In this document: one piece after another, positions 1 through 64,000 of the stretch
Position numbering within the stretch: the first letter of the stretch is position 1
How the letters are laid out: the number at the start of each line of letters is the position of its first letter
Assembly (NCBI RefSeq): GCF_000787575.1
Contig: NW_012236527.1
Location: 930,001 to 994,000 of the forward strand
DNA length: 64,000 bases
DNA from: Acytostelium subglobosum LB1
Taxonomy: Eukaryota; Evosea; Eumycetozoa; Acytosteliales; Acytosteliaceae
Reading direction: 5' to 3'
The notes under the pieces: generated by a model
What the model was told of the DNA's origin: nothing
What the model saw: the letters and a program-made list of their open reading frames with translations, nothing else
Databases searched by the model: none
Translations under genes and position numbers: made by a program

Positions 1-2
1 CT

Positions 3-623
3 GCATACCCATGGATGAACATTCAACCTCGTTGGAACGTTTGGGCATCAGACTGTGGAGTTGGAGTGCCATTGTACCAGTTCTCTGATGACACTGATCA
101 AGATGGTGATGAACCAACCAGATACTTTTTGTCACTGAACAAACATGAACCTGATTGGACATTGATTGGAGTAGTCGGTCATGTGTCACCAGTCCCGGAA
201 ACCTGGTGCAACAAACCAATCCATCGATATAGTTGCAAGTCATCAGTCAACAACACCAATCTATTTGCATTTGATTCAGAGGCACCTCTCGCTCATGATA
301 ATGGCAATCAAGTATGGGTGGACAATGATGTTGTGTTCTATGTCATCGATCCTGTCCATTTGGAGAAGGAGAAACCGATTGAATATCCAATTGCGAGGAT
401 CACCTCAATGATGGGATATTGCGATGATGATAATGATGATAGCTTAGATGGTGCTGGAGCTCAACAACATGGCGATTCAGTGAATGAGACAGAGTCTATA
501 GTAGTTGGAACCGTTTCAAACAACAACAACAACAATACCATATCGCATCAGGACAAGATTGATCAACTCCAAATAGAACTTGATGAGTTGAAGAGGTCGC
601 TGATGAAGGCAAAGAATCAATAA
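3..623 (+). CDS. C-terminal fragment of an ILEI/caspase-like family protein (runs off left edge)
   Basis: The frame is open to the left edge and stops at 621-623, giving about 206 codons. The protein matches the last ~215 residues of the gene ending at 11067 almost throughout, including NIQPRWNVW, KHEPDWTLIGVVGHVSP and HRYSCKSSVNN, so this is the tail of a paralogue. The conserved block has aromatic 'PLYQF' and 'HRY' motifs that faintly recall DUF5648-type modules (tentative). An acidic Ser/Asn-rich linker and a short terminal coiled coil (DKIDQLQ...LDELKRSL) follow. The first ATG in the window, at 15, is internal and not the true start. The 3' end faces the next gene, which runs on the other strand. 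Function unknown. Confidence 0.75.
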   Translation, partial: AYPWMNIQPRWNVWASDCGVGVPLYQFSDDTDQDGDEPTRYFLSLNKHEPDWTLIGVVGHVSPVPETWCNKPIHRYSCKSSVNNTNLFAFDSEAPLAHDNGNQVWVDNDVVFYVIDPVHLEKEKPIEYPIARITSMMGYCDDDNDDSLDGAGAQQHGDSVNETESIVVGTVSNNNNNNTISHQDKIDQLQIELDELKRSLMKAKNQ

Positions 624-753
624 TAAATCTATCCCCAGTCCAACATGTTGCAAGCACAAGCAAGACCAGAGCGCTTCTTGGAGATACACAAGAATCATTC
701 AATCAATCACTTATTCAATATTAGATTGTTATTTATACATTTATTTGATAATA

Positions 754-3700
754 CTATTCTATCCTGTCTTGGTTTTTGTTGATAGGGTTTGGAATGTGGA
801 CTGGGGCAAGGAAGAAACTCCATCCATCGCGGCCCTGGAATGGTATCAGGTGTGGTTGACCAAAGATGTAGATTTCATCTTCACCTTCGATCACAATCGG
901 TTCGTTATTATTCTCCTGGAATGGTATACTAAGGTGTTGCACTGTAGTATTGTAGTTAAATTGTGGATTGAGAAGGGGGCCATTCAGATAGGCAATGGGC
1001 TCAATTGTTGTCAAGGAATTGGCTTGGCATACTGGAAGGCCGAAACAAGGTTGGAACTGAGCATTGTTGTCAAAGAACAATCCAGCGTTACAGGAATTGA
1101 TCAAGACTGTATTGTTGATGCTAGGATCCAAGGTGATGAGTTGTTGGACTTCAGTTCCGAACATGGGTCTGTCCAAGAGCTCAAATGCGTATTGGCCATG
1201 ATTATCTGCACCGTGACAAAGGAAGAAGGTGTAGTTGACATCACCAGTCCTCTGATAGAGACTCCTAGAGTTCAACTCTCTATTCACATTGACTGACAAA
1301 GGCATCTGATCAGTGGTGGTAGTTTCTTCTTCAATCAGCTGGGTGACTCTAACATAAACGACGAGGTCGTTTCGTTCCTGCATCAATGATAGTGCGACTG
1401 CATTCAGGTAGTGATAGATGCCTGTCACATGGTTGGTTAACACATCGGCTGCACCTGCGAGCACGTCCTCGCCAGTCCCCAGGTATTGGAGTCCAATGAT
1501 AAGTGCTCTGAGAGTGATGACAGTGATTCCAGACATGGGCGGGGTCAAGGCACCAGCACTCGAAACTAAGTTTGTAAGCATTTTGGGGGAGAATCCATGG
1601 ACCCTGTTTGGACTGCTATCCCCACTCAAGTATAGGAGCTGATTGCGGAAGACGTCCACTTGGAATTGGGTTGGCGATGGAGGTTGAGTGGTGGGTGGTA
1701 GAGCACCGGTCGGTATCATAGTGGAGTTGGAAACAACTGAAGGTTGTTCATCTTTGGAGATAACCTCGTGACCAGTACCAATTCCACTACCCTTGGTGCC
1801 GGTGGCGAAGTAGTATGGCGATACAGCCTTCATTGCTTCTTTGAACATTGAGAGTCCAAGCATGATAAATGCCTCACACAACTTCTCGGTCAACTCTAGC
1901 TGGTTGGTGATGGAGATGATCACCACTGCTCCGACTGGGAGATTGTAGATAAGATCGTAGAAGTTGTCTCCAGTTCCAGTGACCTTGAATGACTTGACCT
2001 TCTTGACTTGGTCGATTGAATATGTTCCAGGTACTGGGTACACTTTGATGTTATCGATCATAGTTCCAACTGGATTGCCATCAACAGTTATACCATTTGT
2101 TGTGACTGTGAGTGATGAGTACAGCTGGGTTGGACTATAGAGCTGACGAACTGGCATTCGGATTGAAGAAATGGCAACTGAGTTCTCGATCGTGTCTCCA
2201 GCAGAGTAGGATTGGGCAGGGGTGGACATGTTTTGTTGTCCAATTGGAGAAGCAATGCCAATGATTGAATAGGATGATCCCTTTTGAATGGGATAACCGT
2301 AAGTGATACCACCAAGTCGATAGTTGAGAGCAGTGCGTAGTGTTACTGTCATGCACTGGACCCAGTCATTGCATGATCCGATAGCGACAAGCTTGCCAGC
2401 TTCAATCGAGTTGATGAAGGTCTCCATTCTGTTAGACTCATCAACTGAGGATCCAGTTGCGAAGGATGCAACTATCTCAATCTCTCCAGTGATAATGTTA
2501 ATGATCATGACATTGAGGCCAGAGCGATAAGTGAATGGTACTACCTCTCTAGAGTTGAAATAGAGTTTGGTGAAGCCAGAGTTGTCAGTTGGTGATTTTC
2601 TCTAGTTAAGTGGTATTCAAAGAGTTAATATACATATACCTCTCAATCAATCAATGATTGGTTTAATCTATCGATTAAGAATACATACACCACTGCTCTC
2701 AACTCGAGCTTCTACGAATGGCTTGACACTGTAGTCCTTGCTTGCGAAGTAGGTAAAGAGGGACACTGGTCCCCTAAATGATAGTAGTTCGGGGACTGAT
2801 CCTGGTGTTGATCCTTTCCTTCCGGCGATGACGTAGGATCCATTATTTTTGAGATTCTTGATCAAGTTGGAACCAATACCTCTATATGCTTCAATAAGTT
2901 TGGGGTTCAACGAATCGTAACTGGTTGGGCATGGGGCAGAACAGACTATGACTAGTGAACCAACTGATACATTGAATAAAATGTAGTCCGCAGCATCTGA
3001 CTGGGTGATTTGATTGGGACCATTTGGTGTGGATGTGTCGAACACTATCTGGAAGTGATCCAATACCACACGAAGTGATTCATCCACAATGGTCATGACA
3101 AGTACAACATCTGGAGAGGTGTTGCCGGCCATTGCAGATACTGGTACACCGTTGATGGTAGTACGACAACCATTCTTGCCGTTAGCTCTTGAACATGACC
3201 CAACAGACACACTTGTGGAAGGGAAGGTGGTCATGGGTGGGTAGTAGACACCTTGGCAAACGATGTTTGTGCCAGCGCTGGACTCACAACATGATCGGCC
3301 ATTGGATGATATCATGTACCACTTGTTTTGGTCACTCTGATCAATGAACTGGTTTAGGTATTGACTGCCAAGGGTGTTGTTGATGACATCAACTGATTGC
3401 TTGGTAAGTCCAAGGGGTTGACCATCATTGACATTGGCCATCACTATGACAAGTGTGCTGCCATCTTGTGATTGTGACTTTATATGTTGAATGAACTTGT
3501 TGTTCTCATCCATCCTGGTGGCATTGTCAACTGCCGTAGTGTTGAAGTTGATGTTGGATACAACTTCAAGTGAGTCCTTGAGAACCACAAACACGTTGAG
3601 ACCGAGTTTGTACACAAACTCGAAAGGCCAACCATTGATAATGACCCTGGCCGATGAGTTGTTGACCAAGCTCACCGAGAGTTGGTTTGGGATGGTGCAG

Positions 3701-4110
3701 TCTGGACTGAGGTTCATAATGACACTGGTGCCGGTGATGGTCTCACGTGCAGTGCCCGGGGCCCATCCTTTGAAGCCACACACCAAGTAGAGCGATGTAG
3801 TGGGGGCAGTGAGTTGGGTGACCTGGACAGCGCCAATTGCGGAGAGTGCTCGGAAGAGAGGGTCGGACACATATGAACCTTTTCTGATGGATATCGCAAC
3901 AGCTGTTCCACCTGGAAGGGAAGAAATATTATCCAATACTGTTTGGCCATCAGCCTCTGATTGCAATCTTAGGCTCATGGCTCCCCATGGTGATCCAGAA
4001 TTTTTTTGACTCCAGAACAAATTGCAGTCTGAGCTTACTGTTGGTGTGATGGCAATTCCATCGTATATTATGGCTCCGTCGATACAACTAATACTTGAAC
4101 CCTGTCCCAT
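754..4110 (-). CDS. ILEI/FAM3-like repeat protein with caspase-like (C14) domain, catalytic dyad retained
   Basis: There are two exons, 4110-2689 and 2601-754, split by an 87-nt phase-0 intron (GTATGT...TAG), giving 1089 aa. About five modules of ~150-180 aa repeat the pattern 'GLNV...P.G..V.I......LG...Y...G.KG..PG...E' (GRKGSTPGSVPE, CGFKGWAPGTARE). This is the pattern I associate with ILEI/FAM3-type domains. Residues ~840-990 look like a caspase/metacaspase p20 fold: RALIIGLQYLG, FFLCHG with His937 (codon 1215-1213) and VLINSCNAG with Cys978 (codon 1092-1090), so the Cys-His dyad appears present. No signal peptide or TM segment is visible. The C-terminus lacks the tail block of its paralogues. 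Activity and substrate are unknown; the domain calls come from recalled motifs only. Confidence 0.75.

Positions 4111-4158
<48 letters not shown>
4111..4158. repeat. (TAA)n microsatellite directly upstream of a start codon
   Basis: About 16 uninterrupted ATA/TAA units begin at the base next to the ATG (4108-4110) of the minus-strand gene. On the mRNA strand the 5' leader would read (ATT)n up to the start codon. Confidence 0.9.
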
Positions 4159-4872
4159 TAATAAGTAAATATAAGGATATATTTAGTAGTTATAACAATG
4201 TTATTGTTGATTTTGATATCCAAACATTGATTAATTGGATGTCAATTTATACCTTGTTACTTTGTCGATCTATGTGGATCTTTGAAGTATGATACTCAAC
4301 ATGATTTGTCAGGTTCTCAATTGATATTGGTATTGGAATTGTAGACAAACTCAGTTCATAATTTGTTCTTGGTCTTACAAGAATGTTGATCAAAGTTAAA
4401 ATTTGAGTTTTTTGTTTCTCGAAACGAACGACAAAGTCCGATACCATTTGGAACAAATCCCCATATTACGGGGGGCTATCTATATATAAACTTGAGTACA
4501 ATCTCAAATTACGTTCACTCAAATTTTCATACATCCCATTGATTAGGACTTGTCATTGGAATTAATCAATAAGAGACTTCTGTGAACAGACAGTGTGGTG
4601 GATGGGACTCGCGGAAACCCATCAATAATCCAAATCTCAAGTTGTTTCGACGACAACAAACTAATCTTTCAATTCCTCTTTTCAATTTATAAATTGATTC
4701 GTCATCACTATTGATCAACAAATTTGAGTGTGACGCATGTCACTTTTCTAAATTAAGAAAATTCAACAATGCAATGTTACATGGATACCGCCCGTCATTC
4801 TCCTTTGATTCCTTTGAAACACTCTTCGAAAAACGATTGTATTCCAAAGGTGAGAGTGTGTGATTGATTGAG
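4159..4872. other. Non-coding stretch between the (TAA)n repeat and the transposon
   Basis: AT-rich sequence with no convincing ORF. It is the promoter side of the minus-strand ILEI/caspase-like gene. A TATATATAAA stretch near 4480 and a short G run near 4468 are the only notable motifs. Confidence 0.6.
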
Positions 4873-4938
4873 TATTGTCCTCCTGATTCAAGTTCGTGAC
4901 AAAGTTTTGAATTTTGAATTATGAAGTTTGAAAGTTCA
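4873..4938 (+). repeat. Left terminal inverted repeat of mariner-type element
   Basis: Starts TATTGTCCTCCTGATTCAAG. All 66 bases match the reverse complement of 6514-6579, and the similarity ends sharply beyond it on the inner side. The first TA is probably the target-site duplication. Confidence 0.9.
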
Positions 4939-5062
4939 AATTTGGAAGGATAGAATGGAAATAATTTTATTTATTTATTTTTATTGGGCACAAAATAAAA
5001 TATTATTAAATATGAAATATATTTTGTCTGAATAAATAATATTACATTTATAAATTGTTTAT

Positions 5063-5335
5063 TTAATCGGATGGATGGTCCATATCATCATCATTTTCAT
5101 CATCATCATCAAAAGTATCATCGCNAGACTCATCATCGCTCAATAACTCATCAAAAGTTATTTTGCGGGAATAAGGAGTAGGTCGAGTGTACCTGCTCTG
5201 GTTGCTTTGGATGATGCTCCTGCCTCTGCTACTGGAAAGGCTGTTGATACTGCTTCCAGGTGTTACACCAAATAACAAGTCCATGTCTGTTTGTTGATAG
5301 GAATCTTTGACATGATTCACCAAACTGGCGATCAT
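5063..5335 (-). CDS. Small acidic ORF inside the transposon, antisense to the transposase
   Basis: A 90-residue ORF with one N at 5125. An in-frame stop lies shortly upstream of its ATG, so the start is well bounded. The N-terminal half is Ser/Arg-rich (SSRGRSIIQS), then KITFDELLSDDES is followed by a strongly acidic Asp/Glu tail. No family is recognised. It may be a second protein of the element, a captured host fragment or a chance ORF. Confidence 0.35.
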   Translation of the reverse strand: MIASLVNHVKDSYQQTDMDLLFGVTPGSSINSLSSSRGRSIIQSNQSRYTRPTPYSRKITFDELLSDDESXDDTFDDDDENDDDMDHPSD

Positions 5336-5533
5336 TGTTGTGACGACTTGTCACATACGATTCACGATGTGTCACCATGACTCATACATTCTATCATTGC
5401 TGAGTCATCATCCTGGAATCTACAGAACACTATTCCATGTTCCATCTAATCAGTATATATACATCATTCATAATACACTAATAAAGCGGGCATTCTATAC
5501 ATTATACAGTTATACATATATATATATCTATAT

Positions 5534-5769
5534 TTGTTATACTTTTTTATATTTTATTTTTTTTATTTGAAATATTTTTTATTTTGTTCCAACAATATTT
5601 ATATATTTATATATATTTTCTTTGATAAGAAAGTGGAGAGACTCAATAGATACGTTGCTAGACGCAAAAGAGAACTAGGATTAATAATGAACAATAATCA
5701 AGCCTTGCCCCAGGCTCAACCAGTACTACAGCCAGTACAACAGGAAGCACAACCACAACTGCCAGCACA
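5534..5769 (+). CDS. Possible N-terminal part of the transposase, running into the assembly gap
   Basis: The frame is open into the N gap. Its last part is basic (RLNRYVARRKRELGL), then Gln/Pro-rich. It has the same orientation as the DDE region and could be the DNA-binding end or a linker. The first part (poly-Phe/Ile/Tyr from AT-rich DNA) is probably not coding; an inner ATG at 5687 is possible. Continuity across the gap is not shown. Confidence 0.3.
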
Positions 5770-5869
5770 NNNNNNNNNNNNNNNNNNNNNNNNNNNNNNN
5801 NNNNNNNNNNNNNNNNNNNNNNNNNNNNNNNNNNNNNNNNNNNNNNNNNNNNNNNNNNNNNNNNNNNNN
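5770..5869. other. Assembly gap of 100 Ns
   Basis: A run of exactly 100 Ns, the usual placeholder for a gap of unknown size. It lies within the transposase region, as expected where repeat copies broke the assembly. Confidence 0.95.
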
Positions 5870-6422
5870 GTGTAAGTCAAACAATCAACAAACTAACAAT
5901 ATTACTCACATTATTCAATCATTAGATCTACGCAAGACACTTGTGGTGGGTCCAATCAACAAGACAGCTATAATCAAGACCAAGAACCCAATTGAGGAGT
6001 CTTGCAACTTCATGTGTGCAATCAACTATGATGGCAAGATGTGGATTTCACAGCGAACGTCGACGAATGACGCCCATGACTTTGGCCTCTTTGTAAAGGA
6101 TCTGGTCAAGAATGGTGCACTGTCAGCAAACAAATTCCTGATTATTGACAATTCACCAATTCATGGTGGCGCATATCTCCACGAGCTGTATCAGACAGTG
6201 GAGTCAGTTGGTGCCAAGCTAATCTTTTTGCCTAAGTATTCGCCAGAGCTAAACCCAATCGAGCTAGTGTTTGCCTTTGTCAAGAACAATCTNCGACATC
6301 GGCAAATTGACAACTTCCATTTGGCCATCATTGAAGCGTTCCAGCAAATAACATTGGAGTACACCAGGAATATTTACCGGCACTGTCTCCACCCTGGCGA
6401 TAAAAAGAAAAATGATAAATAA
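5870..6422 (+). CDS. DDE_3-type transposase, C-terminal part (Tc1/mariner/IS630 superfamily)
   Basis: The frame is open from the gap to TAA at 6420-6422. A typical RNase-H-like transposase core is visible: FLIIDNSPIHGG holds the second catalytic Asp, and LIFLPKYSPELNPIELVF is the hallmark block with the final acidic residue. The first catalytic Asp should lie upstream, in or before the gap. Part of the sequence just after the gap (GTAAGT at 5872 to TTAG at 5925) could be a short intron, but the frame stays open without splicing. One N lies at 6293. The product would cut and paste the element at TA sites. No other break is seen in the visible part, but completeness cannot be judged. Confidence 0.8.
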
Positions 6423-6513
6423 ATAGTTAAATGTGGATTCATGGCAATATGAATTTATTCAAATATTATTTATTAATTTATTATCAATTCATTCCATTCC
6501 ACCAATCCAAAAG

Positions 6514-6579
6514 TGAACTTTCAAACTTCATAATTCAAAATTCAAAACTTTGTCACGAACTTGAATCAGGAGGACAATA
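6514..6579 (-). repeat. Right terminal inverted repeat of mariner-type element
   Basis: Perfect reverse complement of 4873-4938 over 66 nt, ending at TA (6578-6579). Confidence 0.9.
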
Positions 6580-6948
6580 TCTCCCCCAAAAAACCAACTT
6601 GGATTTTTGGACTGGATTTTGGAATTTGACTTTTCAACAACTCGAGAACTGAATTTGCAACCCAAATTCAGCCGATCAACCCAGGTGCCAAAAACTTTTG
6701 AAATTCAAGTTTGAGACTTGGTGATCAATGTTGACTAAGAGGTGATGATGGTGGTTTGGGTGAGGGTGGGTTTGCAAACTAATATTTTAATCCCAACTCT
6801 AGCTAAAGTTATCAAACTCACTTTGCACAATTTAATTATTTAAACTCTCTCATTCTCTCATTCATTCAATCAATCAAACTCTTTTGTATAATAATAATAA
6901 TACTAATATTATATATATTTACTTCATTTAATCACATATTTAACAAAC
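6580..6948. promoter_or_regulatory. Upstream region of the plus-strand ILEI/caspase-like gene
   Basis: No ORF of interest. It becomes strongly AT-rich and ends in an A-rich leader just before the ATG, typical of dictyostelid 5' flanks. No specific factor site can be supported. Confidence 0.5.
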
Positions 6949-9900
6949 ATGTCTATGTATCCTCGTTTCCCAACTATTATGAGGTTGGTGTCTAGTACAC
7001 CCACTGCATCAGTGTTTGAAAGGAATGGGATGAACTTTATTAATAATTATATTCCAAAGGGCTTCGGACCTGGTTTCAACATATGGATCAAGGACAGTCC
7101 GGGAATCCTGCCAGATAAGTTCCGTTTCTTCAACTTCCCATACTCAAATGAAGCCGAATTTATTCAACTTGTTGCCGCCAGTAATAGAAGTTGTGGATTT
7201 ATCAAGATTGGTACAATGGTCCTTGTTATCAACATTGGTGCAATGTCTACAACCCCCTCCCCCGCCCTTTGCCAAGCCTTTGGAACTCTTGGATGCTCAC
7301 AGATCTACCCTGCCGGTACCTCTGGAGCCACCAACTATTGTATGATTGGGTACAAAGGACAAGCACCAGGATCAGCCCAAGAGTCATTTGGTGATGGATC
7401 AACTGGTAATGTGACAGTGACCGGTACCTACCAGAACTTCTATGATTGTACCCGTGTCCTTGGATTCAGTTACAATGCTACAACAAGCAATCCTATTGGC
7501 AACTTGGATATCATGTTGGGCAACATTCCCATCTTACCAAACTCCTTCAAACCTTTGGGCGATGGAATCAATGTTGTCACTCTCAACAGTACTCTCTGTC
7601 TACAATACAAACAACAACAAATAACAAACTTCCCAACGATGAACTATGATGCCAATGTCTCCAAAGCCCTCGCCCAGTACATTGATTCCATTGCCAAGGG
7701 TACAGTAGTGATGATCGTTGCTCGTGGATTGAACCTATCCAAGACAAGTCTCAACTCTGATGCCATTCAGAGTCTTCAAAGATTGGGCAGTAAGTGCATC
7801 CTGAACTTCAAACAAAATGACTCAAACGATTGTTGGTTCATGTTTTTGAAGAAGGGCACTCCATCGATCTATACTGAGATGGCATTCAATCATTCATCAC
7901 CATGCACTGCCTCAATCCATTACAACTTGATCAACAATGAGTTGATCACTCAGAATAAGACAGTGAGTGATGATGACATCAACATCTACGTTGCAACATC
8001 CAATCCCATATATGCTCCCATTGGTATTCAGAACTTCATCATCACAGTTGGAGGTGTGCCCGTCACATTCCAAAGCAATGCAGGTCTGCTGATGTGTGCA
8101 ATCAGTGAGGTCGATGGCAAATTGTACTTTGCTCGTAACTATGATGTCAGAAGTACATCGGTCAATAGCACGCTTCAAATGATCGCTGACATCATGTCCA
8201 TCTCAGTTGGTACACTGGTTGTCATCTGCACAGGAGTCCTAAGTCAAGACTTTGCCATCTCAGACAACCTTGCATTCGCAATGACCACATGTGGCAGCAA
8301 AGTGACGGTCAACCCAATGACCTCATCATCGTCATCTGCATTGATTGGGCGGAAGGGAGCACCATCAGGCTCAGTACCCGAGATCCTCTCATTCACAGGA
8401 CCAGTCTCACTCTTATCAAACTTCAAGAGACAATTCAAACCTGTCAAGCCATACGTCCACATCAAGGCTGCATCCAATGCTGTATGTATCCACATTCGAT
8501 CAACCAATCATTCATTCATTCGATCAATCTCTAACATAACCTCTCAATCAATCAATCAGACACCATCAGTTGCACCAGACCCTTCATACATCTTCACCAA
8601 TGGACTACCTATCTCTGGTACTTTTGGACCTGGTTTGAATGTTGTGGCCATCAATCCAATCAACGGAACAGTGATATCTTCAAACAACTATGACACCACT
8701 GATGCCGCTTCCCAACCTCGACCAAGTGGCAAGTTCACCACTGATATCACTGCCCTGCCACAAGGTACCATCGTAGCCTTGTCCACACTTGGGTCTGCGG
8801 GTACCTACCTTGGCACTGCCCGAGACACCATCACCAACTACCTTGGTTCCAAGATGATGACATCTTTCACCTCCAATCAATCATATTGTATCGTCTCAAC
8901 GGTTGGTCTCAACCTCACAGGTGATACGAGAGTGATGAGTGAGTGTATTGCGCCAACCAGTTCATACACATCATGTGACTTTCGATTCCCGTTGAAGTCA
9001 CTCTACACAAACACTGGTCTGACCTTCTGTGTCACATCTGGACAACAGAGTCGCATCATGGTCAACAATCAATCGGCCCTGCCCACCACAACGAACGGAA
9101 TCAACTTAGTCACGGTCGATCCCGTCAGCGGAGCCGCCAGTCCATACTATTTCAACACATCTGGATCGGTTGCACAATGGCAGGTGTTGTACAACTTCAT
9201 CCAAGCACTCCCAGTTGGTCAGTTTGTCTTGATCTCTGTTCAACAATCGATGGGAACACCAACAACACCTCAATCCAAGCGATACCAGATGATGGCTTTG
9301 ACAATGATTGGTGCATGTCAGTTTATCTGTGTTGGACCAGAGTCCACTTACTCTGTGATTGGCACTCGTGGAGCATGTCCTGGATCAGCATTCGAATCAT
9401 TCAATGGCAAGAGTATCCAGGTGTGTGTTGGATCATGGGAGCCAAAGACACCGACATCATTGGTTGGCAGCTCTCAGTATGGAATGATGCCCTTTGAGGC
9501 ACCAACCTTCGCCGTGCCTGGGTTGACCAACATGTATCAACACGAATCACCAATGGCAATCATCCCAAGCAACAAAGCATTTGGCAACATCTTCAGAGCT
9601 GAGCCAGCATACAATGGGACACTTCTTCACCCAGCTGGTCGTGTCACCAAGGCTCTCTTGGTGGGTTTGTCATACTACAACACAGTTGAACAACCCAGTC
9701 AAGGCATCGAGTTTCAAATCCAAGAACATGCTCGCGCGCTGGTCCAAGGTGGATATGTCTTGCCACAGAACATCCGTATGCTCACTGAGGGTTTGACAGA
9801 GGTCTCCAACGATGGAACATATGTCAACGGACCATCATGGCTGTGCATCAAGAATGAGATTATCAACTGGTTGGTGGCGGGCGCACAGGCTGGTGACACA

Positions 9901-11067
9901 CTCTACTTTGTGTTCCTCGGTCGTGGCTTCTCGAGCGACACCTACCCATTTGGATTGGTCACCATGAACAAAGACTTCACTGCAGCCGACTACACCAATT
10001 TGACCATCGATGACTTCAAGTTCTGTTTCTCCTCACTGGCCGCTGGCGTCAACCTCACATTGTTGTTGGATTGCTCATACTCATCGGACATAGTGTCAAC
10101 GTGGTCACCAGGCATCCTGACCCAGACCTCAGGACTGTTTGCCACATCCCCATACAACATACTCACGCCATCAACTCAACAATCGATTGGACTTACACCA
10201 ATGGTCACTCGCATCCTCAAAGAGAGTGGATCAACTCAGTTGACTTATAATCAGATCATGACGCAAGTGCAGGCAGAGATGTATATTCGTGGAACACCGA
10301 CGTTGCTCAATGGCGGAGATAAAGTGTTCTTGAGTAATACATCAACACTACAGATCCATCAACATCAATCAACATCTGGCGATGAGTACCAATACCGTTA
10401 CACGACCGACACCAACACGTCGTACCCATGTATGAACATTCAACCTCGTTGGAACGTTTGGGGATTGGATAGTGGAGTTGGAGTCCCATTGTACCAGTTC
10501 TCAACCGATCATACTGGTGATGGATCGAGCAGATACTATTTGTCACTGAACAAACATGAACCTGATTGGACATTGATTGGTGTAGTCGGTCATGTGTCAC
10601 CAGTGCAGACCACCAATTGCAACAAACCAATCCATCGATATAGTTGCAAATCATCAGTCAACAATGCCAACCTGTTTGCATTTGATTCAGAGGCACCTCG
10701 CACACATGGCCGAGGTAATCAAGTATGGGTGGACAATGGTGTTGTGTTCTACGCAATCGATCCTGCCCATTTGGAGACGGAGAAACCGATTGAATATCCT
10801 AGTGCGAGGATCACCTCAATGATGGGGTATTGCGATGATGAAGATGACAACTCTGATAGTACTGGAGATCAACATGATATGTCAGTGAATGAGAGTACTG
10901 ATTCATCATCAATGGATACATCAGACGAAACAGATTCGTTTGTAGTTGGATCCGATTCAAACAACAACAATGATACCATTATGCATCAGGACAAGATTGA
11001 ACAACTTCAGAGACAAATTGATGAGTTGAAGAGGTCTCTCCTTGCAGCAAATAATCCAATGAAGTAA
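6949..11067 (+). CDS. ILEI/FAM3-like repeat protein with degenerate caspase-like domain and C-terminal coiled coil
   Basis: Exons 6949-8481 and 8560-11067 give 1346 aa. The 78-nt intron (GTATGT...CAATCAG) keeps the frame open and would add 26 Ser/Asn/Ile-rich residues if retained. It sits at the same place and phase as the intron of the minus-strand paralogue. Five ILEI/FAM3-like modules (IGYKGQAPGSAQE, IGRKGAPSGSVPE, IGTRGACPGSAFE) are followed at ~870-1080 by a caspase-like domain: KALLVGLSYY, GDTLYFVFLGRGFS and LLLDCSYSS. At the dyad positions it has Arg966 (codon 9922) instead of His and Ser1017 (codon 10075) instead of Cys, so it looks like a pseudo-protease. The C-terminal block, acidic linker and coiled coil are shared with the left-edge fragment. 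No signal peptide or TM segment is seen. Confidence 0.8.
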   Translation: MSMYPRFPTIMRLVSSTPTASVFERNGMNFINNYIPKGFGPGFNIWIKDSPGILPDKFRFFNFPYSNEAEFIQLVAASNRSCGFIKIGTMVLVINIGAMSTTPSPALCQAFGTLGCSQIYPAGTSGATNYCMIGYKGQAPGSAQESFGDGSTGNVTVTGTYQNFYDCTRVLGFSYNATTSNPIGNLDIMLGNIPILPNSFKPLGDGINVVTLNSTLCLQYKQQQITNFPTMNYDANVSKALAQYIDSIAKGTVVMIVARGLNLSKTSLNSDAIQSLQRLGSKCILNFKQNDSNDCWFMFLKKGTPSIYTEMAFNHSSPCTASIHYNLINNELITQNKTVSDDDINIYVATSNPIYAPIGIQNFIITVGGVPVTFQSNAGLLMCAISEVDGKLYFARNYDVRSTSVNSTLQMIADIMSISVGTLVVICTGVLSQDFAISDNLAFAMTTCGSKVTVNPMTSSSSSALIGRKGAPSGSVPEILSFTGPVSLLSNFKRQFKPVKPYVHIKAASNAVCIHIRSTNHSFIRSISNITSQSINQTPSVAPDPSYIFTNGLPISGTFGPGLNVVAINPINGTVISSNNYDTTDAASQPRPSGKFTTDITALPQGTIVALSTLGSAGTYLGTARDTITNYLGSKMMTSFTSNQSYCIVSTVGLNLTGDTRVMSECIAPTSSYTSCDFRFPLKSLYTNTGLTFCVTSGQQSRIMVNNQSALPTTTNGINLVTVDPVSGAASPYYFNTSGSVAQWQVLYNFIQALPVGQFVLISVQQSMGTPTTPQSKRYQMMALTMIGACQFICVGPESTYSVIGTRGACPGSAFESFNGKSIQVCVGSWEPKTPTSLVGSSQYGMMPFEAPTFAVPGLTNMYQHESPMAIIPSNKAFGNIFRAEPAYNGTLLHPAGRVTKALLVGLSYYNTVEQPSQGIEFQIQEHARALVQGGYVLPQNIRMLTEGLTEVSNDGTYVNGPSWLCIKNEIINWLVAGAQAGDTLYFVFLGRGFSSDTYPFGLVTMNKDFTAADYTNLTIDDFKFCFSSLAAGVNLTLLLDCSYSSDIVSTWSPGILTQTSGLFATSPYNILTPSTQQSIGLTPMVTRILKESGSTQLTYNQIMTQVQAEMYIRGTPTLLNGGDKVFLSNTSTLQIHQHQSTSGDEYQYRYTTDTNTSYPCMNIQPRWNVWGLDSGVGVPLYQFSTDHTGDGSSRYYLSLNKHEPDWTLIGVVGHVSPVQTTNCNKPIHRYSCKSSVNNANLFAFDSEAPRTHGRGNQVWVDNGVVFYAIDPAHLETEKPIEYPSARITSMMGYCDDEDDNSDSTGDQHDMSVNESTDSSSMDTSDETDSFVVGSDSNNNNDTIMHQDKIEQLQRQIDELKRSLLAANNPMK

Positions 11068-11182
11068 TAAACTTATCTTAAATATGTATTAATATCAAAT
11101 TGGGGCCAACGGGGAGGAGAACATCGCTGAAGTTGAGTTTTCTTCAACTTTGAAACTCAAAAAAAAAATAAACCAAAAGAAC

Positions 11183-11253
11183 TGCGCATGCCGAGAATCG
11201 AACTCGGATCGCTTCCGTGGCAGGGAAACATTCTACCATTGGACCACATGCGC
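11183..11253 (-). tRNA. tRNA-Gly (anticodon GCC)
   Basis: On the minus strand a full 71-nt cloverleaf folds: acceptor GCGCATG/CATGCGC, D arm with AATGGTAGAAT, anticodon loop CTGCCAC (GCC), T arm CCGAG-TTCGATT-CTCGG and discriminator A. There is no intron. It reads glycine codons GGC/GGU. Confidence 0.95.
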
Positions 11254-11665
11254 TTGATGTTACTGGAAACAGTTTTCAACGGTTTTATACCCTAATTACT
11301 TTTTTAAATATATCATTCATAAAACTTCAATCAATAATTAAAGGATTTATTTTTCCATCAACTTATATTATTATTGTATTGATAAAAATAATAATGATAA
11401 ATAGTTGAAATATCACCTCATTATTATTTGAGTGTGTTTGATTGGTGGTGGTTGTAGTCTTGATTATTTAGTGTTGTCTTACCACTCTCAGATTATGATT
11501 GTCATTATCCGACGATGTAGTTTGGACGTTAATGTCTCAATATTCATCTAATCATATATGTCATTGCCAACTATCGTGTTCCTTCATCAATCTATTAATC
11601 TTTGTCATTATATCAACACAAACAAAATTGTAGTTGAAATTATTTAATAATATATTTTAATAATA
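11254..11665. other. Intergenic region between tRNA-Gly and the EHD gene
   Basis: AT-rich, with scattered GATT tetranucleotides. No ORF or RNA gene is supported. It includes the promoter of the following gene. Confidence 0.6.
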
Positions 11666-13736
11666 ATGAGGAAATTGAATGTACAAGATAATAGAGAGTC
11701 GGAGAAGATATTCACATCATCGATCGATGTCTTGAAGAACCTATACAGCTCAAAGATACGTCCACTGGAAGTTCTAACAAAGTATGACTGGTAGTTGAAT
11801 GGTATAAGATCAAGAATAAATAACAATACTAATAATCAATCAACTAGGTTCGGTGAGTTCCACTCGCCAACATTGACCGACAGTGATATAGAAGCAAAGC
11901 CAATGGTGCTGTTATTGGGTCAGTACTCAACTGGAAAGGTTTGTCATTATTTCATTCTTTCAACAATTCGATCATAGATAGATACTAATATTTGTTGTTA
12001 TAATGTAAATAGACAACATTCATTCAATATCTCATTGAGAGAGACTTTCCTGGAAGTAACATAGGTCCTGAGCCAACGGTATGTAGAACATGTTGGTGAA
12101 GAGTATCTGGAAGAATTAGTAATGATCCTAACCATCCATCACATCAAAGACTGATCGATTCAATGCTGTTATGTATGGAGCTGATGATAGAGTCGTACCA
12201 GGTAACACCGCCTGTGTCCAAGAAGACAAACCATTCAAAGGATTGGAGAGATTCGGCACAGGCTTCATGGGCAAGTTCCAATGTTCATTGGTATGTTGTT
12301 GAACCAGATTGATTGAATGATTGAATGATTGTGATTACTAATTGAATGAATGAACGATCGAACTACACTAGTGCAATGCCCCATTGCTAGAGAAGATAAG
12401 CTTCATTGATACACCTGGTGTATTGAGTGGAGAGAAGCAAAGAATAGGTCGTGCATATGACTTCCCAAGCATTGTATCATGGTTCGCAGATCGTGCAGAT
12501 ATGATCTTGTTGTTGTTTGACGCTCATAAGTTGGATATCAGTGATGAGTTCAAGTCAGCCATTGAGCAGCTCAAGGGTCATGATGACAAGATAAAGATCG
12601 TGTTGAACAAGGCAGACAAGGTCAGCAGCCAACAACTACTACGTGTCTATGGTGCGTTGATGTGGTCGTTAGGCAAGGTCATCAAGACTCCCGAGGTGAT
12701 GAGAGTCTACCTTGGATCATTCTGGAATGGCTCGCCACTCCAGAATCCAGACACCGAGAAGCTGCTTCACTCAGAGATGGTAGACCTTATCAAGGAGCTA
12801 TTGGCACTCCCCAAGAATGCTGCCATTCGCAAGGTATGTTCATAGACCTCGGCCGGACATGATCAATCAATCGCTAACTCAACGACAACACTCACCTAGG
12901 TCAATGACTTGGTCAAGAGAGCAAGAGCAGCCAAGGTTCATTCACTTATTATGGGTCATTTGAAGAATGAGATGCCAAGTGTCTTTGGAAAGGACTCGAA
13001 GCAATCTGAGCTCATCAAGGGACTGGACAAGGAGTTCCAGAAGATTGCTCGCATTCATAACATACCGTTTGGTGACTTCCCTGACCCCGAGAAGTATAGA
13101 GGAATCCTTAAAGTCCATGACTTTACAAAGTTCCCCAAGGTCAATCCCAAGATGCTCAACATCTTGGACGAGGTGCTGGCCGTAGACTTCCCAGCACTAC
13201 TTGAACGCTTCCCAGTGGATGGCGGACACAAGCCGACTCAATATGAGTTGAATCCATTCGCAATAGATGAGATGGAGGAAGCATTGAGATGGACCATCTG
13301 GGAGAACATCAACCTTCAATCCTACTTGCCCATATTCTACTCACTCAGTCCAGTCGAAGGCAAGGTCAATGGTGTAGCAGCCAAGCCACCCCTCCAACAA
13401 TCAGGTCTTGCCAATGATATCTTGGCAAAGATCTGGCGACTAGCTGATATTGATAGGTATGTCAATCAATCATATCATATCATATCATCTCAGATCAATC
13501 ATACTAACTTATAACTTTGTAATAGGGATGGTAAATTGGATGTTGATGAGTTCTGTCTGGCAATGCATTTGGTCAACACAAAGATTGATGGTATTGAGTT
13601 GCCAGAGTCACTTCCATCTTCATTGATCCCTCATTCGAAGCGTGGAGGATTCCAAATGGCCACCGAGATGAAGTCACTCAAGAAGAGTGGCTCGTTGTCC
13701 AACAGGAAGATGTCAGGAGGCAAGCTCAAGCCATGA
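11666..13736 (+). CDS. EH-domain-containing dynamin-like ATPase (EHD/RME-1 family)
   Basis: Seven exons: 11666-11790, 11848-11938, 12013-12078, 12150-12290, 12372-12833, 12900-13456 and 13526-13736, giving 550 aa, the normal EHD length. EHD proteins bind ATP with a G-like domain, oligomerise on membranes and drive endocytic recycling. The sequence shows the KPMVLLLGQYSTGKTTF P-loop, IGPEPTTDRF, FIDTPGVLSGEKQR, NKAD and, at the C-terminus, an EH domain with EF-hand loop DIDRDGKLDVDEF around residues 478-490. All splice phases agree. The exon-1 donor (residues KYDW/FGEFHSP) is the least certain join. An AATAAA lies at 13775. The gene faces RPS23. Confidence 0.95.
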
Positions 13737-13886
13737 TGATCATCGTTCATTCAATGATGTGTTGTTGTCAATACAATAAAAGATCAATCAATCAATCAGT
13801 CAATCAGTCAATCAAGGAGCGAGGTGACAGTGTCATTATAGGTGGTTTATTGAGGAGAACAAAGCTTGGGACGCTATAGCTATTAT

Positions 13887-14668
13887 TTAAACGTTTGGCT
13901 TGTCCTTCTTTCCACGGTAGATAGCAAGTAGAGCAACAGATGAGACCTTGACAATCTTGAATCTGACACCTGGAATATCTCCGACGGCGTGACCGGAACG
14001 ACCGAAACCAGCAACCAAAACCTTGTCCTAATTATATGTTGAAGAGTAGTGATTGAGTTAGAACCCTTGTTGTTGTCTTTGTGCATGCTTCACATTCCAT
14101 TGCTATGATGGTCGCGAAGGTGAAGCATTAACATCTAGATGTTGGCAATACATACGTTTTCTTGGATGTAGTTGAGACAACCGTCGTTGGGGACGAAGGC
14201 GGTAACCTTCTTACCGTTCTTCTTCAACTGGACTCTGACACACTTACGAATAGCAGAGTTAGGCTGCTTGGACTCAATACCCAGACGCTGAACAACGATA
14301 CCAGAAGCATGGGAGGCACCTCCGAATGGGTTAGCCTTCAAGGCAGTGCCAAAATGAGCCTTCTTGTATGTCTTATCGTGCCATCTCTGGACACGACGAT
14401 GGTTTCTGAGCTTTCTAGCTGTTCTCAATCCCTGTGGTTTACTATGTTGTTATGATGTGGATTAGATGTTTCATTTGTTAATACTCTATGTTAGATCAAG
14501 ACAGGTATCCTTCGATCATTCATCATTCATCGTTGACAACTCAACATCGCGACCAATGTAGTCTTCTGGATGATTGAGATGTGATTGATCGATGGATTGA
14601 TGATGATGAAGGATTGCTGGATGTCGATGGTGTATTGTAGCTGGATGATAGTTAGATGCATACCCCAT
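13887..14668 (-). CDS. rps23: 40S ribosomal protein S23 (uS12)
   Basis: Three coding exons: 14668-14664 (only ATGGG), 14441-14156 and 14027-13887, giving 143 aa, the standard eukaryotic length. The protein sits at the decoding centre of the small subunit. Diagnostic stretches are [53 protein letters not shown] and [19 protein letters not shown]. Introns are 222 and 128 nt. The first intron separates five coding bases from the rest, a common arrangement in ribosomal protein genes. Joining them gives M-G-K-P-Q-G-L, the family N-terminus, which fixes the start. Confidence 0.95.
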
Positions 14669-15335
14669 TGTGATGTCGTCGTCTAAGATGCGGATGTAGA
14701 AGTGACTAAGTCTAACGAAGAACTCACGCACTCATACTTGCTCAATTCTCGCCTTCCTCCCACTCTCACACTCTTCAAAATCTTTATTTTTTTACAATTA
14801 AATTTGGATTAATCATCAAAACACACTAAATAATCAATGCCCGGGCATTTATTTCAACCTTCCACTCTTTTCAACTACAAACAACTATCTCTTTAACTCT
14901 TTGATTGAGATGACATATTAATAATAACTATATCAAATACAATATAACATGTATTATATCATTGAGAATGATTGTAAATGACGAGATAAATGATCTGACT
15001 TGAGATGAACTTGAAGAGTGTGTGGGTTTGTGGTGGACCGAACTCCACCAATTCGGTGGGTTAGTGAGAGCGAGGGGGTGAATGATATCATTTATCTCTT
15101 TCATTTCAATCTTTCTTTATTACTTGTATAAACATCATCCTCCTCACATGTATCATCAATATTAGGTCATAGTAGTAGCAGTAATAAACAAACGAACAAA
15201 CAAACAATTATAACAGCAAAGACGACAACAACAAGAGTTGACCTGACCTGACTTGACCTTTCATTGATTGATTGATTGATTGAATCGATCACATCACATC
15301 ACGTCACATCATATAATATAACATATATATAACGA
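14669..15335. promoter_or_regulatory. Divergent promoter region between rps23 and the M28 peptidase gene
   Basis: No ORF of note. It holds overlapping inverted repeats near 15030-15060 (GGTGGA...TCCACC and CCACC...GGTGG) and GATT/ACATC repeats near the peptidase start. It presumably carries both promoters; no factor site can be named. Confidence 0.5.
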
Positions 15336-17550
15336 ATGGATATCAAGTTCATACATGTACTACTGGCAATGCTGCTGGTGTTTGCATTGTCAAGATATAC
15401 TTTGATCGTCACATTGCCACCACATCGACTTAAACTTCAAGAACAACAACAACAACAACAACAAACGAATATACAGACATTGGTCGATGCGCACAAGGTC
15501 ATAGAACATACAGAGAGATTGATAGAGATTGGCAACTCGAGATTCGTTTATGAGGAGAGCAGGAGTCTGGCACGCGAATATATAAAGACTAGACTCATGG
15601 AGTTTGGTCTGCCCGAGGACAATATCATTTGGAATCGATTCGAATGGGTGGAGCGATACGCAGTCGGCAAGAACATTACAACCACGACCTGGACAGGCAT
15701 TAACATTGTAGTGTGGACAAACACTACGGCCCTGCCCGCCGCCCGTCCCATCCGTGTGATTGGCGCACACTATGACACACTGCACTGGGGCATCAACCGC
15801 ACGTCTGGCGCACACGATAACTTGGCCGCCACCGGCCTGCTCATCGAGACGATTGGCATATTCTTCCAGACGCAGCAGGCGCTGCCCCTCGAGGAGCAGG
15901 CGCCATATATGTTCCTCTTTTTCGACCAGGAGGAGCCGGGCGCGCTGGGCTCCAAGTCATTCGTCGACCACCTGCGCATCAGCAAGAACCCACAACAGTA
16001 TGCGTACTTTGTCGACATTGATGCGATCGGACATCGGCTGGCACCAGGTCCAATCTTGCAGACCTACCCCTACGAGCACCAGCACAAGACCCACTTCTCA
16101 CCACGCTGGCTGGTCGATCATACACTGGCTTCAGCCTACCGTGTACGCCCCGATGGCATCTCGGTGGGCAATGCTCATCTTGGACTGTCCTTGCTATACC
16201 AAGCGCACCGCTACCATCTCCTGTCCATCCCATTCCTCAGTGATGACGGTCCGTTTGCATGGGCCGGCGTCCCAACCATCCTGCTCACCGACCTGGACAT
16301 ATTCTACGGCCACAATCCAGACATTCATTCTATAACCGACCAGCCGTCGAATCTGGACCCCGAATCATTGGCCGACACGTCAAAGATCCTTATGGAGTTC
16401 CTGCAATCGACCAACACTGATGCGGCCCTGCCCCCATCATCGACCAAGTCCACCGACATGCAGAATCCACTCAAGCGCTTCACACTTGGACTGATCGCCA
16501 GTCTGTTCGAGACCATCTTCTCTGGCCACCTTCAGTATCTTGCCATTGGCCCAGTATCCATCGGTTACTTTGAGTTACTGTCCTTAATTTACATTATGAT
16601 TGCCTTCATGTATGTGTCGTGGCGTGTCAATCAGTTGGCCAGTGCACTCATACTAACTCAATCACAATCCAATCAATCAGATATTTCAACTCATTCCAAG
16701 CATATAGATCTGTAGTGTTACAGGCAGAGCGACTGCCTAGCCACAGACCAAGGTTGGACAATATATCAAAGAAGCGATTCACAGAGTATGGTGGTGGTGT
16801 GGCTGACTCTGACGACAAGGAGACGTTACAATCTCCATCATCAACGATTTACAAGAGACATAGCAATAACACCAACGATCAGAGCGCTGTCACAGGTGGA
16901 AACAGCGGCAACAGCACGCCAGAGCACAGGACAGAGTCACACGAGCCAATCACTGGCAATAATGTACACAGCGGTGTTAATAATCACCATCGACATCAGA
17001 TATCAAGCGAACACTTCAGCGGCAACAAGAATGACCTGGATTTGGCATCGTTCAGAGGATATCGAGTCCTGTTCTTCCACCTCTTTGCGCTGTCATTCAT
17101 CGCCCTCATCGACACAGTCTATGTCTTTGAACTGCTCTGTCTTTCGTTCGTCTCCCTGACGACCATCCACCTCCATCGCTTCAATATCAACCTGTTGACT
17201 GGATTCATCTCTGGCGTATTCTGTGCCAACTTCATTGTATGTTTGGAATGACTGGTCCAGACTGTTGGATACGAACTAACCTCATTCCTCCATTCATTCA
17301 TACGACACAGTACAAGGACATTACTCAGATACTTAGATTAGGAAGGCGTGGCGCGGGCTATCTCGAGCTTAGACTGGCGCTGCTGATGGCAGCTTACATT
17401 GTACACACGATACTGGTCGTCATCTATGGTTATGACTTTGACAGGAAGAAGCTGAAGCTTAAAGAATATATCGCATTTGGAAAACAACAACAACTACAAC
17501 AACAACTACAACAACAGAATCAACTAAAGAGCGCCGAGAAGACAACTTAA
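15336..17550 (+). CDS. Membrane-anchored M28-family zinc metallopeptidase
   Basis: Exons 15336-16609, 16681-17236 and 17311-17550 give 689 aa. An N-terminal hydrophobic segment (residues ~6-26) is followed by an M28 aminopeptidase-like domain with the zinc and catalytic motifs GAHYDT, SGAHDN, FFDQEEPGALGS, FVDIDAIGH and a late His in NPDIHSITDQ. After the domain come several hydrophobic segments (around 405-425, 565-610 and 635-650), so it is a multi-pass protein, probably of the ER or endomembrane system as with Fxna-type M28 proteases. Splicing at 16610 is supported because it joins ...YIMIAFI to YFNSFQAY in frame, while unspliced reading stops at 16715. The C-terminus is Gln-rich. Confidence 0.9.
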
Positions 17551-17683
17551 ATGTTCGAGGCTTTGGAACATTATACATACACTTACAACCAGCCAACCAA
17601 TCAACCAACCTAGTTAACTTGGGAGGTTACACTCAAACGAATACATAGTGCACACGATCGATCGAGAGGATATTTATTGGCAA

Positions 17684-19461
17684 TCAATCATTCAGAAGGC
17701 TATTTACACTCATAGTTGCTTGCTTCTTCTTTGAATGCTGTTGAGGTTGTTGTTGCTGTTGCGGTTGTTGTTGTACTAGGGGAGGTGATGGCTGATCCCT
17801 GTACACAAACTTGATCTCATCCTGTTTGATTGATTGGTTGATTGGAGCTCGTTAGTGAATGGCCATGGATGAACAAATAATCTGGATGACTTACAATTAT
17901 GGACGCGCTGTCCAGTCGTATCAGGAGCTCTTTGATTATGGGTAGGTTATAGTTGTTCAGATTATCCGCCCGTTGAAGCTCATCTTTGATGGCCACGGCC
18001 AACTGTGGAAGTAGTTGTGGCTGTTGATATATCAGTGCTACTTGGCGTACTCGCTCGCACTCCACGATGAGACTCTCCATTTTGAGTGGTGTGGCGCGAC
18101 ATAATCGCTGCACTTTGGTAAAGTCCGACTGCAGTGCCTCGGGCTTGACGAACGACATTACCATGCTGTTGGACGGATCCTTGTTGCTGGGCGTGGTGTT
18201 GTATGAGGGTGTTGGATTTGGTGGCGTCTGTGGCGCATCCTGGGCCATGTTGCCAATGGACACTACGTCCATCGTGGACAGGTCGATCTGCAGCAGGGCA
18301 CCAGAGGCTGTCATCGTGGCCAAGGGACTGTTGGGCATGAATATAGACAATACGAGCACGGGCGTATCATTCTCGATTGCAGACACCAGCATGCCATACC
18401 ATGGCACAGGGTCAGCATTGAGCGTGACAATTGCCGTCGTCTTGAGGGCACGCATACAGTAGTGAAGTACGGAGCATAGAGGAGGGAGTGTATCCGATAC
18501 CAATGGGACGACCACGTGACGCGACAATGTGGGCAGATCCGATGCCTGTCGATTGGGTATGAATCCAAGCAATGTGAGCACGCTTGGGAACGAAGCCAAA
18601 CCTTCCAGGCGGTCTCTAACAAACTCAAACAATGTAAACACCGAAGGATAGAGTGTAATTGGTGATGTCAAGTGTCCAAACGTAAGTAGGCCCTTGTAGA
18701 ATGAGTCTGATTGAGTGATGTTAGTCAAGTGATTGATTGATTGAGTGAGGAAAGCGGACGACTGACTTACAATGACGTGTAACGATTGAGTTGAGGGTGT
18801 CTAGCAGGGACGTGCGGATGTTGGTCGATGGTGATTGTTTGATGATGTACATTGTGCATTTGATGTTGTTGAGTGTGCCATTGGTGGATGACGATGTGGA
18901 TGAGACGGTTGAGGACGCTGCTGTCAAGGTCGGCATCGATGGATGCTCATGTGAGTGATTGGTGCATATCGAGATGAAGTGAAGATGATGTAGGAAGGGG
19001 AAGTGTAGACGCGCCAGACTTGGTGTGTTGTTGAGTGATGTACAGGCATCGGTGAACACCAACACCTCGACAAGATGATCGCTACCATATCGTTGCAATG
19101 TTATTGATATTGCGTGCTCGAGGGCACCTGTGAGATTGGTCGTGTCGCGCAGACTGATGTCGATGACGGCCTGTTTGAGTAGTTGAAGGTCGCGAGTGAA
19201 TGGCACGACAGAGGCCACTGTCGATGAGTATGCTATCAATGCAATCGAGTCCAGTATGAATGGTCCATTCTTCTCAATCAATTGTATGAAGCCCAATACA
19301 GACGATCTCATCAAATCCTTGAATGTGATCATCTCACTATCTGATGATGTTGATGCTGCTGCTGAGCCAGTCTCTGTTGTCGTCGACACATCAGGTGATG
19401 CATTACAATGTATCGACTTGGCCATCGACATTGACACATCTAATAATATAATTGTAGGCAT
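17684..19461 (-). CDS. ints14: Integrator complex subunit 14 (VWA9-like)
   Basis: Exons 19461-18771, 18706-17895 and 17821-17684 give 546 aa. INTS14 belongs to the INTS10-13-14 module of Integrator, which cleaves nascent snRNA and other Pol II transcripts. Similarity to the animal protein is collinear: MPTIILLDVSMSM (VWA with intact DxSxS MIDAS), VPFTRDLQLLKQA, FGHLTSPITLYP, LGFIP...LSRHVVVPLV and VKPEALQSDFTKVQRL with the LIVECERVR helix. Introns are 64 and 73 nt and all phases fit; the first join recreates the family 'YxxF' before the GHL motif. The tail is Gln-rich and ends in Lys-rich sequence. The gene is convergent with the peptidase gene and divergent from ATG3. Confidence 0.9.
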
Positions 19462-20102
19462 TCTCTCAGTTTGATTGATTGATTGATTAGTTGGTTGAAT
19501 GAACGAATGAATGAATGAATGAATGATTGATTGGTCGAATGAATGAGTGAATGAGTGTGAACAATCATGTGAAGTTCAAAGAAGGTCGTAGTCTTGACAA
19601 GACGAGTAGAGTAATAATAATAATTGTTGTTGTCCTAGGACACACAAAGATGGACAATGAACAGACATGATCCGGATCAACCAGGGTTCTTCGACATCAT
19701 CAACGAATTGATTCCTTGCGATGAAAGAGTCGGACCATTCATGAACTGATGAATTGGTCTGGTCAACCCCCTACCTTCATTCATCCATGCCATCTCCACC
19801 CTTTCAACCAAACACACAACACCATCACTTTGAATAATAATAATAATAATAAAATCAATTTGACTCAACAAGTTCATTCATTCTTTCATTCACACACATA
19901 CTCTCACACACTAAACACTAACTCAACACTTTCTATATTATTAATAACTATTTATCTCTATCTATCTGTACATAGACGTCTCAATATTTATAAATTATAT
20001 ATACAAGTAATAACACCACATAGTAATATCATCTACTTTACACTTTCAACAACATCAACAACATCAACAACAGCAACAGTAAAAGAACAACAACAAGATA
20101 AT
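19462..20102. promoter_or_regulatory. Divergent region between ints14 and atg3
   Basis: No gene seen. It contains (GAAT)n and (TAA)n microsatellites (19498-19560 and 19833-19852), and becomes AT- then CAA-rich just before the atg3 ATG. Confidence 0.5.
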
Positions 20103-21329
20103 ATGTCAATGCTTACATCTTTGCAACAAAGTATTCACAAAGCTTATGTGAAGACTGTTGAGAAGGTTACACCAACACTCGCAACCTCAAAGTTCTTGGA
20201 CGAAGGTGTTCTCACTCCAGAGGAGTTTGTTCAAGCTGGTGACCTCCTAGCTCACAAGTGTCCAACATGGACCTGGTATGTACTCGACTATCATTCACTC
20301 ACTCAATCAATCAATCACTAACATGACCAATATACTTTATAGGGAGTCTGGTGATCCTTCAAGAAACGTAGCATACCTCCCAAAGGACAAGCAGTTCCTT
20401 TTGACGAGGAATGTGCCTTGCTACTCACGTGTTAGATCACTGGAGAATGAATCAAAGGCTTCAAAGTCTGATATATTTACGATTGAGGGCGCAGGTGACA
20501 ATGAGGAGTGGGTCGCTCCACACTCAGGGCCAGTCTCTGAGGCCATCGAGCAGGAGGTCCTCCAGAAGGATATGTCTGCACTAAAGATACAACCAGCAGC
20601 TCCAAAGCCACAACAACAGCAGCAGCAGCAGGATGACGATGAAGACGAGGATGAGGATGGAGATATCCCAGATATGGAAGATTTCCAAGACGACAATCTG
20701 ATCGAGGATGATCCTGTAAGTAGTTGGTTGATTGATTGATTGAGTGGAGTGAGTGAGTGATCATAACAACTAATCAAACAAATGAATATAGTCAACTCTA
20801 TCCAAAACAAACAACACATCACAATCATCGAGTACATCTACAACAACCAACAGCAGCAACACAAGCAACAATGTATCTATAGAAAACACAACGTCAACTG
20901 ATGACGACAACATATTACGTACTCGTACCTATGATATAAGCATCACCTACGATAAATACTATCAGACGCCCAGGGTCTGGCTGTTTGGATACGACGAGAA
21001 CAGGAAACCATTGAAGGTATGTCATGTCCTTAGTTGATTGGAAGCGAACAGCATCCTAACACATACACCAGCCCGAGGAAATATTCGAAGATATCTCTGA
21101 GGACCATGCTCACAAGACAGTGACAATCGATTCACATCCACATCTTGGCATCAGCTTTGCCTACATTCATCCATGCAGACATGCATCGGTAATGAAGAAG
21201 CTGATCACTAAGCAGTCAGAGAATGGCAAGGAGCCAAGAGTTGACCAATATCTCTTCCTGTTCCTCAAGTTCATCTCTGTCGTCATCCCAACCATCGAGT
21301 ATGACTTTACATTGGAGTTTGATACCTAA
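20103..21329 (+). CDS. atg3: Autophagy E2-like enzyme ATG3
   Basis: Exons 20103-20275, 20343-20715, 20792-21016 and 21072-21329 give 342 aa. ATG3 transfers ATG8 to phosphatidylethanolamine. Visible are the N-terminal amphipathic helix region, [47 protein letters not shown] and the active-site loop [13 protein letters not shown] with catalytic Cys292. The flexible region between the two halves is Gln-rich, very acidic and Ser/Thr/Asn-rich, as is common in dictyostelids. All splice phases are consistent and the C-terminus ([16 protein letters not shown]) is complete. Confidence 0.95.
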
Positions 21330-21822
21330 AGTCAATATGTTCTCCAACATTCAACAACGTCAACAACAATACACACAGTAGTGGTAGTAGCAGTAGCAGT
21401 AGCAATAGCAATAACATACACAAGCAACAGGCCTCTTCTTCTTCCTCTCCATCTCCATCTCCATCTCCACTCCTCCCTCCTCTCCTTCTCTTATTCCATT
21501 CTCTCTTCTCTCTATCCCTATACTCTATCAATCAACAGACGTCGGCAACAGCAACATGAATGGACACATTATCAACAACATTCATATCTGTACTGAGCAA
21601 TAACCAACCTCATAAATAAACTCAATCACATCTCTCCATCCATCACAATGTCCTGTCCATCATTCATTCAATGTCATTGATTCACTGTTTTCATAAAGTT
21701 TGAACTCACTCTGATGTCACACACTTTCATCACTCGGTTTTCGACAGTGACTTGCTACTCATTCAATCAATCAACCAATCAATCAATCAATCGTATAGAT
21801 ATATACTAACACATCGACAACA
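21330..21822. other. Intergenic region downstream of atg3
   Basis: Contains a pyrimidine-rich run (CTTCTTCC/CCATCT repeats, 21425-21520) and (AATC)n just before the next gene. No coding potential supported. Confidence 0.5.
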
Positions 21823-22872
21823 ATGTCAATATATTGCTGCAAAGTGTGTAGCAATCAACTGTTCAAGGCAAGTGCCATTGTACAGTCATCTGAGTTGTCA
21901 GATAACACTGCCTACAAGTTCTTTGATTCGCTCATCGTCGACAGCTGTACATTCACAGAGGAGCACTCCTTTGGTATGATCACAGTGACCATCACATGTA
22001 AAGGAGTATGTAATAGTAGTCGTACATCATTCATTCATTCATTCATTCATTCATTCATTCATTCACTTACTTATTGATCACAACAACAACAATAGTGCTA
22101 TGAAGCAATTGGAGAGACTACAACAAGTGATGGAAAGGAGATATTCTCAGTGATGACTAGCGCGATAAAGGAGGTTGATGATGTAGATGTGGATAAATAC
22201 GAAACTACATCTACCTATATCCTATCACAACAGATAGATGAACAACTTAGAGAGAGATATAGAAAGGTGTTCAATGTGCAGCCAGAGGAGGACAACGCCG
22301 CCAAAGTACAATCACCATCAACACAAGATAATAAGGCCGATCCCAACAACCCAGCAGCAGCAGCAGCAGCATCAGCATCATCTCAGAAGAAACGACCAAC
22401 ACCACAACAAATACAACTTATGCGCAAGGCTGCGATGGCAAGAAGAGGTGCTCGCGGAGGCTCCCGTGGAGGAGCTCCAGGAGCACCCCCCGTAGAGCGT
22501 GATGGTGCTCCATCAGACCGCGATGGTACTATTGTATCCCGAGGCCGTGGTGGACGTGGAGGCCGTGGTGGTAGAGGTCGCGGAGGCTCTCGTGGTGGCC
22601 GTGGCGGAGCCCCTCGTGGAGGCGCCCCTCGTGGACGTGGTGGAGCACCCCGTGGCGGAGCTCGTGGTGGACAACAAATACAGCAGGCAGCTGCTCCACA
22701 AAGAAGACCAAAGAAGAGTGCGTCTTCATCGTCCAAGGATAACCTAGAGGCGACCATTCGCAAATATGTCAGCATCGACCTCCTCTTTGCCGGCTTCATC
22801 AGCTTCATTTCGCTCAGATTCGTTGGTACTGCCGTCTACAAGACGCTCAGGACGCTCAGGTACATCAGGTGA
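21823..22872 (+). CDS. Zinc-binding (Mis18/Yippee/CULT-like) protein with RGG-box region
   Basis: Exons 21823-22005 and 22096-22872 give 319 aa. The N-terminal ~100 residues have paired CxxC motifs (CKVC near 8-11 and CKGC near 59-62) with a beta-rich span ending EAIGET, like the beta-tent folds of Mis18, Yippee and CULT proteins. The middle is helical and charged (QQIDEQLRERYRKVF), then Ala/Gln-rich, then ~20 RGG/RGGAP repeats (about residues 160-245) typical of RNA binding. The C-terminus is unexpectedly hydrophobic. A GTGAGC at the stop codon could be a donor giving a slightly different end. Function unknown; the Mis18-like reading is from spacing and context, not a search. Confidence 0.7.
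22028..22065. repeat. (ATTC)n microsatellite inside an intron
   Basis: About nine tandem ATTC units within the 90-nt intron 22006-22095. Confidence 0.9.
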
Positions 22873-22959
22873 GCGCACAGTCATTGATCATGCGTTGTTG
22901 GTAGTACAACTATTAAACGATAATATATTTTATACATTAAGGAATGATTGACCAATTAA

Positions 22960-24315
22960 TCAATCTTTCTTCTTGTTCTTGTCTTGTTGTTGTTGCTCCA
23001 ACGAGTATCGCCATCCACGGGGATTCAACACCATCCTGTCCAGACGCCAGCCTGCCGACTTTAACAGCTGCTTAAACTGGTGATCCTTGATGATTGTGGC
23101 CAGTCGATTCGACTCCAGATCGCCAAGATTGGCACTATTGACAGCTGCCAGGCCTAGGAAGTAGGCCTCTATGATGTCCTTTGGCTTGGCCAACTCGGAC
23201 AATGCGATGAATACATGTCTGTGACTATCATTGAAGTTGGCCCATATCCTGTAATGATCATTGCCATAGTTTGGAAGATTGATCAACTCGTTGCTCCAAC
23301 GTTTCTTGTGTTCAATGACGTTGGCCAGTGAGCATCCGAGTTCAATGGGGGCATCCCTTGTGCGCAACAATACGTTCTCCTTGGCACCAATCTGGTTGGG
23401 CGAAGAGATTGCGCCATTCTTGTTTATAAAGTCGCGGTGGATGAGATGGGCACGGTAGCGATTGATTGATGATAGTCTGATGTTGGACACAGCACGGTAA
23501 TTGCAAAGGATGTGTAGCATTGTGAACAATAAGAACGCTGCCCATGTGATCAGTGTCGCAAAGGAGTCGTTGCCATCAGGGATCGATGAGGAGAGAAGTG
23601 CACCAAGCATCATGCCGATAAGTGCTGTGGCTGTCTCTTGTGAGCCGTCCTTTGCCGACACGTCTGCAAGGTTGTCGCGCTTGGCAAAGTGTTGTGTGAG
23701 ACTGGCCTTGGTGCAACCACCGGCCACGCCACATAGAGACTTGCATACAAGGCCCGCACAGGATAGGGGCAGGAAGAGCGTGGGCGAGAGCGGAGACAGC
23801 ATCTCCAGGGTCATTCCAGCGTCGTTGAGTATGTCTGCGGCGAATCGCCATGTCTTGGCATTGCAGTCCAGCTCGGTTCCCTTTTGCCATGCGAACCAAA
23901 TACGTCCAATCATGCCAGCGCCATCTCTTATGACCCATTGTAGGGCAGCGGATGACACGGTAGCGGTAGCATTGCCAACACCATAGCCGCGTAGGATTGC
24001 GCGTGTTGACAGCACACCAGTGAGCGAGGAGCAGAGTGCCTGCATCGTATCCCAGAATTGATAGGCAAAGTAGTCTTCGGTGACACTGTCCGGGTAGCCC
24101 GATGGCATGAACATTGACTGCAACAACTCCATCAATGAGCTATGCTTCCTTGACTGTTGATTCAGCGACAGACAATCTGCATAGTCGCCATCAGTGGCGA
24201 CCAAATACTTGTTGATGATAACATCACTTTCATATCTCTCTGTTAAATGATTGAATGCCTGTTCCAATGTGGCCTTCTTATTATCTCTTTGTTGTTGTAT
24301 TTGTTGTTTGTACAT
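22960..24315 (-). CDS. RUS1/DUF647 family protein (root UV-B sensitive, C16orf58-like)
   Basis: A single exon of 451 aa. The family signature is clear: MFMPSGYPDSVTEDYF, AYQFWDTMQALCSSLTG and LQWVIRDGAGMIGRIWFAW, followed by several weakly hydrophobic helices and NYRAVSNIRLSSINRYRA. In plants RUS proteins act in vitamin B6/UV-B responses and auxin transport; the function in amoebae is not known. The N-terminus is Gln/Lys-rich with no clear signal. The C-terminus ends in a Gln run and Lys/Asp residues. The gene is convergent with the RGG gene (87 bp apart). Confidence 0.9.
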   Translation of the reverse strand: MYKQQIQQQRDNKKATLEQAFNHLTERYESDVIINKYLVATDGDYADCLSLNQQSRKHSSLMELLQSMFMPSGYPDSVTEDYFAYQFWDTMQALCSSLTGVLSTRAILRGYGVGNATATVSSAALQWVIRDGAGMIGRIWFAWQKGTELDCNAKTWRFAADILNDAGMTLEMLSPLSPTLFLPLSCAGLVCKSLCGVAGGCTKASLTQHFAKRDNLADVSAKDGSQETATALIGMMLGALLSSSIPDGNDSFATLITWAAFLLFTMLHILCNYRAVSNIRLSSINRYRAHLIHRDFINKNGAISSPNQIGAKENVLLRTRDAPIELGCSLANVIEHKKRWSNELINLPNYGNDHYRIWANFNDSHRHVFIALSELAKPKDIIEAYFLGLAAVNSANLGDLESNRLATIIKDHQFKQLLKSAGWRLDRMVLNPRGWRYSLEQQQQDKNKKKD

Positions 24316-24558
24316 GTTTGAGTGAATGATGAGTAGAGGGTGAACTTCACACTAATACATCTTTGTTGGATCAGAATGAACCTACCCATAAAAGGTAATA
24401 ATAAATACACATAATGTGTTGTCTTTATTTGTTCGAAAACAAGGTTGTTGTTGTCACAACCATAATATATATATAGATAGACATACAGATAGACAGACAG
24501 ATAAACAAACATTGAATAGAGTTATAACCTAGTCTTTACCTTGACAACTTCCAATTGT

Positions 24559-26906
24559 TTAGGTACTTCCTTCATACATTGGGTTGTTACCAGAGGCTGG
24601 GTTCTGAGTGTAGAGTGGGTTGCTGTTGAGCGAGGTGACCTTGTTCTCACGAGAGTTCTTCCAATAGTCATATCCCTTCTTTCCACCGAACACAGCAATG
24701 GCAGCGGCGACGGCAGCGGCCACAACAATACCAGCAATCACACCGGTGGAGATGACAGCAGCCTTGTTACAGCCGAATGGCAATGGTGAGTAGTCGTGGA
24801 ACTCGCACTTCTGTGTCTCGTTGTTGCAGACACCGTATTGGCAATCAGGGTTGGATGGAATACAGGTCTTGGCAAAGGTGATACATCCGAGACGCGGATC
24901 ACAGAGGACATCTTGACAGAAGTCTGTTGGCTGAGTGCATGTCCTGTTGGCGAGACCACATCCACCTGTAGTTGAACAGATACCAACTTGGCAGAAACCG
25001 AGGTCTGGACACACGGTGGCGTTGTGAGCACATCCATCCAATGGATCACAAGTGTCATCAGTGCAAGGGTTGCCATCATCACAAGAGGTTGGAAGGTACG
25101 AGCATGTGCCATTAGTGCATACTCCAATGTTGCAGACATTGCCATTGTTGCATTGGGAGGCAGTGTCAGTGCAGCCACCTGCAGCCTTGGAGCATGTCTG
25201 GCATCCACTGCAAGACTTTGGTGTGTGGCTGATCACTCCAGTCACTGGATCACAAGTGTCATCAGTGCATGGATCGTTGTCGTTGGTGTCAACGTCGGTG
25301 TAGGCACACTTGCCAGATTTGGTGTCACAGTTGGCAACCTTGCACTTTGGTGTCTTGGTTGGATCACAACATCCACACTCAGTGCTGTTGAGCAACTTGG
25401 TCTGGCATCCTGCACTTGCATCACAGGAGTAGATTGTGCATGGTGCTGGTCCAGCCTGTGGGATACAGGTCTTTGGCTTGCTGATACATCCTTTGGTATT
25501 GTCACATGAGTAGTCAGTGCAGATTGGGTCGGTACCATTGCAGTTCACTGGAGTGGTGTCACAGTTCTGGGTCTTTGGGTTGCAGACAACGGTTGTGCAG
25601 GCGTCTGGAGCAACACATTTGGGCCTGTACTGGCAACCTCCGAGCGAGACGTCACACTTGTCCAACACCTTGCAGTTGAGAGCTGGACAGGTCTTGTCTG
25701 AGGTCTTCTTGCAAGTACCACCAACACAACCATAGTTGTAGCAAGTGCTGTTCTGAGTGCAAGTCATTGGAGTATGGGTGCAGAATGTCTTCCAGTTGGA
25801 CGAGGTAATACCTGGAGTCTTAACGGATGGACACTTGTCAATGGTGCATGGATCGCGGTCGTTACAATGGGAGGCAGCGTTACAACATGAAGTTCCATCA
25901 CCGTTGCAGACACCGCAGTAGTCAATGTAAAGACACTTGACAGCAAGGTTGGTGTCAATCCTTATTGTGGAGGTGGAGGTATGTCTCTCACAATAGTAGA
26001 AGTCAAAGGCATATGTGTTACCCTATTAGTTGATAGAGGTTTGTCAATATTTGATTGATTGATCAATAAGGTTAGAAACTTACAGGAGTTAGGTCAAGAT
26101 CCCTAAGAGTGATGTTCTGAGATTCGGCAGCATGGATACCACCAAGGTCGACAACAAGCTTGTTGTCAATGAACACCCAAACATCATCATCACCTCTGAA
26201 GTTGAATACCTCGTTTCCCTAAATAATTGATTGAAATATTAATGGTTAGTATGACTCGTCGAACAATCACAAATATTGCAATGAATGAATGGAAAATACA
26301 TACGACGAATGTGAAGTATGAGTTCATCTTCATACAGAAATGGAAGTTGTGATATTCTCCATTTCTATCGGTCCATCGTTGATAGTCTGAATTCTCATCG
26401 AATCCCTTATAGTCCAATGGGAAGAACACTTGGTTATCGACTTGGTAGATACCAGATGAACCGGACTGGGTGAAGGTGAGGTTGTAGTTCACAAACTCGG
26501 TGATACCTGGCTCGTTGGTAAAGAAGTAGGCAAACTTGGAGCGATCGACAATGAGAGCGTTAGGAGAGACGAATTTGTTCAAGGTTGGGATCTTGGTGAT
26601 AGGGTTCAAATTCTCATTCACAATCTCATAGGTCAGTCCACCATAGACGGAAATATCCGGTTCAAAGTTTGAATTATAATCAGGATACTGATCAAACATT
26701 GACACCGAGATGGTGAATGATTCTATATTTGTTTGAATTAAATTAAAGAATAAAAGAATAATTGATTATGTTAGGATTTTATTATTTGATACATCCTCGA
26801 GGATATATGGATGGATTGATGGATACATACTTGGACGTTGTCCTTGGACTTTGAATAAAATGCCAAGTAATAAAATACATAAAGTTAATGATTTAATATT
26901 ATACAT
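24559..26906 (-). CDS. PSI-factor-like type I membrane protein (PA14/fibro-slime + CTDC repeats), copy 1
   Basis: Exons 26906-26831, 26722-26304, 26218-26084 and 26022-24559 give 697 aa. Layout: signal peptide ([17 protein letters not shown]); PA14/fibro-slime domain at ~40-215 ([43 protein letters not shown]); Cys-rich repeats of the Dictyostelium CTDC type ([21 protein letters not shown]); TM helix ~631-657; and a cytoplasmic tail with NPLY and NPMY. Relatives in D. discoideum include prespore-cell-inducing factor (psiA family), which suggests cell-cell signalling or adhesion during development. It is the first of four tandem copies. All splice phases are consistent. Confidence 0.9.
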
Positions 26907-27733
26907 TGTGGTTGTTATTATTTTTATGATTGAATATAACTATAATTATAACAAGAATAGGAGGAAGAAAAGTTTAAGTTTATAATGACTTTAAGGTTAC
27001 CTATTAAACAGTTACCAATCAACAACGACACAACAACAAACAAAACATAATCTCGATATTATCCATCGGCTATTCCAGGTGAATGCCACCTAAGTGGAGT
27101 TTGACGGTGATAATCACCTGGGTGGAATGAAGGAAAGAAAGAAGTGAGCCACATCACCACCATTCGTTTAATGAATGATCATCCATGTATCCTATTAACC
27201 AATTGGGGCAATGTCAAACCCACTTTAGAATGATTACAAGGACTAACTTGAAGGAGGGAGTGGATCATTCATTTAAACTGAGTCTATCGACAATGGTCCA
27301 AGTGAACCACATCGATCGAAACTCGCGTTCCTGTCCAGAAAGTGCCGAAATACTAAGCTTTGATTAATCCACAACTCGCATGTCGTCCTCAAGATGCAAG
27401 TATTCTCGGCAACTGGTCAACCCTTGAGATCTCCCTCGGGTCAATCCCCCCTTTTTCGGAAGAAGGCCTCCAAAATGCACTTCGTTTGCAGGATGATGTA
27501 TTGGTTTATTCATCCAACATGGTCATCCTCCTCAACAACAGGATATCTATGTTTAGCCAAACAGATTATTTGTAAGTCGGCAATAATCATAATAATATGG
27601 CAATTAATGATGCAACACAGATAGATAGATAATTATTATTATTAATGGAATTTATATTTAGAAATAAATACGTTTGGAAGGAAGTATGTCTTCTTTGCTT
27701 GTTCGACATTCGCACATTCTCTCTCACAACTAC
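26907..27733. other. Intergenic region between PSI-like copies 1 and 2
   Basis: AT-rich promoter side of copy 1, then mixed sequence with an imperfect inverted repeat near 27075-27125 (CAGGTG...CACCTG). Short ORFs here are not convincing. Confidence 0.5.
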
Positions 27734-30099
27734 TTAGTTACTGGCGTACATTGGATTGTTGCCAGAGGCTGGGTTCTCGGTATAGAGTGGGTTGCTGTTG
27801 AGTGAGGCGATCTTGTTCTCACGAGAGTTCTTCCAATAGTCATATCCCTTCTTGCCTCCAAAGACCATGATGGCCAGAGCGACTGCACCAGCAACAACGA
27901 TACCAGCAATCACACCGGTGGTGATCACTGCAGCCTTGTTACAACCGAATGGCAATGGTGAGTAGTCGTGGAACTCACACTTTTGAGTGCCATTGTTGCA
28001 GACACCGTATTGGCAGTCAGGGTTGGATGGAATACAGGTCTTGGCAAAGGTGATACATCCGAGACGGGCATCACACATCACATCTTGACAGAAGTCTGTT
28101 GGCTGAGTGCATGTCCTGTTGGCGAGACCACATCCTCCTGTTGTTGAACAGACACCAATCTGACATAGGCCGAGGTCTGGGCATGTCGTGGCGGTGTGTG
28201 CACATCCATCCAATGGATCGCAGCTGTCATCAGTGCAAGGGTTGCCATCATTACATGTGTTGGGGACGAATGAACATGTGCCATTGGTGCATACTCCAAT
28301 GTTGCAGACGTTTCCATTGTTGCATTGAGTGGCCGTGTCGGTGCAACCACCTGCAGACTTGGTGCATGTTTGACATCCACTGCAAGACTTTGGTGTGTGA
28401 CTGATCACTCCAGTGGTTGCGTCACAAGTGTCAACAGTGCATGGATCATTGTCGTTGGTGTCAACGTCGGTGTAGACACATTTACCAGTCTTAGTATCCA
28501 CATGTTGCAACCTTGCACTTGGGTGTGTTGTTTGGATCACAACATCCACACTCAGTGCTGTTGAGCAACTTGGTCTGGCATCCCTTTCCGGCAGCACAAG
28601 AGTAGGTCGTGCATGGAGCTGGACCAGTCTGTGGGATACATGTCTTTGGCTTGCTGATACATCCTTTGATCTTGTCACATGAGTAGTCAGTGCAGAATAG
28701 ATCGGTACCATTGCAGTTCACTGGGGTAGAGTCACAGTTCTGGCTGGTTGGGTTGCAGACAACTTTAGTGCAAGCATCTGGAGCAACACACTTGGGCTTG
28801 TATTGACAACCTCCAAGAGTGACATCACACTTGTCCAACACCTTGCAGTTCAAAGCAGGGCAAGTCTTCTCTGAGGTCTTCTGGCAAGTACCACCAACAC
28901 AACCAATGTTAAAGCATGTGTTGTTCTGAGCGCAAGTCATTGGAGTATGGGTGCAGAATGACTTCCAATTGGATGGAGTGATGCCTGGTGTTGTAACAGG
29001 TGGACACTTGTCAATTGTACATGGATCATTGTCATTGCAATGAGCTGGGGCGTTACAGCATGAAGAACCATCACCATTACAGATTCCACAGTAGTCTATG
29101 AACAGACACTTCACAGCAAGGTTTGTTTGGATACTAATGGTAGAGGCATCGGTATGTCTCTCACAATAGTATAAATCAAAGGCATAAGTGTTACCCTAAA
29201 GTATTTGATTGTCAGTTAGTATTTGTTGTTGTGATAGAGGTTGAATGAGAATGAACAATGTTTTGTTGTTGAATGAACAACAATGTTATGCGTGTGAATA
29301 GATGTGTTCCAAGAAATACATACAGGAGTAAGACCAAGATCCTTGACAGTTACATTCTTGGCGGCGGCTGGATGAGTACTGCCCAGATCCACAGCCATCT
29401 TGTTGTCGATGTACACCCACACATCATCATCTCCTCTGAAGTTGAACACTTCATTTCCCTAATTAGGACGAACAGATTGATGTACACAATGTGTTAGTGA
29501 ATGATGTTGTCAATGAAGTGATGAATGATTAGCAATACATACAACAAAGGTGAAGTATGAGTTCATCTTCATGCAGAAATGGAAGTTGTGATAGTTGCCA
29601 AAGCCATCTCTGTAGACACGCTTGGCGGGATCAACGTCGAATCCTTTGTAGTCAAATGGGAAGAACACTTGGTTGTCAATGCCGTAGATACCAGTATTAC
29701 CAACTTGGTTGAAGGTCAGGTCATAGCTCATAAAGTCAGTGATGCCAGGTTGATTGACAAAGAAGTAGGCAAACTTGGCGGTATCTACAATCACACCAGC
29801 CTTAAGGTCGGCTGTTGGACTAAGTACAGGGATCTTGGTAATTGGATCCAAGTTTGGAGTCACAATACCAAGCACAGGAAGTCCACTGTTACCAGTGAGG
29901 TCAGCCTCAAAGTTTGGATTGAAGGCAGGGTATTGATCAAACAGTGATACAGAGATGGTGAATGAGGCTAGAGATAAATAAAGTGTAAGTATATTTGATT
30001 ATATTTTAAGTTTGATTGTTACATACGTGGACGTTGTCCTTGGACATTGAAAACAATGCCAAACATTAGAATACATAATAGGACTTGGTATTGTTCCAT
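27734..30099 (-). CDS. PSI-factor-like type I membrane protein, copy 2 (apparent frameshift)
   Basis: Exons 30099-30027, 29967-29543, 29458-29324 and 29195-27734. Same layout as copy 1: signal peptide ending NVQGQRP, PA14/fibro-slime domain, CTDC-type Cys repeats, TM helix, and tail [19 protein letters not shown]. In the last exon the frame breaks at about 28498-28499, in the CKVATC/DTKTGKC repeat: one extra C on the plus strand relative to the paralogues. The frame on each side is otherwise fully open, so this is either a recent null allele or a sequencing error. Without the extra base the product would be about 697 aa. Intron number and positions equal those of copies 1 and 3. Confidence 0.8.
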
Positions 30100-30936
30100 T
30101 TTATTATTACTTTATAAATAAATAGTTATTATTATTATTATGGATACTAATAATAGGAGAAGTGTAGAATGAATGATGAAGTTGAATGGATTGAGATGGT
30201 TCGATCATGATGTTGATTGACACGGTATGTCTTTAACCAACGAGATGAAGATTGATTGCCACAACATTGTGGTGTAGTTGCTTATGGAAATGATGAGGAA
30301 CACGTAGTTTGGTTAAAGTAATCTAAAGAGAGATAGTGAATCTTACGTTCTAAATAATATTAATTTAATTGATATTATTAAGATTCTTTATCACATATCC
30401 GATCGACAGACATGAATCTTGTCTCTTTCTCTCCACCAATAACACCTTTGCTTGATGTCCAGGACAAACAACCACACTACCACAAGATCACTGATCACAC
30501 TCATTGATGACCCGAACTATGAAGGTTTGGGGGTGGACTGGTCCATCAAATCTTGCTCGTAAAATTAATAAAAGATATTATTTTGATCATGATCTTCCCC
30601 ATTAATGGGCGTAAGATATTGATAATTTGGCAAGAGATACATATAACCATAGTGCAAATGTTAATGAAGTTATCTTATCTTGTCCATGCCCATGTCAGTG
30701 TCAGTGTCCTTGTCCCTGTCCAAGCCCAAGGTACATCTAGAAGTATCTCATTCATTGATGATCTTCAAGTTGATTATACAGATAATACATAATAATAATG
30801 TTTATTTAAATAAATACATAGTGGATGGTGGCGTTGTCGATCGGACATGGACATGGATGGATAGACTTCGAAGTCATACCAGAACAAAAAAAAGCGGGAC
30901 GTCCAATGAATGAATGACCTTAGGTAGTACTAGGTC
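30100..30936. other. Intergenic region between PSI-like copies 2 and 3
   Basis: AT-rich near copy 2, then mixed composition. No gene or RNA supported. Confidence 0.5.
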
Positions 30937-33332
30937 TTAGTTGTTGCCGTACATTGGATTGTTGCCAGAGGCTGGGTTCTGAGTGTAGAGTGGGTTGCTG
31001 TTGAGTGAGGCGATCTTGTGGTCACGGGAGTTCTTCCAGTAGTCGTAACCCTTCTTGCCTCCAAAGATCATGATGGCAAGAGCGACGGCACCGGCAACAA
31101 CGATAGCAGCAATCACACCAGTTGAGATCACAGCAGCCTTGTTACAACCGAATGGCAGTGGAGAGTAGTCGTGGAACTCACACTTCTGAGTGCCATTGTT
31201 GCAGACACCATATTGGCAGTCAGGGTTGGATGGCACACAGGTCTTGGCAAAGGTGATACATCCGAGACGCGGATCACAGAGGACATCTTGACAGAAGTCT
31301 GTTGGTTGAGTGCATGTCCTGTTGGTGAGGCCACATCCACCTGTTGTTGAACAGGCACCAATCTGACAGAGACCGAGGTCTGGGCATGTCGTGGCGGTGT
31401 GAGCACATCCATTCAAAGGATCACAGCTGTCATCAGTGCAAGGGTTGCCATCATCACATGTGTTGGGGACGTATGAGCATGTGCCATTGGTGCACACTCC
31501 AACATTGCAGACGTTTCCATTGTTGCATTGAGTGGCAGTGTCGGTGCAGCCACCAGCAGCCTGGGTACATGTCTGGCATCCACTGCACTTGACTGGTGTG
31601 TGACTGATCACTCCAGTGGTTGCGTCACAAGTGTCAACAGTGCAAGGGTTTCCATCATCAGTGTTGACGTTGGAGTAGACACAGGTGCCGGTCTTGGTGT
31701 CACATGTTGCAACCTTGCACTTTGGTGTCTTGGTTGGGTCACAGCAGCCACATTCAGTGCTGTTGAGCAACTTGGTCTGACATCCAACGCCGGCAGCACA
31801 GGAGTAGACAGTGCATGGAGCGGCACCAGTCTGTGGGATACATGTCTTTGGATTGCTGATACATCCCTTGGTCTTGTCACATGAGTAGTCTGTGCAGAAC
31901 TTGTCTGTACCATTGCAGTTCACTGTAGTGCTGTCACAGTTCTGGGTGGTTGGATTGCAGACAACGTTGGTACAAGCGTCTGGAGCAACACACTTGGGCT
32001 TGTATTGGCAACCTCCGAGCGAGACGTCACACTTGTCCAATGTCTTACAGCTAAGGGCTGGACAGGTCTTGTCTGAGGTCTTCTGGCAAGTACCAGCGAC
32101 GCAACCATAGTTGGTACATGTGTTGTTCTGGCTGCATGTCATTTGTGTGTGGGTGCAGAATGTCTTCCAGTTGGATGAGGTGATACCTGGTGTGGTAACG
32201 GATGGACATTTGTCAATAGTGCATGGATCATTGTCATTACATGAGGCGGCAGCATTGCAACATGATGAACCATCACCATTACAAATTCCACAGTAGTCAG
32301 TTGTCAAACACTTGACAGCAAGGTTGGTATCAATTCTGATAGTTGAGGTGGTAGTATGTCTCTCACAATAGTAGAAGTCAAAGGCATAAGTGTTACCCTA
32401 ATAGTTGATTGATTGATTAATTGTTTGTTTGTTTGATTGATTGAGTGAGTGTTAATAGTTGCCCGAGAATGGTCTGACAGTGTCACGAGCCAAGATTATA
32501 CATACAGCTGTGAGTCCAAGAGTCTTGAGTGTGATGTTCTTGGAGGCGGCAGAGTGGACTCCACCGAGGTCGACTGCAAGCTTGTTGTCAATGAACACCC
32601 AAACATCATCATCACCTCTGAAGTTGAATACCTCATTTCCCTGTTTGATTGATTACATAAGTGATATGAAGTTAGTTCATCATTGTCCAATTGATTGAAT
32701 GGATGGATGGATGATACATACGACGTAGGTGAAGTATGAATTCATCTTCATACAGAAATGGAAGTTGTGGTAGTTTCCATCGCCGTCTTGGTAGATTCTC
32801 TTGGAGGCATCAGTGTCGAATCCCTTATAGTCGAATGGGAAGAACACTTGGTTGTCGACCTGGTAGATACCGGATGAGCCGGACAGGGTGAAGGTGAGGT
32901 CGTAGCTCATAAAGTCTGTGATGCCAGGCTGGTTGGCAAAGAAGTAGGCAAACTTGGGCTTGTTGACAATGAGGCCGTCAACAGTGTCGGCGTTTGGGCT
33001 CAGAGTTGGGATCTTTGTAATTGGGTCCAAGTTGTAGTTTACCAAACCTGGAATAACTCCACTATGTCGGCTGTTATCAGCCTCAAAGTTTGGATTATAT
33101 TCAGGGTATTGATCAAACAATGATACAGAGATGGTGAATGAATCTAATTATGAAGTTTGATTAATTAGTAAATACAATAATTGATTGATGTTGATAGGAA
33201 TGATTCCAAGGTGTGATTGATTGAGTGGAATGATTCCATGGTGTGATTGATTGATTGATACATACTTGGACGCTGTCCATAGACAATACCTAGGAGTAGT
33301 ATACACAATAATAGTGATTTAGTTCGTTCCAT
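30937..33332 (-). CDS. PSI-factor-like type I membrane protein, copy 3
   Basis: Exons 33332-33266, 33143-32722, 32640-32506 and 32397-30937 give 694 aa, intact. Signal peptide ([16 protein letters not shown]), PA14/fibro-slime domain ([21 protein letters not shown]), the C-G-x-C-N-G-D-G-S-S-C-C junction, about a dozen CTDC-type cysteine modules, TM helix ([20 protein letters not shown]) and tail [19 protein letters not shown]. The first intron falls at the same phase-1 point after QRP in every copy. Its C-terminal half is closest to copies 2 and 4, as expected from local duplication or gene conversion. Confidence 0.9.
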
Positions 33333-34976
33333 TATTATTTAAATATTATATATATTGTATAAGTTAAGTTATTATTACAACAAAGATGGAGATAATGATT
33401 GATGCATGAATGGGGCTATCTACCTTATCCAAGACATTTCTTGGACCATGATCAGGATCATGGTCAACAGGGATGCAGTCCCAATCTTGGGGGATGGTGT
33501 GGCATCATTGGATGATGGACCATCATTATCCAGTAATCAAAAGGCCATCAACATCCATCCATTCAATCATCCAATCCATTCGTGTAATATGAACAATACT
33601 CTCTCCCCATCCAACCAACCAACCTACCAAATAGACATAATAGACCACCACTCGCGCACTTGTCGATTCATACACACAAACAATGTTGTGTGGCGATCTA
33701 GAACATTATCACTATCAATCATCAGAGATGGTTTAATAAATTTGATGTATTCATATAAAGCGATGGGATCTATCTACCGACAAATTGAAGGAGTGCGTGA
33801 GTGAGAGAGAGACTTGGTAGGACTCAAAGACCTGACACAAGATGAAGGGAATGATTGAGCGAGAGAGTGACAATTGAAGACCCGAGATGGGTCGTTTGCA
33901 GGAAGACCCTCTCGGTCCATCATAATATGTGGTTGGTGGGAGTGTTCCCAATAATAGATATTTTTGTTCGTGTTTGTTTATGTGTTTGTGTGATTGAAGG
34001 AGTGTGGGTGTTTGAACAGTTAGTTAGTTTTGTTTGTTGTGTTATGTCTTTGTGTCTGAGTGTGTGTAATAATGAAGGTCTGAATGATCACCCGAGAACA
34101 CGATCGTAGCGTTCTTGCTATTTTGGTACCACTATCCATTTGAATGGCTTAAAGTAAGTTCCTTCCACACACCACCTTAAACACATTCAGAAAGAGACCC
34201 GAGGGTTGGTGAACTCGACCGGCAACAGTTTCTTGCCTTGCAAGGTACACTCAAGCCAACCGATTCAAACTGGATCAAGAAAAGACTTACAGAGTTGTCT
34301 GCGAATGTGAATGTATGATCGAAATAGAATTGGATGACGATAAATATAAATATATTTATTTGTTTATTATTGTGATGGGTGGAGTGTATGTGTTGTTGTG
34401 CTTTTGGTTGGACTCCATGAACGAGGATTGTCACTCCAAACCAACCATCGCTTCAAAAAGAATCATTATTCAGCGAAGGATAGTATAACCCTTCAAAGAT
34501 CTACCCGACCTCGACTACAAAATTCATTTTACACTTCCATCATCCACCTTTATAAATTGATAATGACATGTCATCAATCAACCTATTAATATTAAATACA
34601 TCTTGGACTTGTTATAATAATATTTCCTTTATTTAAATAATATTATATTTTTATTAATATTTATTTATTATATTTATTCATACAGATAATAATCCCGTTT
34701 AGGTACAGATACAGATACAAACTCAACTCAAACATACACACACAAAGGCAAGTAAACATATAAAGGTGTATCTTTAATGAGAAATAAATACATAGGGTAT
34801 TTGAGATGATCGGAGAGTGGAAATGATGATAGTTGCTGTTGTTGTAGTTGATTGGACATCGAGATGTTCCTTGAGCTTCGCAGCCAAACGCAACCACACA
34901 TGTCCAGACACTCTTGAGTTTGCTCGGGTGTTGATTGATGGGTGTGGGGTAGGGGTCGTTCACTCACTCACTGCAC
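33333..34976. other. 1.6-kb gene-poor region between PSI-like copies 3 and 4
   Basis: Several short ORFs exist on both strands (for example 33406-33804 +), but none shows domain features, splice support or a dictyostelid-like composition. AT-rich TTTATT stretches lie around 34620-34680. No RNA gene recognised. Confidence 0.5.
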
Positions 34977-37202
34977 TTAGTTGTTACCGTACAGTGGGTT
35001 GTTACCAGAGGCTGGGTTCTGAGTGTAGAGTGGGTTGCTGTTGAGCGAGGCGATCTTGTTCTCACGGGAGTTCTTCCAGTAGTCGTATCCCTTCTTGCCT
35101 CCAAAGATCATGATGGCAAGAGCGACGGCACCGGCAACGACGATGGCAGCAATGACTCCAGTCGAAATGACGGCAGCCTTGTTACAGCCGAATGGCAGTG
35201 GAGAATAGTCGTGGAACTCACACTTCTGAGTACCGTTGTTGCAGACACCGTATTGGCAGTCGGGGTTGTCGGCGACACACTTCTTGGCAAAGGTGATGCA
35301 GCCGAGACGCTCGTCACAGAGCGAGTCAATGCAGAAGTCGGTCGAGGCGCAGGTTCTGTTGGTGAGACCACATCCACCGGTTGGGGAGCAGATACCAACC
35401 TGGCAGAGGCCAGCGTCTGGGCAGGTGACGGTCTCGTTGTGACGGCATCCAGTGTCTGGCTCACATGAGTCGACGGTGCAAGGGTTGTCGTCACCACAGG
35501 TGTTGGCAGTGTACGAGCAAACGCCAGCGGTACAGGTTCCGAGGTTGCACTTGTTACCAGTGTCACAGAGAGCGTTGGTGTCAACACAGCCGCCAGCGTC
35601 CTTGCTGCAGGACTGGCAAGCGCCAGAGCACTTCTTTGGTGTGTGGGTGATAAGTCCAGTGTTTGGATCACAGAAGTCATCAGTGCACGGGTCATTGTCG
35701 GTAATGGAGGCGTTGGAGTAGACACACTTTCCAGAGAGGTTGTCACAGGTGGCGACCTTGCAGAATGGGGTCTTGGTTGGGTCACAACATCCACACTCAG
35801 TGCTGTTGAGCAACTTGGTCTGGCATCCGGAGCCGGCAGCACATGAGTAGACAGTGCATGGTGCTGGGCTGGCTGGGGCACAGTTCTTTGGCTTGCTGAC
35901 GCAACCCTTGACCTTGTCACAGGAGTAGTCAGTGCAGAACTTGTCTGATTCTGGGCAGACGACTTGGGATGAGACACACTCACCAGCATCGTTACAGACG
36001 TTGTTAGTGCATGCATCTGGGGCGACACACTTTGGCTTGTACTGGCAACCACCCTTGGAAGCATCACAACCGTTGTTGACCTGGCACTTGACAGCTGGGC
36101 AAGTCTTGTCAAGACCCTTCTGGCAGGTACCTCCAACGCATTTCCAGTTGAAGCAAAGATCGGCGGCAGTCTGGGAAGCACAGGTGATCTTGGTGTGGTT
36201 ACAGTAGTTCTTGAAGTTGTCGATGGTGAGACCAGCCTGGGTACCTGGTGGGCAGGAATCGATGGTGCACGAGTCCTTGTCATCACAGTCTCCGTTGGTG
36301 GCGGCACTGCAGCAGGATGAACCGTCTCCGTTGCACACACCACAGTAGTCAGTGACCAGACATCTGACCTCGAGGTTGGTGTCGATCTTGATGGTGGAGG
36401 TGTCAGTGTGTCTCTCACAGTAGTAGAAGTCAAAGGCGTACGTGCCTCCCTTGGAAATTCCGAGCTTAGACTGGGTAGCCGAGTCCTTGAGGTTGANCGG
36501 AGCCAGACTCACGAGAGTGCAGTCCACCGAGGTCGACAGCGAGTCTGTTGTTGATGAACACCCAGACATCATCGTCTCCTCTGAAGTTGAACACTTCATT
36601 GCCCTGGAAGGTGAAGAAGGAGTTCATCTTGAGGCAGAAATGGAAGTTCTGGTAGGAGCCTCTGCCTCCATTGTCCTTGTAGATTCTGTTGGCAGCTTCA
36701 GTGTCCCAGCCCTGGTTGTTGATTGGGAAGAAGACCTGGTTGTCAATGCCGTAGATACCAGTGTTGACATCGTTCAAGGTGAAGGTCATTGGGTATGGGA
36801 TGAACTTGTTGATGTTGGGGGTGTTGGCGAACCAGCTGGGGAAGGAGTCCTTATCGACGATTCTTCCATGGTACAGGTCAGCATTTGGTGCAATCTCGGG
36901 GATCTTTGACTGTGGGTTCAAGTTGAACTTGACGAGGCCAGTAGTAAGACCGTCGACCTTTGAGTTATCAGCTTCAAAGTTGGAATTCTTTGATGGCAAA
37001 TGATCAAAGATGGACACAGTGACAGTAAACTCGTCTATTAATGTGGATGTGAATGTGTTAGTTATTTGTTTGTTTGTTTGTTTGTTGGAGTTGTATTCCT
37101 GGAATGTCCTGGACACACTGTGTTTCTCTACATACTTGGTCTCTGTGCCAGCACTGCTACAGCGCATATAACAAGTACTATGAATACTTTGTTCATGTTC
37201 AT
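34977..37202 (-). CDS. PSI-factor-like type I membrane protein, copy 4 (intron-poor, ambiguous base)
   Basis: Exons 37202-37136 and 37034-34977, about 708 aa. Only the first intron of the family remains; the two introns inside the PA14/fibro-slime part are absent ([14 protein letters not shown] is continuous). Signal peptide, PA14 domain, CTDC-type Cys repeats, TM helix and tail [19 protein letters not shown] are all present. At an N (36497) the frame changes by one between GGLHSRES and NLKDSATQSKLG. Because it coincides with an ambiguous base, this is probably an assembly fault rather than a real lesion. GC content is visibly higher than in the other copies. The region before the Cys repeats (SKGGTYAFDF) differs from its sisters. 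Confidence 0.85.
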
Positions 37203-38423
37203 TTCTTTAAATAAATATTTATATATATATATTAGATCTCTCCTCCTTTAAATGTTGTATTAGTATATATAATAATATTACAAGGATGTTATTGTACAAC
37301 AACAATTAAGATAGATAGATAATTATAATGAATTGACTTTGGAAGGATCACTTGCTTTTGATTTGTTGGTTGTTGTGTTGGCTGGTCTTCCACACCGACA
37401 TAGATATCTGACACACCTTTGTTGTTGTGTTTTCTCTCTTTCCAACGCATGAGCAGGCAGTCGCCGTGCCCACGGGCTGCCAAGCCCCCGGCAACGGCCC
37501 ACAAACAGCTTGTAAAGGCAGGCACCAACAGAACTGCACATCCAGCCACCACCCACCTGCCACACCACGTCGAGTATTATTATATTCTGGTCAAGGCAGT
37601 CATGAAGGTGGCTAGTCCAGTCAAGTCTTTTCGTGTGAACATGGTCACACCAGCGTTGCCCCACTACCACCCATCCACCCGTCTTCAAACCCATTTGTGG
37701 CACCAGACCTTTAAGATCTTAACTAACGTTTAAAAGAATGATCTTGCAAAAAAACACTGTTTTCCAGGGGCTAAATGGGATATTCTCACTAAAAGTGGGG
37801 GATCTTGTGAAATGGATGTCGGTTATTGATTTGATGTGTGTTGGGAGAGTGAGAAAAAAACGAAGTTTGGTAATTAGTGGTTGGATGTGTGTGTGGAGGT
37901 TAGATGGACGTGTGTCAATTTGGATGTGATGTGCGGGTGTGATTGGATGTTGCCGGTATTAGCTTAATAAATGATCATGGTGACCCAAATGCCATCGCAT
38001 GATCAAATTCCATTATTATTGGGAATCACATTGGAGCTCAAGCATGCATGAATTTAATGAATGTACATGAACGAATGTGGTTGATGATCGGCACGATTCC
38101 GTATTTGCACGTGTGTGTAAGTAGAACATCACTGGTCCAGTCCAGTCGACTACGTTGCAACAGGGAGGTGATAGTTTAGTTGTTTGATGGAATGTTGGAT
38201 GCCACTTGTTTAATTGGCCCCACAATAGACCGACTGCCTGTTGACTGACACATGATTGATGGACCATGGACCAATCAATACTTTGAAAGGATGGTCGATC
38301 GGTCGGACGAACAACCATCGCGTGATGAAGGTTGTAGAATGGTGGTAGTGGTGGCCCAGCCCACTCTCCGATTGGTACCATCACGAGAGTGTTGGGGCGC
38401 CGCAGCAGCAGCGTCAGCAGCTG
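37203..38423. other. Intergenic region between PSI-like copy 4 and the sulfotransferase-like gene
   Basis: Three overlapping short minus-strand ORFs occur at 37289-37703 and another at 38016-38384. None has a recognisable domain or clear splice signals. The segment 37440-37580 is noticeably GC-rich. Confidence 0.5.
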
Positions 38424-40382
38424 TTATTGCATCTTAGTTGAGTGGGCTGGTATTGCGGATATGCTGGCTATGAGGTCATCAATGGTGGCCTGGACAAGAG
38501 GACGTCCAACAATGTCCAGTTGGCGATCAAACATCCTCAAGGCTTCCTTAAAGAGGTTGATGTCCATCATATTCCTTTCCTTGATTAGATCGGTTACTGT
38601 TTCCGATAAAGTGATAGTAGTCGTAGTACCTCTCGTCTTTATCGTCGGAGACTGGGAACGCAGTGACAATGACCTTTGCAACATTTCGGACGAAGCCGGC
38701 GAGATATTTGCAAAGTCCAAGGAACAATAAAACTTTGCCAATGCTGCCGTTTCAATGAATCGTTCGCTTATTCCAATGAGACCCATCCTACATTATTATT
38801 AATAATATAACATGTACGAATAAAGAAGTGATCGAGAGTGCGAGTCAGTATATATCGCGACATGAGGTTATTGGGGTCGTGTTGGTGTTGACTTGTCACT
38901 ATTGATCACTTCAAATAATGAAGTGTATGTTGATTGATTGATTGATGTGTCTTACCTTCTTAAGTGAAACAGAGCCACACGGTATGTCTCCTCTGTTGTT
39001 GACGACACGGCAATGTTGCCCAAAAGTCCATCATTATTGGACGACTCGTCATCTTCGTCGTCTACATATTCTTCGCCAAGGCCAATGCCATTGCCATTGC
39101 CAATACCAATACCAACTCCAACTCCAGGGCCAACACCAATGCCAGCCAACATCCTCGTTTGTTCGTTATTCGCTTGTGGAGAAGTCTTTATCCATTGTTC
39201 AATCGTTGTTATATTTGTATCGCTCTCATTCATATGTGCACGATGATTGTTATACGCTCTTATCACTCTCTCCACTGGATCACCAAGCATTGCCAAGTAT
39301 GAATAACTCTGTCTATCAATGGTAACTACATCATCATCGTCATGACCTCCATCACCATCTCCAATATCATCACTCGACAGACTCATATGAATTCCATAGT
39401 TGAATCGACCAATCATTGCGCCTACACTTCCATTCACTCCATCCACGCCTAGATTGTAACAAAGTGTCAGTCACTAACTCAATCCACTCAAACTTAGGAG
39501 TCAGTACTTACCTGGATCACCATCGATAACTTGTATCGATCCTGGAAAGTTGTTGGCAATGAGCTCGCCCAAGGTGTTGGGGTAGCGGCTGGTGAGATCA
39601 ATGCATAGGTATGGTTGGGGGAGCAGTGCCACCGGGTAGTGATTGCGAATCGGTGTCTCGAGTGAGAGTGGCTGCATGGTGAGTCCAAGTTGTCCCATCA
39701 ATGTCTTGTGAGTGAACTCCATCCTGCGATGTCTATAATACTCCAACAGAATGAGTTGCCTACGCATCTGTATGCGCACTTTGTCCCATTCCTCAGTATT
39801 GGAGTTGCTGTTCAGCTGAAGGAATCGCTTGCCCAACATCTCATATCGATGTAGATAGCTGTCGTATTGTTTCGACTCGTATGAGGTGTTGTTGTGATCG
39901 TCGTCGTCGTCGTCGTCGTTGTGATCTGGAAGTGCACGGACCATTCTATAGTTGTAAGGGTCTTTGTTTGGGGATGGTTCCACATCCTTATACAATTGAT
40001 AATAGTTATAATAGTTGATGAATGATAATGTCTTGCTGTCATTAATATAATGTGTGACTGTGATTCCTGAGTTGGAGTTGGAAATGGAGTTGGAGTTGGA
40101 AGTTGGACCTTCATGGTCTGGCTTTACATGTGACGATTGATGAAGAATTCGATCACGATCACGACGTTGAACTATATGTTTGAGATACTCTATCCAACCT
40201 TTGGCATCGTTGCCAAAGTCAGTTAGGGTAACTACTCTGTTGTGATTGGCATTACATTGTTCTCCACCACCTATCAATGGCAAATAAATAATCATCGGCA
40301 TTGCTGCCATCAATGCCAATATGAGTAAGATGAATCGGACATTATTCCTTCCAAGTCTACGTCTAATATATGATGTTGGCAT
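38424..40382 (-). CDS. Type II membrane sulfotransferase-like protein, probably degenerate
   Basis: Exons 40382-39512, 39448-38956 and 38787-38424 give 575 aa. A short cytoplasmic basic tail (RRRLGRN) and TM helix ~16-38 suggest a Golgi type II protein. The second exon holds YLAMLGDPVERVIRAYNNHR, like the 3'-PAPS-binding loop of HS2ST-type sulfotransferases ('RDPVERxxSxY'), but Arg is replaced by Gly (codon 39284-39282) and Ser by Arg (39260-39258). The third exon begins MGLIGISERFIE, as in that family ('GLTERF'). No P-loop-like 5'-PAPS motif is recognisable. Low-complexity Asn/Ser, Asp and Gly-Ile-Gly runs interrupt the domain. The fold is likely; activity is doubtful. Confidence 0.65.
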
Positions 40383-40473
40383 TATTATATTGATTAATTA
40401 ATTGATCATACTAAGGATACTAGTACTTCATTTCAAGAATGATCAGAATGAACGACCCTTCATTGTACATCAG

Positions 40474-40520
<47 letters not shown>

Positions 40521-41270
40521 TTGACATACTCACAACATATCAGAATAATACTTTGTGACTAGTCTGATGACGTTTCTCAATCTCTTCGCTCACCATGGTC
40601 CAAAGTTGGTAACTATTCGTCTGGGACAAGTCTAGTCGATTCAATCATGTGGGGGCGCGGCACTACTTCATCCAACAAATCAAAATCCACGTCTGCAGTG
40701 TCATCCTGGACGAAAGTATTTGGTTCAACGTCACAAAAACCCTAGGGTTGTCGTGTCAAGTCGTAGTTGGTTTTGTGCATCTCGCACTCTTTACGTGATG
40801 GCATTGTCAATCATTCCATTGTAAACATTCTTTCATTCATTCCATTTACATCGATGACAAATAATTATAATGACATACATACAACATTACATTGTTCGAT
40901 TGTTCAACAACATGATTGAATCATATGTCTGACATGAATTTTATTGTATTGTATTGAATGAATGAATGAATAAATGAATGTGTTCATCCCGAACAACCCT
41001 TGTTTGTTCCATTTATCCATTAATTATCACAACTCATGGAATAGGAACTTACAAAAATAGGTGTTTTGGGATGAGAATGAAGAGACGCAATGTTGGACAT
41101 AACAGTAAAATTTGGCGCGCAATTTCACTTAGAAGAAATCAGATCTGTTGTGTGTTGTAAGTGTTTTGCAAACAAGTGAAGTGCTGACTGAACCATTTTA
41201 TTCATTCATTGTTATAACTATTATTTATATATATAATTGATATCAACGATTTCACAAACAAAAGAATAAG
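40383..41270. promoter_or_regulatory. Divergent region between the sulfotransferase-like gene and rad21
   Basis: No gene seen. Contains the (GA)n repeat at 40478-40516 and (GAAT)n near 40955-40980. The last ~60 bases before the rad21 ATG are AT-rich. Confidence 0.5.
40478..40516. repeat. (GA)n microsatellite
   Basis: 39 nt of uninterrupted AG/GA repeat in the divergent promoter region. Confidence 0.95.
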
Positions 41271-43816
41271 ATGTTCTTTTCACAGATTGTGTTGTCAAAG
41301 AGAGGACCACTTGGAAAGGTCTGGCTGGCTGGTCATTGGGACAGGAAGTTGACAAAGAGCCATGTCTTCAAGACAAACATCCCAAAGTCAATCAGTATGT
41401 TCTAGGACATTCAATATATGTTGTAACATTCAATACTAACAATGAATGAATGATTACTTCAATTGATTTGTAGGACACATATTACATCCACATCTTCCAA
41501 TGGCTCTTCGTATGACATCACATTTGTTGCTTGGTGTCGTACGTATCTTTTCAAAGAAGGTCAAGTTCCTGTTGGATGATTGTGGTGATGCCGTTGCAAG
41601 ATTCAAGGGCACAACCAAGATGATTGCACCAGGTATCAACTTGGCAGTGGCCGAAGAAGAGGAGGACCCTCAAACACTCACAACAACATCAAAGCAAGGA
41701 AATGTCGCACATCAAATCGATGACTATCTCCGATCAGTTATTCTTAAAGATGGAAGAATTGAAGAGTATGTATCCTATTCATTCATCCATTCATTCATTG
41801 TGATCTAACACACACATCGCATCACATTATAGCTTGGTAGTTGACAAGTTCTTTGAGTCAAAGAAGTTCCAACAACTATATATGGAGGCCATGAAGCCTG
41901 TACCAGCTCCATCGGCACCCTCTACACCTGGCCAGAGACATATAGATGAGCCAGGATTATCACCAGAGCAGCAAGACACCTCAGTCATGCAAGAGGACTT
42001 GGAGAAGCAGCAGAGGATCGATATCGAGATCATGAGAGAGCTGGACAGGATGGATGCAGAGCGAAAGGCGCGCCAGGAGGAGTTGCTTCCACAACTGAAG
42101 GAGCGCGAGAATGATGACTCATTTATCAGCTACAAACAATGGATCGAGAACTTCCACGAGGATGAGATGGTGATGCGAGGAGCCCAAAGCGTATCAATCC
42201 ACATCACGCCTCAGCGACAGAGCATCGAACCATCTGCCCAGAAGACCGGTCCGCCTGGCACAGGTGAGGAGGGCGACGATCAATTCCGTCCCTACTCACC
42301 AAGCTCACCCTATCAGGCGCCGCCAGTCCCTGCCGACGTTTCAATAGGCCAACATATGAGTCCTGGTCTGGAGATCGAGCCAACATCAATGGAGCTTCAG
42401 GGTGTGTTCGATCCAGTCGACTACTACCCTGGTACCAAGTTTGACATTGACAAGGATGATCCCCTTCAGAAAACAGGCAAGGAAATGGACTTGCCAATCC
42501 CCTTCATAGGATCGAGGCCTGATGATGAAGAATGGATGGAGCAAGGAGGTGACCTTCCTCCTTCCCCGCCCCAACAAGGAGGAGACTATCCGCCTTCGCC
42601 GCCTCCACCAGATGTCAACCAGGAGCGTCCAGACACAGCTGTCGACTCACAGAAGCCCAGGGGTATAATCCCTTTGATCGAGATATCACCACCAGAGCAA
42701 GTCCAGCCCAAGACCACCAAAGCAATGCGCGAGGCACAAACCAGAAGAATAGGACGTAGGGCACTCAACCGAACCGATATAAACCGATTGCGAAACAATG
42801 CCAACTCCCTGCTGACACAACACCGAACGTTCCCCACGACCAGCGCCGAGTTCCACCTGCAGACCAAGACCCTCTCGGCGCCCGGCCCAAAGTACTCGAT
42901 GCTGATGCCGGTGCGCAGAGTGATCAATGAGAGGATCACCGACCAATTCAGAGACATCTTCCACAGATACAAGGAGGTGCTCGACGATGACGATGTCAAG
43001 CTCATGAGCTACCTCAAGGCGGCAAAGGTGCACCAGTCGCTCAAGGAGTTCGAGGGCATGGGCGTGGACTTTGATTCAACGATGAAGGAGTCGCTGGGCA
43101 TCCCTCCCGACATGGAGTTTGACAAGCTGCCACTCAAGGAGCAGGTCATTCTGTCCAAGGTTACCGAGCATATAGAGGATAAGCTTAACATTGCACCAAA
43201 CAAGCGAGCAAAGATTGACAGCACCATCACTGAGGAGGAGGAAGCCCAGCTGTTGGGCCAGCTCGAGAAGGAGTTGGACATGCTCGCGATGCATCCAGTG
43301 TCACCAGCGAGACGAGACGATTTAGAGCATCCATATGTCGGCGATGATAAGGAGAATGTGTTTGAGGTTGATCTAGGTGGTGGTGGTGATCGATGGGACG
43401 ACTACCAGCACAACCCTGTCCTCCCTGAAGATGATCTGAGTCCGATCAAGGGCGATCTGAGTCCGATCAAGGGCGACGACGATGGCATTCCATTCAAGAC
43501 GCCCCAGCAGACGCCAAAGAAGACACCTGGACCAGGATCATGGACACCCAGAACATCAACAATGCACACCGTTCTCAACAACTACTTCAACACACACAAC
43601 ACCAACTCAATCAACTTTGAGAGTCTGGTTGCCGACAAACAGACAAGAGTTGCCGTTGCCGGTACCTTTTACGAAATGCTGGTGCTCAAGACAAAGGGAT
43701 TGGTCGAGGTCCACCAAGACGAGGCATACTCTGACATCCAAATCACAAAGACGAGCTCGTTCAATCAAACAAAGTCCTGGGCAAGGGAACCAAACCAGCA
43801 GGAGAATATGGAATAA
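41271..43816 (+). CDS. rad21: Cohesin alpha-kleisin subunit RAD21/SCC1
   Basis: Exons 41271-41394, 41474-41765 and 41833-43816 give 799 aa. The kleisin closes the SMC1-SMC3 ring and is cut by separase at anaphase. The N-terminal Rad21/Rec8 domain is unmistakable ([24 protein letters not shown], read in short blocks; [11 protein letters not shown]). The C-terminal winged helix is at ~735-785 ([22 protein letters not shown]). The long middle is Pro/Glu/Asp-rich and disordered and includes a duplicated DDLSPIKG motif (43431-43470). All splice phases agree. It is a mitotic-type kleisin rather than REC8, judged from the start motif only. Confidence 0.9.
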
Positions 43817-44200
43817 CGATATCATTGTACATATACATATCATATATAAATCAATCTACTGATTGGTGGATCGGCAAAACGCGCATAATGAACGTGTATG
43901 TTGGGACCAAGGTCATCACTCTTGAGTGTCGATAAGTTTGGTATTGTTACTTGATAACCATGTTTATTATCCTCCATGTTGTTGTTGAATGTACTGTACA
44001 GTAGTCGCTGATGATGATGAAACCAAAGTCAATGATGATGGTGATCGATAAAGTTGTTGTTGTTGTTGTGGCGGTGGCGGCGACGACTCACACATACACT
44101 CATAAACACAGCTGGAGGAGGAGAAGGAGAGGAAGAGGAAGAGGAAGAGGAGGAGGAATGACGAGAAGTGCGAGCGAGATGATGCTTTGAGTATATTGAT
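43817..44200. other. Convergent 3' region between rad21 and the Rab11-like gene
   Basis: Non-coding. Includes a 45-nt pure purine run on the plus strand (44114-44158; GGAGGAGAAGGAG type) and a (TTG)n run near 44053-44070. Confidence 0.6.
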
Positions 44201-45205
44201 TTAGCAGCATCCCTTCTTCTTCTCTTGATGTGTAGAGGTTGTAGTTGCGATTGGAGTGTCAGACAGTGGAGTAATCTTGTGTCCAGCATTCGTTTGTGGC
44301 TTCAACCACTCCTGTCCATCATCCATGACAATGTTCTTTCTCTGTCCCAGATGGCTATATATGTCTGTTGATTGATTGATTGATTGTGATTCGTCAGGTG
44401 ATCAGTATATTGTATTGCATACCATGGCAAGGCATGGCTCGAGATGTATGTATGTATTCTTGCTTACCCTTGAGCAGACGTTCAAAGGCTTGGTTTACAT
44501 TGTTTGAGTTGAGAGCAGAGGTCTCCAAGAATGATATCTTGTTGGACTGAGCAAAGGACTGAGCCTCCTGAGTCGACACCTCTCTAGACGTTTCCAAATC
44601 AGACTTGTTGCCAACCATCATGATCAAGATGTCTGGCTCTGCATTCTCTCTCAATTCATTCAACCATCTTGTAACATTCTTAAAGCTTATCTGTTTGTTG
44701 GTTGGAGCAGTAGCATCAAATGGTTAGTCCTCATGTATGTATGTAGTGTCACATGTAGTCAAGACAGACAAGACACATACTTTAGATGTAATATCGTATA
44801 CAATCATCGCACCTACAGCTCCACGATAGTATCTATATATGATTATGTATGATGTGATTATGATTAGTCAAGATGTTTGATTAGATTGATTGATTGAAGT
44901 GGATAGACGTACCCGCTGGTTACGGCACGGAAACGCTCTTGTCCTGCAGTGTCCCAACATTGAGCAGTGACAACCTTGCCATCGATCTCTATTGACTTGG
45001 TGCCAAAGTCAACACCGATTGTAGCCTTTGTCTTCTCTGTGAACTCGTTTCTTGTGAATCTATTTAGCAGGTTTGACTTGCCGACAGCAGAGTCACCAAT
45101 GATGACGACTAATGTGAAACGTGTAAGTCTCATTCATTCATTCATTCAAACACACAACGACAACATACTCTTGAACAAATATTCATTCTCTTCTTCTTGT
45201 GCCAT
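44201..45205 (-). CDS. Rab11-family small GTPase
   Basis: Exons 45205-45169, 45108-44913, 44832-44781, 44690-44468 and 44364-44201 give 223 aa. G motifs: [55 protein letters not shown] and [10 protein letters not shown]. The sequence [25 protein letters not shown] and the C-terminal KKKGCC prenylation signal resemble Rab11, which controls recycling endosomes and, in Dictyostelium, the contractile vacuole. Assignment among the Rab11 paralogues is not possible here. All four introns are in consistent phase; the last acceptor (CAACAG/ACATATATAG) was chosen because it keeps the frame into SHLGQRKN. Confidence 0.9.
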
Positions 45206-46502
45206 TATTATTATTATCTATATATGTGTATCTGTATAATTATATATATTAAAGATGTCAAGTAATACTACTATTACTATTACTACTACTATTGCGTTCT
45301 GCTTCCTTTTCCCTAATGTGATTGATTGATTGATTGACTACTCCTACAATAATGATGTGAATTAATTAATCCAACAACAATCCTTATTTATAAATAAACG
45401 TGTAATATATATATATGTATTTAGGTATATATTATTATATACTTGTGATGATGAGATGAGTAATACTATTAATTGCAATTTACTTCTGTTGAAGTGGAGA
45501 TTGGTGTGAGAAGGGGAATAATGACAAAAAAACTAAATAAATAGTTGTTGAACGAATGTGATCCCCCCTTCCAACTCACCCTCACATCTCAGATTGTTGA
45601 TGTTGAACACCAAACACGCGTGTGTGTCAGTGTTTGTTTGTTTCGTTCACTCAAGTCAAACAGAACTTTGAATCAATTTTGGTGAAGTCATCTTTGACCA
45701 GGGTAGAAGTAGATATAGTTGGATTGTTATAACATGTTGGGTGGGTTCAACAAATATTATAACAATGAGAGTTATAAAGACACAATCAGATATATATAGC
45801 ATTAGTAATGTTATTATTAAGATGCAACTTATGTGTTGATTGAATAACAAAGTACAACTGAACTGCGCGCCAAACAATGTTACTCCCTCTAATTAATGGT
45901 CTAAGCTCATACTAAGCTTTGTCAAGTGGTGAATGAATGAATGAATGATTGAATGATTTATTGCTTGTGAAGTTCTTTGTAAACTGTGCATCATGATCAT
46001 AGTCATTGTAACAACAACAATCACTCTTTTGTTACTGTTTGACAACAGTCAGAATACTTGAATTCAAATTTGAAGTTTAAACTTCTGTGCTCACAACGGA
46101 CATTTTGAAATGAAAGTAAATGGAGGGAATTTGATCAAATCAAAATAACGACTTTTTTCAAACATGTTTTCAAATTTTACGTGTGAATGATGAGTGAGTG
46201 CGGATTTTGAAGTGATCACACATTCAACACTCTTTAACGGACCTCTTGCTTATAAGCCAATCCTCAGAGGACAATCAGAACATATCAATTGACACCACAC
46301 AAGTACAATCTACTTCATACAAGTATTACTCTTTAAATTGTATGTATACCATATCATCTATCTTATTAACATCACCATCGCTCAACACTGCCACTCTATC
46401 AATCGTACTCTTAAACAGACTTCTAACATCATTCACTCATTCTTCTATCTCGTACAATCATACAAAACAGTTCTAAAGTTAATCAATTAAACTCATAACA
46501 TA
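45206..46502. promoter_or_regulatory. 1.3-kb divergent region between the Rab gene and histone H4
   Basis: No gene supported; very AT-rich with GATT/GAAT repeats. A TATAAG at 46251-46256 is a possible TATA element for H4, though about 250 nt from the ATG. Transcription start not determinable. Confidence 0.4.
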
Positions 46503-46829
46503 ATGTCTACTGCCCCATCAGGAAGAGGAAAGACCGGAGGAAAGGTCGGAGGAAAGGTCGGAGCCAAGAGACACAGAAAGGTGTTGAAGGACTACATCCA
46601 CGGAATCACCAAGCCCGCCATCCGTCGTCTTGCACGCAGAGGAGGTGTGAAGCGTATCTCGTTCCCCATCTACGAGGAGATCCGTAACGTTCTCCGTAAC
46701 TTCTTGGAGAATGTGGTCCGTGACTCTGTCGCCTACACTGAGCACGCCAACAGACGTACTGTCACTGCCATGGATGTCGTCTATGCCCTCAAGAAGCAAG
46801 GTCGTACCCTCTACGGTTTCAACTCATAA
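46503..46829 (+). CDS. Histone H4
   Basis: A single exon of 108 aa, slightly longer than the usual 103. The core is almost canonical: [34 protein letters not shown], given in blocks, with [43 protein letters not shown]. The N-terminal tail is extended ([19 protein letters not shown]), with Val where animals have Leu. The gene is intronless and GC-rich relative to its surroundings, with codon use typical of highly expressed genes. A histone-type stem-loop lies 65 nt after the stop, suggesting replication-dependent control. Confidence 0.98.
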
Positions 46830-46894
46830 ACTGAGTGGACCATGAGCTCAAAGTGAACTAGCAAGGCCGTACTCCTACTGGTGTCTAAACAAAG

Positions 46895-46921
46895 GGTGTT
46901 TCTTAACACCACCACAAAGAG
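46895..46921 (+). terminator. Histone-type 3' stem-loop and purine-rich downstream element
   Basis: GGTGTT-TCTT-AACACC forms a perfect 6-bp stem with a 4-nt loop, preceded by AAAG and followed by ACCACA and then AAAGAG. This matches the order and spacing of metazoan replication-dependent histone 3' ends (stem GGYYYU / loop UHHU / ARRRCC, ACCA, purine-rich U7 site), apart from one G-C pair in the middle of the stem. Confidence 0.75.
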
Positions 46922-47278
46922 TTTAGAACTTTATCATTATCCATTGTTCATCTACCTCATCAATCACTTCACCAATTTCTATGTATCATAATTGAAATGT
47001 CTTTCTTATCATCTTTCTTCATCTACATCTATATCTTTACATTCAACCAATCTCTGGTTCATGTTGTCAATGTTTGTTCTCTTTATCTAACTCTAAAAAA
47101 TCCTCAATTATCTTATCAACATTGTTGGGTCCGATGTTCCAAGAATTGATGTGACAACAACTTAACATACATGACTAACCCTCGTATTCGTTGTCTACCT
47201 GTCATTCGTCAATACCACCAACATACTTGTATCAAAGAGATAGAGATAACACAATAATATTATACGTTCATTCCATCT
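46922..47278. other. Intergenic region between H4 and the POT1-like gene
   Basis: AT/CT-rich; no further gene recognised. Holds the 3' flank of H4 and the short promoter of the next gene. Confidence 0.5.
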
Positions 47279-48366
47279 ATGAATAAAGATGGACACAGGT
47301 CATTCAGTTCTGTCCAGGCAGGCGAGACCTTCAACATCTTTGCAATAGTAGAGGACTTATATAATGATATAAAGAAGTGTAACCTTGGTAATTATCATTT
47401 AACATTATTTATTATTAAATACTATATCATTCATACTCAAACTCATTCAATCATTAAATCAATCCAATAGACTGGAGCCTTACATTCATACTCAAAGATA
47501 AGAACAAAGAATTGGTATCTGCAACGTTGTTCTTTACCAATGATTGTGTTCAACATTATAGATTGATTGGAAAAGGTACATTGTTGTTATTTAAAGGACT
47601 ATATTGTTATAGTTATAGAGATAAGATATATGTAAAGGGAAGAATTAAGCAAGATGGTGGAGATTGCCAAGTTTATATCTTTCCATCCGATGTAGATATG
47701 TCCCATCCAACTCCATTGGAGTTACATAATGGACGACCGAGTGTAAACTACGTGGCATCGAAAGAGGATATCAAACTCATACATAGCTTCCTCAATGATG
47801 ACAGTCTGACCACAGTGCAATCTATACAAATGGAGGCCGTGAAGGGTACTTATGTTGACCTCATAGCACGACTCGATCACATTATGCTGCGGCAAGATGG
47901 CAAGATGATCAACCTCAATGTATGGGATGGCACTGGAGACTGTATTATGTGGGACGAGGATGTCTCTGAGATCACAGTTCGCAACACAGTCCAAGTCAAC
48001 AGTTGGGAGGCGAGCCACATCAAAACATTCACCGAGACACCTCTTGGTACTTGGTTACTATTCACAGGACTTAGGTAAGTAAAGACATCATCGCCATCCG
48101 TTGATTGTGTACTAATTAGTCGATCAATCAATCATCCTGCCATCATAGAGTAAACATATATCGAGACAAGAAGGAGTTGATGTTACAAAGAACATCCACC
48201 ATCAGGCCACTTGCACTTGGAGATGCCAGAGTTGTTCAACGACTAAGGTATTGAATGTTGTTGTTCATATGGACATGATCACTCACTAACTAATACATGT
48301 TTGTTTACACCTGTTAGACGACATTTAACAATACTTGAGGAGCACTCTAGCATTCATGAGAGGTGA
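47279..48366 (+). CDS. POT1-like telomere end-binding protein (two OB folds)
   Basis: Exons 47279-47387, 47471-48074, 48149-48247 and 48318-48366 give 286 aa. The layout matches the N-terminal half of POT1. OB1 is at ~10-115 (VQAGETFNIFAIVEDLY, DWSLTFILKDK, GTLLLFKGLYCYSY). OB2 is at ~150-260 (VQSIQMEAVKGTYVDLIARL, KMINLNVWDGTGD, LLFTGLRVNIYRDKKEL); the 'KVWDGT'-like block is typical of POT1. POT1 caps single-stranded telomeric DNA. The protein lacks the C-terminal TPP1-binding part of animal POT1. Another ssDNA-binding OB protein is possible. Confidence 0.65.
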
Positions 48367-48816
48367 CCGATCAGATCGATCACCTTTGAACATCGTTTTG
48401 GGTAATCAAAGACTCACTTCCCATTATTGGTCTTCTGGGTCCGTTCGTAACAGACGAGTGTGAATCGCACCATCCCACCTTGACCGTTTCACAATCCAAC
48501 CACACACGTGGGCTTTTCGCCTTGTGGGAGCGAGGTCCTCAACACAAAAACCCAAATAAAAATGTTTTGATCAGTGAGTGGACCACACTAAATCTAACAC
48601 ACAATCAAATCAAATCAATCAATCACATAAAGGCCAATCCGCCAATCGCATAGACATAATATATATATAATACAACAGTAGCAAGCAAGCATACAGCATA
48701 CATCATACTAGACAACGACAACAACAACAACAACGGCAACATCAACAAAGACCATCCAGCATATACATATATAACAAGGCTGTTGTATAACAGCAGCAGC
48801 CAATCCAATCCAAGAT
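48367..48816. other. Intergenic region upstream of the kinase gene
   Basis: No ORF of interest; CAA-rich leader in the last ~100 nt. Confidence 0.5.
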
Positions 48817-51800
48817 ATGGATGATAATATACTAAACAATGACAACACATCGTCTACCTCTGCAGCCTCAGACCCAGTGCTACACAGTGGATTCCTCACC
48901 AAGCAAGGTGGAACAGTCCACAACTGTAAGACATCGTCCTCCCACTTGACCACGCTGGACACCCACTAACCATTCATCCATCCATCCATAACACATAACA
49001 GGGAAGATACGATGGTTCATACTGAAGAAGGACACACTATACTACTATGTTACCAATGTCAACTGGGAGAAGCAACGTCCAAGAGGTGTTGTATACCTTG
49101 GCAAGGGCGTGGAGGTGTCCGAGGTCAACTACAAAGGCAGGAAGTATTGTTTCCAGATTGTGCCTCCATTGCAACAACAACAACAACAGCAACTACAGCA
49201 ACAACAGCTATCAACATCGCCTGGATCATCCAGTCCAGGTCTGTTGGGTACCAGTCCACCAAAAAGTGCATACTATGACGATGATATTGCCATGGGTTAT
49301 GGATGTTTGCCAACATCGTCACTCACTGGACCACCACAGCCACGCGTCTACCTAATCTCGGCACAGACTGTGTTTGATCAGAAGAAATGGATCGAGAAGC
49401 TCAAAGAAGTGATCAATTCCAACTCCACGCCACAGTCCACATTTAGGAAGCCTGTACACGATCAGATCTCAGCGTCCATCAAAGACATGGCCACAGGTTG
49501 GCGGAGAAAGTAAGTTAGTGATTGATTGATCGAATGGAATGATTCCACCCTAACACGCTCCTCGTTCGTTGGCCAAATAGGGACTCATTCGCACAAAGCC
49601 CATCACTACTGAACAGACGAGAGTCAATGGATTCAGTCAACAACTTGATCAAGGTATCCTTGTCCAAGCGCAAGTTCTACTTCTATCATGACGATTTGAC
49701 CGTGCCTGAGTTGGCATTCATTGAATCGCCACCACCAGCACGCAAGATCACCTCTCCATTCTATTCGCCAGTGACTCATCTCAACTCACCATCTCAGCTT
49801 TCGGCCTCGCCACCACTCTCCTCATCATCATCATCGTCATCCAGCCACAGCCTATCACCGCTGTCCACCTCACCCGTCTCACCTTCGACCTCGTTGCATG
49901 GTGGCGGCGTCATGATGCATGTGCCCATATCATCCGCGCCCATGCCAACGGGATCAAAGCAGCCCAAGATAGTGGTGCACCACATTGCCAAGGACTCATT
50001 CCAGATCAACAACTTGGGTCAATGTCCTATCAACTTCCAGATACTCTCGCCCTTTGATGTCAACTACACACTCTCATTCCACCCTGCCACAGGCACGATA
50101 GCCATTGGCGAGACATTGCAGGTGGCAGTCGAGCTCGTCGTCTATACCCACGTCGAAGCCGACATCTACAGCACGGTGTGCATTCGCGGTGGAGGCGAGT
50201 TCACGTTGTTCACGCGAGTCGTATCCGACCCGATCTTGCCCCTCTTCCTGCGCGCATGCAACGGCACCGTGCTCAACGATGCCGACTCTGCACAGATGTA
50301 CGGATACATCAAGGAGAAGCCAGCTGTGATGAAGCGTCTGCAAGAACTGGCACACACTATGATCGCGAATGGCCAGCACATCAACCCTAAGGAATACGCA
50401 CTTGGCGCACTCTCTCTGACTGGATCAGGCGCGGGTATCCCTCGCTACATCCATTCACGTGTCCGCATCTCCAAGTATGTGTTGACGTTTGGCAAGCAAG
50501 GTGATCAGACTGCCAACATCTACCAGCTGCTCACTGAGAAGTTCCTGATATCCAACTCTGGCGACACAGACATCAGCTTCCAGTTCCATCAGCCCAACCT
50601 CAAGCGCAATCAGTTCAACTTGTCGATGGTGCCACGCAACGGTAACTTGGCGCGTGGCGAGTGGTTCTACATCAAGTGCTCGATGACTGTGTTCGAGCAG
50701 ATCGAGGTCAACGAGGTGATCCAGCTCATCATCAATCAGCGCGAGGTCCACTACATCCTCGTCAAGATTAAGTGCGAGAACATTCACGCTGGCAACAAGG
50801 AGATAGACTTGGAGTCAGAGCTTGTTATCCAGGACCAGCTTGGCCACGGTGCGGCAGGCGAGGTGTTCCGCGCACTCATCTCTGTCAACAATCTGAAGGG
50901 ACATCTGACGCGCAACAGTTATGAGCGCGGCAATTGGATACGGCGACACCCAACAGACAACACCATCATGGTGGCAGTCAAGCGGCTGCACCAGCTGGCA
51001 GAGCCATCGCCAGAGATCATCCAGGACTTTTACAGCGAGGTCAAGGTGCTCAGCATGCTGAACCACCCCAACATCGTCAAGTACGTTGGTGGATGCACCA
51101 AGATAGGCAACTGGGCCATCGTCATGGAGTACCTACCCTGTGGCAACCTCATGGATGTCCTGGCCGACGACATCGTACCAATCCCGTTCGCATTAGTGTT
51201 GAGAATGGCGTTGGACATTGCCCAAGGACTGCACTACCTGCACTCCCTTGGCATCTGGCACTTGGATCTCAAGTCACCAAACCTGTTGGTCAACTCCCTG
51301 TCCCTTAAGGCATCGGTCAACATCAAGGTGGCCGACTTTAACACCTGTATCAACAAGAGTAGAATAACTGGACGTAAGTATCATTCACTCACTCAATCAA
51401 TCAATCAGTCAGTCACTGACACACGCACACATATAGTGTTTGGACCAAGTGGACCTGGAGTCAAGAAGGGAACAACACTTTGGATGTCACCGGAGGTGAT
51501 CAGGGGCGATGTATATAGTGAGAAGTGTGATGTCTATTCGTATGGAATTATATTATGGGAGATGTTGACCCGCAGACTACCTTATGAGGACGTGGTGTTC
51601 AATTGCGAGATTGAGCGACAGGTACTCAAGGGCAGACGTCCCGAGCTGCCCATACCCAACTGTCCACCCGACTATCTGCACCTGATGACCTCGTGTTGGG
51701 ACCAAGACCCAGAGGTGAGGCCTCAATTCGATCAGATCGTTCATAGCCTCAATCGAATGATCAGCAACTATGACATACAGGAGCAGAAGGCCAAGGCCTC

Positions 51801-52374
51801 CTTCCGTGGCCTACGTCGAACAAACAGTAGCAGCAGCATACATATACCACCTGCACTGGAAGTGGGCTCACCGGGCACACCTGACCAGTACCTCGATCGT
51901 GCCTTCAAGAACAACAACAGCAACAACAACAGCAACACCAACAGCAACACATTGGCACCACCAGCCAATGCCAATGATGTTCGCAAGTCCAAGATCAGAA
52001 TGAATACCAAGCGCCAAAGCTCCGACTCGTCATTCCTCTCAACGACCTTTGACTCGCGTCGTTCACGTGGCTCCAGCATCCTCCCTTTCAAGTTCTCCCC
52101 ACCCACCACACCTCATGGCTCGGCATACTTTGGAAAGACCACAAGGCCATCATCTACCACCTCTACCATCTCAACTACCAATATTACATCCACCACAACC
52201 ACAACAACTAACAATAATTCACATGGCGAACAAGACCTTATTTCCATTCCACTTCCAAACGAGCAGTCCAGTCTCAATCTACCAGCATCGATCATCAATA
52301 TGAAGGCAGGAGTTCGCAGCACCGTTCGATTTAATCCATCCTACACCAAAGTCGGTGTGACAAACAAGCTGTAG
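48817..52374 (+). CDS. PH-domain and Ig-like-domain TKL protein kinase with DFN motif
   Basis: Exons 48817-48925, 49002-49509, 49581-51373 and 51437-52374 give 1115 aa. A PH domain (residues ~20-190: SGFLTKQGG, WKIRWFILKK, IEKLKEVI) is split by a Gln/Ser-rich insert. Ser-rich linkers and one or two Ig-like (MSP/ASH-type) beta domains follow at ~300-600 (FQINNLGQCPINFQI, FLISNSGDTDISFQF). The kinase is at ~620-890: GHGAAGEV, VAVKRL, HLDLKSPN (catalytic Asp present, Arg of HRD replaced by Leu), DFN instead of DFG at ~791, and TTLWMSPEV. TKL class, Ser/Thr or dual specificity. The last intron (63 nt) keeps the frame open if retained. The C-terminus is Asn/Thr/Ser-rich. Confidence 0.85.
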
Positions 52375-53313
52375 CTTCGCTCCATGACTCCATGGCGTGG
52401 CCGCCAAGCCTTCCAGCTTCATCAATCTCCACTCAATCATTCAACCAACCATTCAACCATTCAATCATGCAATCAATCAAGTAATCAAATTATTTATTAT
52501 CTTCTGGCTGGCCAACTTATATAAATCCACCATCATACCATGTTATATGCTCATGATCATTGCAGACTTAATCTTGGACTCTCTTTGGCTTTGAGGGCAC
52601 ACTCACTCATGTGATCAATCAATCAATCAAGAAACAGTAGTAGAAGAAGAAGAAGAGTTGGAGAACCATCACCAACATCACCACCATCATTACTATTATC
52701 ATCACTCATCGTCATCATGTTCATCAATCAATTAATGTTGTCTGCCATTATTATTGTCATCTCTGTAAAATTGTCATTGAATGTTGAGATTGATGTCAAA
52801 CTACAAAACAAGCACAAAGTGCCCATTTAGTACAGAACCGATCAATCATCGATTCGTCGGATATTCACAACTCATCTCATCAACATCTTCATCACCATCA
52901 CCATCAATATTGGTAATCCTATTCTCTCTTCTCATCATCCTCATTCACTCACACACTCACACTCACACACTCACAATCACTCACACCATCAATTAGCTGA
53001 CCTGTCATGTCAAACCAATCAGATCACCACCATCAACACTCTCTCACACATCATCACCTCATATATGTCATTCTGGAAATCACTTACAAGTTGAGGAATA
53101 TGCATATGACCAACTCTGCACCTGGACAGAGTCAGTATTGTTGATTATCCACTATCCACATCCTATCGGACAACCTCATTGCCCCACCAGTCCTGTCCAG
53201 TCCAGACCTTACCAGACCAGAAATATATATATATGTTGAAGTACTTCATTATATAATTATATATATTTATTTATCCGAGTTTAGCTATAATCTGATCTAG
53301 TAGAACAACCAAA
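52375..53313. other. 0.9-kb intergenic region after the kinase gene
   Basis: (CAAT/ATCA)n and CACA/CTCA repeats; no coding ORF supported. AT-rich promoter of the next gene near 53220-53300. Confidence 0.5.
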
Positions 53314-54119
53314 ATGTCATTGTTGAATAGAGGAATGTAGGTACAATCAATCAATAGAATGAATTGCTAAAAATAATATTAATAATATTTAATTCCCAAT
53401 TAGACTCAAGGACTTTCCTTGGATCATAATATGGACAGTTATTACCAATTCATTTATCCTGGTTATCACAATAGCAATAATGACAATCAAATGGGATGCC
53501 TCATGCTACACATCAATTATATTCCTAGTCTTATATTGTGTTGTATTTTTAGCTAATCACATCTATGGATTCCTCTTTTATTATATCTTTAAGAAACATT
53601 TGTAAGTATTATAATCATCTTGGAATCAGAAGAAAGAATAACTCTAACCTTTCATTTAATTAATCAATCATTCTATAGAATGGTTCGAGCCAATGTTCTG
53701 TACTCATCATTCATCATTTTCACTGGTTTATCGATTGCTTTGTTCATGGTATCAGAGTTGATCAAGGATGATTGTGTAAGTTGTAATAATTTATCTTTTG
53801 GAAAATATCAAATTATTTATTAATTTCCATCCAATCAAACAAATAATTATAGCCAAACTCTGAATTGTTCCATAAGCTGATGCGTGCTTGTGGAATTATT
53901 GATGTTGTATTCTTGGGAGTATTCTTGATTTATATTATCTCTGTTGGATGCTCATCTGCATCAACAAAGAAGATGAAGCCAGGTGCCAACCAACATGTAG
54001 ATGATTTGGAGATGGCCACCAAGAAGGAGGAGGATGAGAACAACAACAACAACGTTGGTGGCGCTGGTGCTACTGACATGCCAATCGAGGTACCAAAGTC
54101 TGAGCATCCATCAGCATAG
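53314..54119 (+). CDS. Hypothetical four-transmembrane protein
   Basis: Exons 53314-53336, 53404-53601, 53679-53775 and 53853-54119 give 194 aa. Four hydrophobic segments are visible: IIIWTVITNSFILVITIAI, SIIFLVLYCVVFLANHIYG, YSSFIIFTGLSIALFMVS and VVFLGVFLIYIISVGC. A charged, Asn-rich cytoplasmic-type tail (KKMKPGANQ, KKEEDENN) follows. No family recognised; size and topology recall small tetraspan proteins, but no tetraspanin CCG motif is present. All splice phases fit (the first exon is only 23 coding nt). Convergent with the next gene. Confidence 0.8.
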
Positions 54120-54262
54120 ACCCACACTTACCTCTAGGCTAAGTCCATGTCCATGTCCAAGTCCAAGTATATCCCTTTCTAAGTAACACTATACATTCAA
54201 TCAAATAAACAAATAATAAGTAAAGTTATATAATTATTATTATCATAGATAGTATCGGTTGA

Positions 54263-55850
54263 TTAAGCGCAGATTGAATAGACAGTGTTGTCAATTGTAA
54301 AGTCACATGGACTGGATGATTGACAGTAGAGTGAGTCGATCTTGCCACCTTGGTCAGTGTTGCCAGTGAACTGTGTGTCAGTGATGATGACCGATGACAT
54401 TTGACAAAAGATGGAACCACCGAATGATGAGGCGGAGTTGTAACTGATGTCACTGTTGGAGATGTGCATCTTGGTGCCATTGATCAACAATGCTCCACCC
54501 TCAGTAGCCATAGTCGAATGCAAAATGGACACATTCTGGAAGGTACCTGGTGCTGAGTTGATCACAACAGCACTTCCAGTAGCATTGAGAACGCTCGAGT
54601 CTGAGACAGAGAAGTCAGTGTCTTTATTTGATTGATTGATTGATTGAGTGAGATGGTATGTTAGTGGATTGGACTTGGAGACGACACACAACCTTGGCAT
54701 GATATTTACCTTGGATAAAGATTGATCCACCGACGGCTGATGGTCTCAGGAGACGTCCACCTTCAAAGGTGCAGTCATTGATGGTGATCATGGACTTTCC
54801 AGCGCTGTTTCCAACGATACAGATGTCGGCACCAGTAGTGTTGGCAACGTTGTAGCTGAACTGACACGATTGGACGGTGAGCTGTTCGGGCAAGTTGGCA
54901 ATGATATCACGGGGATTCATTTGATAGTAGATGGCACCACCATTCTCACCGTAGCAGTTGATGAATTGTGAGTTGGACACTGTGACGTTGGAGGTGTCGG
55001 CATAGATTCCACCACCGTTGGTACCTTGGATGCCTGGGCAGTCGGCAAAGAGGCATGAGTCCACCAGGATGTTGGCGTTGAGCGAGTGGACCGAGGTACC
55101 ATTGCACTCACGGAATACGCTGCTGTGGATGTTGATATCAGATCCGATAGCGCTGAACACACCTGAGCTGCCGGCCTCGATGTTTACGAATGTGCAGTTG
55201 ATGGTGTCGATCACGATTGATGTGTTGTAGGTGTTGGTCGCGCCAATGACACCACCGCCCACGTTCGAGTTTGAGAATTGGATGTTCTCGATGAGTCCAT
55301 AGAATGTGGAGATGCCGACCTCGACTCCGAGGAATGAACCAAACATTGAGTTGAGGTTGTTGACAATGAGACCGCTGACGTAGAGTCTGCTGTGGGTGTT
55401 GGCTGGGTCCAGTGGCTTCTGGGCAAACATGTCGTTCAATGTGAACAGGCTCTGCGAGCCATAGACGTTGGGCGAGAAGGTAACAACGGAGTTGGCCTGG
55501 GCTGGCAGCACTGTCAGGTTGAAGCCGTAGATGTCAAAGTTGCTGTTACCATAGCCTTGGTAGGTGCCGGGAAGCAGCAGCAGGGTCAGGGGTGGGTAGG
55601 TGCCCTTGTATGTGGCGGCGGGGAATTGGTTCTGGAACGAGGTGAGGGCGGTACTGACATCGGCGCATGGCGACGACTTTGAAGTGCCACACAGACCCTT
55701 GGTGACTGATGAGTGAGAGTCTATAGTGGCGTAATGCTCGCCAGTGTTTGAGCTGGATGGCTTGACATAGAGAGTGGTCATGCCTGTTTGCTGAGCGGTG
55801 GCACAGCAGACCATAATGGCAATGACAATGGACAATAAGTTAGTGCGCAT
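54263..55850 (-). CDS. Secreted right-handed beta-helix (pectin-lyase-like) protein
   Basis: Exons 55850-54710 and 54621-54263 give 499 aa. An N-terminal signal peptide (LLSIVIAIMVCCATAQQ) is followed by repeated short strands of the type 'NxSxSxxxFxNCxG..GGAIY', as in parallel beta-helix or polymorphic-membrane-protein repeats: SQFINCYGENGGAIYY, CTFEGGRLLRPSAVGGSIF, SDISYNSASSFGGSIFC. Many potential N-glycosylation sites occur. No TM or GPI tail is obvious, so it is probably secreted or spore-coat/matrix associated; the large dictyostelid families of such proteins are poorly characterised. Catalytic lyase residues cannot be assigned. The 88-nt intron contains (ATTG)n. Confidence 0.85.
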
Positions 55851-56575
55851 TGTTGATTGATTTAAGATTAGAGAGTATATTTATAAATTATATGATTGTT
55901 TGTACTCCTGGTGAATGTTTGATTGATTGATTGATTTGAACTGGAACTTGTCCTAAAGTTGGAGCTCAAGATACCCTATGATCATTAACTCATTAACAAA
56001 CATGTTTGTAACACTCGTTGTTTAGGACTGCCCCTGGCCATACAGGGTCAATCAATGATCAAAGGGTGGATTGTGATGTGATATGATGGGGTGTGGGGGA
56101 TGATCAGATTGGACCGGAGCGAGCAAAAGACGCAGGGGTGGCCCCTGTTTCGGGGCCTTGTCATGGGTCTGAATTTGAAGACGATGAGGAAAATTCGCGT
56201 GTCGGGTCTCTGTTGCGTAGGTATTCATCATGGAGTGACACCTTCTAACAGCACCAACATTACAACAAGAGGTTGATCTTTGCACAATCTTGGCGGCATA
56301 AAGATTTAAATGTGTTTGAAGGTCAACGAAGATGCTCCTACCATAGAATACAAGTGATCGGAGTAGACTAAGGAAACTTCCTCATCGGACGACAACGACT
56401 TGTCGTTTTGGACATTGTCATGCCCATTTCCATTGACAATCGGGCGGCAGGGAGTATTGTATGCTCCTGAACCTACTTTAATTAATTAAAGTAGTAGTAA
56501 CAAGCCATCAAGAAAAAGTGACAGGTGACAGTTAGATCGCGCGCGTATCTAGTGACCCTAGGGTCACTTGTCAAG
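55851..56575. other. Intergenic region with hairpin and palindrome
   Basis: No protein gene supported. A GGCCCC/GGGGCC hairpin is at 56140-56157, and a perfect 18-bp palindrome at 56551-56568, close after the stop of the next minus-strand gene. Confidence 0.5.
56551..56568. repeat. Perfect 18-bp palindrome
   Basis: AGTGACCCTAGGGTCACT reads the same on both strands. It lies a few bases beyond the stop codon of the minus-strand gene at 56576-57553 and next to a GCGCGCG run. Could be a 3'-end hairpin or a dimeric protein site. Confidence 0.85.
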
Positions 56576-57553
56576 TCAACTCGACAACTGGTCACCCCAC
56601 TTGGACTTCTTTGGCTGTAGTTGTTGTTGTCGTTTGTTGCTGTTGTTGCTGCCTGGTCGTTGATTGTTGTTGCTTTGCTGAACAGGTTGAGGTTGTTGTA
56701 CTCCTTTTGAACTCTTTGTCGAACTACTCCTACTCTCACTCTGGTCATTGCTGGTTGTTGTTGTTGATTTGGAGTATGGTTGGTATCGTTGGCCACCAAT
56801 AATGTTCTGTTGCATCAGTTGTGACCCAATTGCTTTGAATGAAGTATGATAGTTTGTTGTGGCACGTTTCTTCTGATCAGCGTTTAATATCTGATCCAGA
56901 TGATCCTTTGTCATTGATTGAATGGTCTTATTCTCCTTGTTATTCTTATTGTTGCTCTTATCTTTGTTGTTGTTGTCGAGCATGTTAAATGGTGATGCTA
57001 CCTGAGCTGATACATGTACATTGGACTGTGACGGTGTATTGGTAATGTTTGGTATGTATCTACTGATTTGTTCATCCGTGTCTTGATAGTCCTTCAAATG
57101 AGCTGATGTTGATAACCATGATCCAATGAGATTAGACACATTTGACTTCAATGTAATGACAACTACAGGTTCTTTCTTCTTATTCTCTTCTTCTTCTTCT
57201 GGTTCATTTGTTGTTGATATAGACTCAGTAGAAGTAATTGTTTGATCTATTTCATCATCATCATTATCTTGTGTCGTAGTTGTCGTAGTAGTAGTTATTG
57301 GTTCTGACTCTTTATCTTCATTGTTTTGCTTCTTCTTCTTCTTTCTTTTATTCTTATTATTCTCTGTTGATGATGAATTGATATGATTGTTATGTAATGT
57401 ATCGTTCATTATATTGTTGTTGTGTATCTCTATCTGTTGTTGATCGAATAGACAAATGACAGTCGGTCGTTTCAAAGTGTGAGATGCTGTCATCTTGTTT
57501 CCATCTTTCGTGGTGGAAGGTTTGAACTTGAAGAAGCAACACAAGTCATTCAT
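56576..57553 (-). CDS. Low-complexity hypothetical protein
   Basis: A single exon of 325 aa, starting 56 bp from the divergent PPCDC gene. The N-terminus is ordered (DLCCFFKFKPSTT, RPTVICLFDQQQIEI). Then come Asn/Lys/Thr/Glu-rich tracts with a strong basic run (NKRKKKKKQ), an ordered middle (VVVITLKSNVSNLIGSWLST, DTDEQISRYIPNI) and another helix-like part (MTKDHLDQILNADQKKR). The end is Gln/Asn/Ser-rich, closing PKKSKWGDQLSS. It is probably nuclear from the basic runs. No family recognised. Confidence 0.7.
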   Translation of the reverse strand: MNDLCCFFKFKPSTTKDGNKMTASHTLKRPTVICLFDQQQIEIHNNNIMNDTLHNNHINSSSTENNKNKRKKKKKQNNEDKESEPITTTTTTTTQDNDDDEIDQTITSTESISTTNEPEEEEENKKKEPVVVITLKSNVSNLIGSWLSTSAHLKDYQDTDEQISRYIPNITNTPSQSNVHVSAQVASPFNMLDNNNKDKSNNKNNKENKTIQSMTKDHLDQILNADQKKRATTNYHTSFKAIGSQLMQQNIIGGQRYQPYSKSTTTTSNDQSESRSSSTKSSKGVQQPQPVQQSNNNQRPGSNNSNKRQQQLQPKKSKWGDQLSS

Positions 57554-57609
57554 TTAACTTATCCACAAGGTACCATCTCATCATACATATACATACAATA
57601 TCATTCATA
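57554..57609. promoter_or_regulatory. 56-bp bidirectional promoter/leader region
   Basis: Only 56 bp separate the start codons of two divergent genes, so both leaders and at least part of both promoters must overlap. The sequence is AT-rich with CATA repeats. Confidence 0.6.
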
Positions 57610-58321
57610 ATGTCTACAACACCAACAACAGATAATACTATATCATCTTCAACAACAAATACAACAACAACAACAAATATAAAGAAGAACTTGTTGTTAG
57701 GTTTGACTGGAAGTGTAGCCACTATAAAGTATCAACAATTGATAGACTTGTTATTGCCTCATTTCAATGTTAAAGTAGTGTTGACAAAGAATGCATTACA
57801 CTTCTGTAAAGACATTGGACAGAATGCTCAACTAAGAGTATACACCGATGAAGATGAATGGACATCCTGGTCCAAACGCGATGATCCCGTGTTACACATT
57901 GAGTTAAGAAAGTGGGCAGACTCCATGCTCATTGCACCATTGTCAGCCAACACTCTTGCCAAGTTAGCCAATGGACTGTCCGACAACCTATTGGTAGGTC
58001 TGCGACTGACCAACAGACTCACAGATACGGCTAGCAAGCTAACTCCTCATTGCAATGAGATAGACATCAATAGTTAGAGCATGGGACTTCAAGAATAAGG
58101 AGTTGATAGTTGCACCCGCAATGAATACAATGATGTGGGACAATCCATTCACTGAGATGCATCTGAGCTCACTAAAGTCATTGTCTGCTCGTATCTCTAT
58201 CATTCAACCTATTGCCAAGAAACTCATTTGTGGAGACATTGGAGTTGGTGCCATGGAAGAAGTAGGAAGAATAACAGAGATAACAACCGACCTGTTATAC
58301 AAGCATATCCATCAAGATTAA
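57610..58321 (+). CDS. ppcdc: Phosphopantothenoylcysteine decarboxylase (PPCDC)
   Basis: Exons 57610-57993 and 58064-58321 give 213 aa. The FMN enzyme decarboxylates 4'-phosphopantothenoylcysteine in coenzyme A synthesis. Visible are LLLGLTGSVATIK, the catalytic His96 in VLHIELRKWAD, LIAPLSANTLAKLANGLSDNLL, and APAMNTMMWDNPFT (substrate-recognition clamp). Acceptor 58063 was chosen because it gives DNLL-TSIVRAWDF, the family sequence; the alternative AG just downstream breaks the frame. The Thr/Ser/Asn-rich N-terminal extension is typical of dictyostelids. Length is normal. Confidence 0.95.
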
Positions 58322-58498
58322 GATTAATCAGATGTTGGTTGGCTATTTTGAGCCTCCCCAGGTCAAACCCCGACCCAAAACGCAGGTCCTGGGACCACGA
58401 CCATTCTTCATTTGGACCTTAGAAGTGTCATTTGACAAACACAAACATATATATATATATACATATACATAATACAGATAAGAAGCAATCATTCAACG

Positions 58499-59311
58499 AT
58501 GGGAAACCATGTTGGAAGTTTGAAAAAGGAGGAGGTGGAGCAGTTGGTATCCTCATCACATTGTATGTTGAGACAATCAGCAAGAGCAACAACATGATCA
58601 TGAACTGACAATCAATCAATTCGACTAATCATTCAATATGATGATGATGATGATGATGATGTTATGTAGTTGATTCACGTGAACTAAAGTCATTGTTCAG
58701 AGACTTCAAGAAGGATTTACCATCGGGTAGCGCAGTGGTCAGTAGAGCAGAGTTCAAAGAGATAATGACACAGATGGGTATAGCAGACACATTCCTACAT
58801 GATCTATTATTCAATGTGTTCGATCGTAACAAGGATAATACGATTAACTTTCAAGAGTTTGGTAAGTAGTCTTATTGTTATTGTCTGTCCATCATCTAAC
58901 ACTACTACTCATCACTTCATAGTATGTGGACTGTCTGTAGTGATCAGAGGTACGCCAGAGGAGAAGATAGATTGTATGTACTTACTTTGCACTTGGGGAC
59001 TACTTAAGATCATGCATGTGGCTAATATACTTACTCAATCTACTATAGTTGCCTTCTCATTGTATGATATGGATAGTGATGGATACATCACAAGGAAGGA
59101 TATGGAGTTGATGTTGGAGAGCATGTATAGATTGGTTGGCTCATATGTCACGTGTGGCGGCAAACGCTTCGATCAGCAACAGGACTTTATCGATGATTTC
59201 TTTGACAAGATGGATGAGAATGGCGACGGACTGATATCCAAAGAGGCCTACAAGCGTGGTGCCCTGAAGAATGCCGATATACTTCAAGGTCTGCGTATTG
59301 TCAATCAGTAG
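58499..59311 (+). CDS. NCS/calcineurin-B-type EF-hand calcium sensor
   Basis: Exons 58499-58562, 58670-58861, 58923-58973 and 59049-59311 give 189 aa. The start MGNHVGSLKK fits an N-myristoylation signal. Three canonical EF-hand loops are seen (DRNKDNTINFQEF, DMDSDGYITRKDM, DENGDGLISKEAY), with a degenerate first hand before them. The block GLSVVIRGTPEEKI...FAFSLYDMDSDGYIT closely follows neuronal-calcium-sensor and frequenin proteins. The likely role is a Ca2+-dependent membrane switch or regulatory subunit; calcineurin B is the alternative. All phases fit; the 75-nt intron before exon 4 ends CTATAG. Confidence 0.9.
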
Positions 59312-59388
59312 GATGGACTCAACAACAGTTGTTGTTGTTCCCGAGCATTGTACCATATATAGAGAGAGGAATACACAACCGTTTATTG

Positions 59389-59560
59389 TTATGGCGATGA
59401 AGAGCCATCTGGTGTCATACTTAAAGGCGAGCTTCCATCTTCTTTTCTGCTTCTGGATAAACCCTTTTCGTTTGGTGTTTCGTCCTCAGAGTCCAAACTG
59501 ATAATGGATGTGGGTGAAGGATACGTTGTAAGAATTGGTAGCTGCTGCTGCTGCTGCTGC

Positions 59561-59620
<60 letters not shown>

Positions 59621-62043
59621 GACGGTTGTTGGGGCTGTGGAGGAGACTGATCTTTCCTTTGTTGGAACAATAATACTGGAGGTAGTGGAACCGCATTAAT
59701 GGCTGGTCCTGGGACAATGGTGGAAGCATATTGTTGTTGCTGTGGCCATGGAAATTGCTGTTGGTTATTCGGCATGAATTGTTGTTGTTGTTGTTGTTGT
59801 ATTTGCTGGGGCAGAAGTTGATGCTGCCTGTTCATTGACTGGTGCTGTTGTTGTTGTTGTTGATGTTGCTGTTGTATTAACATTTGTTGTTGTTGTTGTT
59901 GTTGTTGTTGAAGTTGAATTTGCTGATACCGTTGCATTTGTTGTTGGAAGGCTATTGAATGTTTCTGTTGCTGTTGATACGACTGAATTAGAGGCGATTG
60001 TTGTTGTGGTAATTGTGGCGCAATGCCTTGTTGGATCTGTGGCATGATCATTCTATACACCGGTGGTGGGATCTGTGGCATTTGAGATTGTTGTTGTAGT
60101 TGTTGTAGTTGTTGTTGTTGCAATGCATGTGTCTGGAGAGGATATCGTTGTTGCTGTTGCTGATTGGCTTGCCTATATTGCTGTAATACCAAATGTTGAT
60201 GTTGTCCCATAACATTCGATCCAGTGGCCCATCGAACAATGTCTGACTGCGTAGTGATGAGCAAGTGATTGGAGTACATCATATCGCAATGTTCGTATTT
60301 CTTTGTCCATCTCTCGACCACAACCATCACATGAGGGTCGGATTCATTGTCCATCAAACGGAATGTCATATTGCCCAGTGAGGGATAGACTGTGCTGAAT
60401 GTGTCAACATTGGGCATGGACGACATGAAACAATGCAGGAAGTTGATGAGAGCAGACGGAATGATCATCTTCCTAACTTTGGTATGTATTGGGAATATGA
60501 CATTCAATTGACCAACCAGCTCGACTGTATCCACACTCGAACAACATGTGACGTATGGTAGATAAGCGGTAAGTGAGGTCATCTGGGCCGGCAGCACAAG
60601 TTGGTTTGGTGGTGGCAAGAGGGTGAGCAGCTTCAGGTTGCGCAGTGACTGAGGCAAGATGCCTGGACCAAGTGATTGATTGAACACTGATGAAAGCATC
60701 AATGTTGTGAGTGATGGAGGGAGCGCACCAGGAAGTAGAGGGTGATTGAACCCAATACATTCGTTCAGTGATAGACTGGTGAGTGATTGTGGAAGCACGC
60801 CAGGTACAATGGGTGAGTTGAAGGTACGTCCGAACGAAAGTGTGGTCAGTGATCGAGGGAGTACATCCGGCTGCAGCGTCTGGTTGAAGAATTGACCAAA
60901 TAGAAGTGTCTGCAATGAGCTGGGGAGTGAGCCAATGGAGAGTGCCTCGTTGAATGCTTGGGGCATTCGAAGCTCGGTGAGTGTGTCCTGCAGATATCCC
61001 TCACTCAGTACCAATGGCATATGACTGTTCTCCATACTATTGATATGAGTTGAGATGATGACATCGGGAATGAAAAGATGAAGTGTATGTATCGAGCGAG
61101 GGAGTGGAGCAAATGGCACATGCATGTAAGTGTAGAGATGTGTGAGCTTCTTGGGAAACGACGCCGTGGTCAGTACCGACGAGTATCTGGAGTGATTGTA
61201 CAGCGTCGTCAGGGAGTCGGGTAGCACGCCGCCAGTGATCGGATGTGAGTAGTTGGTCGACATGTGGAGCACTTTGAGTGAGGGCGGCAGCGACCCCGGG
61301 ACAAGTCTAAGGTTGAAGTCATGGCCAAGATGAAGTGATGTGACAGATGAGGGGAATGAACAATTGCCGAGATCTGATCCTTGTGACATCAGATTGAGCA
61401 TGACACCAGTGACATGACTAAAGTTGATTGAGTGAAGCGAGGGCGGCAGCACACCGGGCATCAACTTGGTGTCTGGGCCAAAGGGCAGAGTCAGATGTGT
61501 CAAGGACTGAGGCAATGCACCAGGGAGCAGTATCTTGTTGTACAGGCTTTGAAGCTCCAGGCAGTCGATCGAGTCGGGCAATGAGCCCGGTATGATTGTT
61601 TGATTGAATTGTGATCCAAGGCCAATTCGTTGTAGATTGCCTGGTAGTGAGCCGGGCAATATCAGCTGATCAAAGGTGTTACTAAAGTCCAGACTTGTCA
61701 GTGACTCTGGGAGTGTCCCTTGAGCCAGTGGTCGATCAATATTTGTTGCTATTAATAATTGAGTGAATGATGTTGTTGTTGTTGCTTTTGTTGATGACGT
61801 TGATGATGTTGATGATGATAATGATTGATTGATGTTGATGTTGTTGTTGTTGATGTTGATATTGTTTGTATCACCTTTCCAAATACATAATATATCCTTT
61901 CCATTATAACATATTGATCGTGATCTTCTCCATAACGAATGTAACCTCTTGCAAGTCAGTCCCAAGCATGCTGAATCAATGATATCAGCATCATGAAGAT
62001 CTCTAAATATATTCAAAAATATGTAATCAGATAATGTATCCAT
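59389..62043 (-). CDS. FNIP-repeat protein with F-box-like N-terminus and poly-Q C-terminus
   Basis: A single exon of 884 aa. The start MDTLSDYIFLNIF...CKRLHSLW looks like an F-box. Residues ~110-500 hold about a dozen FNIP/LRR-like repeats with the consensus 'FNQ.I.PGSLP.SL..L.LG' (FNQTIIPGSLPDSI, FNSPIVPGVLPQSLTSLSL). FNIP repeats are an expansion typical of dictyostelids and large amoeba viruses. The C-terminal third is dominated by Gln (runs encoded by CAA/CAG), with MYSNHLLIT between. It may be the substrate-recognition subunit of an SCF ubiquitin ligase, by analogy. Convergent with the calcium-sensor gene (77 bp). Confidence 0.9.
59541..59620 (-). repeat. Poly-glutamine coding triplet repeat
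   Basis: (GCT)n then (GTT)n on the plus strand, i.e. CAG/CAA codons on the coding strand, about 26 consecutive Gln codons. Confidence 0.9.
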
Positions 62044-62236
62044 CTTCTATATATTTATATATATTGTATGTTTATCTGATAATACTACAATGATCATATG
62101 ACTTGTTCGTTTGGACTCAAAAAGATTCTTGTATTCTTTGAATCTGACATATGCGAAAAACGTACAATAGTCAGATCTGGACTTCACTTCGAGTGTTGAT
62201 CAGTTGTTCATCAATTCACCAATCATAGAGAAGAAG

Positions 62237-63497
62237 ATGAAGGCACAAGTAATCATTCAAACATGTTTGTTCATTGCATGCCTCTATCACCTTGCCCTTG
62301 TTCGAGCTGTAAGTCAATCCATCCTTCCCTTAACTGACCTAACTTACTGACCAATCATTCAATCAATGATGATGATGACGACGACAGGATGCCCCAACAG
62401 TGTTCTCATATCTTGGTATGAGCTCCGATAGTCCAAATAACTACTTCTACGTTAGACACAACTTGACAAGTGGAGAAGATATAATTAACCAGCATTCACA
62501 TAGTTATAATGATATCTCCACGTCGCAGTTCAATTCGGCCACTTCAGACTCTGTCCAATTCTTTCAATTGGATTCAGACGAGACTGACTTTCCAATACTC
62601 TGGACCTATTATATCAAAGTATGTATAAATGAATGAATGAGGTGAAGATGTTAACAAGTGAGTCCTCTATCCGCCCCTCCCCATCAGAACGAGAGCATGA
62701 CTGATACATTAGTTGGCACGGGAAATGACTATGGTTACTCTTATGATCAGGATACACAAGTTCGCATGGTTGGCAAGGATAACATACTTTATGGAATGGG
62801 AAAGGATGCCAACCTCACCATTGCAATGTTGAAATACAATTACAAACAACAAGAACTGTATGTGATCAACAGTGTTGTGATACCATCATCATCATCAGCC
62901 TCCTCCTAATCATCATGCACTGCACTGCACTCACAACAACAACAACAACAACAATAGTATTTACAAACCTCTGCACACTGAAATGCCGGGCTTCTACGAA
63001 TGCTTCTATGATCCAGACAGCAATATATTCTATTTGTTGTACTTTAATGGTAGGCAACAGTTCAATATCTGGTTGTTGGATGGCGATGATGCATCGACAA
63101 TATCATTCCATAATATATAACAGTCAAGGAAGCACTGGCCTGGTCCCTGCAGCCCAATCTCTACTTCACGGTTTACCAGTCAACACCTTATGTTGGCTTT
63201 GGAAATTGGCACACTGTTACCAAGGATTGTCAATATTTGTTCAAGATTGACTTGAAGGACAATTTGGCCAATGTCATATTTTCCAAACCAGGTCTTTACG
63301 TGCTCACTGGTGGCACTGGCCTTGGCTTTGTGCTCGATGCCATCAATGGATACATGCTGGCTGTGCTCACAAACACGCCCTACACTGAAGGAAACGCCTA
63401 TTTCTGGATGATCAATCTTAACACATTGGAGATCATCACATACCCCAAGCCATATCCAATGCCAGGTATGAACTACGCCTTCTACTATCTCGAATAA
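62237..63497 (+). CDS. Secreted hypothetical protein with apparent 2-nt frameshift
   Basis: Exons 62237-62308, 62388-62618, 62688-62857 and 62958-63497; about 336 aa if the frame were continuous. The signal peptide (CLFIACLYHLALVRA) is encoded by exon 1. The body has beta-rich repeats such as DSVQFFQLDSDETDFPILW and FYECFYDPDSNIFYLLYFNG, with QYLFKIDLKDNLANVIF later, suggesting a beta-propeller-like secreted protein. In the last exon the frame shifts by 2 nt at a TATATA run (63111-63119); both sides are otherwise open and collinear, so a sequencing slip is as likely as a broken gene. No family recognised. Divergent from the FNIP gene (193 bp). Confidence 0.65.
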
Positions 63498-63705
63498 ACC
63501 TTTGAAGGTCTACTGGTGGACCAAGAAGACAAGACGACATTGAAGTTCCATTTTCAAAATTTGAATTCAAATTGTTGTGGGTGTGTGTAACGGTTGAATT
63601 TGAACTGACATCAATTACTCAAGTTTGTTGTTTGATGTGACATCTATTCATTCATTGTTTGAATACAGATATTAACATATTATACAATAGTAGTAGGGAG
63701 AAGAC

Positions 63706-64000
63706 ATGAAACAAACAACAACATCAGGAATCAGGAAGAAACTACCTCCGCTATCGAGGCATGCTGTTGTGGCGGCAACAACAACAACAACAACAACGCA
63801 TCACACAATGGACACTCCACCGCCACAACAGCATCAACATCATCAACATACCAATATGATGGTGTCCACACCACCAAGCAACAACAACAATGATATATTA
63901 TATGACTTTGATGCACCTCTCTTCTATGAGTTCACACCAGTCCACTCTCATCATGATCCCAACAACAGTTCATTCACAGCAACTACTTCAACAACTTTGG
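63706..64000 (+). CDS. N-terminal part of a possible TPX2-like protein (runs off right edge)
   Basis: The frame is open from ATG at 63706 to the window end (98 codons). The first ~75 residues are basic, then Thr/His/Gln/Asn-rich low complexity. An ordered motif follows, LYDFDAPLFYEFTPV, which resembles the N-terminal 'YxFDAPxFxDF' Aurora-binding motif of TPX2-type spindle proteins. Only this short motif supports the assignment; another protein is possible. Confidence 0.45.
   Translation, partial: MKQTTTSGIRKKLPPLSRHAVVAATTTTTTTHHTMDTPPPQQHQHHQHTNMMVSTPPSNNNNDILYDFDAPLFYEFTPVHSHHDPNNSSFTATTSTTL

What the first reader, a model, noticed from the sequence alone, without database searches (positions are those of the whole stretch)
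754..11067. Cluster of ILEI/FAM3-like repeat proteins fused to a caspase-like domain
Two complete genes and one fragment encode proteins with about five ~150-aa modules bearing the 'G-K-G-x-x-P-G-x-x-x-E' signature I associate with ILEI/FAM3 (GG) domains, followed by a C14 peptidase-like domain. I know of no described protein with this architecture. The lack of signal peptides and TM segments points to an intracellular sensor/effector-like design. The clustering and orientation suggest local duplication. The domain assignments are from motif recall.
Basis: partly seen in the sequence, partly recalled or inferred. Interest (0 to 1): 0.8.

Follow-up and report, generated by a model that had tools for sequence, protein, structure and literature searches.

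The report
ILEI-repeat caspase enzyme and pseudoenzyme pair
A social amoeba carries a duplicated pair of neighbouring genes for proteins with five ILEI repeats in front of a caspase-like part, one with the protease residues in place and one with both lost but still preserved, which looks like an enzyme and its inactive partner.

Summary
The window is from Acytostelium subglobosum LB1 (protein names). Genes B (-, 754-4110) and C (+, 6949-11067) each have five ILEI stretches (Pfam) and then a caspase-fold domain. Pfam misses that domain; phmmer to T. brucei metacaspase 2 (E 0.0014), profile-profile comparison with bacterial C14 and, weakly, a low-confidence model show it. New here: B keeps the His/Cys dyad, and a broken paralogue reads GHG/SCHAG. 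C has Arg/Ser instead, as in 3 of 3 copies holding the sites, yet this dead domain is the region with the lowest dN/dS. The divergent B/C unit exists in three copies, two side by side; only the window unit has both frames open. ILEI joined to a caspase-fold-type protease is known in bacterial sequences: 7 of 9 ILEI ORFs found also hold Peptidase_C25. The ILEI sugar-binding triad is intact in 0 of 41 amoeban matches. Most likely an enzyme/pseudoenzyme pair; activity, pairing and role are inferred.

The parts
754..4110 (-). Gene B: five ILEI modules then a caspase-like domain with His/Cys dyad; exons 4110-2689 and 2601-754, intron 2602-2688; 1089 aa
   Evidence: public model P0003 (1045 aa)
1747..3942 (-). 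ILEI modules of B, approximate: 3942-3721, 3606-3259, 3105-2761, 2523-2215, 1959-1747
   Evidence: hmmsearch with an ILEI profile; Pfam 5 stretches
757..1545 (-). Caspase/metacaspase-like domain of B (approximate); catalytic-type His codon 1213-1215 (FLCHGA), Cys codon 1090-1092 (INSCNAG)
   Evidence: profile-profile of B plus its C46 paralogue with 8 bacterial C14 domains Prob 87.7, 0 of 60 shuffles reach it, B alone only Prob 7.9; paralogue reads FYIGHG/INSCHAG
6949..11067 (+). Gene C: five ILEI modules, caspase-like domain without dyad, C-terminal tail; probable in-frame intron 8482-8559
7066..9426 (+). ILEI modules of C, approximate: 7066-7407, 7558-7908, 8080-8409, 8626-8964, 9094-9426
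9640..10323 (+). Pseudo-metacaspase domain of C (approximate): Arg992 (9922-9924) in place of catalytic His, Ser1043 (10075-10077) in place of catalytic Cys
10324..11064 (+). C-terminal tail of C, no Pfam family over cut-off; acidic stretch and a short coiled-coil-like end seen by eye
   Evidence: coiled coil by eye only
1..623 (+). 3' end (tail only) of gene A, a broken C-type paralogue whose ILEI and caspase-like parts lie upstream of the window
4873..6579 (.). Transposon remnant between B and C: 94-nt inverted ends and a DDE_3 endonuclease fragment; not part of the pair

Best explanation
B and C are a divergently arranged pair of related proteins built from five ILEI modules plus a metacaspase-like domain. 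B is probably an active cysteine peptidase. C is a pseudopeptidase whose caspase-like domain has been kept by selection for binding, not for cutting. Most likely the ILEI arrays hold the proteins together or bind a ligand, and C regulates B or is processed by it, as an inactive partner of an active caspase-fold protease. Shown by sequence: architecture, presence or loss of the dyad, duplication of the unit, low dN/dS of the dead domain. Inferred: protease activity of B, physical pairing, intracellular (possibly myristoylated) location, any sensing role.
For: Five ILEI stretches in each. Metacaspase-type domain in C and in the B-type. B keeps His and Cys, and the broken paralogue on contig C46 has the more canonical FYIGHG and INSCHAG. 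C, A and C45 all have Arg and Ser at these sites. dN/dS of C against C45 is 0.168 in the dead domain, 0.294 in the ILEI modules, 0.363 in the linker and 0.332 in the tail; against A it is 0.228, 0.372, 0.495 and 0.396. A B-type gene or remnant lies divergently upstream of 3 of 4 C-type loci: the window C, gene A (remnant L031:3601-3825) and C46. The start MGQGSSIS of B fits an N-myristoylation motif (motif recalled; sequence).
Against: Pfam C14 hits neither protein. B alone scores only Prob 7.9 against C14; the strong score comes from its degraded paralogue (90.3 alone). B- and C-type domains do not align significantly to each other by hhalign (Prob 0.39-0.61). C45 has no B-type match in the 9.5 kb next to it (L049). 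dN/dS values are simple pairwise estimates without error bars, and A is itself broken. The structure model is low confidence (pLDDT 44) with Foldseek TM-scores near 0.33. No expression, activity or interaction data.
Confidence: 0.5

Rival explanations
1. A decaying, lineage-specific gene family without present function: the pair duplicated, most copies are broken, and the window copies are merely the last open frames.
For: Gene A has two frame changes and a stop; C45 has one frame change and no match to the first 168 residues of C; the C46 C-type copy lacks the caspase core, and the C46 B-type copy is a fragment with stops. Only A. subglobosum hits for the caspase-like parts, in lossy searches.
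Against: Both window genes have open frames of over 1000 aa once B's intron is removed; dN/dS of C is 0.17 to 0.50 in each of four regions against A and C45. The genome was Sanger plus Illumina (PMC4334915 passages), so some frame changes could still be assembly errors.
Confidence: 0.25
2. The C-terminal domains bind peptides or act in assembly only, in both B and C; no proteolysis is involved, and the His/Cys of B are incidental.
For: The B domain is divergent: B alone gives weak C14 similarity, and its motifs CHGA and SCNAG are less canonical than those of its own paralogue.
Against: His and Cys are both kept in B and in its C46 paralogue at 48-49% amino-acid identity and dS 0.97.
Confidence: 0.2
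3. Secreted or cell-surface ILEI lectins with a protease domain, like the bacterial ILEI-C25 proteins, rather than intracellular proteins.
For: Among the bacterial proteins FlgD_ig is over its cut-off in P0005 and in 3 of 9 ILEI ORFs (L051, L055, L058); CHU_C and Por_Secre_tail hits in L058, L063 and L064 stay under their cut-offs (that these mark secreted proteins is recalled). FAM3C is described as secreted (abstract starts). B has a moderately hydrophobic start (1.28).
Against: No hydrophobic start in C (0.41); the sugar triad is complete in 0 of 41 amoeban module matches against 6 of 11 bacterial ones. No signal-peptide predictor was run.
Confidence: 0.05

Closest known systems
T. brucei metacaspase 4 with metacaspase 3
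   Same: A metacaspase-fold pseudopeptidase with Cys-to-Ser that stays functional and is processed by an active paralogue (PMC6657590, passage read). C-type has the same Cys-to-Ser change.
   Different: ILEI modules are not part of it (recalled); C-type has lost the His as well (Arg). Processing of C by B is not shown.
Bacterial ILEI-Peptidase_C25 proteins (records titled Ignavibacteria/Ignavibacteriales, Melioribacter, Calditrichota, Bacteroidetes; and P0005)
   Same: ILEI modules and a clan-CD peptidase in one chain. Clan membership of C25 is recalled.
   Different: Gingipain-type C25, not metacaspase-like (B-type against C25 Prob 1.51, C-type 0.05); CARDB and FlgD_ig in several; one or two ILEI stretches each; 6 of 11 module matches keep the R-D-R sugar site.
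FAM3A-C, POMGnT1 stem, cell surface hyaluronidase 8c6i
   Same: ILEI domain; the profile of the modules matches these solved chains.
   Different: One matched stretch per chain, no caspase-like domain (recalled); the residues Arg129, Asp179 and Arg207 of POMGnT1 (PMC9802357, passages) are not kept together in any amoeban module match.
MALT1 paracaspase
   Different: Ig domains instead of ILEI, active site intact (recalled).
c-FLIP with caspase-8 (recalled, no call)
   Same: Dead caspase homologue regulating an active one.
   Different: Animal death-receptor system with DED domains.

Membership tests
ILEI (PF15711) | Profile match over Pfam's cut-off | tested here: met
   P0001 197.7 bits, P0003 133.7 bits against a cut-off of 27; 5 stretches each; profile of the modules hits FAM3A, FAM3B, FAM3C and POMGnT1 in the PDB.
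ILEI sugar-binding domain (POMGnT1-stem type) | Arg129-Asp179-Arg207 triad | tested here: not met
   0 of 41 amoeban module matches keep all three: Arg at the first site in 1 (gap in 13), Asp in 1 (gap in 2), Arg at the third in 0 (gap in 2). Bacterial control: all three in 6 of 11. Columns set by a P0005 probe; POMGnT1 numbering mapped by me from the alignment.
Peptidase_C14 (PF00656) | Pfam match over cut-off | tested here: not met
   No hit for B or C; six-frame search of the whole genome gave 0 candidates, control rang in 1 of 14.
Caspase/metacaspase fold (C14-like) | Remote homology by profile-profile comparison | tested here: met
   B-type Prob 87.7, C-type Prob 58.4 against 8 bacterial C14 domains; ILEI, CARDB and C25 at most 1.51; 0 of 60 column shuffles and 0 of 1 reversal reach either score; but B alone 7.9, its paralogue alone 90.3, C alone 55.6.
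Caspase/metacaspase fold (C14-like) | Predicted structure | tested here: inconclusive
Active clan-CD cysteine peptidase | His/Cys dyad in B-type | tested here: met
   His in CHGA and Cys in SCNAG of B align with the C14 His and Cys; also kept in its C46 paralogue.
Active clan-CD cysteine peptidase | His/Cys dyad in C-type | tested here: not met
   Arg992 and Ser1043 in C; the same in A and C45, 3 of 3 copies holding the sites; the C46 copy lacks the region.
Metacaspase | Proteolytic activity, Ca2+ dependence, Arg/Lys specificity | not testable with these tools
   Needs purified protein.
Peptidase_C25 (gingipain) | Profile match | tested here: not met
   No Pfam C25 hit in B or C; hhalign Prob 1.51 and 0.05.

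The most novel reading that the evidence does not exclude
A two-part, lineage-specific recognition system of a social amoeba: ILEI-array receptors, whose ligand pocket has changed from the sugar-binding type, working with an active metacaspase-like arm (B) and a dedicated pseudo-metacaspase partner (C) encoded head to head, expanding and decaying as a unit, like an immune or self-recognition gene cluster.
Probability: 0.15. Interest if true: 0.8.

Novelty: new variant of a known kind. Interest (0 to 1): 0.5.

Why it matters
If B is active and C regulates it, this would be an enzyme/pseudoenzyme pair of the caspase fold in an amoebozoan, joined to repeats of a domain best known from human secreted FAM3 proteins. 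ILEI beside clan-CD proteases in both bacteria and an amoeba suggests a recurrent functional link. The dead domain, with lower dN/dS than the rest of the protein, makes a direct test of a non-catalytic caspase-fold role possible.

Tried and rejected
Single-sequence AlphaFold2 model of the C-terminal part of C: pLDDT 31, discarded. DUF5648-like tail, suggested by eye: no Pfam hit and no genome hit at E 10 although the control rang in 2 of 14; rejected. Gingipain (C25) reading of the B domain: hhalign Prob 1.51; rejected. A GlcNAc-lectin reading of the ILEI modules: triad complete in 0 of 41 matches; downgraded. Viral C14 relatives for a deeper alignment: only 2 loci; a 5-row alignment misplaced B and L074 around the Cys, so both were dropped and 3 rows used. 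The C25 search of the own genome rang in no control either, so it shows nothing.

Limits of the searches. The three protein searches depend on shared short words and scored 7995, 7996 and 7996 candidates. They are lossy: one search did not return P0003 although it was a row of the query, and one search did not return gene C itself (its public model may be missing or of another length). Relatives in other dictyostelids are therefore not excluded. In the bacterial survey the pattern came from the KGAxPGSVPE motif, so 7 of 9 is not an unbiased rate: of 14 loci, 11 ORFs were scanned and 3 short ones (L054, L057, L061) were not; 9 of 11 had ILEI; of the 2 of these without C25, L058 is cut off by the locus end.

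Literature. No paper holds PF15711. Other searches on ILEI, FAM3, caspase, metacaspase, gingipain, Acytostelium and dictyostelid listed no title that describes this architecture, but most lists were capped: rows seen 20 of 104, 20 of 802, 12 of 137, 1 of 1, 6 of 6, 15 of 189. The library holds open-licence PMC papers only. Of papers cited I saw passages (PMC9802357, PMC4334915, PMC6657590, PMC9437275), none in whole.
Full report
Origin and gene models. The window is C51:930001-994000 of a 30.7-Mb assembly. Database proteins from contigs of the same lengths (1378670 for C51, 889228 for C45) are named Acytostelium subglobosum LB1. Gene B lies on the minus strand (754-4110, one 87-nt intron, 1089 aa). 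Its public model P0003 starts at a later Met (1045 aa). Gene C lies on the plus strand (6949-11067, 1372 aa read straight through; an in-frame intron at 8482-8559 is likely, because the public models of A and C45 skip the matching stretch). The fragment at 1-623 is the tail of gene A, whose rest lies upstream in L031.

ILEI modules. Pfam ILEI matches five stretches in C and five in the public model of B (by ORF). A profile from ten modules, eight from the window and two from P0005, finds FAM3A, FAM3B, FAM3C, POMGnT1 and a cell surface hyaluronidase in the PDB. The genome has 35 ILEI matches on 9 contigs at E 0.001, 34 of them over the cut-off. A search with the C- and B-type C-terminal parts at E 1 finds them only on C51, C45 and C46, so the ILEI genes on C52, C38, C55 and C44 show no such part; the one on C56 runs towards an assembly gap (L034, 4214 N in 9 kb).

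Active type and dead type. B reads FLCHGA and INSCNAG; the alignment to C14 places these His and Cys on the catalytic ones. A B-type fragment on C46 reads FYIGHG and INSCHAG, closer to the usual metacaspase form (usual form recalled and seen in the C14 set). C reads FLGRGF and DCSYSS: Arg for His and Ser for Cys; the T. brucei chain matched is a C213A mutant, and its Ala stands opposite this Ser. The same Arg and Ser stand in A and C45, 3 of 3 copies that hold the sites; the C46 copy lacks this region. Between C and C45 dN/dS is lowest in this dead domain: 0.168 (dS 1.04), against 0.294 in the ILEI modules, 0.363 in the linker and 0.332 in the tail. C against A gives the dead domain as lowest too (0.228, 0.372, 0.495, 0.396). 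The domain therefore seems to have been kept for something other than catalysis. These are simple Nei-Gojobori estimates computed on open pieces, without error bars, and A is broken.

A duplicated divergent unit. In the window B(-) and C(+) are head to head, about 2.8 kb apart, with a transposon remnant between them (94-nt inverted ends, DDE_3). Just upstream of gene A lies a B-like remnant on the opposite strand (L031:3601-3825, 42% identical, E 6.5e-8). On C46 a B-type fragment (-) lies at 843637-844212, upstream of a broken C-type copy (+) from about 848.6 kb. C45 has a C-type gene, with one frame change and no match to the first 168 residues of C, and no B-type match in the 9.5 kb fetched beside it (L049). 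So 3 of 4 C-type loci show a B-type partner or remnant, most simply by duplication of one ancestral pair. Of the copies seen, only the window pair has both frames open.

Ligand. POMGnT1-stem, FAM3C and FAM3A bind GlcNAc and other sugars, with Arg129, Asp179 and Arg207 involved in POMGnT1 (PMC9802357, passages read; similar statement for Arg129 and Asp179 in PMC9437275, passages). Mapped by me through the POMGnT1 alignment to P0005, all three are kept in 0 of 41 amoeban module matches and in 6 of 11 bacterial ones. Several of the 41 are partial matches or module halves from broken copies (first site a gap in 13, second in 2, third in 2). The amoeban modules therefore probably do not bind GlcNAc in the known way; a changed ligand or a structural role is more likely.

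Relatives. Three capped protein searches gave A. subglobosum proteins (P0002, P0003, P0004) and one metagenome protein, P0005, with ILEI, Peptidase_C25, CARDB, ILEI and FlgD_ig. The searches are lossy: one search missed P0003, a row of its own query. A DNA pattern for the ILEI motif gave 14 bacterial loci. Of 11 ORFs scanned, 9 have ILEI and 7 of these also C25. ILEI joined to a clan-CD peptidase thus exists in bacteria, with a different peptidase family. I found no metacaspase-like version outside A. subglobosum, but other dictyostelids are not excluded.

How it most likely works. B: membrane-near peptidase (the MGQGSSIS start fits N-myristoylation, motif recalled, not tested). C: pseudopeptidase partner. 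The nearest known precedent is T. brucei MCA4, a Cys-to-Ser pseudopeptidase that is functional and processed by MCA3 (PMC6657590, passage). The ILEI arrays would provide assembly or ligand binding. Activity, interaction, location and biological role are inference.

Verdict. It is a new combination of known parts, hence a new variant of a known kind.

Noticed in passing
window 4873-6579: Transposon remnant with 94-nt inverted ends (91% complementary) and a DDE_3 endonuclease fragment, partly N-masked, between genes B and C.
   Followed up: partly
window 24559-37206: Series of related cysteine-rich minus-strand ORFs (Dicty_CTDC repeats in the one scanned at 30940-32397; PA14 in the ORF at 36466-37203): a local expansion not far from the ILEI cluster.
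   Followed up: no
L053:5985-8000: Bacterial ORF joining TMEM260-like and PMT_2 mannosyltransferase domains to an ILEI domain, which recalls POMGnT1 (ILEI with an O-mannose glycosyltransferase).
   Followed up: no
window 59389-62046: FNIP-repeat protein (7 stretches) with long glutamine runs.
   Followed up: no
window 49543-52374: Protein kinase with an ASH/HYDIN-like Ig domain upstream of the kinase domain.
   Followed up: no
window 11183-11253: tRNA-Gly (gcc) on the minus strand just after gene C.
   Followed up: no
window 6949-11067: The gene C protein was not returned by a search with its own C-terminal region; its public gene model may be missing or of a different length.
   Followed up: no
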